Part shown: positions 1-64,000 of the stretch, piece by piece
How the letters are laid out: the number at the start of each line of letters is the position of its first letter
Position numbering within the stretch: the first letter of the stretch is position 1
DNA from: Hydractinia symbiolongicarpus
Lineage: Eukaryota; Cnidaria; Hydrozoa; Anthoathecata; Hydractiniidae
NCBI RefSeq assembly: GCF_029227915.1
Contig: NC_079877.1
Span: 10,046,001 to 10,110,000 of the forward strand
Direction: 5' to 3'
DNA length: 64,000 nucleotides
Made by a program: the position numbers and the translations under genes
The notes under the pieces: generated by a model
Told to the model about the DNA's origin: nothing
Databases searched by the model: none
Seen by the model: the letters and a program-made list of their open reading frames with translations, nothing else

Positions 1-170
1 CTAAGCATACTATCAAAACACCTATACATACTACACCCCCTAAGCATACTATCAAAACACCTATACATACTACACCCCCCAACCATACCGAGCATACCAT
101 CATGTGGCAGATATCAAACCACCTCCCAAGCATGCCATACCTACCAAACATACCATTCCCCCTATACATA
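1..170 (+). pseudogene. C-terminal Pro/His/Thr repeat tail of Polinton virion-type protein (fragment)
   Basis: Reading frame 3 from base 3 gives repeats of the type PPKHTIKTPIHT, then PPNHTEHT, and the frame is then lost. The same PPKHT-rich linker precedes a C-terminal membrane anchor in the copies at 10669-11922 and 24951-26205. Here the anchor has been lost or scrambled before 170. Only the linker is present because the window starts inside the gene. The function is unknown; by position it is the partner of the coiled-coil gene that converges on it. Confidence 0.6.
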
Positions 171-1095
171 CTAGTTAATATTAGACCTATTTCTTCTTTC
201 CAACATATAGCACGCAAACCCAGCAGCAGCCGCGATGGCCGTGTAAAGGTGCTTGGCTTCATATTTCACACCGGTTGCCGCTACCTTGAGAAAGAAGGTG
301 ACAACTGTACCAATAATCCCGGGTAATGCAGCACCTGCCTTATCCTTCAATATCACTCTCAAGATCAGCGATTTCCTTATCCCTTTTGATCCCGGCTTTC
401 TGCTTCTTGAGTTCTTCTTTCAAGCTATTCTCTTTTGTTCTGATCTTGTTATCGTACGAGATCATACCCCCCTTCAATTTTTAATGTTATCCTGTAGGTT
501 TTTAATTTCGAGCTTTATCTTTCTCATATCAATGTCCTCGATGACAGCGTCGTGGGTGCCAACGAACAAAGTATCAACAGATCCCTGTACATCATGTGCA
601 AAATTTTGAATACTGTCTATTGTTTTCATCTGGATTATCTCACCCTCCTCCTTCTCTTTACCCCCTCCTTCTCTTCACCCTTATTCAACACAAGTACATC
701 AACTTCATTCATGGGGTTCTGGGCCACTTCCTTACTACCTTTGTTGGGTGTTTGATGCTCATCAAATCCAATGGCCTTTATACGCGTACTACCTAACCTC
801 TCCCTGAGCTCTCCCATAGTTGGAAATGTACCATCCTGCAACGTGACTACTATTTCAGGTAAGGTTTTCTTCCCTGTCACAATCCTTTAAAATATGAGTT
901 GGTCCCCCTCCTCCATCCTTAATCTGTCGTAATGTATCGCATTAGGCACCAGATCAAACGATCCATAAGATTCGTGTAGTGACTATTAACCTGAAAAAGT
1001 ACGGCCCCGGGCGACTCCGTACCCAACCCCAATCGCTTACGTATATCCGACGGTTGTCCCGACGTTGGAGTCCCCGGCGTTCCAGGGAGTTGTTG
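171..1095 (-). pseudogene. Polinton coiled-coil/membrane protein, broken
   Basis: The C-terminal part (171-362) has the recognisable block GAALPGIIGTVV followed by a second hydrophobic stretch, as in the copies at 9440-10662 and 26206-27088. Upstream remnants in other frames match the EIVVTLQDGT region and the N-terminal WNAG/TTVGYT region that ends near 1095. Several frameshifts separate the pieces. The N-terminal end is fused directly to capsid sequence at about 1097, so the usual divergent intergenic region and the first 70 or so capsid codons have been deleted. Product unrecognised; layout is a charged coiled coil followed by C-terminal membrane helices. Confidence 0.6.
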
Positions 1096-1096
1096 T

Positions 1097-2215
1097 GTTT
1101 ACTTTCCCGGCAGTCTCAAACTCTTATTTGACCTGACGCTGACGGGGAAAAACACGAAACGTACCATTGTCAGCAACATTGGCAAAAGTCTTATACGGGA
1201 CTTACGCATTACCCTGAACGGCAACATGGTACACAACATTAGCGATTACAACCCCTTGGCAGTCTACAAGGACCTCTGGCTACCCAAATTCGATCGTGAC
1301 AACAACCTCATCTTGGACGGCATTAATGCAAATGACGGAACCGTCCAGGCCTTACAAGTCAATGCTAGTGATCATGTCGGGACGGATGAAGAAAAGGTAA
1401 TTGTTGCGGCGTATGGTAACACTTTCTGTATACCTTTGAGCAAGTTGTTTGAGTTAGCAAGAGACCTGCCGTTTTATCAGTCGGGACTCCAGGACAAGTT
1501 ACAGTTTGTCAGACATTTCGGTTCTTACAGTGATGTGATCAAAGGTGGAGGGACAGCAGCCCCGGGAAGTACGGCAGCCAAGGCAGCCGATGCTGCGTAC
1601 AAGATTACCAACATCAAGCTGGAGTTTGACAAAATTATTTATGAAGGTCTCGCGAGTGCTATGATGTCCTCGTATAATCGTCTCGCTTTGCCCTATGAAA
1701 GAATCCGGAGATACAAGGTGGTGACCATGAAAAAAGCTGATACCAGTTATAACCTCCTAATCGATACCCCTGCAAAGAGTCTCAAAGGTGTCTTGCTACT
1801 CTTTATAGACCCTGGGAAAGTGAAACCGTATGCTGGAGTCAATGAGGTGTTCTAGAACCCCAAGATTGAGAAGATAAGCGTCATGGTGGAAGGGGAACCC
1901 AATGGGTTATACTCTCATGCCATGCTTCCCAAGAATCATTTCGAACAAGTAGTGAACCTTTTCGGTAGTCATGACTCTAACGTGACCATAGGCCAATTCT
2001 TCAATAAACGGTATGCGCTGTTTTTAGACTTCAGAGCCTCTCCTGGTGATACCTTACACGGTAGTGGTAGACCCGTACAACTTCTGAGTTACGGCATTAG
2101 CCTCCATATGACTAAAAAAACCGACGGAACCGGGTATTTCAGATGCTATGTTTACCTGCTTCAAGACGCACAATTGAACATACCTGATGGTAGGTTTCAC
2201 TCGGTGGAGTACTAA
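1097..2215 (+). pseudogene. MCP: Polinton major capsid protein (double-jelly-roll type), one premature stop
   Basis: This is the longest capsid copy in the window. Coding similarity to the other two copies starts at FPGSLKLLFDLTLTG and runs to the shared C-terminus DGRFHSVEY. The frame is open except for one TAG at 1853-1855, and the two open parts are exactly in phase (starts 1226 and 1883 differ by 657 bases). The start codon and about 70 N-terminal codons are missing, replaced by coiled-coil gene sequence. Assignment to the Polinton capsid rests on size, position before the integrase, and consistent presence in all three copies; the fold itself cannot be seen from sequence. The A and C copies lack the middle of the gene. 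Confidence 0.65.
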
Positions 2216-2224
2216 TAAAACAAC

Positions 2225-2623
2225 ATGGCAACGATTGCTGTCATCGTAGCAGGTGCTGCTATCAACGCATTAGCCTTTAGCGGTACAAACCTCTTGTTTT
2301 CTAAGCTTTTGGGGGCATAACAAGGCCTAGAGGAGACGTCATGACGAGGCCATGGAAAAGCTCCAAGATGCCCAGGCTCAATGGGTACAGCACAGACAGG
2401 CTAAATTGGACTGCTTTAATAAGCAAAGGGAATGGCAAATAAAGGCCGGTAACAGCCTAAGGGAGTTTAAAGAGATATGTACCAGTATTATATAGCTTCA
2501 AACAAAAAGGCGCCGGAATTGTCCGATTTTTACACACCCTCCAAGTAGCAAAAATATGGGGAACTCATGTTCATTGTTGAATCACTTTCCCTGCTAGGCT
2601 TCGTAGCATACAAGTATCTATAA
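2225..2623 (+). pseudogene. Small Polinton membrane protein, broken
   Basis: An ATG at 2225, nine bases after the capsid stop, opens 31 codons with a hydrophobic N-terminus (MATIAVIVAGAAINALAFSG). The reading then continues in another frame with a charged helical region (HDEAMEKLQDAQAQW), a DFYTPSK block, an in-frame TAG, and a hydrophobic C-terminal end (SLSLLGFVAYKYL) that stops at 2621-2623. The layout of membrane helix, charged coil and C-terminal helix is visible. Function unknown; it lies between capsid and integrase and has no counterpart in elements A or C. Confidence 0.5.
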
Positions 2624-2648
2624 GAATGGTTTTTGACATATAGTAAAC

Positions 2649-3658
2649 ATGTCAAAAGCATCACATATTGTTACCGAACAAGAAGCGGAAAAGTTAAGCA
2701 ATATCTACTACATGCCAGAACATCTGTGGACTAGGCGAAAAGCTATCAAGTTGCTCGCTTCAGAAGCTGGTCTATCCAAAAAGAAGGTCACCCACTGGCT
2801 ATCCAGGCAGCTGCTCTGGCTACGACAACATCAAGGGCCCTTAAAATATCGACTACCCTCATTTCATCATTACAAAGCCCAGTCAGATGCATCAGTTTGA
2901 TCTGTTGTATATGCTACATGATAAGCTGTATGGTAGCACCTACAGGTACATCATTACAGGCATTGACGTGGTCTCAAGCTACAAGGTAGCTAGGCCTCTA
3001 CGTACCAAAAAGGCCAGCGAAGTCGCGGACATGATCAAATACATCTACAAAGCAGGACATTTAGGATGCCCTAAAACATTTCAGTGTGAAAATGGTTCTG
3101 AATTCAAGTTAGATGTAACGAAGTTGCTGGAGGACAAGGAGGTCGAAATTAGAGGGCTGCCACAAAATATCACCATACGTTTACGGTCTTTTTTTAGAAT
3201 CGTACAACAAGGTTCTTGCCGAAAGGCTCTTTAAACCTCAAGATGCGCAAGATGTGGTTTCTAACGAGATTAGCAGTATATGGGTGAAAAACCTGTATAC
3301 CATGGTGAAAAGTCTCAATAATACCAAGACTGCCATGATCGGTATGAGGCCCAACAAGGCGATCAAACTCGATGAGGTACCGCTTGCGAAAAGCGATGAA
3401 TACCCAGAGGAAAAACCCTTACCTGACGACGTGTTGTATTTGTATTTGCTACAACCAGGAGAGGAGCACGGTGAATCAAAAAGACATGCAACGGATGCTT
3501 TCTGGAGTAGGAAAATGTATAGGTTGGATAGGGTAGTAGCAGGCAGTTGTGTTTTGTACTATTTAAAAGACGGGCCTTGTTGTAGCTTCGTGTCAGAAGA
3601 GTTGATGCTTATTGCTGAAGATGTTCAGATACCTCCAGAACATGTTAAGGAGTGGTAA
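2649..3658 (+). pseudogene. INT: Polinton rve-family integrase, frameshifted
   Basis: The integrase would join element ends to target DNA. Three overlapping reading segments (2649-2900, 2887-3234, 3254-3658) make one protein with two frameshifts. Visible parts are a helical N-terminal region (YYMPEHLWTRRKAIKLL), the first catalytic Asp in TGIDVVSSYK, the second in FQCENGSEF, and the Glu region ESYNKVLAERLFK. A C-terminal beta-rich domain ends with YYLKDGPCCSFVSEELM, as in other Polinton integrases. The second catalytic Asp is Glu here (CENG instead of CDNG), a likely inactivating change. The start is set by ATG 2649, which lies in the right arm of a TTTTGACAT/ATGTCAAAA inverted repeat. Elements A and C have no integrase. 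Confidence 0.8.
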
Positions 3659-3708
3659 TAGCTCTCGAGTCCAACTGGGGTAGGGTGGCACCCCCATCAC
3701 TCTTGCCG

Positions 3709-3740
3709 ATAATTTTCACTACCCGTAAGAGTAGTGAAAA
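3709..3740. repeat. 12-bp-arm hairpin between integrase and Bro-N genes
   Basis: Arms AATTTTCACTAC and GTAGTGAAAATT pair perfectly around an 8-base loop. It sits in the 123 bp gap where the integrase gene (plus) and the Bro-N gene (minus) converge, so it could be a 3' end or processing signal. No function is proven. Confidence 0.7.
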
Positions 3741-3781
3741 TTGTGTTTGGTTGAGTGTACACCTTGGAGACCGGCGTCTAC

Positions 3782-4525
3782 CTAATTCTCCAGTGCCGGA
3801 ATGCCCAAATCGTACAGGTCATCCTGGGTAAGGTGGATAAGATCAAAATGATTCCTGAAACGTTCTACATGCCCATCCTTTTCAAAACGATTACAGGCGT
3901 GTATGCCATTGGGGTTGTCGATGACAACAATCTCCTCCGCCCCCAAGTAGTTATCATTGAACCATGATCTCTTCTTGCTAATATTGCGTCTCTGAACACG
4001 CGTGCAATAATAGGGAAGATAATGGTATCCGTCGTCATACTGTGAGGTATGTTTACGATTTATAATGATGACGTTGTCTTTCTCGGAGTCCTGGGAATTG
4101 GGTATAGGTCTTTCCCGAAGCTTCGTATTTTCCTGGGTCTATACTTCGAGTTCGTACCCAAGCTCCACAAGTTGTTCATTACTGGAATCAAGATCATTCT
4201 CGAGAATGGCAATGTCTATATTCCTGTCCTATAGACCCTGACGCTGCCCCTTGAGTTCATCCTGTAATTTTTTCACACCTGCCCTGGCCAGCCATTTGAT
4301 GCCCCTTACAGCCTTTGGTTTCCTGGAACGGCGAACGGTCTCTAATGCGCCTTCAAGTGTGACAAAGACGGCATGCCCATTTTCCACCTTTCCAAGTGGG
4401 CCTATGGGATGGGCCCCCCTTTGACCCTACTATTTCAGACTTGGAGATAGGAACGTTGAATGTATCTTCATATTTTTAACATTTTCAATACCCAGGAAAC
4501 TTCCCAAATCGGCGCGTTTAAACAT
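3782..4525 (-). pseudogene. Bro-N domain protein in Polinton B, broken
   Basis: The minus strand from ATG 4525 begins FKRADLGSFLGIENV. A later frame carries GHAVFVTLEGALE and RSRKPKAVRGIKWLARAGV, which looks like the C-terminal half of the Bro-N DNA-binding domain of large DNA viruses and phages. A charged coil region follows, then a C-terminal domain containing FNDNYLGAEEIVVIDNPNG and ending at the TAG at 3782-3784. At least two stops and one frameshift interrupt it. It lies tail to tail with the integrase and upstream of the packaging ATPase. Bro-N proteins are usually regulators or DNA binders; the role in Polintons is not known. Elements A and C lack it. Confidence 0.6.
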
Positions 4526-4732
4526 AGGTTAATCCTGGTTGTTCGACAGGGTCTCGATTGCTCCTGCGTTAAACATAACTTGCGACGACGTCTTTCTATA
4601 TATCAATGCTCAGCCAGAGGTTTTCATCGTGGTCACTCAAGGATTTCCCAAGTTCTTAGATGTTCCAACCTCACGTACAAGCATGCATGCTTTGATTTTT
4701 CAGCTCAGCCTTGATATCATCCCTGTCGGGGA

Positions 4733-5226
4733 TCAATTTGTCTTTTCGTCAATCATGTTCATATCTAAACGCTCGTGGAGGTAGCAGGCAAACAACTGCT
4801 TTTTCTGCCTCCTGAGGCTCTTGGGGAGACCTGTATACGATTGGGTTAAGAGCCACAGGCTGTGCCTCCTTTGCCGCTCTGAAATAGCGAATTCAAGTAG
4901 GGGTTGTTGACGCTTATCGAGGCTCTCGTCAGATATCATGTCGTCGACTATGAAGAAACTCTCCTCACCTGCCAACAATGAGGAAAAATTCGCTATTCAT
5001 TCAAACATCTCATTTCCAGGGTCTATAAAGAACACGTAAATATCCTTCAAGAGCGATAACCTCTATAAATAGGTGGTATGCCACCGAATAGTAGAGCACA
5101 GTATCACTATATTATGATAGTGCTTTTTATACTCATTCTCGAGCAAATCCAGGACACGTTGCATCTTTGCACAACTTATGGTCCTGTGAAGTTTGCTCTA
5201 TGCGGTTCCTTCACAGTATCTATCAT
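4733..5226 (-). pseudogene. ATP: Polinton packaging ATPase, broken
   Basis: This belongs to the A32/FtsK-HerA-type ATPase family that packages DNA into capsids. The C-terminal part (4733-4978) is open and includes the Walker B region SFFIVDD, then RQQPLLEFAISERQ and LLTQSYTGLPKSLR. The N-terminal part is in other frames: the Walker A region is degraded here (FTGP then a stop), compared with GPTDCGKT in element C at 29765-30091. The start ATG 5226 directly follows the TAA of the zinc protein gene (TAAATG). Elements B and C complement each other: B keeps the C-terminal half, C keeps the N-terminal half. Confidence 0.75.
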
Positions 5227-5739
5227 TTATTGATTGCCCCATTTTTTGGAATGGATTTTCGGGTATATCGCAGCGCAGGCAGAACAAATCCAGACACCAC
5301 CATGATTATTCACCAAACACCCACGGCAGGCAGGACAGAGCTTGGTATTTCGAGTCTTATATTGGAGGGGTAGCGGAGGATATGTTATTTTTCCTTGTAG
5401 ACATTGCAGTACCTTGCGGTACTTTTTAACAAGCCTCACCTTCTCCAGGCTGGCGGACTCGGGTGGTGATCCGATTAGTTCAGCGTACTTGGCTATAATA
5501 TTGTATGTGAATAGGGTGTAAAAAAGTAGGTAGTCTTCATCCTGTTTAAACCCTCTAATTTCCCTGTCAATATTAAGAGGATTTACTTCGTACTCAATAT
5601 CACGGTCTTTGCATTTGGCACCCCGCTTTCCTTTCGCTTTATCCAGGCAGCCAATGCAACTCTTCGTTCGACTATTTCCCCTAATCCTGAACTTGTCTAT
5701 GGAAAGAAGGTGTCTGCACTTCGAACATGTCTTTTCCAT
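5227..5739 (-). CDS. Polinton zinc-ribbon protein, 170 aa
   Basis: An open reading frame starts at ATG 5739 with TAAATG context. The N-terminus has a CxxC pair (CSKCRHLLSIDKFRIRGN) and a second pair at CIGC. The middle is helical (EIRGFKQDEDYLLFYTLFTY). The C-terminal end is a second zinc ribbon, CPACRGCLVNNHGGVWICSAC. Its stop TAA abuts the ATPase ATG, so the two look like a translational pair, as in element C (30092-30596 with the ATPase start at 30091). Function unknown; two zinc ribbons suggest nucleic-acid or late-transcription work, which is inference. This is one of the few uninterrupted Polinton frames in the window. Confidence 0.6.
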   Translation of the reverse strand: MEKTCSKCRHLLSIDKFRIRGNSRTKSCIGCLDKAKGKRGAKCKDRDIEYEVNPLNIDREIRGFKQDEDYLLFYTLFTYNIIAKYAELIGSPPESASLEKVRLVKKYRKVLQCLQGKITYPPLPLQYKTRNTKLCPACRGCLVNNHGGVWICSACAAIYPKIHSKKWGNQ

Positions 5740-5744
5740 TTACT

Positions 5745-6139
5745 ATTCCGAGATCTGCCCTCAAATGTTGGTGTAATGCCATAGAAACATCAACAAGCGT
5801 AGGATACCTCCCAGTTTCTATATATTTATAGGGTACCTTGTGATGAATATGTAAGAACTCGCAGTCTTTTCATGTAATACCCTCGGAAAACTGGGATTCA
5901 ATATGAGCCTGCAGATAGCTATGACTTCCTTGTTTTCATGTAGGGGCTTGGGGGAATTATCACCACATTCCTTACATTTGTATCTCCGCTTTGATGGGGC
6001 ATTTTGCGCGATCCTTTGAGGCCTTGTTAGCAGCGAGGCAGGTGATGCATTGTCTTAATATTCGACTATTGCGTTTGATTTTAAACTGGTCCATAGATAA
6101 AAACTGTTTGCACTTCGAACACTTTTTACCCTCCTCCAT
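5745..6139 (-). pseudogene. Zn-finger/HNH-like Polinton protein, broken
   Basis: The ATG at 6139 opens MEEGKKCSKCKQFLSMD with CxxC pairs (CSKC, CITC) and stops after about 45 codons. Other frames continue with RRYKCKECGD and then a region with FLHIHHKVPYKY, which resembles a degenerate HNH active site (HIDHKIPYKY type). Related genes are at 30600-30909, 30926-31707, 29365-29790 and 8040-8432. A perfect 13 bp hairpin lies five bases upstream of the start. HNH assignment is from motif appearance only. Confidence 0.45.
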
Positions 6140-6143
6140 GTTG

Positions 6144-6172
6144 ATTTCTATCTCTCGCAGAGAGATAGAAAT
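6144..6172. promoter_or_regulatory. Perfect 13-bp-arm hairpin upstream of Zn/HNH gene
   Basis: Arms ATTTCTATCTCTC and GAGAGATAGAAAT are separated by GCA, five bases upstream of the minus-strand ATG at 6139. Paralogous genes have hairpins of different sequence at the same place (8438-8468, 29329-29360, 30918-30942, 31716-31738), so pairing rather than sequence appears conserved. Confidence 0.65.
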
Positions 6173-6184
6173 TTTACTAGTCGC

Positions 6185-6403
6185 TCATTTTTGAGGTATC
6201 AAGGATTTCTTATACCGACCCTGCTTGATCGCGTATTCGTCGAACAAGGTCGCTGACGTCATATAGCCAGAGAGCTTCAAGCCGTCCTCTAAGTCAATCT
6301 TTGCCCCAGGCCTAGAAACTCCAAGAGCCTTTTTTGCACCCATGGCTATCAGGCTCGCATACGATACCAGCTTGACTGATTCCCGTAAGGAGTCAATAAC
6401 CAT
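6185..6403 (-). CDS. Small Polinton protein, 72 aa, function unknown
   Basis: An open frame from ATG 6403 to a stop at 6185, with a mildly hydrophobic N-terminal segment (LVSYASLIAMGAKKALG) and a charged C-terminal end. It lies between the Zn/HNH gene and the basic membrane protein gene. I see no counterpart in element C, where that position holds a second Zn/HNH gene. Its start lacks the TAAATG context typical of the element, so it may be a remnant. Confidence 0.3.
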   Translation of the reverse strand: MVIDSLRESVKLVSYASLIAMGAKKALGVSRPGAKIDLEDGLKLSGYMTSATLFDEYAIKQGRYKKSLIPQK

Positions 6404-6531
6404 GGTTTCGTGGGGCTAATGTTGCTATCCATGTGAGCCCTGCTTGTTGCCATTTAATATAGCATTTGGAAAATCAAAATATGTGGCTGAGTATTGCCTT
6501 TTTGAGGCTCTGGATTAGTTGCTGGCTTGTC

Positions 6532-6792
6532 CTAACCTCCACCAAACCTGTACCAAACGCATACTCCTATGGCAAGCACGCCCAAAGTCCCTACGCCGTA
6601 CATGTAGACCGACTGTACGGAACTGGCCCCAGAAGAGGCTTTGACTGTAAGCTCTGCAGTACGATCTTGTTGTTTCATTTCTTCCTTTCTTTTCTTCATC
6701 AGTGCTGCCAACTTGTGTCCTTGCGCCACACGCCTCGGATGCTTTAATGGCTTCGTGACGACTCTATATTCTTCTTTCTGTTCTTCACTCAT
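6532..6792 (-). CDS. Polinton basic protein with C-terminal membrane helix, 86 aa
   Basis: The start ATG 6792 has the context ATAAATG. The N-terminal half is very basic (KPLKHPRRVAQGHKLAALMK, then KKRKEE), followed by a Ser/Ala linker and a membrane helix (YGVGTLGVLAIGVCVWYRFG) close to the C-terminus. The homologue in element C starts at 32100 and is about 76% identical by eye over the first 60 residues. The pattern of basic tail plus single anchor suggests a virion membrane or genome-binding protein; this is inference. Confidence 0.55.
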   Translation of the reverse strand: MSEEQKEEYRVVTKPLKHPRRVAQGHKLAALMKKRKEEMKQQDRTAELTVKASSGASSVQSVYMYGVGTLGVLAIGVCVWYRFGGG

Positions 6793-6827
6793 TTATATTA
6801 TAGCATTCTCAGGGATCTTCCTTAGCA

Positions 6828-7340
6828 TCAGCCTCCTCCTCCTTTTTGGCACTGATATGCCAGGCCGTATGCCCAAACATCAAGAGGGGTTAAGCATTTA
6901 CCCAGCGTGTAGTACACGAGAATACCCAGGTCTGCCATGGCATCTCGGATAACGGGGTCCTCGTTGATTTCCCTGCAAAGACCTTCAATATTGTCGATGT
7001 CCACAAAATTGGCTACCAGAGTAGTATATACATGGACCGCGTGGGTACTTAAAGCTTTCGCTGTCTTTTCCCCCTTCTCTTGGGGCTCTCTATGTACGTT
7101 CTCGGTATGGACTTTGTCGATGGCCTCATCGGGAGCCTTGTCGACAAACCCTTCTGTGCATTTTTTGGGCAGAAAATGCCTCCTTCAGGACCTGGCGTTT
7201 ATTGGGTGGGGCTCTACATGCTCATATTCTGCAGAGGCTGTGTCGAATACTCGTGCAAGATTTGACATTTTCTTTATTGTACGTAGATATCGAAAAAAGC
7301 AAAACGCAATCAAGGCATAGGGTAGAGATTAGGAGGCATA
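6828..7340 (-). pseudogene. Polinton membrane protein, broken
   Basis: Homologue of the protein at 32106-32690. Segments in different frames match it: VFDTASAEYEHVE, LPKKCTEGFVDKAPDEAIDK, EKTAKALSTHAVHVYTTLV, and DAMADLGILVYYTLGKC, before the stop at 6828-6830. The hydrophobic N-terminal helix has a small deletion. It is followed (in gene direction) by the basic membrane protein gene and preceded by the polymerase gene. Function unknown. Confidence 0.5.
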
Positions 7341-7348
7341 TGTCCGTT

Positions 7349-7890
7349 TATTATCGGCCGGACACCAGGCGGTAATGGACACAGGCTAGCGTGGTAATCT
7401 GATCAGGTTGTACAAGCCTTTTGTCGTCTGCCCTGTTAAAGGCTAATTTGTTAACCCTTTGGATGTATATTTGGTGGTTCTTATTCTGAATTAGCACCTG
7501 AATTTTGTATATATCAACGCCTTCCTCCAAGAATCGCCTATAGTCATCGAAAGTGATAGACTTCTTCGTAGCATATCTTTTAACGCCCTTCGCCTTCCTG
7601 TTACCCCCTCTTTTGTAGCTCTCATAGGCATATAGGCCCTCATGGTGATGAACTCAGTCATAACCTTCCCTGCAAGCTCGTCTTTCATGATGCCTACGAC
7701 CTTCTTGTTTTTCCCTATGGGGAGAGGCCCATTATCATCCGGATTATATGCACTTGTGTCAAAACGTTTCTTAACGTCTTTTGCAATATCCCTGTAAAAG
7801 TCTTCTGTGCGGATGTGGTACACAAAGCTGTCCGTATCCATGTAACAGAGCCGCAGTTTGCTACCATAGAGAGGCTGCATATAGTCATAA
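7349..7890 (-). pseudogene. POLB: Polinton DNA polymerase B, C-terminal part (element B)
   Basis: The open segment 7491-7880 carries polymerase motif C intact (LCYMDTDSFVYHI) followed by GPLPIGKNKKVVGIMKDELA, typical of protein-primed family B polymerases of Polintons. Later codons are frameshifted before the stop near 7349. The gene is cut at about 7890, where element A begins, and its N-terminal part lies at 14988-16121. Motifs A and B are absent from both parts, so this polymerase is dead although its motif C is unmutated. Confidence 0.8.
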
Positions 7891-7892
7891 GG

Positions 7893-8000
7893 GGGGAAAT
7901 TGTTGCGTTCCCGTGACGCCTTCTTTTTATCCGGGCAAACTAGGCAACTATCTTTCCATTTATAACACCTTAAATGAATCTAGGGCCAACAATGTTTTAC
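7893..8000 (-). pseudogene. Zn-repeat protein N-terminal remnant
   Basis: The minus strand gives CKTLLALDSFKVL, a stop, NGKIVA and then DKKKASRERN in shifted frames. This matches the N-terminal Zn-repeat module (CKEALALDAFRVLKNGK at 29365). It lies at the broken edge of element A and directly abuts the polymerase fragment of B. Confidence 0.4.
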
Positions 8001-8039
8001 ATATTTAGGGAGCCCCCGGTTCCTTTCGACTGTTTGCTC

Positions 8040-8432
8040 TTCTTGCCTTCCTTGCAGCCATACGTCAATTTCTGATGCTGGCATTACTCTTTACAGCAAG
8101 CTCTCCTTTCTTAATCCTAGCAGATTTGACTGCCCTTGCACTCTTTACACTGAGATCTTATCTTCTCATGTTTACAAAACTGACTGCCCTTGCACTCCTT
8201 GTATTGCAAGGAGTACAAGGGCCCTCACCCTTAAATGGTGAAATATCTGATTTTCTCCACAGTCTTTACACTGCTCACTCCGCCTACCGTGGGGGCATTT
8301 GTTTTTGGCACGCCGCTGTTTCCTTTTATCCAGGCATTGGATGCATGTCTTTGTAGTTTGACCATATCCCAGCACCCTAAATGCATCTAGCAAAAGACTC
8401 TTGTTACCATTTGAGCAGCTCTTGCTTTCCAT
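8040..8432 (-). pseudogene. Zn-repeat protein, truncated (element A)
   Basis: Starts at ATG 8432 with the N-terminal module LLLDAFRVLGYG and CIQCLDKRKQRRAKNKCPHG. One repeat of the type RSEQCKDCG is intact, and the frame is then lost among further CKECKGSQIC-like repeats. A hairpin (CTCGTTTTTG with CAAACACGAG, one mismatch) lies just upstream at 8438-8468. It follows the capsid gene as in element C. The family repeat is C-K-x-C-x-G-S-x-I-C-x-H-x-R-x-R, a likely zinc knuckle array. Confidence 0.55.
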
Positions 8433-8477
8433 ATTGACTCGTTTTTGCCCTTGGAGGACAAACACGAGTTATGGTCA

Positions 8478-9410
8478 CTAATACTCCACAGAGTGATAAC
8501 GGCCATCTAAGTTGTTCAGCTGCGCATCTTGAAGCAAGTACACATAGCACCTGAAATCCCCGGTTCCTTTAGCCTTCAAACTCTTCGCCGGGGTGTCAAT
8601 CTGAAGGTTGTAGCTGGTATCAGCTTTTTTCATGGTCGCCACCTTGATTCTCAGGATCTGTTCATTGGATAACGCTAGTCTTGCACACCTTGACATCATG
8701 GCACTTGCTAGGCCTACATGGCTTACTTTGTCAAACTTTAGATTGATATTGGTATTCTTATATGCTGCATCCGCAGCCTTGGCTACGGTAGACCCTGAGG
8801 CTGCCGTCCCCGCATCTTTGATCACGTCACCGTAAGACGTGAAATGTGGGAAAAATTGGAGGCGGTCATATAAACCCGCTAGATAAAAGGGTAGATCTCT
8901 GGTGAGTTCAAACATCTTGCCGATAGGTATGCAGAAGGTGTTGCCATAGACTGCAACAATGGCCTTCTACTCGTTGGTACTTACATGGTCAGTGGCCTTG
9001 ACTTGAAGAGCCCGGGTGGTCCCGTCGTTGGGGTTGATCGCCTCCAAAATGAGGTTGTTATCCCAGTCAAATTTGGGTAGTCAGAGATCTCGGTAGATCG
9101 CAAAGGTGTCGAAGTCAGATATGTTCCGTACCTCATTTCCTTTCAAAGTATTACGTAAGTCCTGCACCAGGCTTTTGCCAATATTCGACACGATCCCACG
9201 TTTCGTTTTGGTAGCCGTCACCTCCAGGATTGACCCTGGAAAGATAACCTCGTCCTGTCACATGTTGGGGATATCCATGTACAAGTCCTCATTTTGAATG
9301 ATTGTAGAGTGTATGTTAGATATCTGAACACGTTGTTTCCTACCCTTGATACCGAAGAGCTGCTTTGTTTCTTCGTAGGGGTCTAGGGTTATTCCAAATA
9401 CTTTACTCAT
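8478..9410 (-). pseudogene. MCP: Polinton major capsid protein (element A), internal deletion
   Basis: Starts at ATG 9410 (context AATAAAATG) with GITLDPYEETKQLFGIKGRK, so this copy shows the true N-terminus missing from B. Stops and a deletion disrupt the N-terminal half. The segment 8478-8915 is open and contains ELTRDLPFYLAGLYDRLQF. The C-terminal part jumps from IDTPAKSLK to GDFRCYVYLLQDAQL, omitting about 115 residues that are present in B (1097-2215). It ends DGRYHSVEY. The gene diverges from the coiled-coil gene at 9440. Confidence 0.7.
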
Positions 9411-9439
9411 TTTATTCTATAAGGGAAATCTTTAAATAA

Positions 9440-10662
9440 ATGCCAACTAACCCAGTGTTTGATCACAATTTTCCGGATGAGGAGGGCCGTCCAGATGATA
9501 AACCCAAAAATCCTCCATCAATGCCAAAACCCCCAGCAACGCCGGGGCCATTAACGTCAGGAGAACAACAGGGTGTTCCAGGGGCTGGCCTTTCAGAGGA
9601 GAGGCAAAAACCACTAAAATCAAAGTTCGACGAGCTCTACGAACGTTTTGAGGAGAGGCTGGGAAAGCCTATTGCTATACCCTACGACGAGTTTAGGCTG
9701 GAAGGGAAGCGTCTTTTTTCAGAGATATAGACGTTACAGCATTAATTACAAAAGATAAGGGTGGGTTGCGAGCTGCCGGGGAGATGATCAAGAGATTGAA
9801 GGCAGATCTCGTGCGAGCCCTGGGTTTTCCCGACTATGTTACTACCCCAACAGGGTTAAGGCAGCTGCCCAGGCACTTGGGCAAAAGGTTGATGACATTG
9901 TGAGGAAGGATATGGCTGCTGAAATCATTTCGATGGAATCGATAGAGGAATTTTTAGATGCCACGGAAAGCTTTATGGAAGAAACTTCATTTGGTGGTAC
10001 TGATGAAGTATTCACCGAGCGTGAGAGGAAAGGATTAAACGTCGAACTCCAAACTATGAGGGGTAACTTGAAAGTCTTGAAGAGCAAGATTATCCTATAC
10101 AATAGTGATCGACAAGGCGGAGGACAGGTGAAAGAACTCGAGAAGCAGAAAGTCGGGGTAGACGAAGGACAAAGGGCTAATCTTGAGAGAAAAATATCAA
10201 AGCTTGAGGAAAAAATTGGACGATTTAAAAGAGGCAAGTTTACCTTCCTCTGATATCTACAGCCAGCTGAAGAATATCAAGGAAACGTTGATGAAAATTG
10301 CCGGAGATGAAATGACTTTGCTTGAAAAGCTAAAGATCCTCTTCAAAGAGCAGGGCATAACCATAGCAAGTATAGTCCCTTCTATTGATCTACTGATAAG
10401 CACAATCGTACTTGCAGCTATAGGGGGAAGCGCTGGAGGTGCCACAGGAAAGAGGTTGGTAGAGAAGCAGCTGGAACGATTGGGTAAACTTCTGAAGTAT
10501 TTGGCAGGTAAAGCAGGTGCTGCATTACCTGGGACTATGGGTACCATAGTCTCGTTCTTTTCGAGGGTAGGTGCAACCGTTGTCGAATACGCAGCCAAGC
10601 ATCTGCACATGGCAATCTCTGCTGCCGTTGGATTTGCCGTGGTCTATGTTGGAAAGGTGTAA
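9440..10662 (+). pseudogene. Polinton coiled-coil/membrane protein (element A), broken
   Basis: ATG 9440 has the TAAATAAATG context. The N-terminal 96 residues are acidic and Pro-rich, followed by a stop at 9728-9730. Open segments then cover a long charged coil (9900-10253) and the C-terminal region (10183-10662) with LLEKLKILFKEQGITIASIV, KLLKYLAGKAGAALPGTMGT and a terminal hydrophobic helix. At least two frame changes separate them. Homologues are at 171-1095, 26206-27088 and 27969-28725. The gene is tail to tail with the tail-anchored protein gene (stop at 10660-10662, next gene ends at 10669). Possible membrane-remodelling or core protein; function unknown. Confidence 0.6.
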
Positions 10663-10668
10663 TATGAA

Positions 10669-11922
10669 CTAATTTTTAAACCAGATGTAGGCAATGATGA
10701 GGCCTACCCCTGTCGTGATCAATGCGGCCTTGGTATCCTCGTGCTGGTTTTGTGGAAGTTGTTCGGGAGGATGTTTAGGGGGCATGGTATGCACGGGAGG
10801 TGTATAGGGTATGACATGCTTAGGAGGCGTGGCATGCCTAGGAGGTATGGGTGTAATAGCCGGTATAGTTTGATCAGGAGTATGTATAGTAGGTATGGTA
10901 TTTTTTGTAGCATGCTTGGGAGGAGTAGTATGCTTGGGAGGTGTTTTGATGACCTTCTCTGTATGCTTGATAATATGCTTGTTATTCACATCAACCCGTA
11001 CCCCCACATTTACATTCACAGGTGCTATGAGGATATTGCTAATTTACCCTGAAATTTTGCCTATGCAGCGGTTCATGTCAGAGGGGAGCATGTATACGCT
11101 GGGCATGACGGCAAAATTCTCCGGAGTTCGAGCATATTGAAGCACTTTCTGGAATTATGAAATGTCATGCCGTACATTCTCCCGACGTTGTACCATGGCT
11201 TCAAATTTCTGTAATAGGATCTGCCTTGCTGTGTAGTTGTCGGCACCAGACCCGATTAAAAATGCTTTGGCACCTGCTTTGAGACCCCAGCAACAAGACT
11301 ACGTAAACCCTGATACTTTCACTCAGCTTGGTCAGATTTTCCGTTGTTAGGCCTTGACTTGTGGGGATAATGAACTTGGCCCAATCCCCGTCAACCTGAG
11401 GCCACCAACGGCCGTTGGTGAGTAATGACATGACAGCCTTGAAATTGTACAGGCTATTAGGATCTGCACTGTATTCGCGACACACTTGTGCATATCCTGA
11501 GGTTGAGTAGAAATTTCTGTATTGGGCAAACCCATCGTGATATGGCATGGGGACCTTCATTCTTGCTAGGATACGACACATATGCTAATAGACGTGAAAT
11601 TTAAAGATCGAGTTGACAAGGGGTACGGAACCCGTCATGTGCTTGGCAAAGATGCCTAATGCAGTGGTTGCGCAATGGGTGCCAAAATTAACCTGAATAT
11701 TCCAGTAGTCCAACGCTTCTCCTGCCCAACCCACCCTAACAGGGTCATTTAGCAGGTTGGTGGGGATTTTTATGGCATGTTTGGTAAACTCAGGGAATAC
11801 TATAGAGGTACGTGACTCCGTCAATACATACAGATCCTGATGCTCAAGGCTCGTGATACCAAGTGCCCATTCGCCCTGTTGGACTTGTACTTTGCCTTAG
11901 GGTTGTATGAATGCATGTTCAT
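10669..11922 (-). pseudogene. Polinton tail-anchored virion-type protein (element A), broken
   Basis: Starts near ATG 11922. Segments in shifting frames match the C copy at 24951-26205: AIKIPTNLLNDPVRVGW, LDYWNIQVNFGTHCATTALG, MPYHDGFAQYRNFYS, and LLTNGRWWPQVDGDWAKFI. The last part (10669-11019) is open and holds PPKHTTPPKHAT-type Pro-rich repeats and the C-terminal membrane anchor ALITTGVGLIIAYIWFKN. The order is a globular beta-rich N-terminus, a Pro/His/Thr stalk and a tail anchor. I infer a surface or minor virion protein; it is not the capsid and I do not recognise a domain. Confidence 0.55.
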
Positions 11923-11956
11923 CTTTGTTTTAAAGCAAAGACGAACATGCATTCAT
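11907..11956. promoter_or_regulatory. 21-bp-arm hairpin at a divergent start (element A)
   Basis: Inverted repeat arms 11907-11927 and 11936-11956, with one mismatch and an 8-base loop, lie across the divergent starts of the tail-anchored protein (minus) and the penton-like protein (plus). Element C has a different hairpin at the same place (24927-24944). Confidence 0.7.
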
Positions 11957-12610
11957 CACCGATATTGTCAAACGTACGATATTTGAGGACTACCTGGGAC
12001 AGGATAGTAGAATAGCGTTGAAATCCATCAGTATTCGACCTACATGGTTGAACATTTACAGCAACAGCGACTTTACCATCAGTAAGGTAGGGCTCGATCA
12101 GAAGGTGACCCGTATCGCTATTATGAACAGTCTGTACAAGATCGAGGATCTGGCGACTATCGTCAACTCTCAGGCAGACGACAAGATCAAGCTGTTTGTC
12201 TTGAAAAATGGACTTTGAAGGCTACGTGTCAGTGACGGATACACGGTGGTTATTAACAGACCATTGCAAGAGCTCTTGGGCCTACCCTATGACCCTAGTA
12301 AGAAGTACTACATGAGTGGTGACCATGATGCAGTATACAAGACTGACGTCTATATTTGACTACGCCTTGTTTGCCCCCAGTTGGATGAACAGGACTGCCT
12401 ATTGGATGGTAAAAAGTCAAAAATTCTGGCCTTTTTTCCCACCAAGGAGCTAAAGGCTTGGGGAGACATGTTAACCTGAAGTTTTGTTACCCCTGTTTAC
12501 CTTCCCCTGAAAGGCTCCACGAACGTCTCGAATTCATGCTTACAGATGAATATCACCATGAGAAGAATGTTTCGTTCACCGGCCTCACGATGCATTTGCT
12601 GATAGAATAA
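11946..12610 (+). pseudogene. Polinton penton-like/minor capsid candidate (element A), broken
   Basis: The coding region begins with ITDIVKRTIFEDYLGQDSRI, continues with VTRIAIMNSLYKIEDLATIV and FVLKNG, meets a TGA, and then RLRVSDGYTVVINRPLQELL. It ends at TAA 12608-12610, which immediately precedes the next start (TAAATG). A homologue is at 24288-24926. The size of about 215 residues, the beta-rich composition and the position suit a single-jelly-roll minor capsid (penton) protein, but no diagnostic motif is visible, so this is a guess by elimination. Confidence 0.35.
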
Positions 12611-13258
12611 ATGAGCGATATAGCCAAACTGTACCCGAGATGCCAAGTGCAACTGCATAAGGCGCCGATATGCCGAAGGAAAGTTAAAGGTATAGGCTTG
12701 GGAAGATCGGGAAGATTAAAAAGTACCTGCAGAATGAGTTTAAAGAGCGGAGCAGACTCGCAAAGAAGTTCAAGATGCATGGGACCTGGGTGAGGTATTG
12801 TGACATGGACTTCTGAGTATCAGCATTATCACCTCGGGCATTAGGATCGGGGCGTTAGCAACAGGTTTGGGAGCTCCTCTATATATAGACATTAGGGGAT
12901 CACCGTCGCCGTCGGGATCGGTCAGGCTGGTTTGCGGAACGCCGGGAAGAGGCTGAATGTGAAATCCAAAAAGCATGAGACTATAAGGCTGTTGGCGGAG
13001 ACAAAGATGAGTTCCATCATTGATCCCATCTCAAAAGTCATTGAGAATGGAACAGTGACTATGAGTTCACCCTCATTACGGAGGAATATAAGAGGTATAT
13101 GCTGCTAAAGGAACAGGCACATCAACGTGTTAAACAGATCATTAACGCCATTAATGAGCAGGAGTGTGCCCAGCTTGTTGCCAAGGACCGGGAGGAATAT
13201 TGTTTTAAAAAACTTCAGTCGGTACAGTATGCAAGCGCTACCTAGAGTCTCCACCTGA
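12611..13258 (+). pseudogene. Polinton helical membrane protein (element A), broken
   Basis: Begins at ATG 12611, directly after the stop of the previous gene. Pieces match the C copy (23721-24287): LGRSGRLKSTCRMSLKS in a shifted frame, AKKFKMHGTWVRYCDMDF, a Gly-rich hydrophobic stretch, EEYKRYMLLKEQAHQRVKQI, and the C-terminus SMQALPRVST that ends at 13256-13258. Several frameshifts are present. Product unrecognised. Confidence 0.5.
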
Positions 13259-13317
13259 GTATAAGCCTTAATTTTGTGCATTCTGTAGGCCTACGAGGCC
13301 TATAAAATGTATGATTT

Positions 13318-13880
13318 TTTAATCCTCACTCAGCAACCATTCTTTTTTGAAGTCCTTTTACCGGCATTCCGTTATATGTAACTGAGCATAGTAGTTTTTA
13401 ACTTGCACATACACCGATGAAAGAGCCAGGATGGCACTGGCTTTGCAGGGTTCATCGTAGGGTACTGGCATACCGTGGAATTTAGTCGTGATTGCAACCT
13501 TGTGGTATTTGAGTTTAGCATTCACGTAACGGTCTTTTTTACAGGCTCTGTCGTCAATTGCTCAGACATCAACTCTTCGATTTGACGATACTTCGCAACC
13601 CAATCAGGGTACTCTTCAAAATCAAGACTCATTGCTGGTACAGTATTGACGTTGTATCGGCTGACTCCATGTGGGGACCAGGTTTTAGGTGTTTTTACCC
13701 TGAAGGCTACTACGAGATCTCTTGTTTGGTAGCCTACTATGTACCGATTATCCTTACCCCATTGGCAGGAATGGGACCTGACACTGTTAGATAATCCACG
13801 TTCATATCGTTGATGTCTGTAAAGGTAGCACAAAATAAGTAGAACAATTTAGACTCATTCTCAAATTTTAGCATCTTGTT
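13318..13880 (-). pseudogene. Polinton protein of unknown function (element A), broken
   Basis: The open segment 13522-13833 contains DNRYIVGYQTRDLVVAFRVK and KTWSPHGVSRYNVNTVPAMS, then LDFEEYPDWVAKYRQIEELM. A frameshift separates the C-terminal part (KYHKVAITTKFHGMPVPYDE type). Its homologue at 23053-23653 has the same blocks. No domain recognised; beta-rich, about 200 residues when complete. Confidence 0.45.
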
Positions 13881-13889
13881 TATTGTAAT

Positions 13890-14062
13890 TTACACAGTCT
13901 CCCAGGATTTCATCTTGCTCACACACACAAATATTCCGTTATATATGATGTACTCCTGATAGCAGTACCAGCACAAAATTTTACCATTTACCACAAACCT
14001 CCGCCCACAGGTGCATCTGTTGTACTCGTCAAATACCCTTTCACAGTCCTCACATTGTTCTA
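13890..14062 (-). pseudogene. Small zinc-ribbon protein (element A)
   Basis: The frame EQCEDCERVFDEYNRCTCGR followed by CWYCYQEYIIYNG has four CxxC/CxC-type metal-binding pairs, as in the intact 58-residue gene at 22900-23076. The start codon has been lost by a small frame change. It follows the small membrane protein gene as in element C. Confidence 0.55.
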
Positions 14063-14069
14063 TTTCATA

Positions 14070-14255
14070 TTATGATTCTAAGGTATAAAGACGAACCTCT
14101 AGGTCTTGAATCCTTCGCCCATTCTCCTTTTCCTTGTCTGATTCTTGTACCAGGGCCAACACCATTAGCGACAGGGAGAGACCAATGCCGGCTATAAAGG
14201 TCATGACTACTGCACTTCCAAATATATGGAATTTTCTCTGAAAGTTGATGCACAT
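14070..14255 (-). CDS. Small membrane/coiled-coil protein, 61 aa
   Basis: Open frame homologous to 22718-22903: a short basic N-terminus, a membrane helix (SAVVMTFIAGIGLSLSLMVL), then a charged coil (SDKEKENGRRIQDLEVRL). Same length (61 residues) in both elements, which supports selection on the protein in the past. Function unknown. Confidence 0.55.
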   Translation of the reverse strand: MCINFQRKFHIFGSAVVMTFIAGIGLSLSLMVLALVQESDKEKENGRRIQDLEVRLYTLES

Positions 14256-14338
14256 TTGTTAGTAGTATTTTGATTTCATCTTATAACCGCAAAGGGTTGT
14301 AAGATAACTTAGGAATTTCACATGTTATCGCGCATGTC

Positions 14339-14647
14339 TTACGTCTTGAACCGGTCTGGGACATAATCGAGCAGCCAGGGTTGATTCTCAACAGCCTTAT
14401 TGCACATGTCCGGCGTTTTGAACCGATCTGGTACATATTTAAGCATGTCGTGATACTTCTCAATGGCTTCGTTGCACACGTCTTGCGTTTTGAACTGGTC
14501 TGGTACATGCCTTAGCATGTAAGGATTTTTTTCAACGGCTTTGTTGCACACGCCCTGGGTCTTGAACCTGTCCGGCACATATTTGAACATCTCGAAATCT
14601 TTTTCAGCCTGCTTGTTGCAAGAGCCTTGCGTCTTTAACCAACTCAT
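14339..14647 (-). CDS. Tandem-repeat protein (KYVPDRFKTQxVC repeats, DUF4116-like)
   Basis: ATG 14647 in TATAAATG context opens 102 residues made of about four repeats of 24-25 residues with the core YVPDRFKTQGVCNKAVEKNP. Position-conserved residues are V-P-D-x-F-K-T, C-N-K/E-A and E-K/N. This repeat type is known from DUF4116-like proteins of giant viruses and mobile elements; that comparison is from memory. It sits between the terminal repeat and the small membrane protein gene, a place with no gene in element C (31 bp there), so it is an accessory gene of this copy. Confidence 0.6.
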   Translation of the reverse strand: MSWLKTQGSCNKQAEKDFEMFKYVPDRFKTQGVCNKAVEKNPYMLRHVPDQFKTQDVCNEAIEKYHDMLKYVPDRFKTPDMCNKAVENQPWLLDYVPDRFKT

Positions 14648-14681
14648 TTATATAAACAGACTTCAACAAACAAAAGCAGTT

Positions 14682-14984
14682 GTTCACCTTTTTACTGCGC
14701 ATGCGTTGAACGATGTCATCAGAGGGAATTCCCCCTACCAGTTCCCCCTACTAGAACACTTTTGCTGTATGATTTGATGTGCATAGCATACTAGGGAATT
14801 GCGCCAGAATTCTTTTGACTCATCTGCTGCATTGATGATGTCAGCATGACTCAACATTGACTATTAGGGATTTTACATGGATAAGCACTGCATGGTACTG
14901 GATTTGTTGGGCTTGACTGTGGGAAGTACTTAATGTGCGTGTGCGTGTGCGTGACTGCGCCAGAACATGCATTTCCCTATCTCT
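14682..14984. repeat. Terminal inverted repeat of Polinton A
   Basis: Begins with GTTCACC, includes CTGCGCATGCGTTG, and ends with CCTATCTCT at 14984, like the other Polinton ends in the window. It is longer (303 bp) than the repeats of C because of an internal partial duplication (two related CTGTATGAT/CTGCATTGATGATG blocks). Confidence 0.85.
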
Positions 14985-14987
14985 ATA

Positions 14988-16121
14988 GTCGCCCATGGTG
15001 ACTACATCACCCTCTAAGGTAATGACATTCTATACCTTTTTTGCATAGGCATAGTAATTGTAGCTGATCCCCTTCATATTCAGCTTGCTGTAAATGCCTC
15101 CTTGGGAGGTAGCTCCGCTTCCTCAAATCGTTGCCATCCATCCATGTACTCGCAAGGGTATATGCCTTTTCTCCACATCAGCCGGAATACGTCGTCCTTA
15201 TTGATGAACTTTATAATGGATGGTATGTTGGCTTTTACCTTGTCCCGATTAAGTTGCGTGGTATTCAAGTCGCAATTTTTATACCAAAACTTTTCCACAT
15301 ACCCGGCATATATGCTCTGAAATTCAAGACAAGTATCCGCACATTGCTTACATTTCATACCGGCAGCGTTTGTCCCAAATAAGTTGCTGGCCAACTTGTT
15401 CAGGCTTGAAGGGTTTTATGCAGATATGACACTCCGATGCCTCGTTGTGCTTCCTTTTTAAGACCTCTGTTAGTTCAACCAAAGGTTGTTGCAAGTAGGT
15501 ATTATATAACCGCTTCACCTCATCCTCCAGGTGGTTCACAAATTGCGTCACACAGTCCTTACCGCGGTACACTGTTAATGGATCTGGTACATCCCCATAG
15601 GCAAATGTGCTATAGGTACACCATCCAGATGGTACATGCTTACTTAGCCTTTTCGTCTTGGTCTCCTTGGCATCCTCTACCGGGATTAGCAGGCTCTCGA
15701 AGTCTGCGTATATTGCAAAATGGTACCTTGAATTGTTGTTGGTCATCCCTGTAGAATAACCATTTTTCAGCCTCGTTTTCCATCGTAATTTTAACCGCCT
15801 TATGGTCCCCGCAGTGCTGGATGTTCCACGCGTGTTTTGATACTAGCAAACATTCTGTCCAACATCTACGTCGCTACCCTGAAAGATTAACGTCATATTA
15901 CTATTGTACCATCCACCCATCTTGTTTTTCACGATGGAACGATTTTTTGATAGTTCCTGTTTCTCAAAGAGGTCCATGGCCTCTGGTGTTGCAGGTCTGA
16001 CGGGCCTCTGTTGTACATCCTTTAATACGGTAATCAATTCGGCCTTGCGTAGCCTGTAATATCCGGTTAACCCACGGTTTTTAGCGATATCTCGTAATTG
16101 TTTCACGGTATTCGTGTTCAT
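14988..16121 (-). pseudogene. POLB: Polinton DNA polymerase B, N-terminal and exonuclease part (element B)
   Basis: The N-terminus (ATG 16121) is a SAP-type motif, TVKQLRDIAKNRGLTGYYRL then RKAELI. It is fused after about 70 residues to a distant region by a deletion. The exonuclease region 15348-15746 has motif Exo I (FAIYADFESLL, in C at 35003-35404), then GWCTYSTFAYGD and YRGKDCVTQF. A second deletion removes the conserved HCHYTG/SGYDAHLF region. The gene stops at 14988 where element A starts. The C-terminal part lies at 7349-7890. Confidence 0.75.
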
Positions 16122-16179
16122 TCTTTATTGTAATAATTTTTTATTTTGTCGGAGGATTTCATCTTGCTCTACTAACACA

Positions 16180-16449
16180 GTTCACCTCTTGACTGCGCAT
16201 GCGTTGATTTTTAAAGACGTCATCACTATGTAGGGGAATTCCCCCTCTAGGTGTGAGAGAACTTTCTTTTACTCATTTGCAGTATGATAGGGAATTTACC
16301 TCATTATGCATGAGTAAGCACTGCCTATTAGGGACTTACCCTTGAACTATATGGATAAGCACTGGATGATGGGGATTTGTTGGGTTTGACCGGGGGCGTG
16401 TGTTCGTGCGCGTGCGCGACTGTGCTAGAAGGAACATTTCTCTATCTCT
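16180..16449. repeat. Right terminal inverted repeat of Polinton B
   Basis: From GTTCACCTCTTGACTGCGCA to the terminal CTATCTCT at 16449, closely similar to 36792-37020 and to the inverse of 22448-22686. It contains the conserved CTGCGCATGCG block. The flank after it starts GGAG, which differs from the flank of C. Confidence 0.9.
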
Positions 16450-16501
16450 GGAGTTACTGAAACCTTATGGGAAAATAGACTTACATTTATGTCTCACTAC
16501 A

Positions 16502-16838
16502 ACAATGCTTCCGCATGACAGTATTCAGAATGATAAAACCATTGCAATAGACGATGACTTAGATGATGAAATTAAAAAGGAAATTGACAAAAATTTGCCA
16601 ATAAAAATCAGTAATTCCTCCCCCAGTAATTCCTCCTCCAGTAATTCCTCCTCACCTTTTAGTGATACAGAACTACTTCAACCAATATTTCCAGAGTTGG
16701 CTTATAAAAGCCGGATAGTATTGAATTGAAACCACCAGGCAAAGAAAATATATCTAAGAAAGATTTCTTGGCAGTTAGAAAATATTTCTCAGCAGCTAAA
16801 AAAGACTTCTCGGTAGGCTCTTCGCGGCTTCCATTCTA
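16502..16838 (+). other. Possible coding remnant, Ser/Asn-rich, unknown
   Basis: Just right of Polinton B an open frame reads acidic DDDLDDEIKKEIDKN, then SSPSNSSSSNSSS and SDTELLQPIFPELAYKS. After one frame change it continues ELKPPGKENISKKDFLAVRK and ends SRLPF. It could be a transposon or host exon remnant. I do not recognise it. Confidence 0.25.
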
Positions 16839-17315
16839 AGGTGAGACACATATTACATAGATTAGGATAACAGCAACTTTGCTGCCAAAACCAGTTAAAT
16901 GGCATAAATGAAGAGTTTCATAATTTTAGACAATAATAAATACAGTTAACACACAGTTAATAAGTAAACTTCAATTCAAAAAATCTTATTTAATAATTAA
17001 GAGAAACTCTGGAAGTCCTATTTCCTAAAATTTTAATTTTCAAAAGTCCAAACTAAAATAAATTATTGTCACTGACAGACTACTTTATATATGGTTCACC
17101 TGTCACCTACCAGGGAAGACAACGTTTCTATTCTAAGTCATACGGATTAGATGCCTCCAGGCGTCCCTTTTTCCTCGTGTCAACGTCATTTCAACATATT
17201 TACAAATTTTTATTTTAGTTCAAATTATTTTTTGAACTTATCGCACATATATCTAAAACTTTTAATGTTCATTTTCATTTATATATATCACATAGCAACC
17301 GCTGCAGCTTTAATA
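16839..17315. other. AT-rich intergenic stretch
   Basis: I see no gene, RNA or repeat structure here beyond AT-rich sequence; it lies downstream (minus strand) of the candidate tail exon at 17316. Confidence 0.5.
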
Positions 17316-17398
17316 TCAGAATAGCTTCTTGGAGTCGTTGGCATGTAAAGGTATGTTTTCAGGCAAATTGCTTCTGGCGTTTGGTTCTTCTTTCCTTC
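17316..17398 (-). other. Candidate cytoplasmic-tail exon of Ig-receptor gene 1
   Basis: A pyrimidine-rich acceptor (GATGATTTTAG) precedes two bases and then an open frame, GRKEEPNARSNLPENIPLHA followed by NDSKKLF and a TGA at 17316-17318. The intron phase (1) matches the donor of the membrane exon at 20390, so the two can be joined in frame to give a short tail without tyrosines. The distance includes a SINE, a microsatellite and a Helitron-like element. Linkage to the gene is inference. Confidence 0.35.
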
Positions 17399-17863
17399 CT
17401 AAAATCATCACTAAAGAATCATTAATAATCAGTATATTTCTTTAAGTTCAAGAAGAAAACAATGATACTGCTTAACAATAACGATTAAAAAATAATTATT
17501 AGCTTGCAAAACCCATTAGAATGAATTCATCAATGATCGTTAATCCTTCCTTTGCTTTTTTTACCTTCTTCTTTTTAATTCTTATTATTATTTCTATAAA
17601 TAGAGCTTATTTTTTAGTATTGCTATTTCTGTGAGTCAAAATCATTTTGGTACCATTATGGTAACTAATTATGTTATGTTAAAAAATGAAAAAATTTTGT
17701 GAAATTATTTACGCATAATAATTATTTTTTGTTGTTGCCTACAAGCAATTCTCAACTACTCAAATAACTTGAGTATACTTATCCTAGTCTCTTTTATTTT
17801 ATTTTATATTATGTTACAAGTCTTAAATAATCCGAACTGCATAATTTGGTCAATTACACAGCT
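17399..17863. other. AT-rich stretch, nothing recognised
   Basis: AT-rich sequence between the candidate tail exon and the ATT microsatellite; no gene or repeat recognised. Confidence 0.4.
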
Positions 17864-18129
<266 letters not shown>

Positions 18130-20076
18130 TCTATATATTAATACGCCTTGTGTGTGTGTGCGCACGGTGAGGCCACGTCACACAAATCACAGGTCACTTT
18201 TTTACGACGTGGCGTTACGCTAAAATTTACCAAGTTAAAGAAAACGCAAATCAGGGGGTTACTATATAAATATTTAATTCTCTTTTCTTATTTTTTTTTA
18301 AAATACCTTACTCATTAAAACTAATTTTTATTTTAATTTCAAATGGTTTTATTTGTTTTTTTGTTGTAAAAGCCCCGCTGGTCGTTTAAGATAGAATAAT
18401 TAAATTTTACCCCCGGTTCACCATGTGCGCGCCGTATCTCACGGAAACAGTTGTCTCTTTTTCAAAGTAATCCTGAAAAAAGTTATTTCAAACAAGGTTT
18501 ACTCATCACGAGGTTAGATTAAAGCTTATTTGTTTCTTCTATCTTTTTGTGTTCTGGGACCGAAGTTGCTTTCTTTTAAAAAAAACTATCGAATTCGAAT
18601 GATGATTCGAATCTAAGAAGTAAAGAACAAAACTGTTGTCATTGTAGAGCGACTGTTGATGTCGAGCGAGAATAAAAAAAGTTTATGTTGTTGCCAGAAA
18701 TATTTGTTATAAAGAAGAAAAACGTACGATAATATAACGTCAAAAAGAGAACTGATTGGAAATGTATCAGACAATTGTAGCTAGCTATACATTTTCAATT
18801 TGTTTTCTTTGGGATGAAGCGAAGTTTAATAATCGAAGTAAAAAACTGATTGGTCTTTTATCCAGAGACGCTAGCTAACTGAGAAAGCCAAAGAAAGGCA
18901 GGTGTGTTGTTTAGTTTATCTGGTAAAGAGATAAGTTTAGGTGTGTAAAGTTTTTTTTAACCGTTTTAACTTTCAGAGCTCAGCTTTTCCTTTAAATTTA
19001 TAGTTCCTTGTTGTGTCTTGAGCTTAAATGCGTTTTCTTTTGACACAATTTTTATAAGAATCTAAAATGTAAAGCGACGTTTTTAAGCCGTTTACACGCT
19101 TCCAGCTAAACTTTCCCTTTAATATGAAGTTAAATATGTTTTGTCTTTAGCCTGAACATATTTAACATTTTTTGTAAGAATATACTCTAAACAATGGGTC
19201 AGAATATCTTAAGAATATGTCTAAGCTTGGTTGTTTCTTTTAGTATAAAAATTTGTATGACTGAACCTTTTTCTCTCCAAAACAATGGGCAAGTACAGCA
19301 GGGAAAGCTAAGAACATGAAGGCCGAAACGAAAAAAAACAACGCTATTCTTATAAAATACAGCGTGTATATAATAGAGAAGAGTTTATATAAAATGTAGA
19401 AAGTATTTTTTCGTTGTTACTATTTTTAACGCTCCGAAGTGGTTGATGTCGTTATAATAAACCTTAATGTAAACAAAGTTAAATCAATGTTTACATCTGT
19501 TACGTTACCGTTTAAAATAATATTCGATTCTTCAATTCGAAAACACTGCATTGTTATCATGCACTGCACGTTTGCGCATTGGGAAGGTTGCTATATGCAA
19601 TAGACTAAAAAGCTAATTTGGTATGATGCATTAGAATCTGTACGTTGTGGAAACTTTGCAATAACCTTATTTGTGTGACTTATCGATTTTTTCTAATGTC
19701 TGGTATACCATTTTCCCTTTTATATTTCGGGTATGACAAAGCAAGTATATAGTTTTAACAGATTTCTTAGCCACCTTTTTGCATTTTTATTTGTTGCTGG
19801 ACATGCTTATATTTTTAAGCGTTCTGTTTCAGCGGGTACACATATAACGCAGATTGTGAGCAACTTCAATCCCAGGGTTTTTTTCTCTTTTATTGTTATT
19901 TTTTTATTGCCGCACATGTTTATTTTTTTGGACGTTTTGTTCTAGTGGTTATAAACTAGAATAATACAAATTGTGACTTTTAAAAATTCATATTACTGTG
20001 TTGTATGTTTTTGTTTGGTATCCCTTACATCGGTTTAATGAGAGATTCAGTGGATTCCCCCACGGGTATTCAGCTA

Positions 20077-20077
<1 letters not shown>
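18130..20077 (+). mobile_element. Helitron-like non-autonomous element, copy 1 (1948 bp)
   Basis: The 5' end is TCTATATATTAATACGCC, preceded by A. The 3' end is GGGTATTCAGCTAG, followed by T, with a short hairpin (GTGGATTCCCCCAC) just before it. These are the marks of Helitrons: TC start, CTRR-type end, A-T insertion and no target duplication. It contains no Rep/helicase gene, so it is non-autonomous. A near-full inverted copy is at 39707-41694 and a truncated one at 38462-39706. No protein-coding gene is seen inside. Confidence 0.75.
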
Positions 20078-20112
<35 letters not shown>

Positions 20113-20316
20113 GAAATTTTTTACTCAGGATAGCCTCTTCAATTGCTATTGGTACAGCTATCAACGAGGGTCTAAGATATCAATTCTATTCTGATGCTGA
20201 GCGGTAAGCAGAAAAGATAGATTCACACTTTCATAGTCCCTGGCATGACTCGGTGAGGGTTTGAACCCAAGACTTCCCGCAGTGGAAGCGAGCGCTCTAC
20301 CATAAGGCTACCAGCA
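20078..20316 (-). repeat. tRNA-derived SINE with (AAT)n tail
   Basis: On the minus strand the head (from 20316) resembles a tRNA: an A-box-like region TGGTAGAGCGCT and a B box GGGTTCAAACCC at 20257-20268. A tRNA-unrelated body follows, and the tail at 20078-20113 is (AAT)n. Copy 1 of the Helitron-like element sits in this tail, and the 17864-18129 tract is probably the rest of it. Confidence 0.65.
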
Positions 20317-20389
20317 TACACCTCATCTTTTAAGGTGTTAAACATTAAAACATTTTTTTATATCCTTGTGTTTTTTTGTCTGAACCTAC

Positions 20390-20551
20390 CTAATGAACGA
20401 AAACGTTTGTAGCGCCTATATGCAAAGCAGCTCAAAGCAGCGACAACCAAAAAGACAGGGGAAGCAATGGTGATATACAGCCATGTATTCTTTGATTTCT
20501 CTTCTTTTCTTTTTTCTTCTTTCTTTGATTTCTTTTCCAAATGAAGTGGTT
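20390..20551 (-). other. Ig-receptor gene 1, transmembrane exon
   Basis: Acceptor TTCTTTTTAG at 20552, then two bases and an open frame: a Lys/Glu-rich juxtamembrane segment (EKKSKKEEKRKEEKSKN), a membrane helix (WLYITIASPVFLVVAALSCF) and a basic stop-transfer (YRRYKRFRS). A donor (TTAG then gtaggt) lies at 20390. It is ph1-ph1 and 162 bp long. The donor context is the same as in the transmembrane exon of gene 2 (45518). If not spliced there, the frame runs on to a stop at 20358. Type I membrane receptor end; fits the Ig exon upstream. Confidence 0.6.
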
Positions 20552-20860
20552 CTAAAAAGAAATCCTTTTTAGAAAAGAAAACAAGCTAATTTTATTGGCA
20601 TGTCTTTGAGCTTACACGTTTCGCATCACTATTTGTATAATTATGACATTTTGTAAGAAGTGCCTTCTATCATAACCACAAGATGTTGTTATTAAAGGTT
20701 AGTATATTCACCGCCTTCTGCCCAGACTATGGGAGATTCTAAAGGCCGGAGGGGCGTAATAACGTAGAAAGTTAAAAGCGGTTATAAGACTTTGTGTGCA
20801 TGGTTAAAATTACAACAACTAATTTTCAATAATAATAAAAAACCTGCACAATCAACATAC

Positions 20861-21226
20861 CTTTCACAATCACGTATATTGGTTTTTTTGCTTGTGTCAC
20901 GTTTACAATCGGATTTATCTTCATAAAAATTACCGACAAATAAAAAACACCTGTGTCGGCATAATTCAATTTTTTAATATATAAAGCAAAGTGCGTGCTA
21001 TTCATTGTCCACTTGAATCTGTCATTAAAACTTTTTTTTTCATATCTTCTGAATCATCCTCTGGGGAAAATGTGGAACAGTTTTCTATTTGAACGTCCAA
21101 AGAAAAGTTCCATATCTAGAATCCATTCGTACCTATCATCTACTTTCACCTTCCAAACAAGCCGTGCCGTCTGGTTTGCATATTCAGTCAATCTCTTCGT
21201 TGCTGGGATTACTTGTCCACACAGTG
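20861..21226 (-). pseudogene. Ig-receptor gene 1, Ig-like domain exon with in-frame TGA
   Basis: A 366 bp exon (acceptor AAATAG, donor AAAG/gtatgt, phase 1-1) encodes an Ig-like V-set-type domain: CGQVIPATKR, NQTARLVWKV near strands B-C, and LNYADTGVFYLSV as the strand F equivalent of the canonical D-x-G/A-x-Y-x-C motif, but with no Cys. It aligns over its length with the exon at 61934-62311. One TGA after HIFPRG breaks the frame in the middle. It resembles the unusual Ig domains of hydractiniid allorecognition receptors. Exons further upstream are not found before Polinton C at 22448. Confidence 0.55.
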
Positions 21227-22442
21227 CTATTTATTATGTAGAATATGATACTGTTATACATATGTTATAAAACTGGGTTATGTTTCAGAATCTTTGAAGG
21301 AGAAAAATTATTAACATTTTAATATCAAAGATACATAAAACACAGATATCATTTCGTTTATTGCGACTAAGCACTGTAATATCCCTATGGTATTTAAATT
21401 CAAATTTTTTCATGCTGTAAGCTTTCATAAAAAAGCTATTTTTATTCACAGTTCTGTAAATTTAAGTGTTCCAAGATTCTATTGCCATCATTAATAAAAT
21501 CAATAAAATTGATGGTAAAAAAACAAAAAACAAACAAAAAAAAACACGCTAAAAACAAACATCTCCACATTCGATTTTTGCACTCTATATACCAACATAC
21601 CTCATAACGTCCGTTGACAAACATTTCTTTAGTACGCAGAGTTTAAAAAAACATGTGATCTCTAAATCGATCCCACGACCTATTGTCTCTTTTTGCATAT
21701 CAGACGGCGAGGCAAACATGGCCCTAGTGGAGGCTGGTCAGAAATCTTTGATTTTCGGAGGTTTTAAAATAATTCCCTCGTGTCTCGTTTATCCAGATTT
21801 TTTTTACTTCCTTTGGCAAGCGAGATTCGATTTAATTATCAGGGTCTCAATCTTAACTTGCGTTTTTATAACTCAACTATTGCTGCCGTAGCTAAACTAA
21901 ACTTGCTTCTGGTAATAATTTTTGGTACAATGCGCTATTAACTATTCCGTCCAGCATTCTATTTTAGTAAACTTGTTATATAATTTATTGAATAGTGCAC
22001 CGTCAAAAGGGACTTAAGGGTGTACATGGCAAACCTTATAAACATGTTAAAAATCCGTAAATACACACGGTCTCTACATGTTCACTTGTCTTAAGTAAAA
22101 AAAAGCAGTTTGAATGCTGCTTTAAAGTTAAGACAGGAATTTTTAAAAAAATTATATTTTTAACAATGTCTGACCGGTGATCTTAAAGAATTTTGTCGCT
22201 TAAATGCAAAAATATAATATATAATAGTCCTTACCATAATGTAGCAAAACTAACTCAATATTCAAATAAAGCAAGATCTTCATTTTATTTTCACACCTTA
22301 ATCGAGATAATTATTAAATAAAAATGTTTGATAAATATTCCTTATTTTACTATTACTTTAAATATTTATAAAGTCATTTATACTAAATTATTAACACTTG
22401 CGGTAATATAGCTAGCTATATATATCATTGACTTATTTAGTA
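21227..22442. other. Non-coding flank left of Polinton C
   Basis: AT-rich sequence with no gene that I can support. A short ATG-led segment on the minus strand at about 21625 ends in a good donor, but its phase does not fit the Ig exon at 21226. Confidence 0.4.
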
Positions 22443-22447
22443 ATAAA
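22443..22447. repeat. Target site duplication of Polinton C (left)
   Basis: ATAAA directly precedes the terminal AGAGATAG; ATAAA also directly follows the right end at 37021-37025. Mavericks make 5-6 bp duplications. AT-rich, so chance agreement is possible. Confidence 0.5.
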
Positions 22448-22686
22448 AGAGATAGAGAAATGTATGTTATGGCGCAGTCGCGCTCGCACATCGCGCACAT
22501 CGCGCACACCCACGGTCAACCACAACAAATCCAATACCATGCAGTGCTTATCCATGGAATTTAAGGGTAAAGTCCCCATCAATGCTGCAAATGAGTAAAA
22601 AATGTTCTAGGGCACCTGGAGGGGGAACTCCCTTATATAGTGCTGACGTAATCACGAATCAACGCATGCGCAGTAAAGAGGTGAAC
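22448..22686. repeat. Left terminal inverted repeat of Polinton C
   Basis: Matches the reverse complement of 36792-37020 with few differences, one being a 10 bp repeat of CATCGCGCA. It contains a TATA-like CCTTATATAG block and the palindromic core GCATGCGC near its inner edge, which could act as a promoter region for the genes at both ends. Confidence 0.92.
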
Positions 22687-22717
22687 TGTTGTAAGATATA
22701 AAAAATACTACTAATAA

Positions 22718-22903
22718 ATGTGGATTAACTGTCAATCAAAATTCGATATATTTGGAACTGCAGTAGTCATGACCTTCCTAGCTGGTATGGGTCTCTCCAT
22801 CCCACTGATGGCATTAGCAATAGTGAAAGAAACAGAGAGGGACAAGGACAATGAACGGAGGATTCAAGACCTAGAGGATGAGGTTATAAATTTAAATAAA
22901 TGA
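22718..22903 (+). CDS. Small membrane/coiled-coil protein, 61 aa
   Basis: ATG 22718 in AATAAATG context, 31 bp inside the terminal repeat. A membrane helix (TAVVMTFLAGMGLSIPLMAL) is followed by a charged coil (ETERDKDNERRIQDLEDEV). The stop TGA overlaps the ATG of the next gene (ATGA at 22900-22903), so translation may be coupled. The homologue in element A (14070-14255) has the same length. Intact frame; function unknown. Confidence 0.6.
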   Translation: MWINCQSKFDIFGTAVVMTFLAGMGLSIPLMALAIVKETERDKDNERRIQDLEDEVINLNK

Positions 22904-23076
22904 CGGAAAAATGTCACGACTGCGAACGTATGTTGGATGTGTACGACAGATGTGCCTGCGGACAAAGGCTCATGATAAAGGCTATTATGTTGTGTTGGTA
23001 CTGCTACCAGGAATATATCACGTATAACGGTGGTAGTTCTGTATGGGAGCAAGATGAAATCCTCGGACAGTGTTGA
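22900..23076 (+). CDS. Small zinc-ribbon protein, 58 aa
   Basis: Overlaps the previous gene by four bases and has the TAAATG context. The sequence has CHDCERM, CACGQR, and CWYCYQEY: two pairs typical of a treble-clef or zinc-ribbon fold and a third CxxC. Missing from automated ORF lists because of size. The 3' end overlaps the start of the next reading frame (ATG 23053). The homologue in A is at 13890-14062. It may be a small transcription or DNA-binding factor; this is inference. Confidence 0.6.
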   Translation: MTEKCHDCERMLDVYDRCACGQRLMIKAIMLCWYCYQEYITYNGGSSVWEQDEILGQC

Positions 23077-23653
23077 TATTTCAATAAAGATGCTACAATT
23101 TGAGAGTGAGCTCGTCAACCCTAAATTATTTTGGTCATTTGCTGCTACCTTTACGGACATCAATGATATCAACGTGGATTATCTGACAGTCAGATCCAAT
23201 TCCTGTCAATGGAGGCAAGGATAACCGGTACATAGTAGGCTACAATACACGAGACCCTGTAGTTGCGCTCAGAGTAAAAGCACCTAAAACCTGGTCCCAG
23301 CATGGGGTCACCCGGTACGACACCAATGCAATACCGGCGACGAGTCTGGATTTTAAAGAGTACCCCGATTGGGTCGCGAAGTATCGCCAAACCTGGTCCA
23401 AGTTCGAAGACCTCATTTTTGAGCATTGACGACGGAGCCTGTGAAAAAAGACCATTACGTGAGCGCTAAACTGAAATACCACAAGGATGCAATCACGACT
23501 AAATTCCACGGTATGCCAGTACCCTACGATGAGCCATGCCAAGTCAGTGCAATCCTGGCATTTCATCGGTGTATATGCAATGTAAAAACTACTAACTTCA
23601 GATACATATTACGGAATGTCGATAAAAGGACTTCAAAAAAGAATGGTTGCTGA
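23053..23653 (+). pseudogene. Polinton protein of unknown function (element C), broken
   Basis: Segments in three frames: SVDISIKMLQFESELVNPKL, LFWSFAATFTDINDINVDYL; then GKDNRYIVGYNTRDPVVALR and SLDFKEYPDWVAKYRQ; then KLKYHKDAITTKFHGMPVPY and QVSAILAFHRC. Frameshifts lie near 23200 and 23430. The homologue in A is at 13318-13880. Beta-rich, about 200 residues when complete. Not recognised. Confidence 0.5.
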
Positions 23654-23720
23654 ATGAGGATTAAAAAACCATACATTTTATAGGTCATACAAGACCTATA
23701 AAATATACAAAAGCTTATAC

Positions 23721-24287
23721 TCAGGTGGAGACTCTAGGTAGCGCTTGCATACTGTACAGACTGAAGTTTTTTAAAACTTCATTTCTACCTTCCTCTCGCC
23801 CTTTCGCAACTAGCTGGGCACACTCCGGTTCATTAATGGCGTTAACGATCTGTTTAACACGTTGATGTATCTGTTCCTTTAGCAGCATATACTTTTTATG
23901 TTCCTGTGTAATGAGGGTGAACTCATAGTCGCTGATGACTCCATTCAACCCCTTCCCGGCATTCCGCAGAACAGCCTGACCAATTCCGACGGCGGTCGTG
24001 ATTCCACCCATGGCTATACATAGGGGAGCTTCCAAAACCGTTCCTAGCACCCCGATCCCAATGCCTGAGGTGATAATGCTGATACTCAGTAGTCCATGTC
24101 ACAATACCTCACCCAGGTCCCATGCATCTTAAACTTCTTGGCGAGTCTTTTCTGCTGTTTAATCTCATCCCACATACACTTTTCAATCTCCTATCTTCCC
24201 AAGTCTATATTTTTGGCTTTCGTGGATAGTATCGTCCTCCGCGGGTGACATCGGTAGGTTTGGATATAGCTTGGTTACATCGCTCAT
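23721..24287 (-). pseudogene. Polinton helical membrane protein (element C), broken
   Basis: ATG 24287 (GCATAAATG) opens SDVTKLYPNLPMSPAEDD, then RLGKIGD and a stop. After frame changes come RLAKKFKMHGTWVRYCDMDY and the open C-terminal segment (23721-24050) with a Gly-rich hydrophobic stretch (CIAMGGITTAVGIGQAVL) and a coil (KKYMLLKEQIHQRVKQIVNA). The start codon directly follows the TAA of the penton-like gene. The basic N-terminus plus glycine-rich membrane segment suggests a virion membrane protein; function unknown. Confidence 0.5.
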
Positions 24288-24926
24288 TTATGCTATCAAT
24301 AGATGCATCGTAACTCCGGCGAACGAAACATTCTTTTCATGGTGATATTCGTCTGTTAGCATGAACTCCAAACGATCCGTGGAGCCCTTAAAACGTAAGT
24401 AGATCGAAGTGTCAAAACTTCAGGTAAGCATGTCCCCCCAAGCGTTTAACTCTTTGGTGGGAAGCAAGGCCAGAGTTTTAGACTTTTTGCCATCAAGTAG
24501 GCAATCAACTGTGGACAAATAAGCCGTAGTCGAATATAGACGTCAGTCCTGTAGACTGCATCGTAGTCACCATCGTAGGGTAGACCCAGGAGCTCTTGCA
24601 GTTGTCTATGAATCACAACCGTATACCCGTCACTGACACGGAGCCTACAGAGTCCATTTTTCAGGACAAACAGGTTAATCTTGTCCTCTGCCTGACTATT
24701 CACAATAGTTGCCAATATCTTCAACGTTGTATAGATCGTTCATGATAGCGATCCTAGTCACCCTCTGATCAGGCCCTACCTTACGTATGGTAAAGTCGTT
24801 GCTGCATTAAATGTTCAACCTCGTAGGTGGAATACTGATAGATTTTAAGGCTATGCGAGTGTCCTGTCCTAGGTAGTCTTCAAATATCGTAGGCTTGACA
24901 ATATCAGTGACGTAGAGTTGCTTCAT
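24288..24926 (-). pseudogene. Polinton penton-like/minor capsid candidate (element C), broken
   Basis: ATG 24926 begins KQLYVTDIVKPTIFEDYLGQ. Later frames hold VTRIAIMNDLYNVED, ATIVNSQAEDKINLFVLKNG, RVSDGYTVVIHRQLQELLGL and ALLPTKELNAWGDML. At least two frame changes or stops occur. It diverges from the tail-anchored gene across only 24 bp, most of which is a hairpin. The homologue is at 11946-12610. Assignment as penton is by size and context only. Confidence 0.35.
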
Positions 24927-24944
24927 CCTTTCTTCTAAGAAAGG
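24927..24944. promoter_or_regulatory. 8-bp-arm perfect hairpin filling a 24-bp divergent gene gap
   Basis: CCTTTCTT, CT, AAGAAAGG. It sits between the minus-strand ATG at 24926 and the plus-strand ATG at 24951. Element A has a longer hairpin of different sequence at the same junction (11907-11956). Confidence 0.6.
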
Positions 24945-24950
24945 GTGAAC

Positions 24951-26205
24951 ATGTACTCGTACAAACCCAAGGCAAAGTACAAATCCAATAGAGGAGAATG
25001 GCCACTTGGTATCACGAGCATTGAGCATTACGATCTGTACGTGTCTACAGATTCGCACATTGAGGTGGTATTCCCTGATTTTACCAAGTATGCCATAAAA
25101 ATCCCCACCAATTTGCTGAATGACCCTGTTAGGGTGGGTTGGACAGGACAGTCTTGGACTATTGGAATATCCAGGTTAATTTTGCCTCCCATTGCGCAAC
25201 GACGCCTTTGGTCATCTCTGCCAAGCATCTGACGGGTTCCGTACCCCTTGTCAACTCGACTTTCAAATTTCACGCATACTATCACATGCGTCGTATATTG
25301 GCAAGGATGAAGTACCCATGCCTTATGACGATGGGTTTTCCGAGTACAAAAATCCCTACTCAACCTCAAGCTACGCTCAAGTGTGTCGCCAGTATTGTGC
25401 AGATCCCAATAGTCCATATAAATTCAAAGCAGTTATGTCGTCACTCACCAACGGAAGATGGTGGCCCCAAGTCGACGGTGATTGGGTCAAGTTCATCATC
25501 CCCACAAGTCAGGGCCTGACGTCGGAAGGTCTGACCAAGCTAAGCAAGATTATCAGGGCTTACGTGGTTTTTTTACTGGAGTTGCAGGCGAGGGCTTAGG
25601 CATCCTTAATCTGGTCCGGTGCGGATAACTACACGGCAAGGCAGATCCTATTGCAAACATTTGAGGCCATGGTAGAACGTCAGGATAATGCAGGGCATGA
25701 CATCACGGAATTCCAGAAAGTGTTGTAATATGCCCAAACTCCGGTGAATTTTGCCGTCATGCCAAGCGTGTAAATGCTGCTTTCTGATACGAACCTGCGT
25801 TTAGGCAAAATTATAGGGTATAACAACAACATTCTCATAGCATCTGCCAATGTAATTGTGGGGGTACAGGTTGATGCGAATAACAAGCTGATTCATACAG
25901 ACAGGGCTATAAAACCACCTCCCAAGCATACCGAGTAAACCATCAGACATATGGAAGCTATCAAATCACCACCCAAGCATACTATCAAACAACCTCCTAA
26001 TCATACTGCACCTCCTATACAGGTCATACCATATACACCCTCAAAACATACCATACAAGCTATACCATATACACCCCCAAAACATACCATACCCCACGCC
26101 TCCTACACCCGAACAACCCCCACAAAACCAACATAATGGATACCAAGACTGCCTTGATCACGACGGGGGTAGGCTTCATCATAGCGTACATCTGGCTGAA
26201 GTAAC
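24951..26205 (+). pseudogene. Polinton tail-anchored virion-type protein (element C), broken
   Basis: Starts MYSYKPKAKYKSNRGEWPLG and passes through PDFTKYAIKIPTNLLNDPVR. After a frame change come LDYWNIQVNFASHCATTPLV, MPYDDGFSEYKNPYSTSSYA and LTNGRWWPQVDGDWVKFIIP, then GKIIGYNNNILIASANVIVG. A Pro-rich stalk with PPKHT and IPYTPPKHT units leads to the anchor ALITTGVGFIIAYIWLK and a stop at 26203-26205. Several frameshifts or stops. It converges with the coiled-coil gene with no spacing. Likely surface or minor structural protein; function unproven. Confidence 0.55.
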
Positions 26206-27088
26206 CTATTTCCTTCCAACATATAGCACGGCAAACCCGGCAGCAGCCGCAATGGCCATGAACAGATGCTTGGCCGCTACCATCAGAAAGAAAGAGACAA
26301 CTGTGCTAATAATCCCAGGTAATGCAGCACCTGCTTTGCCTGCCAAGTACTTTAAAAATTTCCCCAATCTTTCCAACTGTTTCTCTACAAACCCTTTCCC
26401 AGCCCCATCCGAGGGACTTCCTCCTGCAACACCCGCTGTAGCACGTCCTCCCGTAACGGAGAGTACAATGGTGGAAACCAGCAGACCGATAGCCGATACG
26501 ATACTTGCTGTCAAACCCTGTTCCCTGAAAAGTATTATAAGCTTTTCAAGCAAGGGCATGTCATCTCCGGCAATTTTTATCAACCCAGCCTTGATGTTCT
26601 TCAGATGCTTAAAAATCTCAGAGGAAAGTATACCGTGCCTATCCAGTACAACCTTCCTATCCTTTTTCAATATTTCAATATCCTTCTCAAGATTGGCAAT
26701 ATCCTTATCCCTTTGCCTCCTGGCTTTCTGCTTTTTACGATTTTGCAATGTGAGTACTATTTCCGCTAAAGTTCTTTTCCCTGTCACAATTTTCTTAACT
26801 ACAAGTTGGTTATCCTCTTTCATCCTAAACCTGTCGTAATGTATCGCATTAGGCACCAGATCCAAATCATCCATAAGAATAGTGTAGAGACTTTTAACCC
26901 TCGATTTAAAAAGAACGATCTCGGTCGACTCCGTACCCAACTCCGTACCCGACCCCACTCGCCAATGTGTGTCCGGCTGTTGTCCAGGCGTTCCAGGAAG
27001 CTGCTGCGTTCACTGGCGTATTGTCTTTCCCACCCTTATGCTCTCTACCAATATCATCCTTATGCGTAAATTCTCGATTATCAGCCAT
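26206..27088 (-). pseudogene. Polinton coiled-coil/membrane protein, first copy in C
   Basis: ATG 27088 in TATAAATG context opens an N-terminal Gly-rich region (VGYGVGYGV), then one frameshift at about 26930-26958. The rest (26206-26958, 250 codons) is open: EIVLTLQNRKKQKARRQRDK with a long charged coil, PLLEKLIILFREQGLTASIV, two hydrophobic stretches, KFLKYLAGKAGAALPGIIST and a terminal helix AAAAGFAVLYVG. This is the best copy of the family. It diverges from capsid sequence at about 27118. Confidence 0.65.
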
Positions 27089-27117
27089 TTATATTAGAAA
27101 ATTTGCTTATATATTAA

Positions 27118-27978
27118 ACATTAGTGCATTTGGAACTACTCTGGACCCATACGCACGAAGCAGCTTTGTGGAATCAAAGGTCGGAAGCAACGTGTTCAGA
27201 TAAGCCACATACCAAGCACGATTAACCAGAACGAATGTTGATGTGCCAAACATGTCCCAGAATGATGTCATATTTCCTGGGAGTCTCAAGCTCTTATTTG
27301 ACTTGACGCTGACGGGGAAAAACACAAAGCGTACCCTAGTCAGCAACATCAGCAAAAGTCTGGTGCGAAACCTACGTATTACCCTGAATAGCAACGAGGT
27401 ACAGAACATAAGCGACTACAGCACCCTGGCAGTCTACGGCGATCTCTGGCTAAACAAATTCGATCGTGAAAATAACTATTACGGAGTTCCAAAAGGTGTT
27501 GCAATATGACCAGACCCCCGTTAACGTCACTGTCATGCATCAGGTGTATATGCTGCCCTCCGACACAAATCTGCGTATAGGCAAAATTGTAGGGTATAGC
27601 AACAACATTTTAATTGCCCCCGCAAGTGCGATGATTGGTATCCAGCTTGACTGAAATATCAAGCCTATTGCAAGGCATGCGTCTGCCACACCCCTCAGAC
27701 ATACCTTACCCACAAAGCACACCACACCACCCATACATAATTTATGACATACCATACCACGCTAGCATATAACACCTATTACATCTCCTATGCATACTCC
27801 CAATCATACTATGCAGACCATACCACCCCACGGGGCTACAACAACATCGTCTCCCATACCCGAACAACCCCCACAAAATCAACACGAGGATACCAAGGCC
27901 TCATTAATCACCATAGGGGTAGGCATCATACTGGCCTATATATGGTTACGAAAAAATAAGGTCTTATTTTACGTATAG
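27118..27978 (+). pseudogene. Chimera of capsid N-terminus and tail-anchored protein C-terminus
   Basis: 27118-27480 encodes the first 120 or so capsid codons (SAFGTTLDPYAR, then LKLLFDLTLTGKNTKRTLVS). At about 27480 it switches, within NNYYGV, to the tail-anchored gene (EFQKVLQYDQTPVNVTVMHQ, KIVGYSNNILIAPASA), whose Pro-rich stalk and anchor SLITIGVGIILAYIWL end at 27976-27978. A small indel also breaks the capsid part. This marks a recombination joint between the middle of one capsid gene and the 3' part of a tail-anchored gene. Confidence 0.7.
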
Positions 27979-28725
27979 CACGACAAGCCCGGCAGCTCCT
28001 ACGATGGCCATGTACAGATGTTTTGCGGCGTACGTAACGATGGTTGACGCTAACCTCAGAAGGAAGGAGACTACTGTGCCGATAATTCTTGGCAGGGTAG
28101 CACCTGGGTTGCCTGCTAGATAATTCAGGAAGTTTCCAAGCCTCTCCAGTTGTTACTACCTTCATCAAGCCCGACAAACGAAGTCCGTAGCATCATCATC
28201 CATCCCCTCCAAGGATTCCATCTCAATATGTCTGGCCTCCTCCTCTATTTTATTATACCTTTTCAGGAGATTTTGGGCCCTTAATTTACCGCCTTTGTTG
28301 GGTGTAACATAGTCCACAAACCCCAGGGCTTGCAGTCGATTACTACCCAGGAACGTTTGTATCCGTTAGTTTTTAGGCAACCATCTTGATTCGTAAGTAC
28401 TATTTCCTTGATGGTTTTTTCAACCTTTTACTATCTCCTTTACAATGAGTTGATTCCCCTTGTCTTCCCCTGAACATATCATAATATTTTGCACTAGGCT
28501 GTAACCCCAATTTTTCCGTAAGACGATCGTAAAGGCTATCGTTCTTTGATTTTAGTAACTTTTGCCTCTACCATGAAAGATCCCCATGCTGTTGTTCTGT
28601 TGAAGGCCCCGACGTTTCAGGAAGTTTTGGCGTTCCAGGGAGTTTTGACGTGGTATCATCAGGGTTATCTGGATAGCCCCTATCTTCCTCCTCATCATCA
28701 GGTACAAATACTGGATTGGTCAGCA
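27969..28725 (-). pseudogene. Polinton coiled-coil/membrane protein, second copy in C
   Basis: The C-terminal part reads QLERLGNFLNYLAGNPGATL and PRIIGTVVSFLLRL, then YAAKHLYMAIVGAAGLVVLY. Upstream pieces around 28190-28720 (DDATDFVGL, PNKGGKLRAQNLLKRYN) are in several frames. It is clearly diverged from the first copy at 26206-27088, so the duplication is old or comes from recombination between different elements. Confidence 0.55.
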
Positions 28726-28762
28726 TTCTTTATTTAAAATTTCCCTATATATAATAAATATA

Positions 28763-29319
28763 AGTGCATTTGGAACGACGCTAGAGCCCTATGCAAAGAT
28801 GAAGCAACTATTTGGTATCAAGGGCCGAAAACAAAGGGTTCAAATAAATCACACACCTTCAACCATTAACCAGAACGCGGACCTGCATGTGGATATGCCT
28901 AATATGTCCGGGAATGATGTCATCTTTCCGGGATCCATCAAGCTTCTATTTGACCTGACGCTGACGGGGACCAATACAAAGCGTACCATTGTTAGCAACA
29001 TTCGTAACGGCTTTGTAAATAATCTACGTATCACTTTGAACGGCAACGAGGTACAGCATATTAGCGAATACATTATCCTAGCCTTGTATAGAGACTTGTG
29101 GCCGCAAAAACTTGATAGGGACATTAACCTTGTTTTAAAGGGCATCAATCCTAACGCCGGGACTATCCGGGCCCTGCAGGTCAAGACAACCGACCATGTC
29201 GGGACAGATGAGGAGAAGGCCATCGTGATCGTACAGGGGATTTCATGGCTTACGTCTACCTCTTACAGGATGCCCAATTAAATATCCTGGATGGTAGGTT
29301 CCACTCCGTGAAGTATTAA
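28763..29319 (+). pseudogene. MCP: Polinton major capsid protein (element C), core deleted
   Basis: The N-terminal 150 codons are open from 28799 (KQLFGIKGRKQRVQINHTPS; NDVIFPGSIKLLFDLTLTG; NADLHVDMPNMSGN). At VIVQG the frame jumps to the C-terminal GDFMAYVYLLQDAQLNILDG, ending at the TAA at 29317-29319. About 290 central residues are missing compared with element B. The expected initiator near 28765 reads ATA instead of ATG. No capsid gene in the window is complete. Confidence 0.7.
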
Positions 29320-29328
29320 ATGAACACA

Positions 29329-29360
29329 ATTTGTATTTGTCCTCAGAGGCAAATACAAAT
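29329..29360. promoter_or_regulatory. 11-bp-arm hairpin upstream of Zn-repeat gene
   Basis: ATTTGTATTTG and CAAATACAAAT form perfect arms with a partly paired loop (TCCTCAGAGG). It ends five bases before ATG 29365 and follows the capsid stop by ten bases. Confidence 0.65.
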
Positions 29361-29364
29361 CAAT

Positions 29365-29790
29365 ATGGAAGAAAACAAGAGATGCTCGAGTTGTAAAGAA
29401 GCGTTGGCCCTGGATGCATTTAGGGTGTTGAAAAATGGAAAACTGACAACAAATTGTATAAGTTGCATGGATAAAAAGAAACAACAGCGTACTAAAAACA
29501 AGTGCCCCCATCAAAGGCAGAGATCCAGGTGTAAAGAATGTGGCGGAAGTGAAATATGCCCCCATCAAAGGATGAGATCCACCTGTAAAAAGTGCGGGGC
29601 AATGGTATTTGCAAGCATGAAAGGCGAAGAACAGAGTGCAAAGAGTGCAAGGGAAGTCAGATTTGTCCCTATCAAAGGCAGAGGGCATATTGTAAAGAAT
29701 GTGGCGGAAGTAAAATTTGTCCTCATCAAAGGGTGAGATACCAATGTAATGAGTGTAGGGGAAGTCAATTACTCTTGTCAAGGCTTTCAT
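29365..29790 (+). pseudogene. Zn-repeat protein (element C), frameshifted
   Basis: MEENKRCSSCKEALALDAF, CISCMDKKKQQRTKNKCPHQ, then repeats of C-K-x-C-G-G-S-x-I-C-P-H-Q-R-x-R (at least five counting both frames: CKECGGSEICPHQRMR, CKKCG, CKECKGSQICPYQRQR, CKECGGSKICPHQRVR). One frame change lies near 29610. The end runs into ATPase sequence at about 29765, so the gene has lost its C-terminus; relatives at 30926-31707 carry an HNH-like C-terminal end. Probable zinc-binding nuclease or DNA-binding protein. Confidence 0.6.
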
Positions 29791-30091
29791 CAGCTACACA
29801 GTTGTCCACGACAAACAAACTCTCCTCACCCGCTAGTAACGATGACAATTTCTGGATCCAGTCAAACTGCTCATTTCCGGGGTCTATAAGGAACACATAA
29901 TCATCCTTCCAGAGCGATGCCCTCTCAAGGTATGTCTTATTCCACCGTATAGTAGGGCACAGTATCACAATGTTGTGATAGTGTCTCCTATACTCCTGCT
30001 CAAGTAGATCCAAAACACGTTGCGTCTTGCCACAGTCTGTTGGGCCTGTAAAGATAGCTGTATGCAGTTCCTTTACAACGTCTAATGACAT
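29765..30091 (-). pseudogene. ATP: Polinton packaging ATPase (element C), C-terminus deleted
   Basis: ATG 30091 (CAATAAATG) opens 108 codons with intact Walker A (FTGPTDCGKTQRVLDLLEQ) and HNIVILCPTIRWNKTYLERA, then the Walker B region LFVVDNCVADES, where element B has VDD. It then ends at SLDKSN, where B continues RQQPLLEF. The remaining half has been deleted with a joint to the Zn-repeat gene. Start adjoins the stop of the zinc-ribbon gene. Confidence 0.8.
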
Positions 30092-30596
30092 TTATTGACA
30101 TGACCATTTCTTATTATAGATTTTAGGGTATATAGCCGTGCATGGAGAGCATATTAACACACCACCATGATTATTCACCAAAGACCCCCGGCAGGCAGGA
30201 CAGAGCTTGGTATATCGAGTCTGGTATCCGAGGGTAGAGGATCAAACACTAACTTACCCTCCAGGCAACGCATTACTTTGCGGTACCTCTTGACGAGCCA
30301 TGACTTCTCCGGGATGGCATGCTCAGAGGGTGCCATGATGAGTTTAGTGTACTGGAGTATAATGTCGTATGTGAAAAATGTGTAAAGAACTACGTAATTC
30401 TCATCCTGTTGAAACCCCCGAATCTCCTTGTCAATAGTAAGAGGGTCTACTTCGTAATCAATATCACGCATTTGGTACGCTGCTTCCCGTTTGCCATATT
30501 CAGGCAGCCTATGCAACTCATTGTTCGACTATTGCCCCTGATCCTGAAATTTTCTAGGGAAAGCAGTTGCTTGCATTTCAGGCATTTCTTTTCCAT
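30092..30596 (-). pseudogene. Polinton zinc-ribbon protein (element C), broken
   Basis: MEKKCLKCKQLLSLENFRIR from ATG 30596, then a frame change and the open middle (30175-30516: IDYEVDPLTIDKEIRGFQQD), then another frame change and CPACRGSLVNNHGGVLICSP. It ends with TAA directly before the ATPase ATG, as in element B, where the same gene (5227-5739) is open. Confidence 0.6.
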
Positions 30597-30599
30597 TTG

Positions 30600-30909
30600 T
30601 ATTCACCCGTGAGTGTTTGTGCAATACCATAGCAACATCAGCAACCGTTGAGACATTGTGATGAATATGAAGAAACTCGTAGTGTTCCCAGTCCATTCCC
30701 TCAGAAAACTGAGCTTCAATATGAGCCATCCAGATAGCTATGACCTCCTTTTTTTAAGCAGAAGCTTGCGGTGTCGTCTGCTTTTGCGCTCCTTTGACGC
30801 TTTCTTGTCGGCGAAACACCCGATGCACTGTTGATTTTTTTGATCATTACGTTTCATCTTGAAATTGTTCAATGGGAGATAGTGCCGAACATATTTTACC
30901 CTCCTCCAT
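30600..30909 (-). pseudogene. Zn/HNH-like protein 1 (element C), broken
   Basis: Starts MEEGKICS at ATG 30909; other frames show FKMKRNDQKNQQCIGC and FADKKASKERK, then AHIEAQFSEGMDWEHYEFLH and IHHNVS (degenerate HNH-like HIxH). It is the counterpart of 5745-6139. A hairpin (CTATTTGTC with GACAAACATAG) lies at 30918-30942. Confidence 0.4.
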
Positions 30910-30925
30910 ATTGATTTCTATTTGT

Positions 30926-31707
30926 CTATACGACAAACATAGTGTAATCTCCCAGCGACGAAGCATTGCCATACTTGAGTAGTATTTTATGATCGATATG
31001 CTACCCCTCACCATAATTGTCCCACGTCATCCCATTGACGAACCGAGCCCAAATATGGGCCCACAGCGTTGCGATACTCCTGAGACCCAAGCTCCTTATT
31101 TTCCTTCAGGGCCTTGCGGGTTGTTATGCCGAGATGGCCACGAGGGTCGCAAATGGGGCATTTGGTTCTTTGTTTGTGATAGTCGCAGATGCTTCCACCT
31201 CCACATTCTTTACACTGTGGTCACGCCCTTTCATGCTTGCAAATCTGACTGCCCTTACAGTCTTTACAATAGGCCCTCATCCTTAGACGGTTGCAAATCT
31301 GACTTCCCTTGCATTTCTTCCAATAGCCCTTTCGCTTTTCATGAGGGCAAATCTGACGTACTTTTTCTTCACTCTTTGCATTGATCCCTCCGCCTACCAT
31401 GTTTTCAAATCTGACTACCCTTACAGTCCTTGCAGCAAGCCCTCTGTCTCTCATGCGTGCAAATCTGACTGTCCTAGTATTTCTTACAGGTGGATCTTAT
31501 CCATTCATGTTCACATATTTCTCTAACACCGCAGTCTTTAAAACAAGATCTTTGCCTTTGATGCAGGCACCTTGTACGTTTCTGTAACGCCTTGGCTACG
31601 TTCAAGCATTTGATGCACATTTTTGTCAGTTGACCATTTCCTTTGATTCTAAAATTGTCTAAAGAAAGATAGTGCTTACATTTTTGACATCTATTGGCCT
31701 TCTCCAT
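30926..31707 (-). pseudogene. Zn-repeat protein with HNH-like C-terminus (element C), broken
   Basis: N-terminal module ANRCQKCKHYLSLDNFRIKG from ATG 31707 (this ORF reads through from the gene above). Then repeats CFKDCGVREICEHEWIRS, CKDCKGSQICNRLRMRAY, CKDCKGSQICKHERA in several frames. At the C-terminal end, KALKENKELGSQEYRNAVGP and MTWDNYGEG, a TAG, then HIDHKILLKY, the usual GWHIDHKIPL core of HNH nucleases with Trp changed to a stop. Stop at 30926-30928. An HNH nuclease with zinc-knuckle repeats is the best guess. Confidence 0.5.
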
Positions 31708-32100
31708 ATTGACTCGTTTTTGTCCTTGGGACAAACACAGCATTTTGCATAGCATTTTGAAAATCTCGATATTTGGCTGGGCTTTGCCCTGTTGAGGCTC
31801 TGGACTAGTTGCTAGCTTGTGAGATTCATTCTTGCCTATACCAAACTTATGCCAAACCCCAACTCCTATGGCAAGCACGGCTAAAGTCCCCAGCCCATGA
31901 AGGTATAAATTGTCCATCGACTGTACGGAACTTGCAGAAGAGGCTTTGACTGTAGGCTCTACAGTACCCTCTTGTTGTTTCATTTCTTCCTTTCTTTTCT
32001 TCATCAGTGCCGCCAACCTGTGTCCTTGGGCCACACGCCCCGGATGCTTTACTGGCTTTGTAATGACTCTTTCATCTTGTTTTTGTTCTTCCTCACTCAT
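31708..32100 (-). CDS. Polinton basic protein with membrane helix (element C)
   Basis: ATG 32100 (AGATAAATG). Basic region KPVKHPGRVAQGHRLAALMK, Ser/Ala linker, membrane helix LHGLGTLAVLAIGVGVWHKF, then a Gln/Pro tail. The frame has no stop before the downstream Zn-repeat/HNH gene, giving a 208-codon fused frame that ends at 31474. In element B the homologue stops after the helix, so the fusion is a mutation or a missed stop. Its end is placed before the next ATG. Confidence 0.5.
31716..31738. promoter_or_regulatory. Hairpin upstream of Zn-repeat/HNH gene
   Basis: GTTTTTGTCC and GGACAAACAC pair with one mismatch and a 3-base loop, nine bases upstream of the minus-strand ATG at 31707. Confidence 0.55.
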
Positions 32101-32105
32101 TTATC

Positions 32106-32690
32106 TTATACCACCGTCCGAGTCTCTCTCTCCTTCTCCTCCGCCTTCTCCTCCTTCTTGTTATTGATATGCCAGACTGTATGCCCGCCAATTAAAATAG
32201 TCGCAAGACACTTGCCGAATGTACAGTAGACCAGTATGGCCAAGTCTGCGAAGGAGTCTTTAATAATAGGGTCATTATTAATATCATTTTTCAGAATCTC
32301 AACGCTATCCAAATTTACAAAATTGTTAACCAGGTTGGCATATAGGGAGATGGCATTGGTAGCAAGCGCCCTTGACGTCTTCTCCCCCTTCTCTTGTAAT
32401 TATCGTTGTACGTACTCGGCATGTACCTTTTCTACCGCCTCATCAGGGGCCTTGTCGACAAACCCTTCTGTACATTTCTTGGGCAGGAGATGGCCCTTGC
32501 CTTTGCGAAGGGCCTCCTTCAGGATTTGGCATTTATTGGTGGGTTTCTCTAAATGTTCATATTCTGCGGAGACTCCATCAAATACGCGTGCAAGCTCTGA
32601 AATTCTCTTTATTGTACGGCGATATCGAAAAAACCAAAACGCAATCAGAACATGCGGTAGAAGTATAGCGATTAGTAGGTACATGTCCAT
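32106..32690 (-). pseudogene. Polinton membrane protein (element C), one stop
   Basis: ATG 32690 (AAATAAATG) gives a hydrophobic helix (LLIAILLPHVLIAFWFFRYR), then ARVFDGVSAEYEHLEKPTNK and LPKKCTEGFVDKAPDEAVEK. A stop follows EYVQR near 32400. After it the same product continues (LKNDINNDPIIKDSFADLAI; LVYCTFGKCLATILIGGHTV) to a stop at 32106. The counterpart in B is at 6828-7340. Function unknown. Confidence 0.55.
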
Positions 32691-35600
32691 TTATTTCCGG
32701 GCGGACACCAGGCGGCGGCCACAGGTTAGCGTTGTAATCTGGTCAGGTTGTACAAGCCTTTTATCATCTGTCCTAATAAATGGTAGCTTCGATACCTCTT
32801 GGGTATATATTTGATGGTTCTTGGTCTGAATCAGCACTCGCCGATAATCGTCAAAGGTGATAGACTTTTTGATCACACATCTCCTTACGGCCTTGCCTTT
32901 CCTGTCACCGCCCTCTTTTGGGAGGCTCTCGTAGGCATATAGTTTTGCTCTCAGGATTATGAACTCATTCATAATCTTCCCCGCTAGTTCGTCCTTCATC
33001 ATACCCACAACCTTCTTGTTTTTCCCTATAGGAAGAGGTATATTATCGTCCTTGTTGTAGGCACTGGTATCGAAATGTGTCTCAAAATTCTGCGCAATAT
33101 CGCGGTAGAAGTCGTCTTTTCGTATTTGATATACAAAGCTGACTGTGTCCATGTAGCAGATCTGTAATTTGCTACCATATATGGGCTGCATATAGTCATA
33201 GTGGAACTCGTACATCAACATTTTTGACAAATCCAGGATCGCTTGACCTATATACACTGGTTTGTTTATTTTGACTTCTGTTTTGCCCATCTCTACACCT
33301 AGGAGGTGCTAACTGAATCGGCTTCCACCCTTGAAATTTGGCTTTATGACAAGCCTCATATACTTGTCCTTGCTGGTGACCAGCTGGATGTTGCGGTGGT
33401 TCCTAATGTTTTCCATTGTCTTGCCAAACACCGAGAGGTTCATCAGCTTGTAAAAGTCCTTCTCAAACTTTTCTTCGCAGCAGTCTTCAGCGTCGTGTTG
33501 TGATCTATGTACCCTTTCAACCATGCCTTCTGGTTAAACTGAATGACCCCGTGTACATTCTTCAGTTTAAGTTCATGCTTTATAGCCTCGTGAAGGGCTA
33601 TGATATGAACCACATATCCACGCCTGTTTTCCAAATTTCCTACCAGTTTTACAACCTTTTTAATCACCATTCGTTTCGGTAAGAACGGAAATTCTTTATG
33701 GATATGGCGTAGCCTTGTGGGGTAGTCGATGTTAACCTCTAAAATGTAACCATACTTGTTCTTTTCAACGAGTTTCGCAATTTGCTTTTCGGTAAAGGCC
33801 TCGGTATTTGACACTCATTTCAATCCATCCGATGGCAGATCTTGACACATCTCCCACCTGTATAAGTTGTTGGCATCCAAAGGATTCAACCTCTGGATCG
33901 TACTGGTCCCCCATGTACTTGTTGTTTGCCTTGGCATACCTGTGTACAGCCTGGGTTATACCTCCACGCATACCTTTTTCAAACATCAGTAGGATATTGG
34001 GGTCCGTGAGGAGCTCTAGTCTAATTCCGGTATACTTAAGTGTTGCTTTCCATGCCAAGCCGGACGCACTGTAAAAGTGCGCAGGACTTGGAGCTTGTCA
34101 AGCACACATTCCGGAACGTTTCAAATACGTCGGCAAATAACATGACGTCTATGGTCAGGTAGATGTCATGGTAGTCGCCCATGGTTACGTCATCACCCTC
34201 TGGGGCAATATAATTCCATATCTTCTTGGCATAGGCATAGTCATTGTCGCTGATACCCTTTATATTCAGCTTGTTGTAGAATGCCTCCTTAGGAGGCAGC
34301 CCTAATTCTTCGAATTTTTGTCAATGATCCATATACTCACAAGGGTACACACCTTTTCAAAGCATTAGCCTGAAAAACTCATCCTTTTCAATTAATTTTG
34401 CCATGGATGGTACGTTTGCCTTTACCTGGGCCCGATTAAGTTGCTTCGTGGTATTCGAGTCGCAATTTTTACACCAAAACTTTGCCACATACTCGGCGTC
34501 TATACTCCCAAATTCCAGACAGTTATATGCAAACTGATGACATTTAATACCAGCGGCATTTGCCTCAATGAGGTCGCTTGCCATTTTACACAGGCTTGAT
34601 GGCATGAATCGACAACTGTCGATAAACCTAATCCTTATGCTTTTGTAAACCTTTCCATCGCCGTACCCTATGCCTGCAAGTGATTTCGTGATTTTAACGT
34701 TGAAGCTGATGTACTTTTCAGTATTCTTTGCAATACAACCAATGTCCTGCGTGTCGTACTTTTCACCCAACTCTCAGAAAAACAGGTGCGCATCGTACCC
34801 TGAAGGGTAGTGGAAAATCACAGGTATGTGACTAGGTATCTTGTATTTGAGGTTACAGCTATTATGCGCTGCGCCTCTATACAACCCTGTATAGTGGCAA
34901 TGGTCCCTAACCTTACGGTTATTTTCGCATTCGTCAAACGGCTTCATGCAGATGTGGCAGTGCGTGGCCTCGTTGTGTTCTCTTTTTAAGACCTCTGTTA
35001 GTTTAGCCATGGGTTGTTGGGAGTAGGTATAGTATAGCCTTATCTTCCAGATGATACACGAAGCGGGTTACACAGTCCTTACCACGGTACACTGTTGGGG
35101 GATCTGCTACATCCCCATAGGCGAATGTACTATATGTACACCACCCCAATGGTACATGCTTACTCAGCCTTTTCGTCTTGGTTTCCCTTGCATCTTCTAC
35201 CGGGATGAGTATACTCTCAAAATCTGCATATATTGCAAAGGGTACTTTGAAATGTTGCTGGCCATCCCTATAATGTACCCATTTCTCAGACTCGTTTGGC
35301 ATCGTGATTTTAACAGCCTCGTGGTCCTTGCAATAGCCATAGTGCTTGTACCTCGATTCAACCGTAAAAAAGGCCTGTAGGCAGTTCAGGCAAAAATGCA
35401 TCAATTTTGTGTTCTTTAAAGTATGACTACCTAGTAGTCGCGATAGACTCTTGACGGCTGTGTAGTGAGTCTTTTTGTCACCTGCTTGTTACGTCTAATG
35501 TTGTGCTCTGATCGACATAGGATGTTGATCTTCTTTTCCATAATGTATAGGACGTTTACCGCAATGTCCCTATTACTCTTCTTAAACCTGCATATATCTT

Positions 35601-36727
35601 TGATGCTTGTCGTAAACTCTATACCCTCCCAATTGTAGAGGTCTACATAGAGTCTCAACTTAGTAATTCTTTGTGCATCTATTTCAATCTCTTTATGGTG
35701 TAGGCATGCGATGACGCCCCACTTAAAACACTCCTCATCCTCATTTTTTGGATTGATGATGGCCTTCTTCGAAGCTGATCATTTGAGGGATTCTATAAAC
35801 GATGAACCACTTGTTAGCCGCAACTTATGGAAGTCTACATCCAGGTGGATGATTCGACTAATCGTGAAGCCGCTCTGGGGTTGTGCCGGATGTTGCACAT
35901 GCGTCTTGATTTGAGCAAACATCCTATCTACTATGTCGTCTACGTCGCTACCCTAAAAATTTAACATCCTATCTACTATGTCGTCTACGTCGCTACCCTA
36001 GAAATTTGATGTCATATTACTATTGAAGGCCTTCTTAACCGCAATTTACTCGTCGTTAACCTCCCCCATGTTTGTTTTCTTCTTCCACATGATCGATAGG
36101 GACAGCTGTACCTTTGCCAATCCCATTTCCACCACCTGCTTCTCAACCAATGTTTTCACGTTTATCCTTACCATCCCCATATACCCATCGAAGTCGGCTC
36201 TCATACCAGGAATGCAGAAACTTCGAATGTCCTGTGGAGGGCTGCTTATGTTCCTGAGGCGTAAAGTCTTGCTCCGGTTAATCATATAGATTTTGAATAT
36301 CCTCGATATAGTCCTCCTCGGCCTCCTGTTCGACCTAGGTTCGAAGTGTAGGTTTCGCTTTAGCTGTTTCATAGAGATTCATCACATTACGCTTAAAGGC
36401 TGTATAGGTTCTCTTGACTCCCTCTTTTACAGGCTTTGGAACAGCGTTCACAAGCCAGTTATACCACCCTTTTATCTTATCCCCCACAACAGAACGATTT
36501 TTCGATAATTCCTGTTGTTCAAAGAGGTCCATATCGGATGGAGGTAACATCCAGTTATGCCATTCCCGGATTTTACCCCCTATAGTTGGACGGGTCTTTG
36601 CCAGTTTCTGTCTTTCGAAGAGGTCCATATCCATGTACACTAATTCGGCTTTGCGTAACCTGTAATACCCCGTAAGCCCACGGCTTTTCGCGAAATTACG
36701 TAATTGTTTCACAGTGTGTGTGTTCAT
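32691..36727 (-). pseudogene. POLB: Polinton protein-primed DNA polymerase B (element C), broken
   Basis: ATG 36727. N-terminal SAP-type motif (TVKQLRNFAKSRGLTGYYRL), two copies of a MDLFExQxLxKxR...KIxxWxNW unit, Exo I (FAIYADFESIL, 35003-35404), the conserved VRDHCHYTGLYRGAAHNSCN and an Exo II-like YPSGYDAHLFF (34774-35010). Motif A appears only in a shifted frame (DANNLYRW near 33860). Motif B is KLMNLSVFGKTMENIR (33309-33524), and motif C is YMDTVS (32691-33290), where the second catalytic Asp has become Val. At least eight frame changes or stops occur, so it is dead. The domain layout is that of family B polymerases of Polintons. Confidence 0.85.
35918..36007. repeat. 45-bp tandem duplication in polymerase gene
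   Basis: Two adjacent 45 bp units starting AACATCCTATCTACTATGTC differ at one base. The length is a multiple of three, so the duplication alone keeps the frame. Small mutational event in the dead gene. Confidence 0.85.
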
Positions 36728-36791
36728 CTTTATTGTATAGAGTTTTTATTTTCCCAGAGAATTTCATCACGGTCAAAAACTAACGCAGTAT

Positions 36792-37020
36792 GTTCACCTC
36801 TTTACTGCGCATGCGTTGGTTTTTGATAACGTCAGCACTATATAAGGGAACTCCCTCTCCAAGTGCGCTAGAACTTCGTTTACTCATTTGCTGTATGATA
36901 GGGACTTTACTCTTAAATTCCATGGATAAGCACTGTATGGTATTGGATTTGTTGTGGTTGACCGTGGGTGTGCGCGATGTGCGTGCGCGACTACGCCAGA
37001 ACATACATTTCTCTATCTCT
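36792..37020. repeat. Right terminal inverted repeat of Polinton C
   Basis: From GTTCACCTCTTTACTGCGCA to the terminal CTATCTCT; reverse complement of 22448-22686. A TATA-like CACTATATAAGGG lies inside and points in both directions. Confidence 0.92.
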
Positions 37021-37025
37021 ATAAA
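37021..37025. repeat. Target site duplication of Polinton C (right)
   Basis: ATAAA, identical to 22443-22447. Confidence 0.5.
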
Positions 37026-38015
37026 TTAATTTATTAGGATTTGGGACGGCTTTTCATTTAAGTCTCACTATTTTCTGCTCAATGATAAGCACTCCTGCTG
37101 CTATCTCGGTTTACAATTGGTTGCTTTAATTATTCAATGAATGAGTGATTTGTGTTATTATAAAAAAATTCTGGTTCTTTCGGGTGATGATTGCAGAAGT
37201 TATTATATGGTCAAGAGGATACGCTTAGGATACGTTCCCGAAAACCTTAATAATTCGTTTCCCGAAAACCTTAATAATTCGTTTCAAATTTCGATCTGTT
37301 GGGATCAGTTTATCCTCTTCCTAAAACATGGGAAGCATTTTTCATATAGACCTAATGCTAAGGAGTTGCAGTAGTGCAACTGTGTGACAGGTCAGCTTAT
37401 TGTTTTGGTCGTCTATCTCCGTGTTGTGAGGGCTAACAGTAACGGGTATATTATTCATCTGAAAACTTAAACTAATCACACCTTACAGGTAGCTACTAAT
37501 TTTGGTGTAAGTTCGATCGATGACTGTTTGTACCTATTGTCTTTCTGATATAAGTATAATGGAATTGTACGTAATTACATGTAAAAAAGAGGTAATGCAG
37601 CTCTAGGAAGTTTAGAATTCTAGAATGAAAGTCCGTCTGCCTGTTTTATATGTAACAGGGTTCTTTTTAATCAAAAACTCCATCCTAGTAGTAATAATAA
37701 TAGGTTAATTAAAATTACGTGGTACAGACATTATGTGAAAGTTTGATTATAAAATTTGACTATTGGTTTATGAAGCAGTTATAAATGTTTATTTCGTATT
37801 GAGTTAACAACTTAACTTTGTTTTTTTAGTTTTTAAATTAGATGTTTTCTTTCTTATGTGTTGATCTGGTTAACGCTTTAAATTGGATTGGTCATATTGA
37901 ACGTTAGTATCTCCATTTATGAATTTCCTGAATTGGGCGATTGATGGATTTGCTAACTTTGTTTCTGAATGTAACTTAACATCAAGTATGCCCAGTAAAA
38001 GGAAGAACAAGACTA
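37026..38015. other. Host flank, no supported gene
   Basis: AT-rich. An open frame at 37141-37374 has a 24 bp tandem duplication (PENLNNSF repeated) and no family I know; I do not call it a gene. Confidence 0.35.
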
Positions 38016-38018
38016 AGT

Positions 38019-38216
38019 CTAGACTTGCGCCCCCGGCTTATAAAACTCGTTTTCGAATCCGCCCTCCTCTCCTCGCACGGATTCAATAGTCTCCGCTCTT
38101 TTGTCCTGCACAATATTATCCTGCTGCTCATCTAGCAAGGTAAGGAATTCTCTAGTGTATTTTCCTGGTTTAGGCAAGTGGTGTAAAATAGAATTGTACA
38201 GCGGAACCATCCAGGA
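38019..38216 (-). other. Possible terminal coding exon, unknown gene
   Basis: Acceptor CTGCATTTTAG followed by an open frame: SWMVPLYNSILHHLPKPGKY, then LLDEQQDNIVQDKRAETIES and a Gly/Glu-rich end finishing GAQV and a stop at 38019. Phase 0, unlike the phase-1 exons of the Ig genes, so probably another gene or a transposon remnant. Confidence 0.25.
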
Positions 38217-38461
38217 CTAAAATGCAGGTAGGCATCGCGTAGACTTCAAAACAAAGCGAGCTTTAATCGCTCCGTTTAAGCAAGCGTGATCTTAGTAAAT
38301 CTTTATAACGTCGTAGCAAAATTTTAAACTTAAATATGTATCTGTCACAATTAGCTCTACCAACCCTTCGTTAATTAGCTACATGCACTTTGGAATATCC
38401 AGCAACCAAATCCGACTTATAGCATTGACATGGTGATTTCCTTGTCATACAATTGTATGTA

Positions 38462-39706
38462 GTAACAACGGAAAAAATACATTTATGTAAATTCTTCTCT
38501 ATGAAATGCACCGTGTATTTTATAAGAATTATTCCGTTTCAGCCTTAATGTTCCTAACTTTTTGACAAATACTATCCTCCTTATTCTGAATACATTCTTA
38601 GCATGTCCACGTCCTGAAAATATAATGCCTTAATAAAATAAAGCTTGCTATAGCCATTGGAAAATTATTTTTATATTTATAACAAACAATCGAGGTAGGA
38701 CATATTCTTAACATATTCTTAACTGACCCTGGGTATATTCTTACAAAAAAGAATATGTTCAGGCGCAAGACATGTTTCACTTCATATTTAAGGAAATGTT
38801 TAGCTTTGAAAGTGTAAACGGCTTAAATATCGTTATTCAACTAAATTCATTTCTCTAAACAGATAATCTAAACAACACACCTGGTTTTCTTTCGCTTTCT
38901 CAGTAGACTGCTAGCTAGCGTTCTCTGGATAAAAGTCCAATACGTTTTTTACTTCGATTACTAAGCTTCGCTTCATCCCAAAAGAAAACAAATTGAAAAT
39001 GTATAGCCACCTACAATTTTCTGATACATTTCCAATCAGTTCTCTTTTCGACGGTATATCATCGTACGTTTTTCTTCTTTATAACAAATATTTCTGACCA
39101 CATGACCACAACATAAACTTTTTTTATTCTCGCTCGACAACAACAGTCATTCTACAACAACAGTTGTGTTTTTTACATTTCAGATTCGAATTACATTCAT
39201 ATTTGAATGCGATACAACCTCGGTCCCAGAACACAAAAATTGAAAATATAGAAGAAACAAATAACCTTTAACCTAACCTCATGATGAGTAAACATTGTTT
39301 GAAATAACTTTTTTCAGGATTACTTTGAAAAAGAGACAACCTTCTTCGTTTCGGTTTTCTTTCTTCAGTTGATAAACTTTGTCTCCGTGAGATACGGCGC
39401 GCGCATGGTAAGCCGGGGGTAAAATTAAATTATTCTATCTATAACGACCAACGGGGCTTTTAAAACAAAGAAACAAATAATAACATTTGAGAATAAAATA
39501 AAAATTAGCTTAAATAAAATAAAGAAAAAGAGTTTTATTTTTTAAGGTAAAAAGAAAAGAGAATTAAACATTTAAATAGTAGCCCCCTGATTTGCATTTT
39601 TTTTACTTGGTAAATTTTAGCGTAACGCCATGTCATAAAAAAGTGACCCGTACATTGTGTGTCGTGGACTCACATGGTTACTCACACAAGCGTATTATTA
39701 TATAGA
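38462..39706 (-). mobile_element. Helitron-like element, copy 3 (3' truncated)
   Basis: The 5' TC end is at 39706 on the minus strand (TCTATATAATAATACGC). Sequence matches copy 1 from its 5' end until about 38462 and then stops matching. Its first base directly follows the last base (CTAG) of copy 2, a head-to-tail joint. Confidence 0.65.
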
Positions 39707-41694
39707 CTAGCTGAATACCCGTGGGGGAATCCACTGAATCTCTCATTAAACCGATGTAAGGGATACCAAACAAAAACATACAACACAGTAATATGAATTT
39801 TTAAAAGTCACAATTTGTATTATTTAAGTTTATAACCACTAGAACAAAACGTCCAAAAAAATAAATATGTGCAGCAATAAAAAAATAACAATAAAAGAGA
39901 AAAAAACCCTGGGATTGAAGTTGCTCACAATCTGCGTTATATTTGTACCCGCTGAAACAGAACGCTTAAAAATATAAGCATGTCCAGCAACAAATAAAAA
40001 TGCAAAAAGTTTAACAAAATCGAAGGTGGCTAACAAATCTGTTAAAACTATATACTTGCTTTGCCATACCCGAAATATAACAGGGAAAATGGTATACCAG
40101 ACATTAAAAAAATCGATAAGTCACACAAATAAGGTTATTGCAAAGTTTCCACAACGTACAGATTCTAATGCATCATACCAAATTAGCTATTTAGTCTATT
40201 GCATATAGCAACCTTCCCAATGCGCAAACGTGCAGTGCATGATAACAATGCAGTGTTTTCGAATTAAAGAATCGAATATTATTTTAAACGGTAACGTAAC
40301 AGATGTAAACATTGATTTAACTTTGTTTACCTTAAGGTTTATTATAACGACATCAACCACTTCGTAGTGTTAAAAACAGCAACAACGAAAAAATACTTTC
40401 TACATTTTATATAAACTCTTCTCTATTATATACACGCTGTATTTTATAAGAATAGTGTTTTTTTTTTTTCGTTTCGGCCTTCATGTTCTTAGCTTTCCCT
40501 GGTGTACTTGCCCATTGTTTTGGAGAAAAAAAAGGTTCAAATTTTTATATTAAAAGAAACAACCAAGCTTAGACATCTTCTTAGGATATTCTGACCCATT
40601 GTTTCGAGTATATTCTTACAAAAAATGTTAAATATGTTCAGGCTAAAGACAAAACATATTTAACTTCATATTAAAGGGAAAGTTTAGCTGGAAGCGTGTA
40701 AACGGCTTAAAAACGTCGCTTTACATTTTAGATTCTTATAAAAATTGTGTCAAAAGAAAACGTATTTAAGCTCAAGACGCAACAAGGAACTAAAAATTTA
40801 AAGGAAAAGCTGAGCTCTGAAAGTTAAAACGGTTAAAAAAAAACGTTACACACCTAAACTTATCTCTTTACCAGATAAACTAAACAACACACCTGCCTTT
40901 CTTTGGCTTTCTCAGTTAGTCTCTGGATAAAAGACCAATCAGTTTTTTACTTCGATTATTAAACTTCGCTTCATCCCAAAGAAAACAAAATGAAAATGTA
41001 TAGCTAGCTACAATTGTCTGATACATTTCCAATCAGTTCTCTTTTTGACGTTATATTATCGTACGTTTTTCTTCTTTATAACAAATATTTCTAGGAACAA
41101 CATAAACTTTTTTTATTCTCGCTCGACATCAACAGTCGCTCTACAATGACAACAGTTTTGTTCTTTACTTCTTAGATTCGAATCATCATTCGAATTCGAT
41201 AGTTTTTTTAAAAGAAAGCAACTTCGGTCCCAGAACACAAAAAAGATAGAAGAAGCAAATAAGCTTTTTTAATCTAACCTCGTGATGAGTAAACCTTGTT
41301 TGAAATAACTTTTTTCAGGATTACTTTGAAAAAGAGACAACTTTCTTCGCTTCGGTTTTCATTTTTCAGTTAATAAACTTTGTTTCCGAGAGATACGGCG
41401 CGCACTTGGTGAACCGGGGGTAAAATTTAATTATTCTATCTTAAACGACCAGCGGGGCTTTTACAACAAAAAAACAAATAAAACCATTTAAAATTAAAAT
41501 AAAAATTAGTTTTAATGAGTAAGGAAAAAGATTTTATTTAAAAAAAAAAATAAGAAAAGAGAATTTAATATTTATATAGCAACCCCCTGATTTGGGTTTT
41601 CTTTAACTTGGTAAATTTTAGCGTAACGCCACGTCGTAAGAAAGTGACCTGTGATTTGTGTGACGTGGCCTCACAAGGCGTATTAATATATAGA
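39707..41694 (-). mobile_element. Helitron-like element, copy 2 (1988 bp)
   Basis: Starts TCTATATATTAATACGCC at 41694 (minus strand, preceded by A) and ends ATTCAGCTAG at 39707. It matches copy 1 (18130-20077) over its length in the opposite orientation. No coding gene inside; a tandem partner follows without spacing. Confidence 0.75.
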
Positions 41695-41947
41695 TAAGCC
41701 CAGCCTAAAATAAAAAAAGACCTCAAAAGAAACATAAAACAGTTGTTGTCACCTTGTCTTTTTCGTTTTGCTGCACAAATTTGGTTTAGTTGCAGTACCA
41801 CTTGTTTTCACGCACGACCATGCCAAATAAAATTAATATTGTAGGGAAGACCTTGATTTATAAAACTGCATTTTAATGGGATTTTTTATGGAATATAGAT
41901 AGTCCAAGCACCCAATTGTCCCTAAATTAAATTACACATAAATTTTC

Positions 41948-42156
41948 TTATGAATTAGCAGGAGGTACTAGTAATCTTTGATCAATCAATTCGTAATGAG
42001 GAATAAATTTTGTGGATTCCTCCACAACAGTGGGAGAAAGTTCATATCCAATCCAACTGTTTTCGGTCGAATGTACAGGAATTTCTTCATACGTAGGGGT
42101 GACAAAAAGGTCACTTAGGCTTGTGTATGTGACATTTTGTTGTTGTTCTTCATTTT
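41948..42156 (-). CDS. Ig-receptor gene 2, cytoplasmic tail exon with ITAM-like motif
   Basis: Acceptor AATCTTTGTTTTAG at 42157, then two bases and 69 codons ending in TAA at 41948-41950. It lacks an ATG, so gene finders working on ORFs miss it. The tail reads NEEQQQNVTYTSLSDLFVTP, then TYEEIPVHSTENSW, GYELSPTVVEES and HYELIDQRLLVPPANS. YTSL and YEEI are eight residues apart, fitting the ITAM consensus YxxL/I-x(6-12)-YxxL/I. VTYTSL also fits an ITIM, and YEEI is the classic Src-type SH2 ligand. A further YELI follows. Phase 1, compatible with the transmembrane exon donor at 45518. Predicted role: tyrosine-phosphorylation signalling inside the cell. Confidence 0.65.
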
Positions 42157-45086
42157 CTAAAACAAAGATTACTGTTTTTGAAGCATCAATGGTTTAAATA
42201 CAATTGTAGACAAAACTGTCGAGACAAAGGCATTTTTGATGATTGCTCAAATATGTACTAACGCATCAAATGGTCAATACTCCGCTCTAGGACGGCCCCT
42301 ACCCCCACAAAGTAAGTTTGAAATGCCTTAAGACACAGAAAAAATAGGTCACTATCAACATTGGCAATTGAGCTTTGACGAGTTAAAAATGCGGAAATAG
42401 ACTATGGAATTGCATGTCCTGACGAACATAAAAATTGGCTGTCTTGTCGCAATTTATTTTCACAAGGATTATAGCTGTACAAACTATTTGTGCTCTGCGG
42501 ATTTGGTACCGTTTTTTAAGTTATTTATTGAATTAAATATTTACACGGTATTATGAACAAACAAAAGCGAAGGAAAGGGCATGTGTTTTATATTATAGAA
42601 GTTTTTAAAAATTCATATGTGATGTGTTGTACAAAGAATATGTGAGCTATATGTTATTTTCAATATCTTCTAGAGGGTTCCAACCCTTACCTATTGATTA
42701 ACCAGTTGTCATAAGACAGGTATCATCATTGCAGCTTGCTGTTTTGTCACCTCATTTTCATTACACACAGTTGTTAACTATTTTATCAGAATGGATAAGC
42801 AAATGGGCAAAAATAAAACAATTGTGAAGGATGAAAGAGAAACTATTGTGTTTGTTTTGGTGCATCTAAATACACCCATTGAGGAATGTCTCAAAGACGC
42901 TGATACCCTATCTAACTAGAACTACTTGCCCATAGTTGTGAAACTGGCGCATGCATTGATTTCCACAACGCTCGTACCTAAGTTGGTGGCCTATATCAGG
43001 TAGGCCACGTTTAGGACTAAGCGTAGAAGACGTGGTCGTTTATCATACCGTAGGTAGGTCATAGCGCAATAGGAAGACAGGAAGTGGAAGGCGCTTTTTT
43101 GATACTGCTCAAGAACAGATAGATGAGTTGGTAACAGAAAAATGCACAACAAGGCTGTGTAATGTTACCACTGCATACTGCATAAGACCCAAGACATGTT
43201 GAACAGGGTCGTTGATCGTAGCCCCATTGCTTTAATTCTCGAACTGGCTCGTTACAACTCATATGTGTGCTTATGTGTGTCATACCCTTTCTAAAAGAAA
43301 AGATGAATGTCAAAAAGTATAACCTTAAGGTGAGGTACAAATCTAACAGGAATTCTGTCAGAGTGAGGTCAACTTTGTGCTGCATTGTGCTAATGAAGCT
43401 TAACGCATCTTTGCCAAGAAAATGGCGGCATGTTTGCTACTTATAAACACTATCTTTCAGTTCCACGTGTACTACCTTTGACGAATACCTGCACTGCTTG
43501 TACTACTGCGAGGCATCCTTGGAACAATCAAAGCGCTCATGCTTTTTATTGATAGTTCCAATCGGTGTAAGAAGCCTTACTTCACCTCTGCGTTTGCGTA
43601 GCGCGCATAGAAAAGGCTTTATGTGGGAACTACAGTAGTGTCACAATAACAGCCTTTTTTGCAGCCAAGACCTGCAGAAGGACTAAACAATGACATTGTA
43701 CCGACGGTAAAGGGAAGGGTAGAGGGAACATCCGTTGCTATGTCTTCTTATTTTCCGATGCTTAATTAAACTTGGTGGAAAGTTATCTCATAGCCTAAAA
43801 TACTGAGAGTTTCCGTAAGGTTTGGCGACGCATAAGCAATGCACAAAATGTAAACGTTTCTTGTTAAATGAAGAGCTAAGATTAGCATGTTGAAAAATAT
43901 GATTATATACTAGACGTTCAATAAATGAGCATCCGCTAAAGCCTAAGCAGAACTAAGGCTGTGAAATCACAAAAACAGTTCTGGGAAGATGCGCTAGTAA
44001 ACGCAGGAGCAACTTTGACATCGCAAAGTAACCCCATATATCGGTGCTTACCGACTCCAGGACCTTATGCTAGACCTACCTAAAACGAGTATAGGCGGCA
44101 CTCTCGCCAAATTATTAACGTCCGTCTAGCAATACGATGTACCGTAAAGTATCTTAACGTCCATTTGGGTGACATTTAACTGGTTCTAATAAATTCTAAG
44201 GACCATCTGTTTTAAAGTAGAAAAAGAGGTCTCACACTGCATTTAGATTTTTTAGAGGGTACAACCTCTACAAATTTAATTAAATAAGTTGTAAACTAGT
44301 TCCATCATTACGGCTTGCTGTTGTGTTATTACATCCCAGGAAAGCCCCCTTCTGGGTGCTCTCCTTGGATGCTGAGGACAAAGTTGACTGACTTGTTGGC
44401 TTGCAATCTATAGATAGGTGTTAAGTATAAAAATGATAGTAGGAGAAATATACTCCTTAAGGAAATAGACCTTTATTGTTTAAGGTAGAAAGAAGAAGAA
44501 GAAGCATAGTCTGTTTTTGCATTGGGTTTGTGCAACTGTATAGTTACATAATTGGCTTTTGGAATGCTTAAGTTGCTACTCCGTTTCATAACTGAAGACA
44601 AGTCAACAAGGAGTACCTCACTCAGGATCTGTCTATGACAAGCGATTGTTTCATTTTAGCTAAGTAGTTAAAAAAAGATCCAATACTATATACCAGATAT
44701 GCCTGAAATTCCCATAATCAAGTGGACAAGAAATAATAAAAAGAGTATGTCCACCATAGCGACTGTGCTGAAACAGTGTAACATAATTCCACAAACTGTC
44801 GTCACAGTCGAAATATTTTTGTTACCACTTTACATGGTAATAAAGTGGTGTTGAGGTAAAAAGGTGTTCTTATGTTTATGAAGTGGAATGGTTTTATTGT
44901 TTACTTTATTCTTCTTTATACCGTTATTTTTATTCTTCTGTATTTTATTTTTTTCACTTCTACATCAGATTAGTTTTGTTTTACTTCATCTTAACACCAG
45001 TCAATATTATGTTTTTGTTAGTGACCTATTTTAATTTATAGCTACCCTATTTTACTGAGGAATTCCCAAATCAACAATTTAATTTA
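42157..45086. other. Large intron of Ig-receptor gene 2, no gene recognised
   Basis: About 2.9 kb of AT-rich sequence between the transmembrane and tail exons. An additional small exon cannot be excluded. The open frame at 43059-43385 has no recognisable features. Confidence 0.4.
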
Positions 45087-45232
45087 CTAGTCGTTAGCCC
45101 GTGGAAAAATCCACGGGTTCGCCAGTCCTTTTTGTACCGCATTGCGTGCGGCTGGTTAACTGCGCATCTAAGCTACCATTTTGCGTGACAGACAGACGGA
45201 CGGACAGGCATACACGGGTATTATAATGTACA
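45087..45232 (-). repeat. Short Helitron-like (HINE-type) repeat, copy a
   Basis: Minus strand: TATAATACCCGTG near the 5' side, the hairpin CCCGTGGATTTTTCCACGGG, then CTAACGACTAG followed by T at 45086. It is directly preceded by copy b. Confidence 0.6.
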
Positions 45233-45407
45233 CTAGTCGTTAGCCCGAGGAAAAATCCACGGGTTCGCCCGTCCTTTAAATTTACCCGTCGCAACAAAGT
45301 GGACAAAAATAAATCGCATTTGATATTTGTGTTTCCGTAACATCATTTTCTAACTCAGCAGGGGTCCGCACAGAGACAGACAGACGGAATACGGCTATTA
45401 TTAAAGA
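45233..45407 (-). repeat. Short Helitron-like (HINE-type) repeat, copy b
   Basis: Minus strand: TCTTTAATAATAGCCG at the 5' end (45407), a hairpin CCCGTGGATTTTTCCTCGGG near the 3' end, then CTAACGACTAG ending at 45233, immediately followed by copy a. Head-to-tail arrangement. Confidence 0.6.
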
Positions 45408-45517
45408 GATTTGTCCTAAAGGTAGTTTCATTTGAAGTAGGCATATTAAAGAATTTGAACATGGTTTTACTTTTAACACGATCACATAGTCAATTAATAA
45501 ACATTACGAGCACCTAC

Positions 45518-45649
45518 CTCGTAAGAAATTTCTTCTGGATAAATATATAAACAATAAAATGATAATTATGAAAGACAGAACTGATAAAACGACAAGAATA
45601 TAAAACTTTAATTGCTTCTTGTTTGAGGTTTCATGACTGTGTCCTGGCC
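45518..45649 (-). CDS. Ig-receptor gene 2, transmembrane exon
   Basis: Acceptor ATTATTTCTAG at 45650 and donor ACGAG/gtaggt at 45518; 132 bp, phase 1-1. It encodes a short hydrophilic lead (PGHSHETSNKKQLK), a membrane helix of about 22 residues (FYILVVLSVLSFIIIILLFI) and a basic stop-transfer (SRRNFLR). No ATG, so it is not seen as an ORF. The donor matches that of the transmembrane exon of gene 1 (20390). Joins in frame to the stalk exons upstream and the tail exon downstream. Confidence 0.65.
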
Positions 45650-45846
45650 CTAGAAATAATAAACCAAATGGAATCAAAGTGATCTATCGTTGCCCTTCAT
45701 CAAGAACAAAATGTCTTGTCTCATGAAAGAGAAGTGATAAAGCAACTTTAGCGTACATTACAGAGTTTTCGGAATGTTGGTATTAGTGGATATTTCTCTT
45801 TTTTAGTGTTTTAAAAGTACAAAAATATAAACATTAAATGTCTTAC

Positions 45847-45912
45847 TTGGAAATGTGGTAAGTACACTCTCGCTTATTTTTTGAGATAAATGTTTCCATT
45901 TCAAAGTGTTTT
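45847..45912 (-). CDS. Ig-receptor gene 2, stalk exon 7 (last before membrane exon)
   Basis: Acceptor ATACTTTAG, donor CCAA/gtaaga, 66 bp, phase 1-1. Encodes NTLKWKHLSQKISESVLTTF. Same layout as the other stalk exons: Asn-Thr-Leu-x-Trp-Lys start and a Thr-rich end. Confidence 0.6.
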
Positions 45913-46052
45913 CTAAAGTATATAAGTTTATAGATTAAAATGTATAACGATTTTCACGTACACTTTCGCTTATTTTTTGAGATGAATGTTTCCATTTCAA
46001 AGTGTTTTCTAAAGTATATAAGTTTATAGATTAAAATGTATAACGATTTTCA
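45861..46052. repeat. 96-bp tandem duplication carrying a stalk exon
   Basis: Two units (about 45861-45956 and 45957-46052) over 95% identical duplicate the 5' part of the stalk exon at 45847-45912 and its upstream intron. Confidence 0.8.
45958..46008 (-). CDS. Ig-receptor gene 2, duplicated stalk exon 6 with a new donor
   Basis: The duplication unit lacks the original donor. A cryptic donor GTAC/gtgaaa would end the exon after 51 bp and still keep phase 1-1 (NTLKWKHSSQKISESV). Whether it is used cannot be told from sequence; skipping would also keep the frame. Confidence 0.4.
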
Positions 46053-46084
46053 CAATAAAAAAGGTTTTATCCAACCCATCTTAC

Positions 46085-46156
46085 CTAAAGTCATAGTTGT
46101 GGTAAATGATCTTTGACTTATGATCCGAGACGTATCTTTCCATGCTAATGTGTTAT
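46085..46156 (-). CDS. Ig-receptor gene 2, stalk exon 5
   Basis: Acceptor TTATTATTAG, donor TTTAG/gtaaga, 72 bp, phase 1-1. Encodes NTLAWKDTSRIISQRSFTTT then MTL. Thr-rich extracellular stalk segment. Confidence 0.6.
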
Positions 46157-46272
46157 CTAATAATAAAGGGGAACTTGTTTAATAATTTCTAAGAAGAAGT
46201 CAGATTCGGAGAGGCTCATAGATAAAAAAAGAAATTTCTCGAAAAAAAAAAAGTTGGTCCAGTTCATCTTAC

Positions 46273-46343
46273 TTAGAGTTAACTTGTGGTAAGTGGATTT
46301 TTGCTTACATTTCAAGAAGAACTTTTCCACACCAATTTGTTTT
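46273..46343 (-). pseudogene. Degenerate stalk exon
   Basis: Sequence matches the stalk exons, but the acceptor AG is lost (TTAT), the length is 71 bp (one base short), and a stop appears in the expected frame. The donor AA/gtaaga is kept. Probably skipped. Confidence 0.55.
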
Positions 46344-46470
46344 ATAAGCTGTATAAAAGTGGGAAGGATTAAAAGTTTGCTGTATAACATTAAATCTATA
46401 TTTATAAGGTGTATATTTTGAAATAAAATATATTTTCAGAATAGAAAAAGTTAAATCCAACTTATCTTAC

Positions 46471-46542
46471 TTAAATTTACGCTTGCGGTAAGTGAGTTTT
46501 TGCTCATAGTTCGAAAAGAACCTTTCCATAGGAATGTGTTTC
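46471..46542 (-). CDS. Ig-receptor gene 2, stalk exon 4
   Basis: Acceptor ATATACACTAG, donor TTTAA/gtaaga, 72 bp, phase 1-1. Encodes NTFLWKGSFRTMSKNSLTAS then VNL. Last stalk exon on this side of the transposon stack. Confidence 0.6.
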
Positions 46543-47097
46543 CTAGTGTATATAAATCAATAAAAAAATTAAAGAAATAAAAAAGAAAGAAAGTTATTGT
46601 ACATAACGGTATATTTAAACTGAACATTTACCAAGAGAAATTCTAGGCATAATAGAAGTTGCATTCCGACCAAAACCAAGCTAAGAATCAAGAGAGAGAA
46701 AATTTGTGTGCACTTCGGTTACGGACCTCGAGAACACATCAAAAACTATAATGGCGGTTCAAGGTGCGATCCCGTGGCTCGGATATCATTTTTTGCAACA
46801 AAGATGCTAACTCCAATTGTAAATTGTGTGCGCCATTTCCACCTATTAAATGATGATATGGGAACAACAATCTGGACTGGTAAATCCTCAAATGTGAGTT
46901 TGTGTGTAATGCCGATGTTCATTACACAAAAGACTTACAAAAGATCTGCTCCTAATTTTTATCTTATTTTAACTCTTTTTGTTGCTATGTTGACTTTGCG
47001 CTAGTGCACAAAATCCCCATACATACGGCCGCACCTCTTGATTCTTCGCCTTGGATGAAGTCAAAATAATAATTAAAGAGGTATATTTTTATAAATA
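46543..47097. other. Intron sequence left of the transposon stack
   Basis: No supported gene. A possible stalk-exon relic ending SIMPRISL lies at 46632-46680 with a donor, but its start phase does not fit. Confidence 0.35.
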
Positions 47098-47498
47098 CAG
47101 TAGATGTCCGTTAATTCGAACACGCAAGGGACTGAATTATTTGTTTCGAATTAATGAATGTTCGGATTATCGGAAGTTCAGAAAAAACAAGAATGTTAAT
47201 AAACGTTTACAGGTTTTATGCTAATATAACTTTATTACAACTTTGCTACAACATTTTATAGAAATCTTTAATGTTGTTTGCTTAGCGATGGGCGAGGCCC
47301 CCAAATTCCTTGTAAACTATATTTTATTTGATTAGTTATTATATATTTATTCATTAAAAATAATTACAATATAATTAAAATTAAAATATAAATAGACTAA
47401 GGTTAAAGTAAAACTTTATTGTCAAAGGCTATAAGTCACACGAGTGTTTGACTGAATAGAAGAGAAGTGTGCATTGGTGACTAAACAAAATAAAAACT

Positions 47499-47735
47499 TT
47501 ATATTCTGGCATCTACACAGGCAAGATCAAAATCATTCACCACCTCTGTGTGCAACTTGGTATTTAAGGATCTGGAAATTCTAAGGCAAAGCAAAGCAGA
47601 TTTCATTATTACGAAGGAGAGTTTACATCTCATCCAAGTCATTATCTTATCGTATTGTTCGCCGGATTTCTGTGAAATTTTTTCTGCGAGAAATTTGTGA
47701 AATACAGAACATTCTTTACAGATAAAAAAACTCAC
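47499..47735 (-). pseudogene. C-terminal end of the R2-like RT protein, separated by LINE insertion
   Basis: ECSVFHKFLAEKISQKSGEQ, YDKIMTWMRCKLSFVIMKSA, LLCLRISRS. This continues the protein that breaks off at GMSK (52798) on the far side of the LINE. It ends with a stop at 47499. Confidence 0.55.
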
Positions 47736-48000
47736 ACTGTTTCTAGGTCCCTGAGTTTAAGGTCCCTGAGTTTAAGTTTAAGGGAAAAGTATAACTAACA
47801 AAGAGAGTCAAAAGGTATATAAGACAGCACGGTGAAGGCTGTACCAATCCGGTAAACCAGCCCTACCAGTTTAACACTTGCTGTGAAAGTGAGAAATTAT
47901 AACCGGAAAGGCTGTAACCGGTAATCAGCCCTACCAGCTTATTAACATTTGCTGTGAAGTTTTTGGTTAGAGTTGAATTGGTGAGCTTTGTCCTTAAACT

Positions 48001-48660
48001 ATGTCTGCTTTCAAATCTAAATGTGAAATACCAGCTCGACGAGAAAATAGACCAACCTGGTATAAAACTCACGTAAAGCTGAATGAAATTTTGAAGAGTC
48101 GTAAACCCGAAGTAATTTTAATTGGTGACTCCCTTGTGTCTAATTTGTCAAGGTGCAATGCTGTATGGGACAACTACTTCACACCACTCAATACCACCAA
48201 CCTTGGTATTGGTGGGGACAAGGTAGAAAATGTATTATGGCGAGCTTTAAATACCAACCTTCCATCATCCTGTAAGACTGTAGTCATTCTTTGTGGTACC
48301 AACAACCTACATAACAGTGTACCTAAAGACATTGCGGATGGTGTAACATCTATAGGTATCTCGCTTCGTAAGAAAAAAGCAAACTTGAGGATTATTGTGT
48401 GTGGAATTCTACCTCGTGATTTCCATATTTCTAACTTATGGAGAAAAATAGATGATGTCAACTGTTCTTTGAGTAAAATTTGTACAAAGAAAAACCTTGA
48501 GTTTTTAATGCCAGAAACGGATTGGGTATGTAGAGACAATACTCTAAATATGTCTCTGTACTATGGGGATTGCTTACATCTAGTCAAGAAAGGTAATGAA
48601 AAGTTGGCCTTATCTATTACTTCGGCCATCAAGATAAACGCTAGTAGGATAAATGTTTGA
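48001..48660 (+). CDS. LINE ORF1: SGNH/GDSL-type esterase, 219 aa
   Basis: Intact frame. Block I is VILIGDSLVSNLSR (nucleophile Ser), block II is a Gly in GIGGDKVENVLW, block III is CGTNNL (Asn), and block V is YYGDCLHLVKKGNEKLA (Asp and His). Esterase ORF1 proteins are known in CR1-clade LINEs, where they are thought to act on lipids or membranes or as RNA chaperone partners. The start ATG 48001 gives the expected length. Confidence 0.8.
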   Translation: MSAFKSKCEIPARRENRPTWYKTHVKLNEILKSRKPEVILIGDSLVSNLSRCNAVWDNYFTPLNTTNLGIGGDKVENVLWRALNTNLPSSCKTVVILCGTNNLHNSVPKDIADGVTSIGISLRKKKANLRIIVCGILPRDFHISNLWRKIDDVNCSLSKICTKKNLEFLMPETDWVCRDNTLNMSLYYGDCLHLVKKGNEKLALSITSAIKINASRINV

Positions 48661-48684
48661 ACTAGTGAACATAACTGTAAAAAG

Positions 48685-48978
48685 ATGAACAATACAACCA
48701 AAATACCATTTATATTTCATGAATGTGATTATGTTCATCAACCTCCAGTAAGTGCACAAACTGAAATTCCTATTAGAAACGAAAAAAGGCTGAAAAAGAA
48801 ACGCGAAAAAACAGTAAAACTAAAAACTGTGAAACGAAAAACTAGTGAACCTACTCGTAAAAAGGTACCAACAACGACAAGTAATACGGAACTTAACAAC
48901 TTGTTTCGTGATAAATTAACACAAGGTAAAAGGAAAACGCAAACCAAAATTTTAATTTTCATTTATTTTTTAACATAA
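48685..48978 (+). other. Short basic open frame between LINE ORFs
   Basis: 97 codons, strongly Lys/Thr-rich (RLKKKREKTVKLKTVKRKTS). It may be part of the LINE inter-ORF region or a linker. No domain recognised. Confidence 0.3.
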
Positions 48979-49254
48979 TTTTCTGTTTGTTTTTTATTAA
49001 CTGTTCAATTTCAATTTTGAAAATATTAAGCCTGAATTTGTAAATAGCACTATATTAAATAGTAAGACAATTTTACCTGTTCATAAATTATTATTCTCAC
49101 CTTTTTATATTTATAATCAAACCTTTGACGGTTTGAAAGGAGAAAAAACAGTATTAACCTGCAGAAAGAACTGGCCAATAACAATGCAAACATCTACATT
49201 CCTGAAAATATTTTTATATTTTTCGTCTTCATCATAGTTAACTTTCTTAAAGTT

Positions 49255-52200
49255 ATGAGCTGTAGAAAGAGAAACTTATTGCTTGCATCAGCTGGTTGTT
49301 TCTTTCGAATTGCCATAGTTACACTTGTTGTACATAGTTATCACAATGAAGTTTGTAAATACTCCAAACTTGAGCGTTGTAACAAATCATCTTTCTTCGT
49401 GCCTGAATCTGTAGCTCTTTGTAACGAAATTACTAATAAGAACTTAGAAACTAACATCAAGTACTATATGTTGTCTTTTCTTGTTTTAAGCAGGAAAAAC
49501 CAGACAAACTATCTTTGTTCATTGATTCTTCTTTCTGGTGACATAAGTCTAAACCCTGGCCCTCCTGTGGATATGACAACTGTGAATGAGGACTGGAACG
49601 TGTTCAAGAAGCGAGGGTTTCATATGGCTCATGTCAACATTAATTCGCTTTTACCTAAAATTGATGAACTTAGCGTTCTCAACTAAAATAGCTATTATTG
49701 GTATAACAGAATCTAAACTAGATAATACTGTAACAGATTCTGAGGTATCTATTGAAGGCTATAACCTCCTTAGATGTGACAGAAACAGGCATGGAGGAGG
49801 TGTTGCTTGCTTTATTAGAAATGATATTTGTTACAATTCTCATAAGCGACTTTCAGAAAATTTGGAATGTGTCATGTTTGATGCTTTATTTCCTAAAACA
49901 AAGCCTTTCACTGTTGGAGTGTTTTACAGACCACCAGATCAAAATAATTTTGTCAATAATATTTCAGATGAATTTACTACATTAGATTTTGATGAGAAAG
50001 AATTCTATCTCTTGGGAGACTTTAATATCAATACTCTTTGTAATGGTAGAAGTATTTTTAAAATGAATAAGACAGCACTTAAGAGTGATCATGTCTCTGG
50101 ATTGCAAAAGCAATATGTAGAATTTTGTTCGCTTTATGGCCTTAAACAATTGATTGTTGAGCCTACAAGGGTAACTTGTGCTACTGCAACAGTTATTGAC
50201 CACTTTTTAGCAAATTGTGTTGGTAAAGTTTCTCAAAGTGGAGTTTTAAATGTTGGACTATCAGATCACCAAGTGATTTTCTGCACCAGAAAAGTCAAAA
50301 AAGTCAAGTTTCATACCCACAAACATATCAAATTTCGATCTTTTAAAAACTACACAAAGGAACAGTATCAGGGTCTCCTAAGGGATACAAACTTTCCAAA
50401 TTATAATGAGTTCACGGCCTACTCTGATTTTTTGACAAAACTAATGTCAGTAATAGATACTATAGCACCTACTAAAGAGGCCAGAATTAAATGCAACTCC
50501 CAGGAATGGTTTGATGGTGAGATTGCAGACAAGATTGCTACTAGAGATAAACTTTTTAAAAAGTTTAAGAAGTCAAAATTACAAATTGATTCTGACCTCT
50601 GGAATGAAGCAAAAAGTAATGTGCAAAATTTGATCAATAAAAAGTAAAAAGAATACTATAAAAACAAAATAACAGAAAACACAGGCAAGCCTAAGGAACT
50701 ATGGAAGACTTTAAAGTCTATGGGACTTGACAACTCAAAGAAGTCAGATCCGAACTACTGTCTAAAGGATGAGGATGCCTTACATTTTGATACAAAATCA
50801 AAACTAGAGATATTTAAGAACTTTTTCTCTGGTCTAGCAGATGGGCTGCTTCAAAATCTTCCTAAGCCCTCAAATAGATTTGGGATAAATGCTGTCATCT
50901 CATATTACAAATCGCTAAACATTGGAAAAAAGATATTCAATTTTCAGCAAGTCTTAGAAGAAGATGTGCTGAATTTGCTGAATGATACTAGTACAACAAA
51001 AGCACCAGGACTTGATACTATATCTGGAATTTTCTTGAAGGATGGTGCTGATGTTCTCTGCAGACCAATAACTCAATTATGTAATCTTTCTATCTCACTG
51101 TCATCTTTCCCTAGTGAATGTAACATAGCTAAACTTAAGCCACTATATAAGAAGGGATCAAGAACTGATCCAAAGAATTACCGCCCTATATCTTTGCTTC
51201 CTCTTTTTTCTAAAATTATTGAAAGAGTGGTCCATAACCAAACACAAGCTTTCTTAGACGAAAACAATATATTATTTAAATTTCAGTCTGGCTTTAGAAG
51301 CTGTCATTCAACAGATTTTTGTCTATCATATATACATGACAAAATTTCAAAAGGTTTTGATGCAGGCTTGCTGTCTGGTATGATCCTCATTGACCTACAA
51401 AAAGCTTTCGATACCATCAACCACTCCATACTTTTGGAAAAATTAGGAACTCTTGGATTTTCAAATGAAGTAATTCTTTGGTTCAGGTCTTACCTTGCAA
51501 ATAGAACATTTTGTGTGTCAATAGATAACTTATCATCTAATCCAGGTAAACTGGAATGTGGTGTTCCCCAAGGTTCTATCTTGGGTCCACTTCTGTTCTT
51601 ACTTTATGTAAACGATATGCCACAAGCTTTAATACAATGTGATCTTTTTCTCTACGCAGATGATTCATGTCTCTTATTTCAACACAAAGACATAACTGAG
51701 ATGGAAAATGCTCTTAAAACAGACTTCAGTAATTTATGTGATTGGTTTGTGGACAACAAACTCAGCATACACTTTGGTGAAGATAAAACTAAGTCTATTC
51801 TTTTTGCCTCCAGGGGAAAAATTAAGAAAGCAGAAAAACTTAATATTTCCTACAATGGAGTAGAAATCAAGCAGCATACGAAAGTTGAATATCTTGGTTG
51901 CATCTTTGACCAATCACTGTCTAGTGAGTCAATGGCCTTACATGTGATTAACAAAATTAATGGCAAAATTAAATTTCTTTATCGTCAAAGCTCATTTTTG
52001 AACAAGGATCTGCGACGACTTCTCTTTAACTCTTTAATTCAACCACATTTCGACTATGCCAGTACTGTGTGGTATCCAAACCTGACAAAAGTTTTAAAAA
52101 AGAAGCTCCAGGTTGCTCAAAACAAATGTGTTCGCTTCTGTTTACAAAAAAGTAACAGATCACATGTAGGTGCTACGGATTTTAAGGAAATAAATTGGCT

Positions 52201-52525
52201 ACCAGTTGGCGAAAGGTTTAAAGTATGCGTAAACAATCATGCATATAAATTTTTTTAGAAAAAATGTCCTCTGTACATGTCTGATGTATTTATTCCATCA
52301 AGTCATAGAAGAGCTTCGACTCGTTCATCATTCCAGAGGCTTGAACAATCTTGTGTAAAAACATCCCAAGGTCAACAGTGTCTTTCCTACCTTGGACCCT
52401 CCTTATGGAATACTCTTCCTGAGGGTCTTAAAAGATCTAGTACTACAAACAGTTTTAAACACAACCTAAAAAAGCACTATTTTGATGTTATAACGAGAAG
52501 GGACTCAGATGATTTTGTGAATTAA
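49255..52525 (+). pseudogene. LINE ORF2: 2A-like peptide, AP endonuclease, reverse transcriptase
   Basis: Open 49255-49686 has a hydrophobic start and a 2A-like ribosome-skipping motif, LILLSGDISLNPGP (about 49522-49563; canonical Glu before xNPGP is Ser). The endonuclease starts HMAHVNINSLLPKID; a frameshift at about 49670 leads to IIGITESKLD and YRPPDQ and LLGDFNI. The frame then continues with one TAA at 50645-50647 and one TAG at 52256-52258. The RT has the motifs KNYRPISLLPLFSKIIERVV, LIDLQKAFDTINH, GVPQGSILGPLLFLLYVND and FLYADDSCLLF. The C-terminal part is open to 52525. Reverse transcription at nicked target DNA is its known role. Confidence 0.85.
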
Positions 52526-52797
52526 ATTCATATGATCTTTTGATAATCCTTTTGTTTTCGTTTTGCTTATCTTTTTTTCTATAAGGGTAGAAATGGACCA
52601 CAATGGAAATCTCGCCTTGGCTTGTTTTGTGCTATCCAGCCATCAAACATATCAACACTCAGGAAAGTTGCATTTAATTTTTTTTATATTTTTTATGATA
52701 CATTTTAATAATATATATAGTTTATTATTTTATTTATTTGTTTTCAATTTTTCTCTGTAAATATTTTTAACGATTTTATAATGATGGCAAATATAAC

Positions 52798-55549
52798 TTA
52801 CTTGCTCATTCCCGCGTTTATGGAAAAGACAAGTGGGGTGAATGTGCCATGTTCGTTATCTAATACACGCTGATTGTATTTACGTTTCTTTTCAGCTTCA
52901 TGCTTCTTATATATCTTACTAATTGACGTTTCAATTTGCGATGGGGCATTTACATTGGTCAAACGTACATCGAAGTAAGCAGACTGTCCTGGACACCAAA
53001 AAACCCTGGCTCTTACATCAAGCCTTGCTTCATCGTTGTTGACTGGTGAAAGCTTTGGCTCAATTTCCACATCATTACAAACGTTTTGCAACAAATTTGA
53101 TTCAAAATCACGTACGTTGTTATGACGCATGGTCACAAAACCGCCTTTTTTACAGCACATGGCATGGGTGGCATTGAAATCATCTCCGCACGCACATTTT
53201 GATGGAAGATTTTTCACTGAATGATTGTATCTCAGCGCAAGTGCATCTTGAAACTCTTCCTTTGTAAGATCAAAACCTTGCTCCTTTAATGGTAAAACGT
53301 TAAGCCAGCTCGAGGCACCTTTTTCACTATTCTGTTCCATTGCCCGTATCTTACTCCTATTCAGCTGATTGTTAATTAACATTTCGTCTTGTTTTTGAGC
53401 TTCCCTGACAGCGTTCTCACGACTTTAAGCTTTAACTCGTTTTGTTTCATCTTTATTCGGAAGAGAATCAGTCTTAGCAATGGTGGCAGCAGTGATGATT
53501 TTTGATGACTCGTAATTGACGGCGGCACTTTCTGTTAGTATTGGTATTCCAATGCCGCCAGTTTTTATCGATTTTTTGTAAAGAGCTCTTTCACTTTCCG
53601 AAATGGTGTTGCCCAAAAGAGATGGTAAAAACATATCGGATATGATCGTATCTAGAGGTACTGAATATTCTTCCATACCGGGTATTGTACGCATGAAATA
53701 TGTAAATTTGTTTAACTCGCCATGTGTAAGAGCGGCAAAGGCTGCTTGCGGTTCTGTCAACGCTATTGTTGAAAGTTTTTTTTATTTCTTCACACCATTC
53801 ACTAGTTTTGTTATTTGCATATTCATCACGAAACTCTTTGCTTCCAATTGAAGCTCCGAGATGTCGTTTTCCTGTTGTCGTAAATTGTATTGATGAGTCG
53901 CTAAAATCTTTCTGGCTTCAAGTTCAATCGCTTCACTTTTACAAATCATCCATGATTTACTCTCGTTGACGTAATAACCGTAGTTTTTTCTTTAATTACA
54001 CCGTCCCACCACTTTTTCAAGCCAATAATTTTACCGGCACCAGTTGCATCATCTGCCAGCCATACCTATTTCACATCTGCAGCAGATTTTAGACGTTCTT
54101 GCAATAACACAGTACTTAAGGCATAGAAGGACATCGCAAGGTTATCACCTTGAGTTGTCCCTTCTTGCGACAAAATCTCCTTCCCATCGCCGATAATAAG
54201 ACGCGAAGGACTGCGGTATGTATTGATAAGCACAATTGCGAATTGAGGACAAATGTACATTTTTTGCGTCAACTAAAATAACGGCATCGGCATAGAGTGT
54301 ATGGCTGCTTCGGCACCACTTTCTAGTCCAGTTGCTACTTGTAACGGACCAGCAGTTGTTTGGATATCAATTTTTAATACCCAGCTTAACACTTTACCAA
54401 TAATTCTACGTAATATTTCTCCGATCCCTATCGGTCGAATACCGGGATTTTTGTCCAACGGAATAAGTTTGCAAGCGACGCACGCTTCTAAAGATTTCGG
54501 ATCGATGATTTCAGTGGCTAATTTTTTTGCCATAGAAGCAATGTGTTCGCATAATTGCCGCCCTTCATGCTTGTATTTATTGCTACACAGAATGTTTCTA
54601 AATTGTTCTGCGTCGAATATTGATGAACCTGGAGCACTCTTGGTCTGGCGAGCAGCTTTCTTAATCATGTCAGCATTTATGTTATCAAAATAGAAATTGT
54701 GAACTTCTGGTACTGGACCTTGAAGCAATGTTTCTTCTTGAACAGATGCTGGATCTGGATGTTTATTCTTCAATTCGTGAATCGTTTCATCTGTTGGAGG
54801 TAAAAATCCCTGATTATCATCATCAGATAATATTTTCAATGCAGCAGAAACCTTTCCTTGCATCATTAGCTTTGCGAAGGTTTTTGGTGTGTCCTTTTTG
54901 TGTCGTTTGTTGCTAGCACGCATTCGTTTTTGAATTGTGCGTCCTTCTTTTTGTAATAATTCAATCTTACCGTCTTTCCAAAGTTGAAACCGTTCAGCTA
55001 ACTTTGAATTGTGTTCTTTTGCTTTGCTCTCCCTCGATGGTTTTTGAAGAAGAAGATTTGGTAAAATCATAAATACTTTTAACGCGATTCGATGGAATTT
55101 CGTGTCGCGATTAAATTGGTCGATCCAGAAAGATAGTTCATTTATAAATAATTTAGATGATTTCCCTGAGGTAAGAAAAATAAATTTTCCATCCAAAATA
55201 TCGTTTCATTGTAAGCATTGTTCACAAGGCTGGTAAACACATCGCCTGTAAGATTGTTTACAATAGAATTGGATGTTAAATGCTCTCGCTCAGTGAATTT
55301 CGGAAAGTTTAATAAAATTTCTCGTCCGTTAATTCTGGTTGACATTTCTTCCTCCGGGCATAAGGTTTCAGGGCAGTTGATGGTTTCCACGTCTTCACCA
55401 TAATCACATGCGACATTAACGTTCAAACTGTTATTAACACGTCTGCTATAATAACTTTGTTTTCGTTTACAAGAGTACATATGAATATTAAGTCCCTTGA
55501 GGCTGTCAAATGTACGTTTGCAAATACGGCAAGTGTGAACCATGGTCAT
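52798..55549 (-). pseudogene. Non-LTR-type reverse transcriptase gene of R2-like layout, broken
   Basis: N-terminal C2H2 finger (CRICKRTFDSLKGLNIHMYSC, 55142-55549). A helical region, then KLIPLDKNPGIRPIGIGEIL (54273-55196), RT motif A remnant VILVDAKN, motif B EGTTQGDNLAMSFYA, motif C WLADDATGAG (near 54040). Then TQPQAAFAALTHGELNKFTY (53425-53760), and a CCHC-like CACGDDFNATHAMC with an endonuclease-like ARLDVRARVF...YFDVRLTN (52798-53382). Several frameshifts. C2H2, RT, CCHC and a restriction-like endonuclease region in this order resemble R2-group elements; the clade is uncertain. The last part lies at 47499-47735 beyond the LINE. Confidence 0.6.
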
Positions 55550-55766
55550 AAAATCTTTATAAGAGCAATGTTGAACTTTTTATAAAAAAATTCTGATTAT
55601 CAAATTTGCAACTCTGATTTAACTTTCCTCAATACAACGATAAAATAACAAAAGTTAACAAGCAATCTACCATTCTGTTGTTCTATAAATAATTGCGATC
55701 AATCTTTGCACATAAGACACAAATTTTAACTTCAATTTTGAGTAAACACTTCAAACGAGCAAGCAG

Positions 55767-55966
55767 TGTGAACATTTCAGCCATTTCAGCCACTTGGGGG
55801 TAATAAAATAAACAAATACGAAAATGGTTTTTCTTCTATATAAAATCAACAAACACGTGTTTCTTCTTTTACACTTTTAACTCTACCATCTTTAGTCCTA
55901 ATGCCGTTCTAGTTAAACGGCACCGAGAGTCTAGCAAACAAAAACAAATATGGCGGCAATCTAACA
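55767..55966 (-). repeat. Copia 3' LTR, 200 bp
   Basis: Minus strand: starts TGTTAGATTGCCGCC at 55966 and ends GTTCACA at 55767, preceded by a purine tract (GTCAAGTGGGGG, 55967-55978). The last 97 bp are identical or nearly so to the truncated 5' LTR at 59811-59907. Confidence 0.75.
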
Positions 55967-55997
55967 CCCCCACTTGACGTAAAGTTCTCATTAAAGA

Positions 55998-58900
55998 TTA
56001 CTCTCCAAATAAACATTGTTTGAACATTGTCAACAAATGTTTTTTTGGCGGTTTTGTAAATATATCCGCTTTGTTTTCACTTGAAGGTATATATTCTACA
56101 GCTATCTGATTCTGTTGAAAACATTCTCTGATATAATGGTATCGGATATCGATATGTTTGGCCTTCATGTGCTTTACGGGGTTTTTCAATAACGCTAAGG
56201 CACCTTGGTTGTCATTTTTAATCACAGGCGGCTTGAGGTCAAAATTTGTTAAATCTTTGATAAGTCGTGTTAGGTAGGCGGTCTCCTGAGCTGTTAGTGA
56301 GAGGGCTATATATTCAGCTTCGCACGTTGAAAGTGCCACAGACGCTTGTTTTTTCGACCTCCAACTGTTAGGTGGCCCACTCGGATTGATGCTGATACAA
56401 TAACCGGTAATACTTCTTCTGTTATCCAAAGAAGAAGCCCAATCAGCTTCACAAAATGCATAGAGACGAAATTCTTCATGGTTTAGTTTACGAAAAGTGA
56501 ATGTATAACTCACAGTATTCTTTATATATCGAAATACATGTTTTAACATAATCCAGTCTGAATTTTCAGGCTTTGACAAGTGTTGAGACAGCTTAGTTAC
56601 AACATAACTCAAATCTGGTCGGGAGCAAGTCATGGCATATACAATGCTTCCTACCATTTGACGATATAGTTTGGTGTCGTTATTGGTCTTCTCAGTATCA
56701 CTGGTCTCATCTAATATATATGCGGCAGGGTTTTGTTCGCATGGGGTATTCCTCGGTTTACAATCATTGAGACTGAATCGGATAAGGACATTTTTAAGGT
56801 AACAGGACTGGGACATGGTGACGTAGTCAATCCCCCTCTCAAAATCAATTCCAAGAAACGATGAGAGTGTTCCAAGATCTTTCATATTAAATCGATTCTT
56901 CAACTGGATCTTGACAGTGTTAAGCAGTTCGTCCTTACTTGATGTAATAAAAATGTCATCCACCCAAACAAGTAACACCGTGGTATAACCACATTGTCTA
57001 CGAACAAACACAGATGGATCGGCATGAGATTGGACAAAACCAATATCACATAAAAAATCATGCAGCAATTGGTGCCAATTGCGTCCACTTTGTTTCAGCC
57101 CATAAAGAGATTTATTTAACTTCCAAGCATTATTGGCTATTTCATATCCAGGAGCTGGTTGAACATAAACTTCACATTCTATTGGAACGTGTAAATATGC
57201 TCCTTTAACGTCCATTTGATGAATGTTCCAATCTGTAGTAAAGTACGGATAGATTCCATTCTAGCAGTTGGTGAAAAGGTTTCTGAGTAATCTATATCTT
57301 CTTTTTGACTGAATCCTTTTGCTACATAACGCGCTTTGTAAATTGGGTTGCTTGAATTGAGCTTCAAAGAGTTGATTTCTTCTTCCATCGCGCTTATCCA
57401 TTGATCTGCGTCATCTTGTTGAATTGCGTCATTGTATGTGTTTGGAACATTCAGATAACAACAATCATAATCGGTGTCTGCAAAATGACTACAGTGATAA
57501 TCAGCATATCGTGGTGGAGCTTTGCGTTCCCTAGTTGGGTATCGAGCCTCCGGATTTCTCTCTGGGTTCTCATTTTGTTCTGAACTACTTTTTGTAGCCG
57601 GTTTAGTATTGGCTTCAGTTGAAAATAAGTCATTGATGATGGCTGTGTTCGGCTCTTCGACATGAAATTTTTCCGTAAATTTTACAAGTCTATGTCTTGA
57701 TACAGTCCTGCTGTCGGAATAGTAAACTAGATAGGCTGGACTCTCTTTGTCATACCCGACAAAAATTCCTTTACGGCTTCTTGACTTGTCCAGTTTCTTT
57801 TGATTATGGACGTATGCATAACATATTGTACCAAAAACATGTAATCTTGTGATGTCAGGTTTTAGTCCTGTGATAAGACCATATGGTGTTTCTCTGATGC
57901 GGTCTACAAAACAACGATTTCGAATATGTGTAGCAGCCATAACAGCATATGTCCATAAATGTTTAGGTAAGCTAGCTTCAAGTAACAATGCTCTTCCCAT
58001 TTCAAAAAGGGTGCGCCAGCTGCGCTCTGCAGTGCCATTTTCATGAGGAGAATGTGGAGCAGAGATTTCGTGTTTGATACAGCGTTTTGTTAGGACAGTT
58101 TTAAAGTCCTGTGATATGTATTCCCCACCCCCATGCGATCGCATTCGTTTTACATCACTAAATGGAAAAATTTCTTCGTCAAAATTAAAGGTTTTCACTT
58201 TGCCGTAGGGCGCTATGTCTGCTAAAAATTTTTCTAATGCACGGGACGCATGAGATTTCTGTTTTAAAAAATAAGTAAACATACATCCTGTGAAATTATC
58301 ATTGAAAACAAGAGCATATCTGAAGCCATTCAGTGACGCTGGTTCTATTGGTCCGGCTAGGTCGGTGTGTAAAAGTTCGAAAGGAGTCGTGGCACGGATG
58401 TCTGGCTGACGATTACGAGTGTTGGTCTGCTTTGCTAGTGTACATACCTCACAGTCAAATTTTTCTCGTTCACTGATGTGCATTCCTTGAACTACAGATT
58501 CTAATTTTATCACATCATCAATATTACAGTGTCCTAATATTCTGTGCCATGTTCTCAAATCTTCTATGCGTTTTTGGCTCACATTATTTTTGTACAGATA
58601 GTATAGTCGTTGGCGTTGTTCGACTGGAAAGATTGTTCCATCTGGGGCAATGAGATTAGCATGATCATTGGAGAAGTTGACAACAGCACCTTTACGGGTT
58701 GCGGCTTGAACAGAAAAAATATTTTGAGGGTAAGTTGGTACATACAGTGCGTTTTCAAGGTTAACTTTAACTAGTTCTCCACTTTCTGTACGTAAGTATG
58801 TGACATATGTTCCACTTTTCAATGCAACATTGTTTGATTTGCTCCCATCTGCCAAATCTATATAATGTTCAGCTGGTTTGAAGTTGTTATCAATTTCAAT

Positions 58901-59710
58901 CATATTTTCTTCAGAATTCACTATATGGGTTGTTGCTCCACAGTCCACGAGTAGTGTCTCACTACCATTAATTTTCATACTGGAGTCATCATTAATCTTG
59001 AATGCAAAAGAATGACTCTGATTATTATCACTCATCGACTTGGCCTGGTCACGGTTTTGTTTTCGGCAGTTACGGTTCGAGTGCGATGAGGATCTACAAA
59101 CGGTACACCATTGTCGCCGACATTCACTCGCTTTATGTCCAGCAACTCCACAACTGTAACAAATGAGTTGTTTAGATAAATATTCATTTCGTGCTTTCAT
59201 AATAGCTTCATTTTTATTAGCTTCTGGGTTTGTAGATCGGGCAGTTTCAGTTTCATCAAAGTTTTTCAGAGCTTGCTTGAATTTGTGAAATGTGTCTACA
59301 GTTTCGGATTGTGTTATAATAGCAACAAAAGCTTTGTACTGATCGGGGAGTCCCTTGAGTACCATTGCAATTAACAAAGCATCACTGACAGTCTCACCAG
59401 CTGTTTTCAATGTGGCTGCAGCTTTTTCTGCCCTCATTATATAATCAGTTACTGATTCATTGTCACTTTTCAACAATGTTGTAAGTTGGTTGTATAGGGT
59501 AATTATTCTCGGCTTGCTACTTCCTGAATAAAATTCTCTTAGTATTTTGAACGCCTTTCTTCCATCATCTTTTGCTTCACGAATGACCATTGACAAAGAA
59601 CGTTCATCTAAAAATTGTATAAGTTCTGCAAATGCAAGTTCATTTTTATCTAGATCAATTTCGATACTACTAGTTCCAACCAAAGTGTCTTTAAGTTCCT
59701 TGACTCTCAT
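55998..59710 (-). pseudogene. Copia gag-pol polyprotein, frameshifted in RT
   Basis: ATG 59710. Gag (UBN2 type) with LLKSDNESVTDYIMRAEKAA and two CCHC knuckles (CYSCGVAGHKASEC, CTVCRSSSHSNRNC). Protease LLVDCGATTHIV. Integrase HHCC (WHRILGH, CEVC) with catalytic Asp in LHTDLAGP. The second should be in RSDGGGEY but reads RSHGGGEY, and the Glu region is HENGTAERSWR. RT begins YKARYVAKGFSQKEDIDYSE. A frameshift near 57200 leads to 55998-57215 with WVDD (LLVWVDDIFITSS) and RNase H (CEADWASSLDNRRSITGYC; LSTCEAEYIALS). Typical gene order gag-PR-IN-RT-RH of Copia. Confidence 0.9.
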
Positions 59711-59796
59711 GTAACCTAAAATCTTTGTTTCCCATATCTCTAATTTTCGTTCATCCCCATAAAAAAATCAAGTTCTGCCACTGGTTTCTTGGTGGA

Positions 59797-59810
59797 CTGG
59801 GCCCATAACC
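59797..59810 (-). promoter_or_regulatory. Copia primer binding site (half initiator tRNA-Met)
   Basis: GGTTATGGGCCCAG on the minus strand, directly after the LTR end ACA. It is the complement of the anticodon arm CTGGGCCCATAACC of initiator tRNA-Met, as in Drosophila copia, not of a tRNA 3' end. Confidence 0.75.
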
Positions 59811-59907
59811 TGTGAACATTTCAGCCATTTCAGCCACTTGGGGGTAATAAAATAAACAAATACGAAAATGGTTTTTCTTCTATATAAAATCAACAAACAC
59901 GTGTTTG
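59811..59907 (-). repeat. Copia 5' LTR, 97-bp remnant
   Basis: Same as the 3' half of the LTR at 55767-55863. Upstream 103 bp are missing and replaced by the pogo-like end. Confidence 0.8.
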
Positions 59908-60012
59908 GGACTAAGAAATTGTTCGAATTAGCAAAATGTTCGAAATAACGGAAATTCGAATTGAGCGGCCTTGGAATTAACGGAAGTCTACTGTATAAAA
60001 AATTCATCTTAC

Positions 60013-60084
60013 TTAGTGTTATCCTTGTGGTAGCTGGTTGCTTATTGGTAGTTCGAAAAGAACTTTTCCATGCCAATGTGTTTT
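60013..60084 (-). CDS. Ig-receptor gene 2, stalk exon 3
   Basis: Acceptor TATACATTAG, donor CTAA/gtaaga, 72 bp, phase 1-1. Encodes NTLAWKSSFRTTNKQPATTR then ITL. Lies 18 bp from the right edge of the transposon stack, which separates it from stalk exon 4. Confidence 0.6.
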
Positions 60085-60200
60085 CTAATGTATATAAATA
60101 AAACGTTGCATAAAATTAATCAAGCATTCACAAAAAATTGTTTAAAAATAACACAAATGATCTTCGTAATACCAATAATTTAATTTAAAAAAAATCTTAC

Positions 60201-60263
60201 TTGAAGCCATATTGGTGGTAGGTGGTGTCTTGATCATTGGCGTGCTTTTCATTAATGTTTTAT
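60201..60263 (-). CDS. Ig-receptor gene 2, stalk exon 2
   Basis: Acceptor TACTTTAAG, donor TCAA/gtaaga, 63 bp, phase 1-1. Encodes KTLMKSTPMIKTPPTTNMAS. More diverged than the others, missing the Trp. Confidence 0.5.
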
Positions 60264-60486
60264 CTTAAAGTATGCAAATACAAAAATTTTATGGAACAGT
60301 TACAAAAGTTAAATTTGAACTAAAGATTCAAGCCGCGTTCAAGTCTATGTATTTCTACAGGTAGGAAACAGCTTATGTAAAAAATACATAAATGGAATAA
60401 AGAATTCAAACTCAAAAGAATTATAGATAAAAAAATAAAACCTCTTGTTTTTCTAACAACAAACATTTTAATCCGATCCATCTTAC

Positions 60487-60558
60487 TTAAAGTCATGGTT
60501 GTGGTAAGTGGTGCCTTGCTAAATGTTTGAGGCCAAGTTTTCCATACCGATGTTTCTT
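60487..60558 (-). CDS. Ig-receptor gene 2, stalk exon 1
   Basis: Acceptor TATGTTTATTTAG, donor TTTAA/gtaaga, 72 bp, phase 1-1. Encodes ETSVWKTWPQTFSKAPLTTT then MTL. First stalk exon after the Ig exon. Confidence 0.6.
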
Positions 60559-61500
60559 CTAAATAAACATATATAAGTACAACAAAGGGAGAAAAACTAC
60601 AAAATGTTACATTCGCATCAAGCATTTACCACAAAACAAGAAACTCGACGAAAACGTTAAGTTATGGATATACTTTTTTTATCTTAAGATAACTGCGACA
60701 TTTTTATTATTCTTACAATATAACAGTATAATAATAATATAAGTTTTGAGTTTTAATAGAAACAAAAGCGGTAGATATATCTAAAATCTAGGCCATCTGT
60801 TAAAGTTGGATAAATGGCAACGTCATAAAATAACCTTTAGACCTCCGTGACGACTAAACAAATTTTCAAACGATTTCGTGCGTATGGGCATCTCATTACC
60901 GACCTAGTGATTTTAGTTCCTTTAAACCCTTAAATAAATTTTTAAAAGTTTAAAATGAAAAGTTCTGAAATTATACAAAAAATTCCTTTTTTATTATGTG
61001 CGGACATTGCGGACAATTTTTAGAACATTTTTTGATCATCTGCGAAAATAAATTCCCAAAAAATAAATTTGATTAACCGACAATAAGTACAACTTTGACT
61101 TACTTTTGTAGCTATAAATTAATTTGGTTCAAACTGTGGTCTAAAAGAACTGATTTTTTTTATTTTGAAGTTACTTTTTGTGTGTTTTTTTTACATTTTG
61201 GATAAAATATTGTAGCTAGTAGATGGAATATGCCAAATACTAGGTTATTGAATTTAAACGTTGATTTTTTACCCTTTGTGTAAACTTTTGTGGACGAGGA
61301 CGATGTGTACGATACGTAATAACTAAATTTTAGTTGATTTTCATTTTACGGGTTGTGGCAATTCAAATTTTGTGATAGATAATGTCGTGTAATATATTGA
61401 AAGGACTTAGTCTCGTGTTATAGGTTTTATATTTGAAACTATTTGTTAACGGTGTAAGTTAGATAAAAAAAAAAAAAAAAATTCATGCAGAATTCGAAAG
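60559..61500. other. Intron sequence between Ig and stalk exons
   Basis: AT-rich with no recognised gene. Confidence 0.4.
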
Positions 61501-61527
61501 TCCCTTTAGAATAATTTCTAATGGTTC

Positions 61528-61570
61528 TCGACGGGCAATACCGCTCCATATCGGCCCGTCGTCAAGAGCG
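61528..61570. repeat. Palindromic MITE-like core
   Basis: TCGACGGGC and GCCCGTCGTC-type arms enclose ATACCGCTCCATATCG. It is followed by GAGCGTTAGTCCAATCAGAT, a context I associate with cnidarian MITEs; the full element ends are not found. Confidence 0.35.
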
Positions 61571-61775
61571 TTAGTCCAATCAGATTGCCTAAAAACCCGT
61601 ATTACGCACTTGAATAATCCTAACGGTTAACAAATACCTGTACTGAAGCGCTCCACCTGGGCGTATGGCACAGTTTATGGCTCTTATTAAGTACTCCACC
61701 CGGCGTTCAACATCGATCGGCTTACACAGTTACTTGTGGTTTAATTCGGTGTTTGGACGCCGTGTCCCTGGTTAG

Positions 61776-61909
61776 TCTCTATAATAATAGGAGCATTCTG
61801 TCTGTCCATTTGTGCGCGAGAAAAAAATGTCGTGGTACGAAAACACAAAATGAGCTATATAAAGGACGTGCAAACCCGTGGATGTTTTCACGGAGTACAT
61901 TTTAGTACC
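61776..61909 (+). repeat. Short Helitron-like (HINE-type) repeat
   Basis: Starts TCTCTATAATAATAG, includes a GTCTGTCC block as in 45087-45407, and has a 3' hairpin CCCGTGGATGTTTTCACGG near 61874-61892. The exact end is uncertain. Confidence 0.45.
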
Positions 61910-61933
61910 AAGAATAATATACTCAAAGCAAAC

Positions 61934-62311
61934 CTTGTACGTTTAAAAGTATTGATTTTACTGCGTGCGTTACTTTGAGTCTTGGATTGCTCTTTCCAAA
62001 AATTACTGATAGAAAAAAAATATCTGCGTCAGAATACTTCACTTTTTTGATCAATAACATGACAGGCGTACGATTTAGCATCCAAGTAATCCTATCACCA
62101 AATCTTTTACTTGGAGGATGAATGATCATATTCGGCGAGGATGAAGTTGCACGGTAGGTGTAGAGTATTTTTCTCTCCGGATTCCCAAAGATCATATGCA
62201 CATACGAAATGAATTCGCCAATATCTGGTATAACATTCCAAAATAGCCTTGCTGGTTGGTTAACATACACTGTCATACTTGCTGTTCTTGGTATTACTTG
62301 TCCGCAAAATC
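61934..62311 (-). CDS. Ig-receptor gene 2, Ig-like domain exon
   Basis: 378 bp, phase 1-1 (acceptor ACCATATAG, donor CAAG/gtttgc, the donor being weak). The open frame includes FCGQVIPRTASMTVYVNQPA, RLFWNVIPDIGEF, and KVKYSDADIFFLSVIFG, an Ig strand-F equivalent without the canonical Cys. It aligns end to end with the broken exon at 20861-21226. The nearest known relatives in layout are hydractiniid Alr allorecognition receptors (single-pass, Ig-like ectodomain, stalk, signalling tail). Extracellular ligand binding, possibly homophilic, is inferred. The signal peptide exon was not found with a matching phase. Confidence 0.6.
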
Positions 62312-63300
62312 CTATATGGTAGGAAGTAGCGATAACTAACAAGCTTTGAAGAAGATCTTACATGCAATGTACAGCCATAGCACTACAAAGTATAAAATTA
62401 CACCACAACGTTGCCGAATACGTCATAAAAACTGTGTTACAAAAAAAATAAATTGTTGCAAAAATGATAGCGAAATATTAACGATAGATCTTTGCTGATC
62501 TCAGCACTATTTACGTTTGTAATAGTCAAAAAGAACATATTAGGGTTTTTTTTGCATATATCGTATGATAAAATACAAAAAATCACCCCAAAACTTAATT
62601 TTACCCAGGTAAATCCTAAAGAAATCGGGAAATTAGACTAGTCACATGTCTTTACGAAACAAGAATGGGGACTGTCTGCAACAACGTTGTCAATGATTTT
62701 TATAAAAAACTGTCATACGAAACACGCGACAAAAATATTTATTAGGTAAAATTAAACGAAAGCGACAACGTGAAATAAAAATAAAATAAGCATGGCTACT
62801 GTCTAAAATTTGAAACTGACAAAGAAACTGACAAAAAAGCCGTTAAAAACAAAATTTAAAACACAAATTATAATAACGTTTTTGCTAGCTTTTATTAATA
62901 GTTTCTATTCAATTTCTGTTTGACATTTTTACTTCGTTAAAATTTTCAATGCTTTGCCCGCAAACTTGAAATGGTTAATTTTAAGTCGAGAGTGAACGGC
63001 TCTGTTTTGGTGTATTTACCTTGATCTGCACACACGCGCATTAAAAAAATGCTTTTTTTTCGTAAGGTCCCTAAAACTCAAATGAATTTTAAAACTCAAA
63101 ATCATAGGCATAGAATAGAAGAGAAAAGATTCAATAGTAGATAAAAAAACAATGATAATTTTGAATTTTAGTGATTTGCTAGCTGACTCAATGTTGCAAC
63201 AATGTTTAAAATACTATTTTTAGCTGGCTATTGCGATAATTCTTATTTTTAATGGGTAATTCATTAACATCCGTTCTGAAAAAACTAAAATTTAAAAATT
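62312..63300. other. Upstream region of Ig-receptor gene 2
   Basis: AT-rich. A minus-strand ATG at 62426 opens 21 hydrophobic codons to a donor at 62362, but the phase does not match the Ig exon and the intron would be only 50 bp, so no signal exon is called. Confidence 0.35.
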
Positions 63301-63600
63301 CGAGTCCGAGTGAGGGTGAGGCCTAGATTAGACGCCTCATTTTTGCCGTGCGAAACGTAATTAAAATAGCGTAAAAAAATCTATGTGTATTTAGTTCGAC
63401 AAAAAGACGACGTCTAATTCAACGTAAATAATTAGGTCGACGTTATTCAAAAAGTACAGCAGAATTTGCCGATTCAATCGGCAAAAGTGAGGCACGGGAT
63501 TAGATGGCTAATTTTTGTCGAGCTAAACTAAAAAAAATCGGGGTTTTATTTTCCGAGTGAAAAATACGCATGCGCAGTAATATAACTCGACTCAATTTTA
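63301..63600. repeat. Palindrome-rich, DNA-transposon-like region
   Basis: Contains GAGGC...GCCTC around CTAGATTAGAC, a second related GTGAGGC...GGATTAGATGGCTAA unit near 63490, and GCCGATTCAATCGGC. Such subterminal palindromes would fit the end of a Harbinger-type element whose Myb/SANT gene follows. Confidence 0.35.
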
Positions 63601-63801
63601 AACGTCCCGCGCAAATTTGTTTGAAGCACGAGGAGAGCATACTGAATGAAAGTAAACAAACTAACTTAAAATGTCTGAAGAATTGATGAGTTAGAATTTA
63701 TAACCAGTAAAAGCACTTTCTAACCTAATCATTATTATATATTTTTTTTGTTATTTTTGCAGAATTTGCCATTATTATCAACAATAACACACGACAATCC
63801 A

Positions 63802-64000
63802 ATGTCATCAGATGAAAGTGAAGAGGATGCTAATCATGTTGAAGTATTTATGAAAAAACACACAAAGAAAAAAGGTAGTAAAACTGGACGAAAATCTCAT
63901 TGGCCAACAGATATGGTTAATGATTTAGTAGATATCATCATTGAGGATGAAAATTTTAAAAAAAAGCTACTATTAACCAATATAAAAAACGTTAAAAACA
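63802..64000 (+). CDS. Myb/SANT-like DNA-binding protein, 5' part
   Basis: Acceptor TTATTTTTGCAG at about 63772, then an open frame; the first ATG is 63802. After an acidic start (SSDESEEDANHVEVF) comes TGRKSHWPTDMVNDLVDIII and EDENFKKKLLLTNIKNVKN, which looks like the Myb/SANT-type domain found next to Harbinger transposases in cnidarians. The frame is open to the window end, so length and identity are unknown. Confidence 0.5.
   Translation, partial: MSSDESEEDANHVEVFMKKHTKKKGSKTGRKSHWPTDMVNDLVDIIIEDENFKKKLLLTNIKNVKN

Follow-up and report, generated by a model that had tools for sequence, protein, structure and literature searches.

A probable divergent Alr-type receptor gene with a mini-exon stalk and an ITAM-type tail on chromosome 3 of Hydractinia symbiolongicarpus

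Genes for self/non-self recognition have been identified in few invertebrates, Hydractinia being one of them. Its allorecognition complex is placed on chromosome 3 in passages of two reports (PMC11876637, PMC13119343), the first of which presents Alr1 and Alr2 as molecules thought to mediate homophilic adhesion. Two further papers describe Alr receptors with unusual V-set and I-set domains, encoded by no fewer than 41 loci, and count another 44 Alr-like models as probable pseudogenes (PMC11067881, PMC11999971), and excerpts of another report both ITAM and ITIM motifs in Hydractinia candidate allorecognition proteins, as well as a genome that encodes the signalling partners of these motifs (PMC12065747). 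Since Alr V-set/I-set receptors with ITAMs have already been published, neither the receptor type nor the ITAM is new in what follows. Herein we describe a locus on the minus strand of chromosome 3 of Hydractinia symbiolongicarpus (~10.088-10.112 Mb), most of it within the window, i.e., the whole stretch of 64,000 nucleotides that was analysed (C3:10046001-10110000). We consider it probable that this locus is a divergent Alr-type receptor gene, in which a signal exon and a single V-set domain without the cysteine pair precede a stalk encoded by five repeated mini-exons of ~24 residues each, followed by one membrane helix and a tail with an ITAM pair.

An earlier note on this DNA had claimed that an Ig-like exon, stalk exons, a membrane exon and a 69-codon tail exon can be joined stop-free at phase 1 through consensus or near-consensus splice sites, and our reconstruction agrees. 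Between positions 41948 and 62311 of the window, eight minus-strand exons (Ig, five mini-exons, membrane and tail) join stop-free with every junction at phase 1, giving ~357 open codons with usable splice sites. The V-set Ig-like exon, of the Alr domain-1 type (61934..62311, 378 nt, phase 1-1), is followed by the stalk mini-exons S1 (60487..60558), S2 (60013..60084) and S3 (46471..46542), each of 72 nt and phase 1-1, by S5 (46085..46156, 72 nt) and by S7 (45847..45912, 66 nt, phase 1-1). The transmembrane exon (45518..45649, 132 nt, phase 1-1) has a 19-residue core with a mean hydropathy of 3.2 and zero charged residues, and the cytoplasmic tail exon (41948..42156) counts 69 codons including the stop (68 residues) and ends in TAA. 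Two of the seven mini-exon copies are dead, namely S4 (approximately 46273..46343, minus strand), which has lost its acceptor, carries an in-frame stop and is 1 base short, and S6 (approximately 45960..46008, minus strand), which is near-identical to S7 and is missing its donor side. The donor reads gtaaga in all five intact mini-exons and gtaggt at the membrane exon, and an acceptor AG is present at every exon; the weakest splice site of the model is the Ig-exon donor, AAG/gtttgc. The tail acceptor, tttgttttag/AAAATG, yields E-N-E-E and an exon start at 42156, agreeing with the NCBI protein described below.

The minus-strand intron between S2 and S3 (46543..60012) extends over 13.5 kb and contains two mobile elements on opposite strands, a LINE (plus) and a copia-type LTR element (minus); because mini-exons flank it on both sides, the Ig end is tied to the membrane end. 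An additional stretch of frames lies in the same intron at 52.8-55.6 kb. For the 5′ end of the gene, a candidate signal exon is predicted beyond the end of the window, at coordinates 66267-66219 (10112267-10112219 of chromosome 3), the sole strongly hydrophobic one among five candidates with the donor words that were allowed. Two other exons were dropped: a first exon with an ATG at 62426, immediately upstream of the Ig exon, because its donor leaves phase 2, and a second tail exon at 44476-44655 (an open frame with YVTIQL), for which, by eye, no acceptor fits the phase of the membrane exon.

The earlier note had also claimed that most of the exons lack ATG and are missed by ORF scans; the gene is not overlooked altogether, its 3′ part being already annotated as LOC130635627 (P0006). 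This 138-aa protein corresponds to the end of S5 (from its last three codons), S7, the membrane exon and the tail, and reads MTL, ENTLKWKHLSQKISESVLTTFP, RPGHSHE...NFLR and ENEEQQQ... in that order, with the junction residues that the exon model predicts. Three of the seven junctions (46085/45912, 45847/45649 and 45518/42156) are therefore found in an existing gene model, and the remaining four, that of the Ig exon among them, are absent from it. None of the NCBI proteins among the matches listed (~69-670 aa) contains the Ig exon, and a protein search with the first joined model, which included a signal-exon guess later discarded, returned no match. LOC130635627, moreover, starts inside S5, and a single receptor transcript that would join the exons from Ig to tail is our proposal. 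The literature searched made no mention of LOC130635627, and the family paper of Huene et al. 2022 (PNAS), which reportedly sets out the 41 Alr genes in the allorecognition complex, may describe this gene. The standard annotation seems to cover the 3′ part of this gene only, so that complete Alr-type genes may be undercounted.

The Ig exon was compared with the first domains of annotated Alr-type proteins from chromosome 3 (P0001-P0005, which represent the four genes LOC130635747, LOC130635745, LOC130635760 and LOC130635737, P0004 and P0005 being isoforms of one gene). It matched Alr-type first domains encoded on chromosome 3 with a best E of 9.7e-8, and in a local tblastn P0001 matched it with an E of 1.8e-9; first-domain identity across the aligned set is 26 to 31%. 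As in these annotated genes, the first domain is a cysteine-less V-set encoded by a phase-1 exon: the only Cys of the Ig exon is at residue 2, the canonical cysteine pair is missing, and two residues that do not vary in either alignment, Trp 24 and Leu 100, apparently occupy the cysteine places (assigned by eye). Structure prediction, which had been suggested as a check of the Ig fold, returned a V-set fold, the first model having a pLDDT of 63.6 and being rebuilt from a more varied alignment. The Pfam V-set profile scored 17.4 and 17.9 bits on the exon, under the cut-off of 26, a search of PDB sequences retrieved four antibody light chains only (E 0.95 to 1.8), and a scan of viral contigs found no relative. 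When P0001 was searched against the genome (95 of 196 candidates scored), 125 of the 127 matches listed were on C3, between 10.92 and 23.46 Mb, the nearest at 10.92 Mb, 0.81 Mb from the gene; this Ig exon was not among the matches listed, although the local tblastn pairs the two. Taken together, the source organism and chromosome, the Ig-exon homology, the exon phase, the cysteine-less pattern and the predicted V-set fold support the earlier assignment of an Alr-like receptor, the relation observed being to annotated proteins of the family type.

The stalk mini-exons encode variants of ENTLxWKxxxRTxSKxxLTTxxTL. The four 72-nt copies pair with each other at E 7e-6 to 0.03 (tblastn within 64 kb), so that they are not a product of chance. 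Under a matrix built from these four, their own scores are 64.5 to 70.5, and the highest score of any other among 184 open 72-nt candidates in the fetched DNA is 2.5; since the matrix was scored on its own training copies, this is no independent test. With the mini-exon array as query, a DNA search of the whole genome gave only three places, all at this locus; it scored two candidates, and the absence of further matches does not show rarity. Summed over the six pairs of 72-nt copies (S7 left out), the differences at the three codon positions number 45, 46 and 49, with dN (0.36 to 0.56) about equal to dS (0.30 to 1.0), and bases differ by 34% within the mini-exons vs 66% and 46% in the ungapped flanks; the stalk exons have thus changed less than their own flanks. 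As the codons bear no sign of protein-sequence constraint, the stalk probably sets reach and flexibility only.

Decay is visible close to the gene, where the nearest paralogs of both the Ig exon and the tail carry stops. The paralogous Ig exon at 20.9 kb (20862..21224, minus strand) has an in-frame TGA, with no convincing match to stalk and tail queries near it; the paralogous tail (C3:10114669-10114848), 26.7 kb upstream, keeps YEE, and has two stops and has lost the first ITAM tyrosine. Such stops, the two dead mini-exons and the many probable pseudogenes of the family would fit a locus that is itself a decaying Alr-type relic, with its 3′ part alone transcribed and its Ig exon disused, as would an NCBI model that spans only S5, S7, membrane and tail and the lack of an NCBI protein with the Ig exon among the matches listed. 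The Ig exon itself speaks against this: between it and the decayed paralog, differences at the three codon positions are 47, 33 and 61 over 119 codons (dN 0.45, dS 1.26, NG86), a third-position excess with a dN/dS of ~0.36 averaged over both copies, and in one sequence of a second dataset (P0007) it is also open, with 9 of 114 residues different. With eight exons open and spliceable in addition, we regard a relic as rather unlikely. The tail and its paralog differ at 21, 18 and 22 positions over 62 codons (dN 0.36 and dS 0.76 by NG86; dN 0.37 and dS 0.59 by a second method), all of these estimates being averages over copies, some of them dead, with high dS. By codon-position counts and dN/dS, then, protein selection has left a mild signature on the Ig exon, a weaker one on the tail and none on the stalk. 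Counted against our receptor model are the dead mini-exons, the weak Ig-exon donor and the stops in the nearest paralogs, and also the mini-exon dN close to dS, the high dS, the chance rate of the ITAM and the outcomes of the membrane/tail BLASTP (both given below) and of the P0001 genome search.

The motifs that the earlier note had read in the tail are present there: YTSL, eight residues and YEEI, followed by YELI (tail sequence with the pair, YTSLSDLFVTPTYEEI). The ITAM consensus is YxxL/I-x6-12-YxxL/I, and the tail fits its spacing. An ITAM-type pair arose by chance in 2.0% of shuffled tails, in 2.2% with window composition and in 0.8% with a general protein composition, and the open 68-aa chunks of the window, 303 in all, include 6 with such a pair; at ~2% (roughly 1-in-50), we rejected the tyrosine motif as stand-alone proof. 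Among the relatives, P0001-P0003 share a consensus pair (YTGL-x9-YADL or YANL), and it is absent in P0004 and P0005; BLASTP of membrane and tail against P0001 and P0002 yielded nothing significant (best E 0.11 and 0.86). What is observed is the motif, from which we infer that the protein may signal through SH2 proteins. In the receptor that we propose, the V-set domain would bind a partner presented by the neighbouring cell, which might be another copy of itself, as is thought for Alr1/Alr2; clustering could then let a Src-type kinase phosphorylate YTSL and YEEI, and a tandem-SH2 kinase might bind the doubly phosphorylated tail, giving an activating signal on colony-colony contact.

Whether the tail activates, or instead inhibits or simply serves for docking, is a separate question, which leaves the receptor itself standing. 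VTYTSL also fits a loose ITIM; however, paired YxxL/I with eight residues between them is ITAM spacing, pYEEI is a classic Src-family SH2 site, and we hold the inhibitory or docking tail to be unlikely. That the 138-aa LOC130635627 is correct as it stands, as a short membrane protein whose ITAM serves other receptors in the manner of the adaptors DAP12 or FcR-gamma, is very improbable even though it consists of a stub, a membrane helix and an ITAM tail only, given that it begins within a stalk exon without a signal peptide, that its membrane core YILVVLSVLSFIIIILLFI is without the acidic residue that adaptors of this type require for pairing, and that the upstream mini-exons and the Ig exon are in phase with it.

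The receptor gene favoured here departs from its annotated relatives between the Ig domain and the membrane. P0001 has the exon order D1, D2, spacer, TM, tail (its signal exon placed via near copies) and, like this gene, encodes its membrane segment in an exon of its own and its tail in one exon. A second Ig domain and a spacer, which the relatives show by sequence (although the isoform P0004 is without a second Ig domain), are not part of the exon model here. The second domains of P0001, P0002 and P0005, the three scanned, are weak I-set matches under the Pfam cut-off, and these domains and their spacers have no window match at E <= 1e-3, the first domain being the only one that matches. On these comparisons the stalk is different from the spacer of the relatives examined, and what is new relative to P0001-P0005 is a stalk of mini-exons that takes the position of a second Ig domain plus spacer. 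The overall reading of the earlier note accordingly survives as an Alr-like receptor gene, and is amended in that the stalk is unlike the relatives' spacer and the 3′ part was already annotated. More tentatively, and with considerable doubt, an array of symmetrical phase-1 mini-exons may have replaced the second Ig domain and the spacer in one Alr-type lineage. Duplication, loss or alternative splicing could then alter the number of mini-exons in frame, so that reach across the cell gap and with it the ITAM threshold would be tunable and might vary among colonies. A receptor that combines a single V-set domain with a variable stalk and an ITAM of its own would make a simple test case for the step from recognition to signal.

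As described, Alr1, Alr2 and the 41-gene Alr family have in common with the proposed receptor a single membrane pass, an unusual V-set domain and a place on chromosome 3, and ITAM and ITIM motifs are reported in the family; polymorphism and homophilic binding are, for this gene, conjectural. CgIgIT2 of the Pacific oyster is likewise described as an Ig receptor with a membrane domain and its own ITAM, but it has five extracellular Ig domains vs one here. With mammalian CD3 and DAP12 this gene has the YxxL/I-x6-12-YxxL/I spacing in common, whereas its ITAM sits in the receptor chain itself, next to an uncharged membrane core.

Between the membrane and tail exons of the Alr-type receptor gene, positions 44476-44655 (minus strand) hold an open frame with an ITIM-like motif, NYVTIQL, for which no phase-compatible acceptor was found by eye. 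The neighbour upstream of the gene, at positions 4669-4848 of the stretch beyond the window (L009; minus strand, window coordinates 68669-68848), is a decayed paralogous tail interrupted by two stops.

The 13.5 kb intron between stalk mini-exons S2 and S3 harbors a probable LINE on the plus strand (48001-52522), where GDSL-type esterase-like, endonuclease and reverse transcriptase frames appear to belong to a single element. It also holds a copia-type element on the minus strand (56001-59767), in which one frame (57182-59767) encodes gag, integrase and a partial reverse transcriptase, and a further frame spans 56001-57260.

When P0001, an annotated chromosome-3 Alr-type protein of the same species, was used as query against the genome, the matches listed included more distant ones on chromosome 3, at 15.3-15.7 Mb and 23.4 Mb, as well as one each on C6 and C10. 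The more distant ones on chromosome 3 are perhaps other Alr-type clusters.

Across positions 1-36000 of the window, long frames are densely packed on both strands and several resemble one another; a long simple repeat at 17807-18220 reads as isoleucine, tyrosine or leucine runs in its three forward frames. The frame at 2845-3231 (plus strand) matched an integrase core in Pfam, while five other frames tried from this region gave no Pfam match. In appearance, the region may be made up of large Polinton-type DNA transposons nested within one another.
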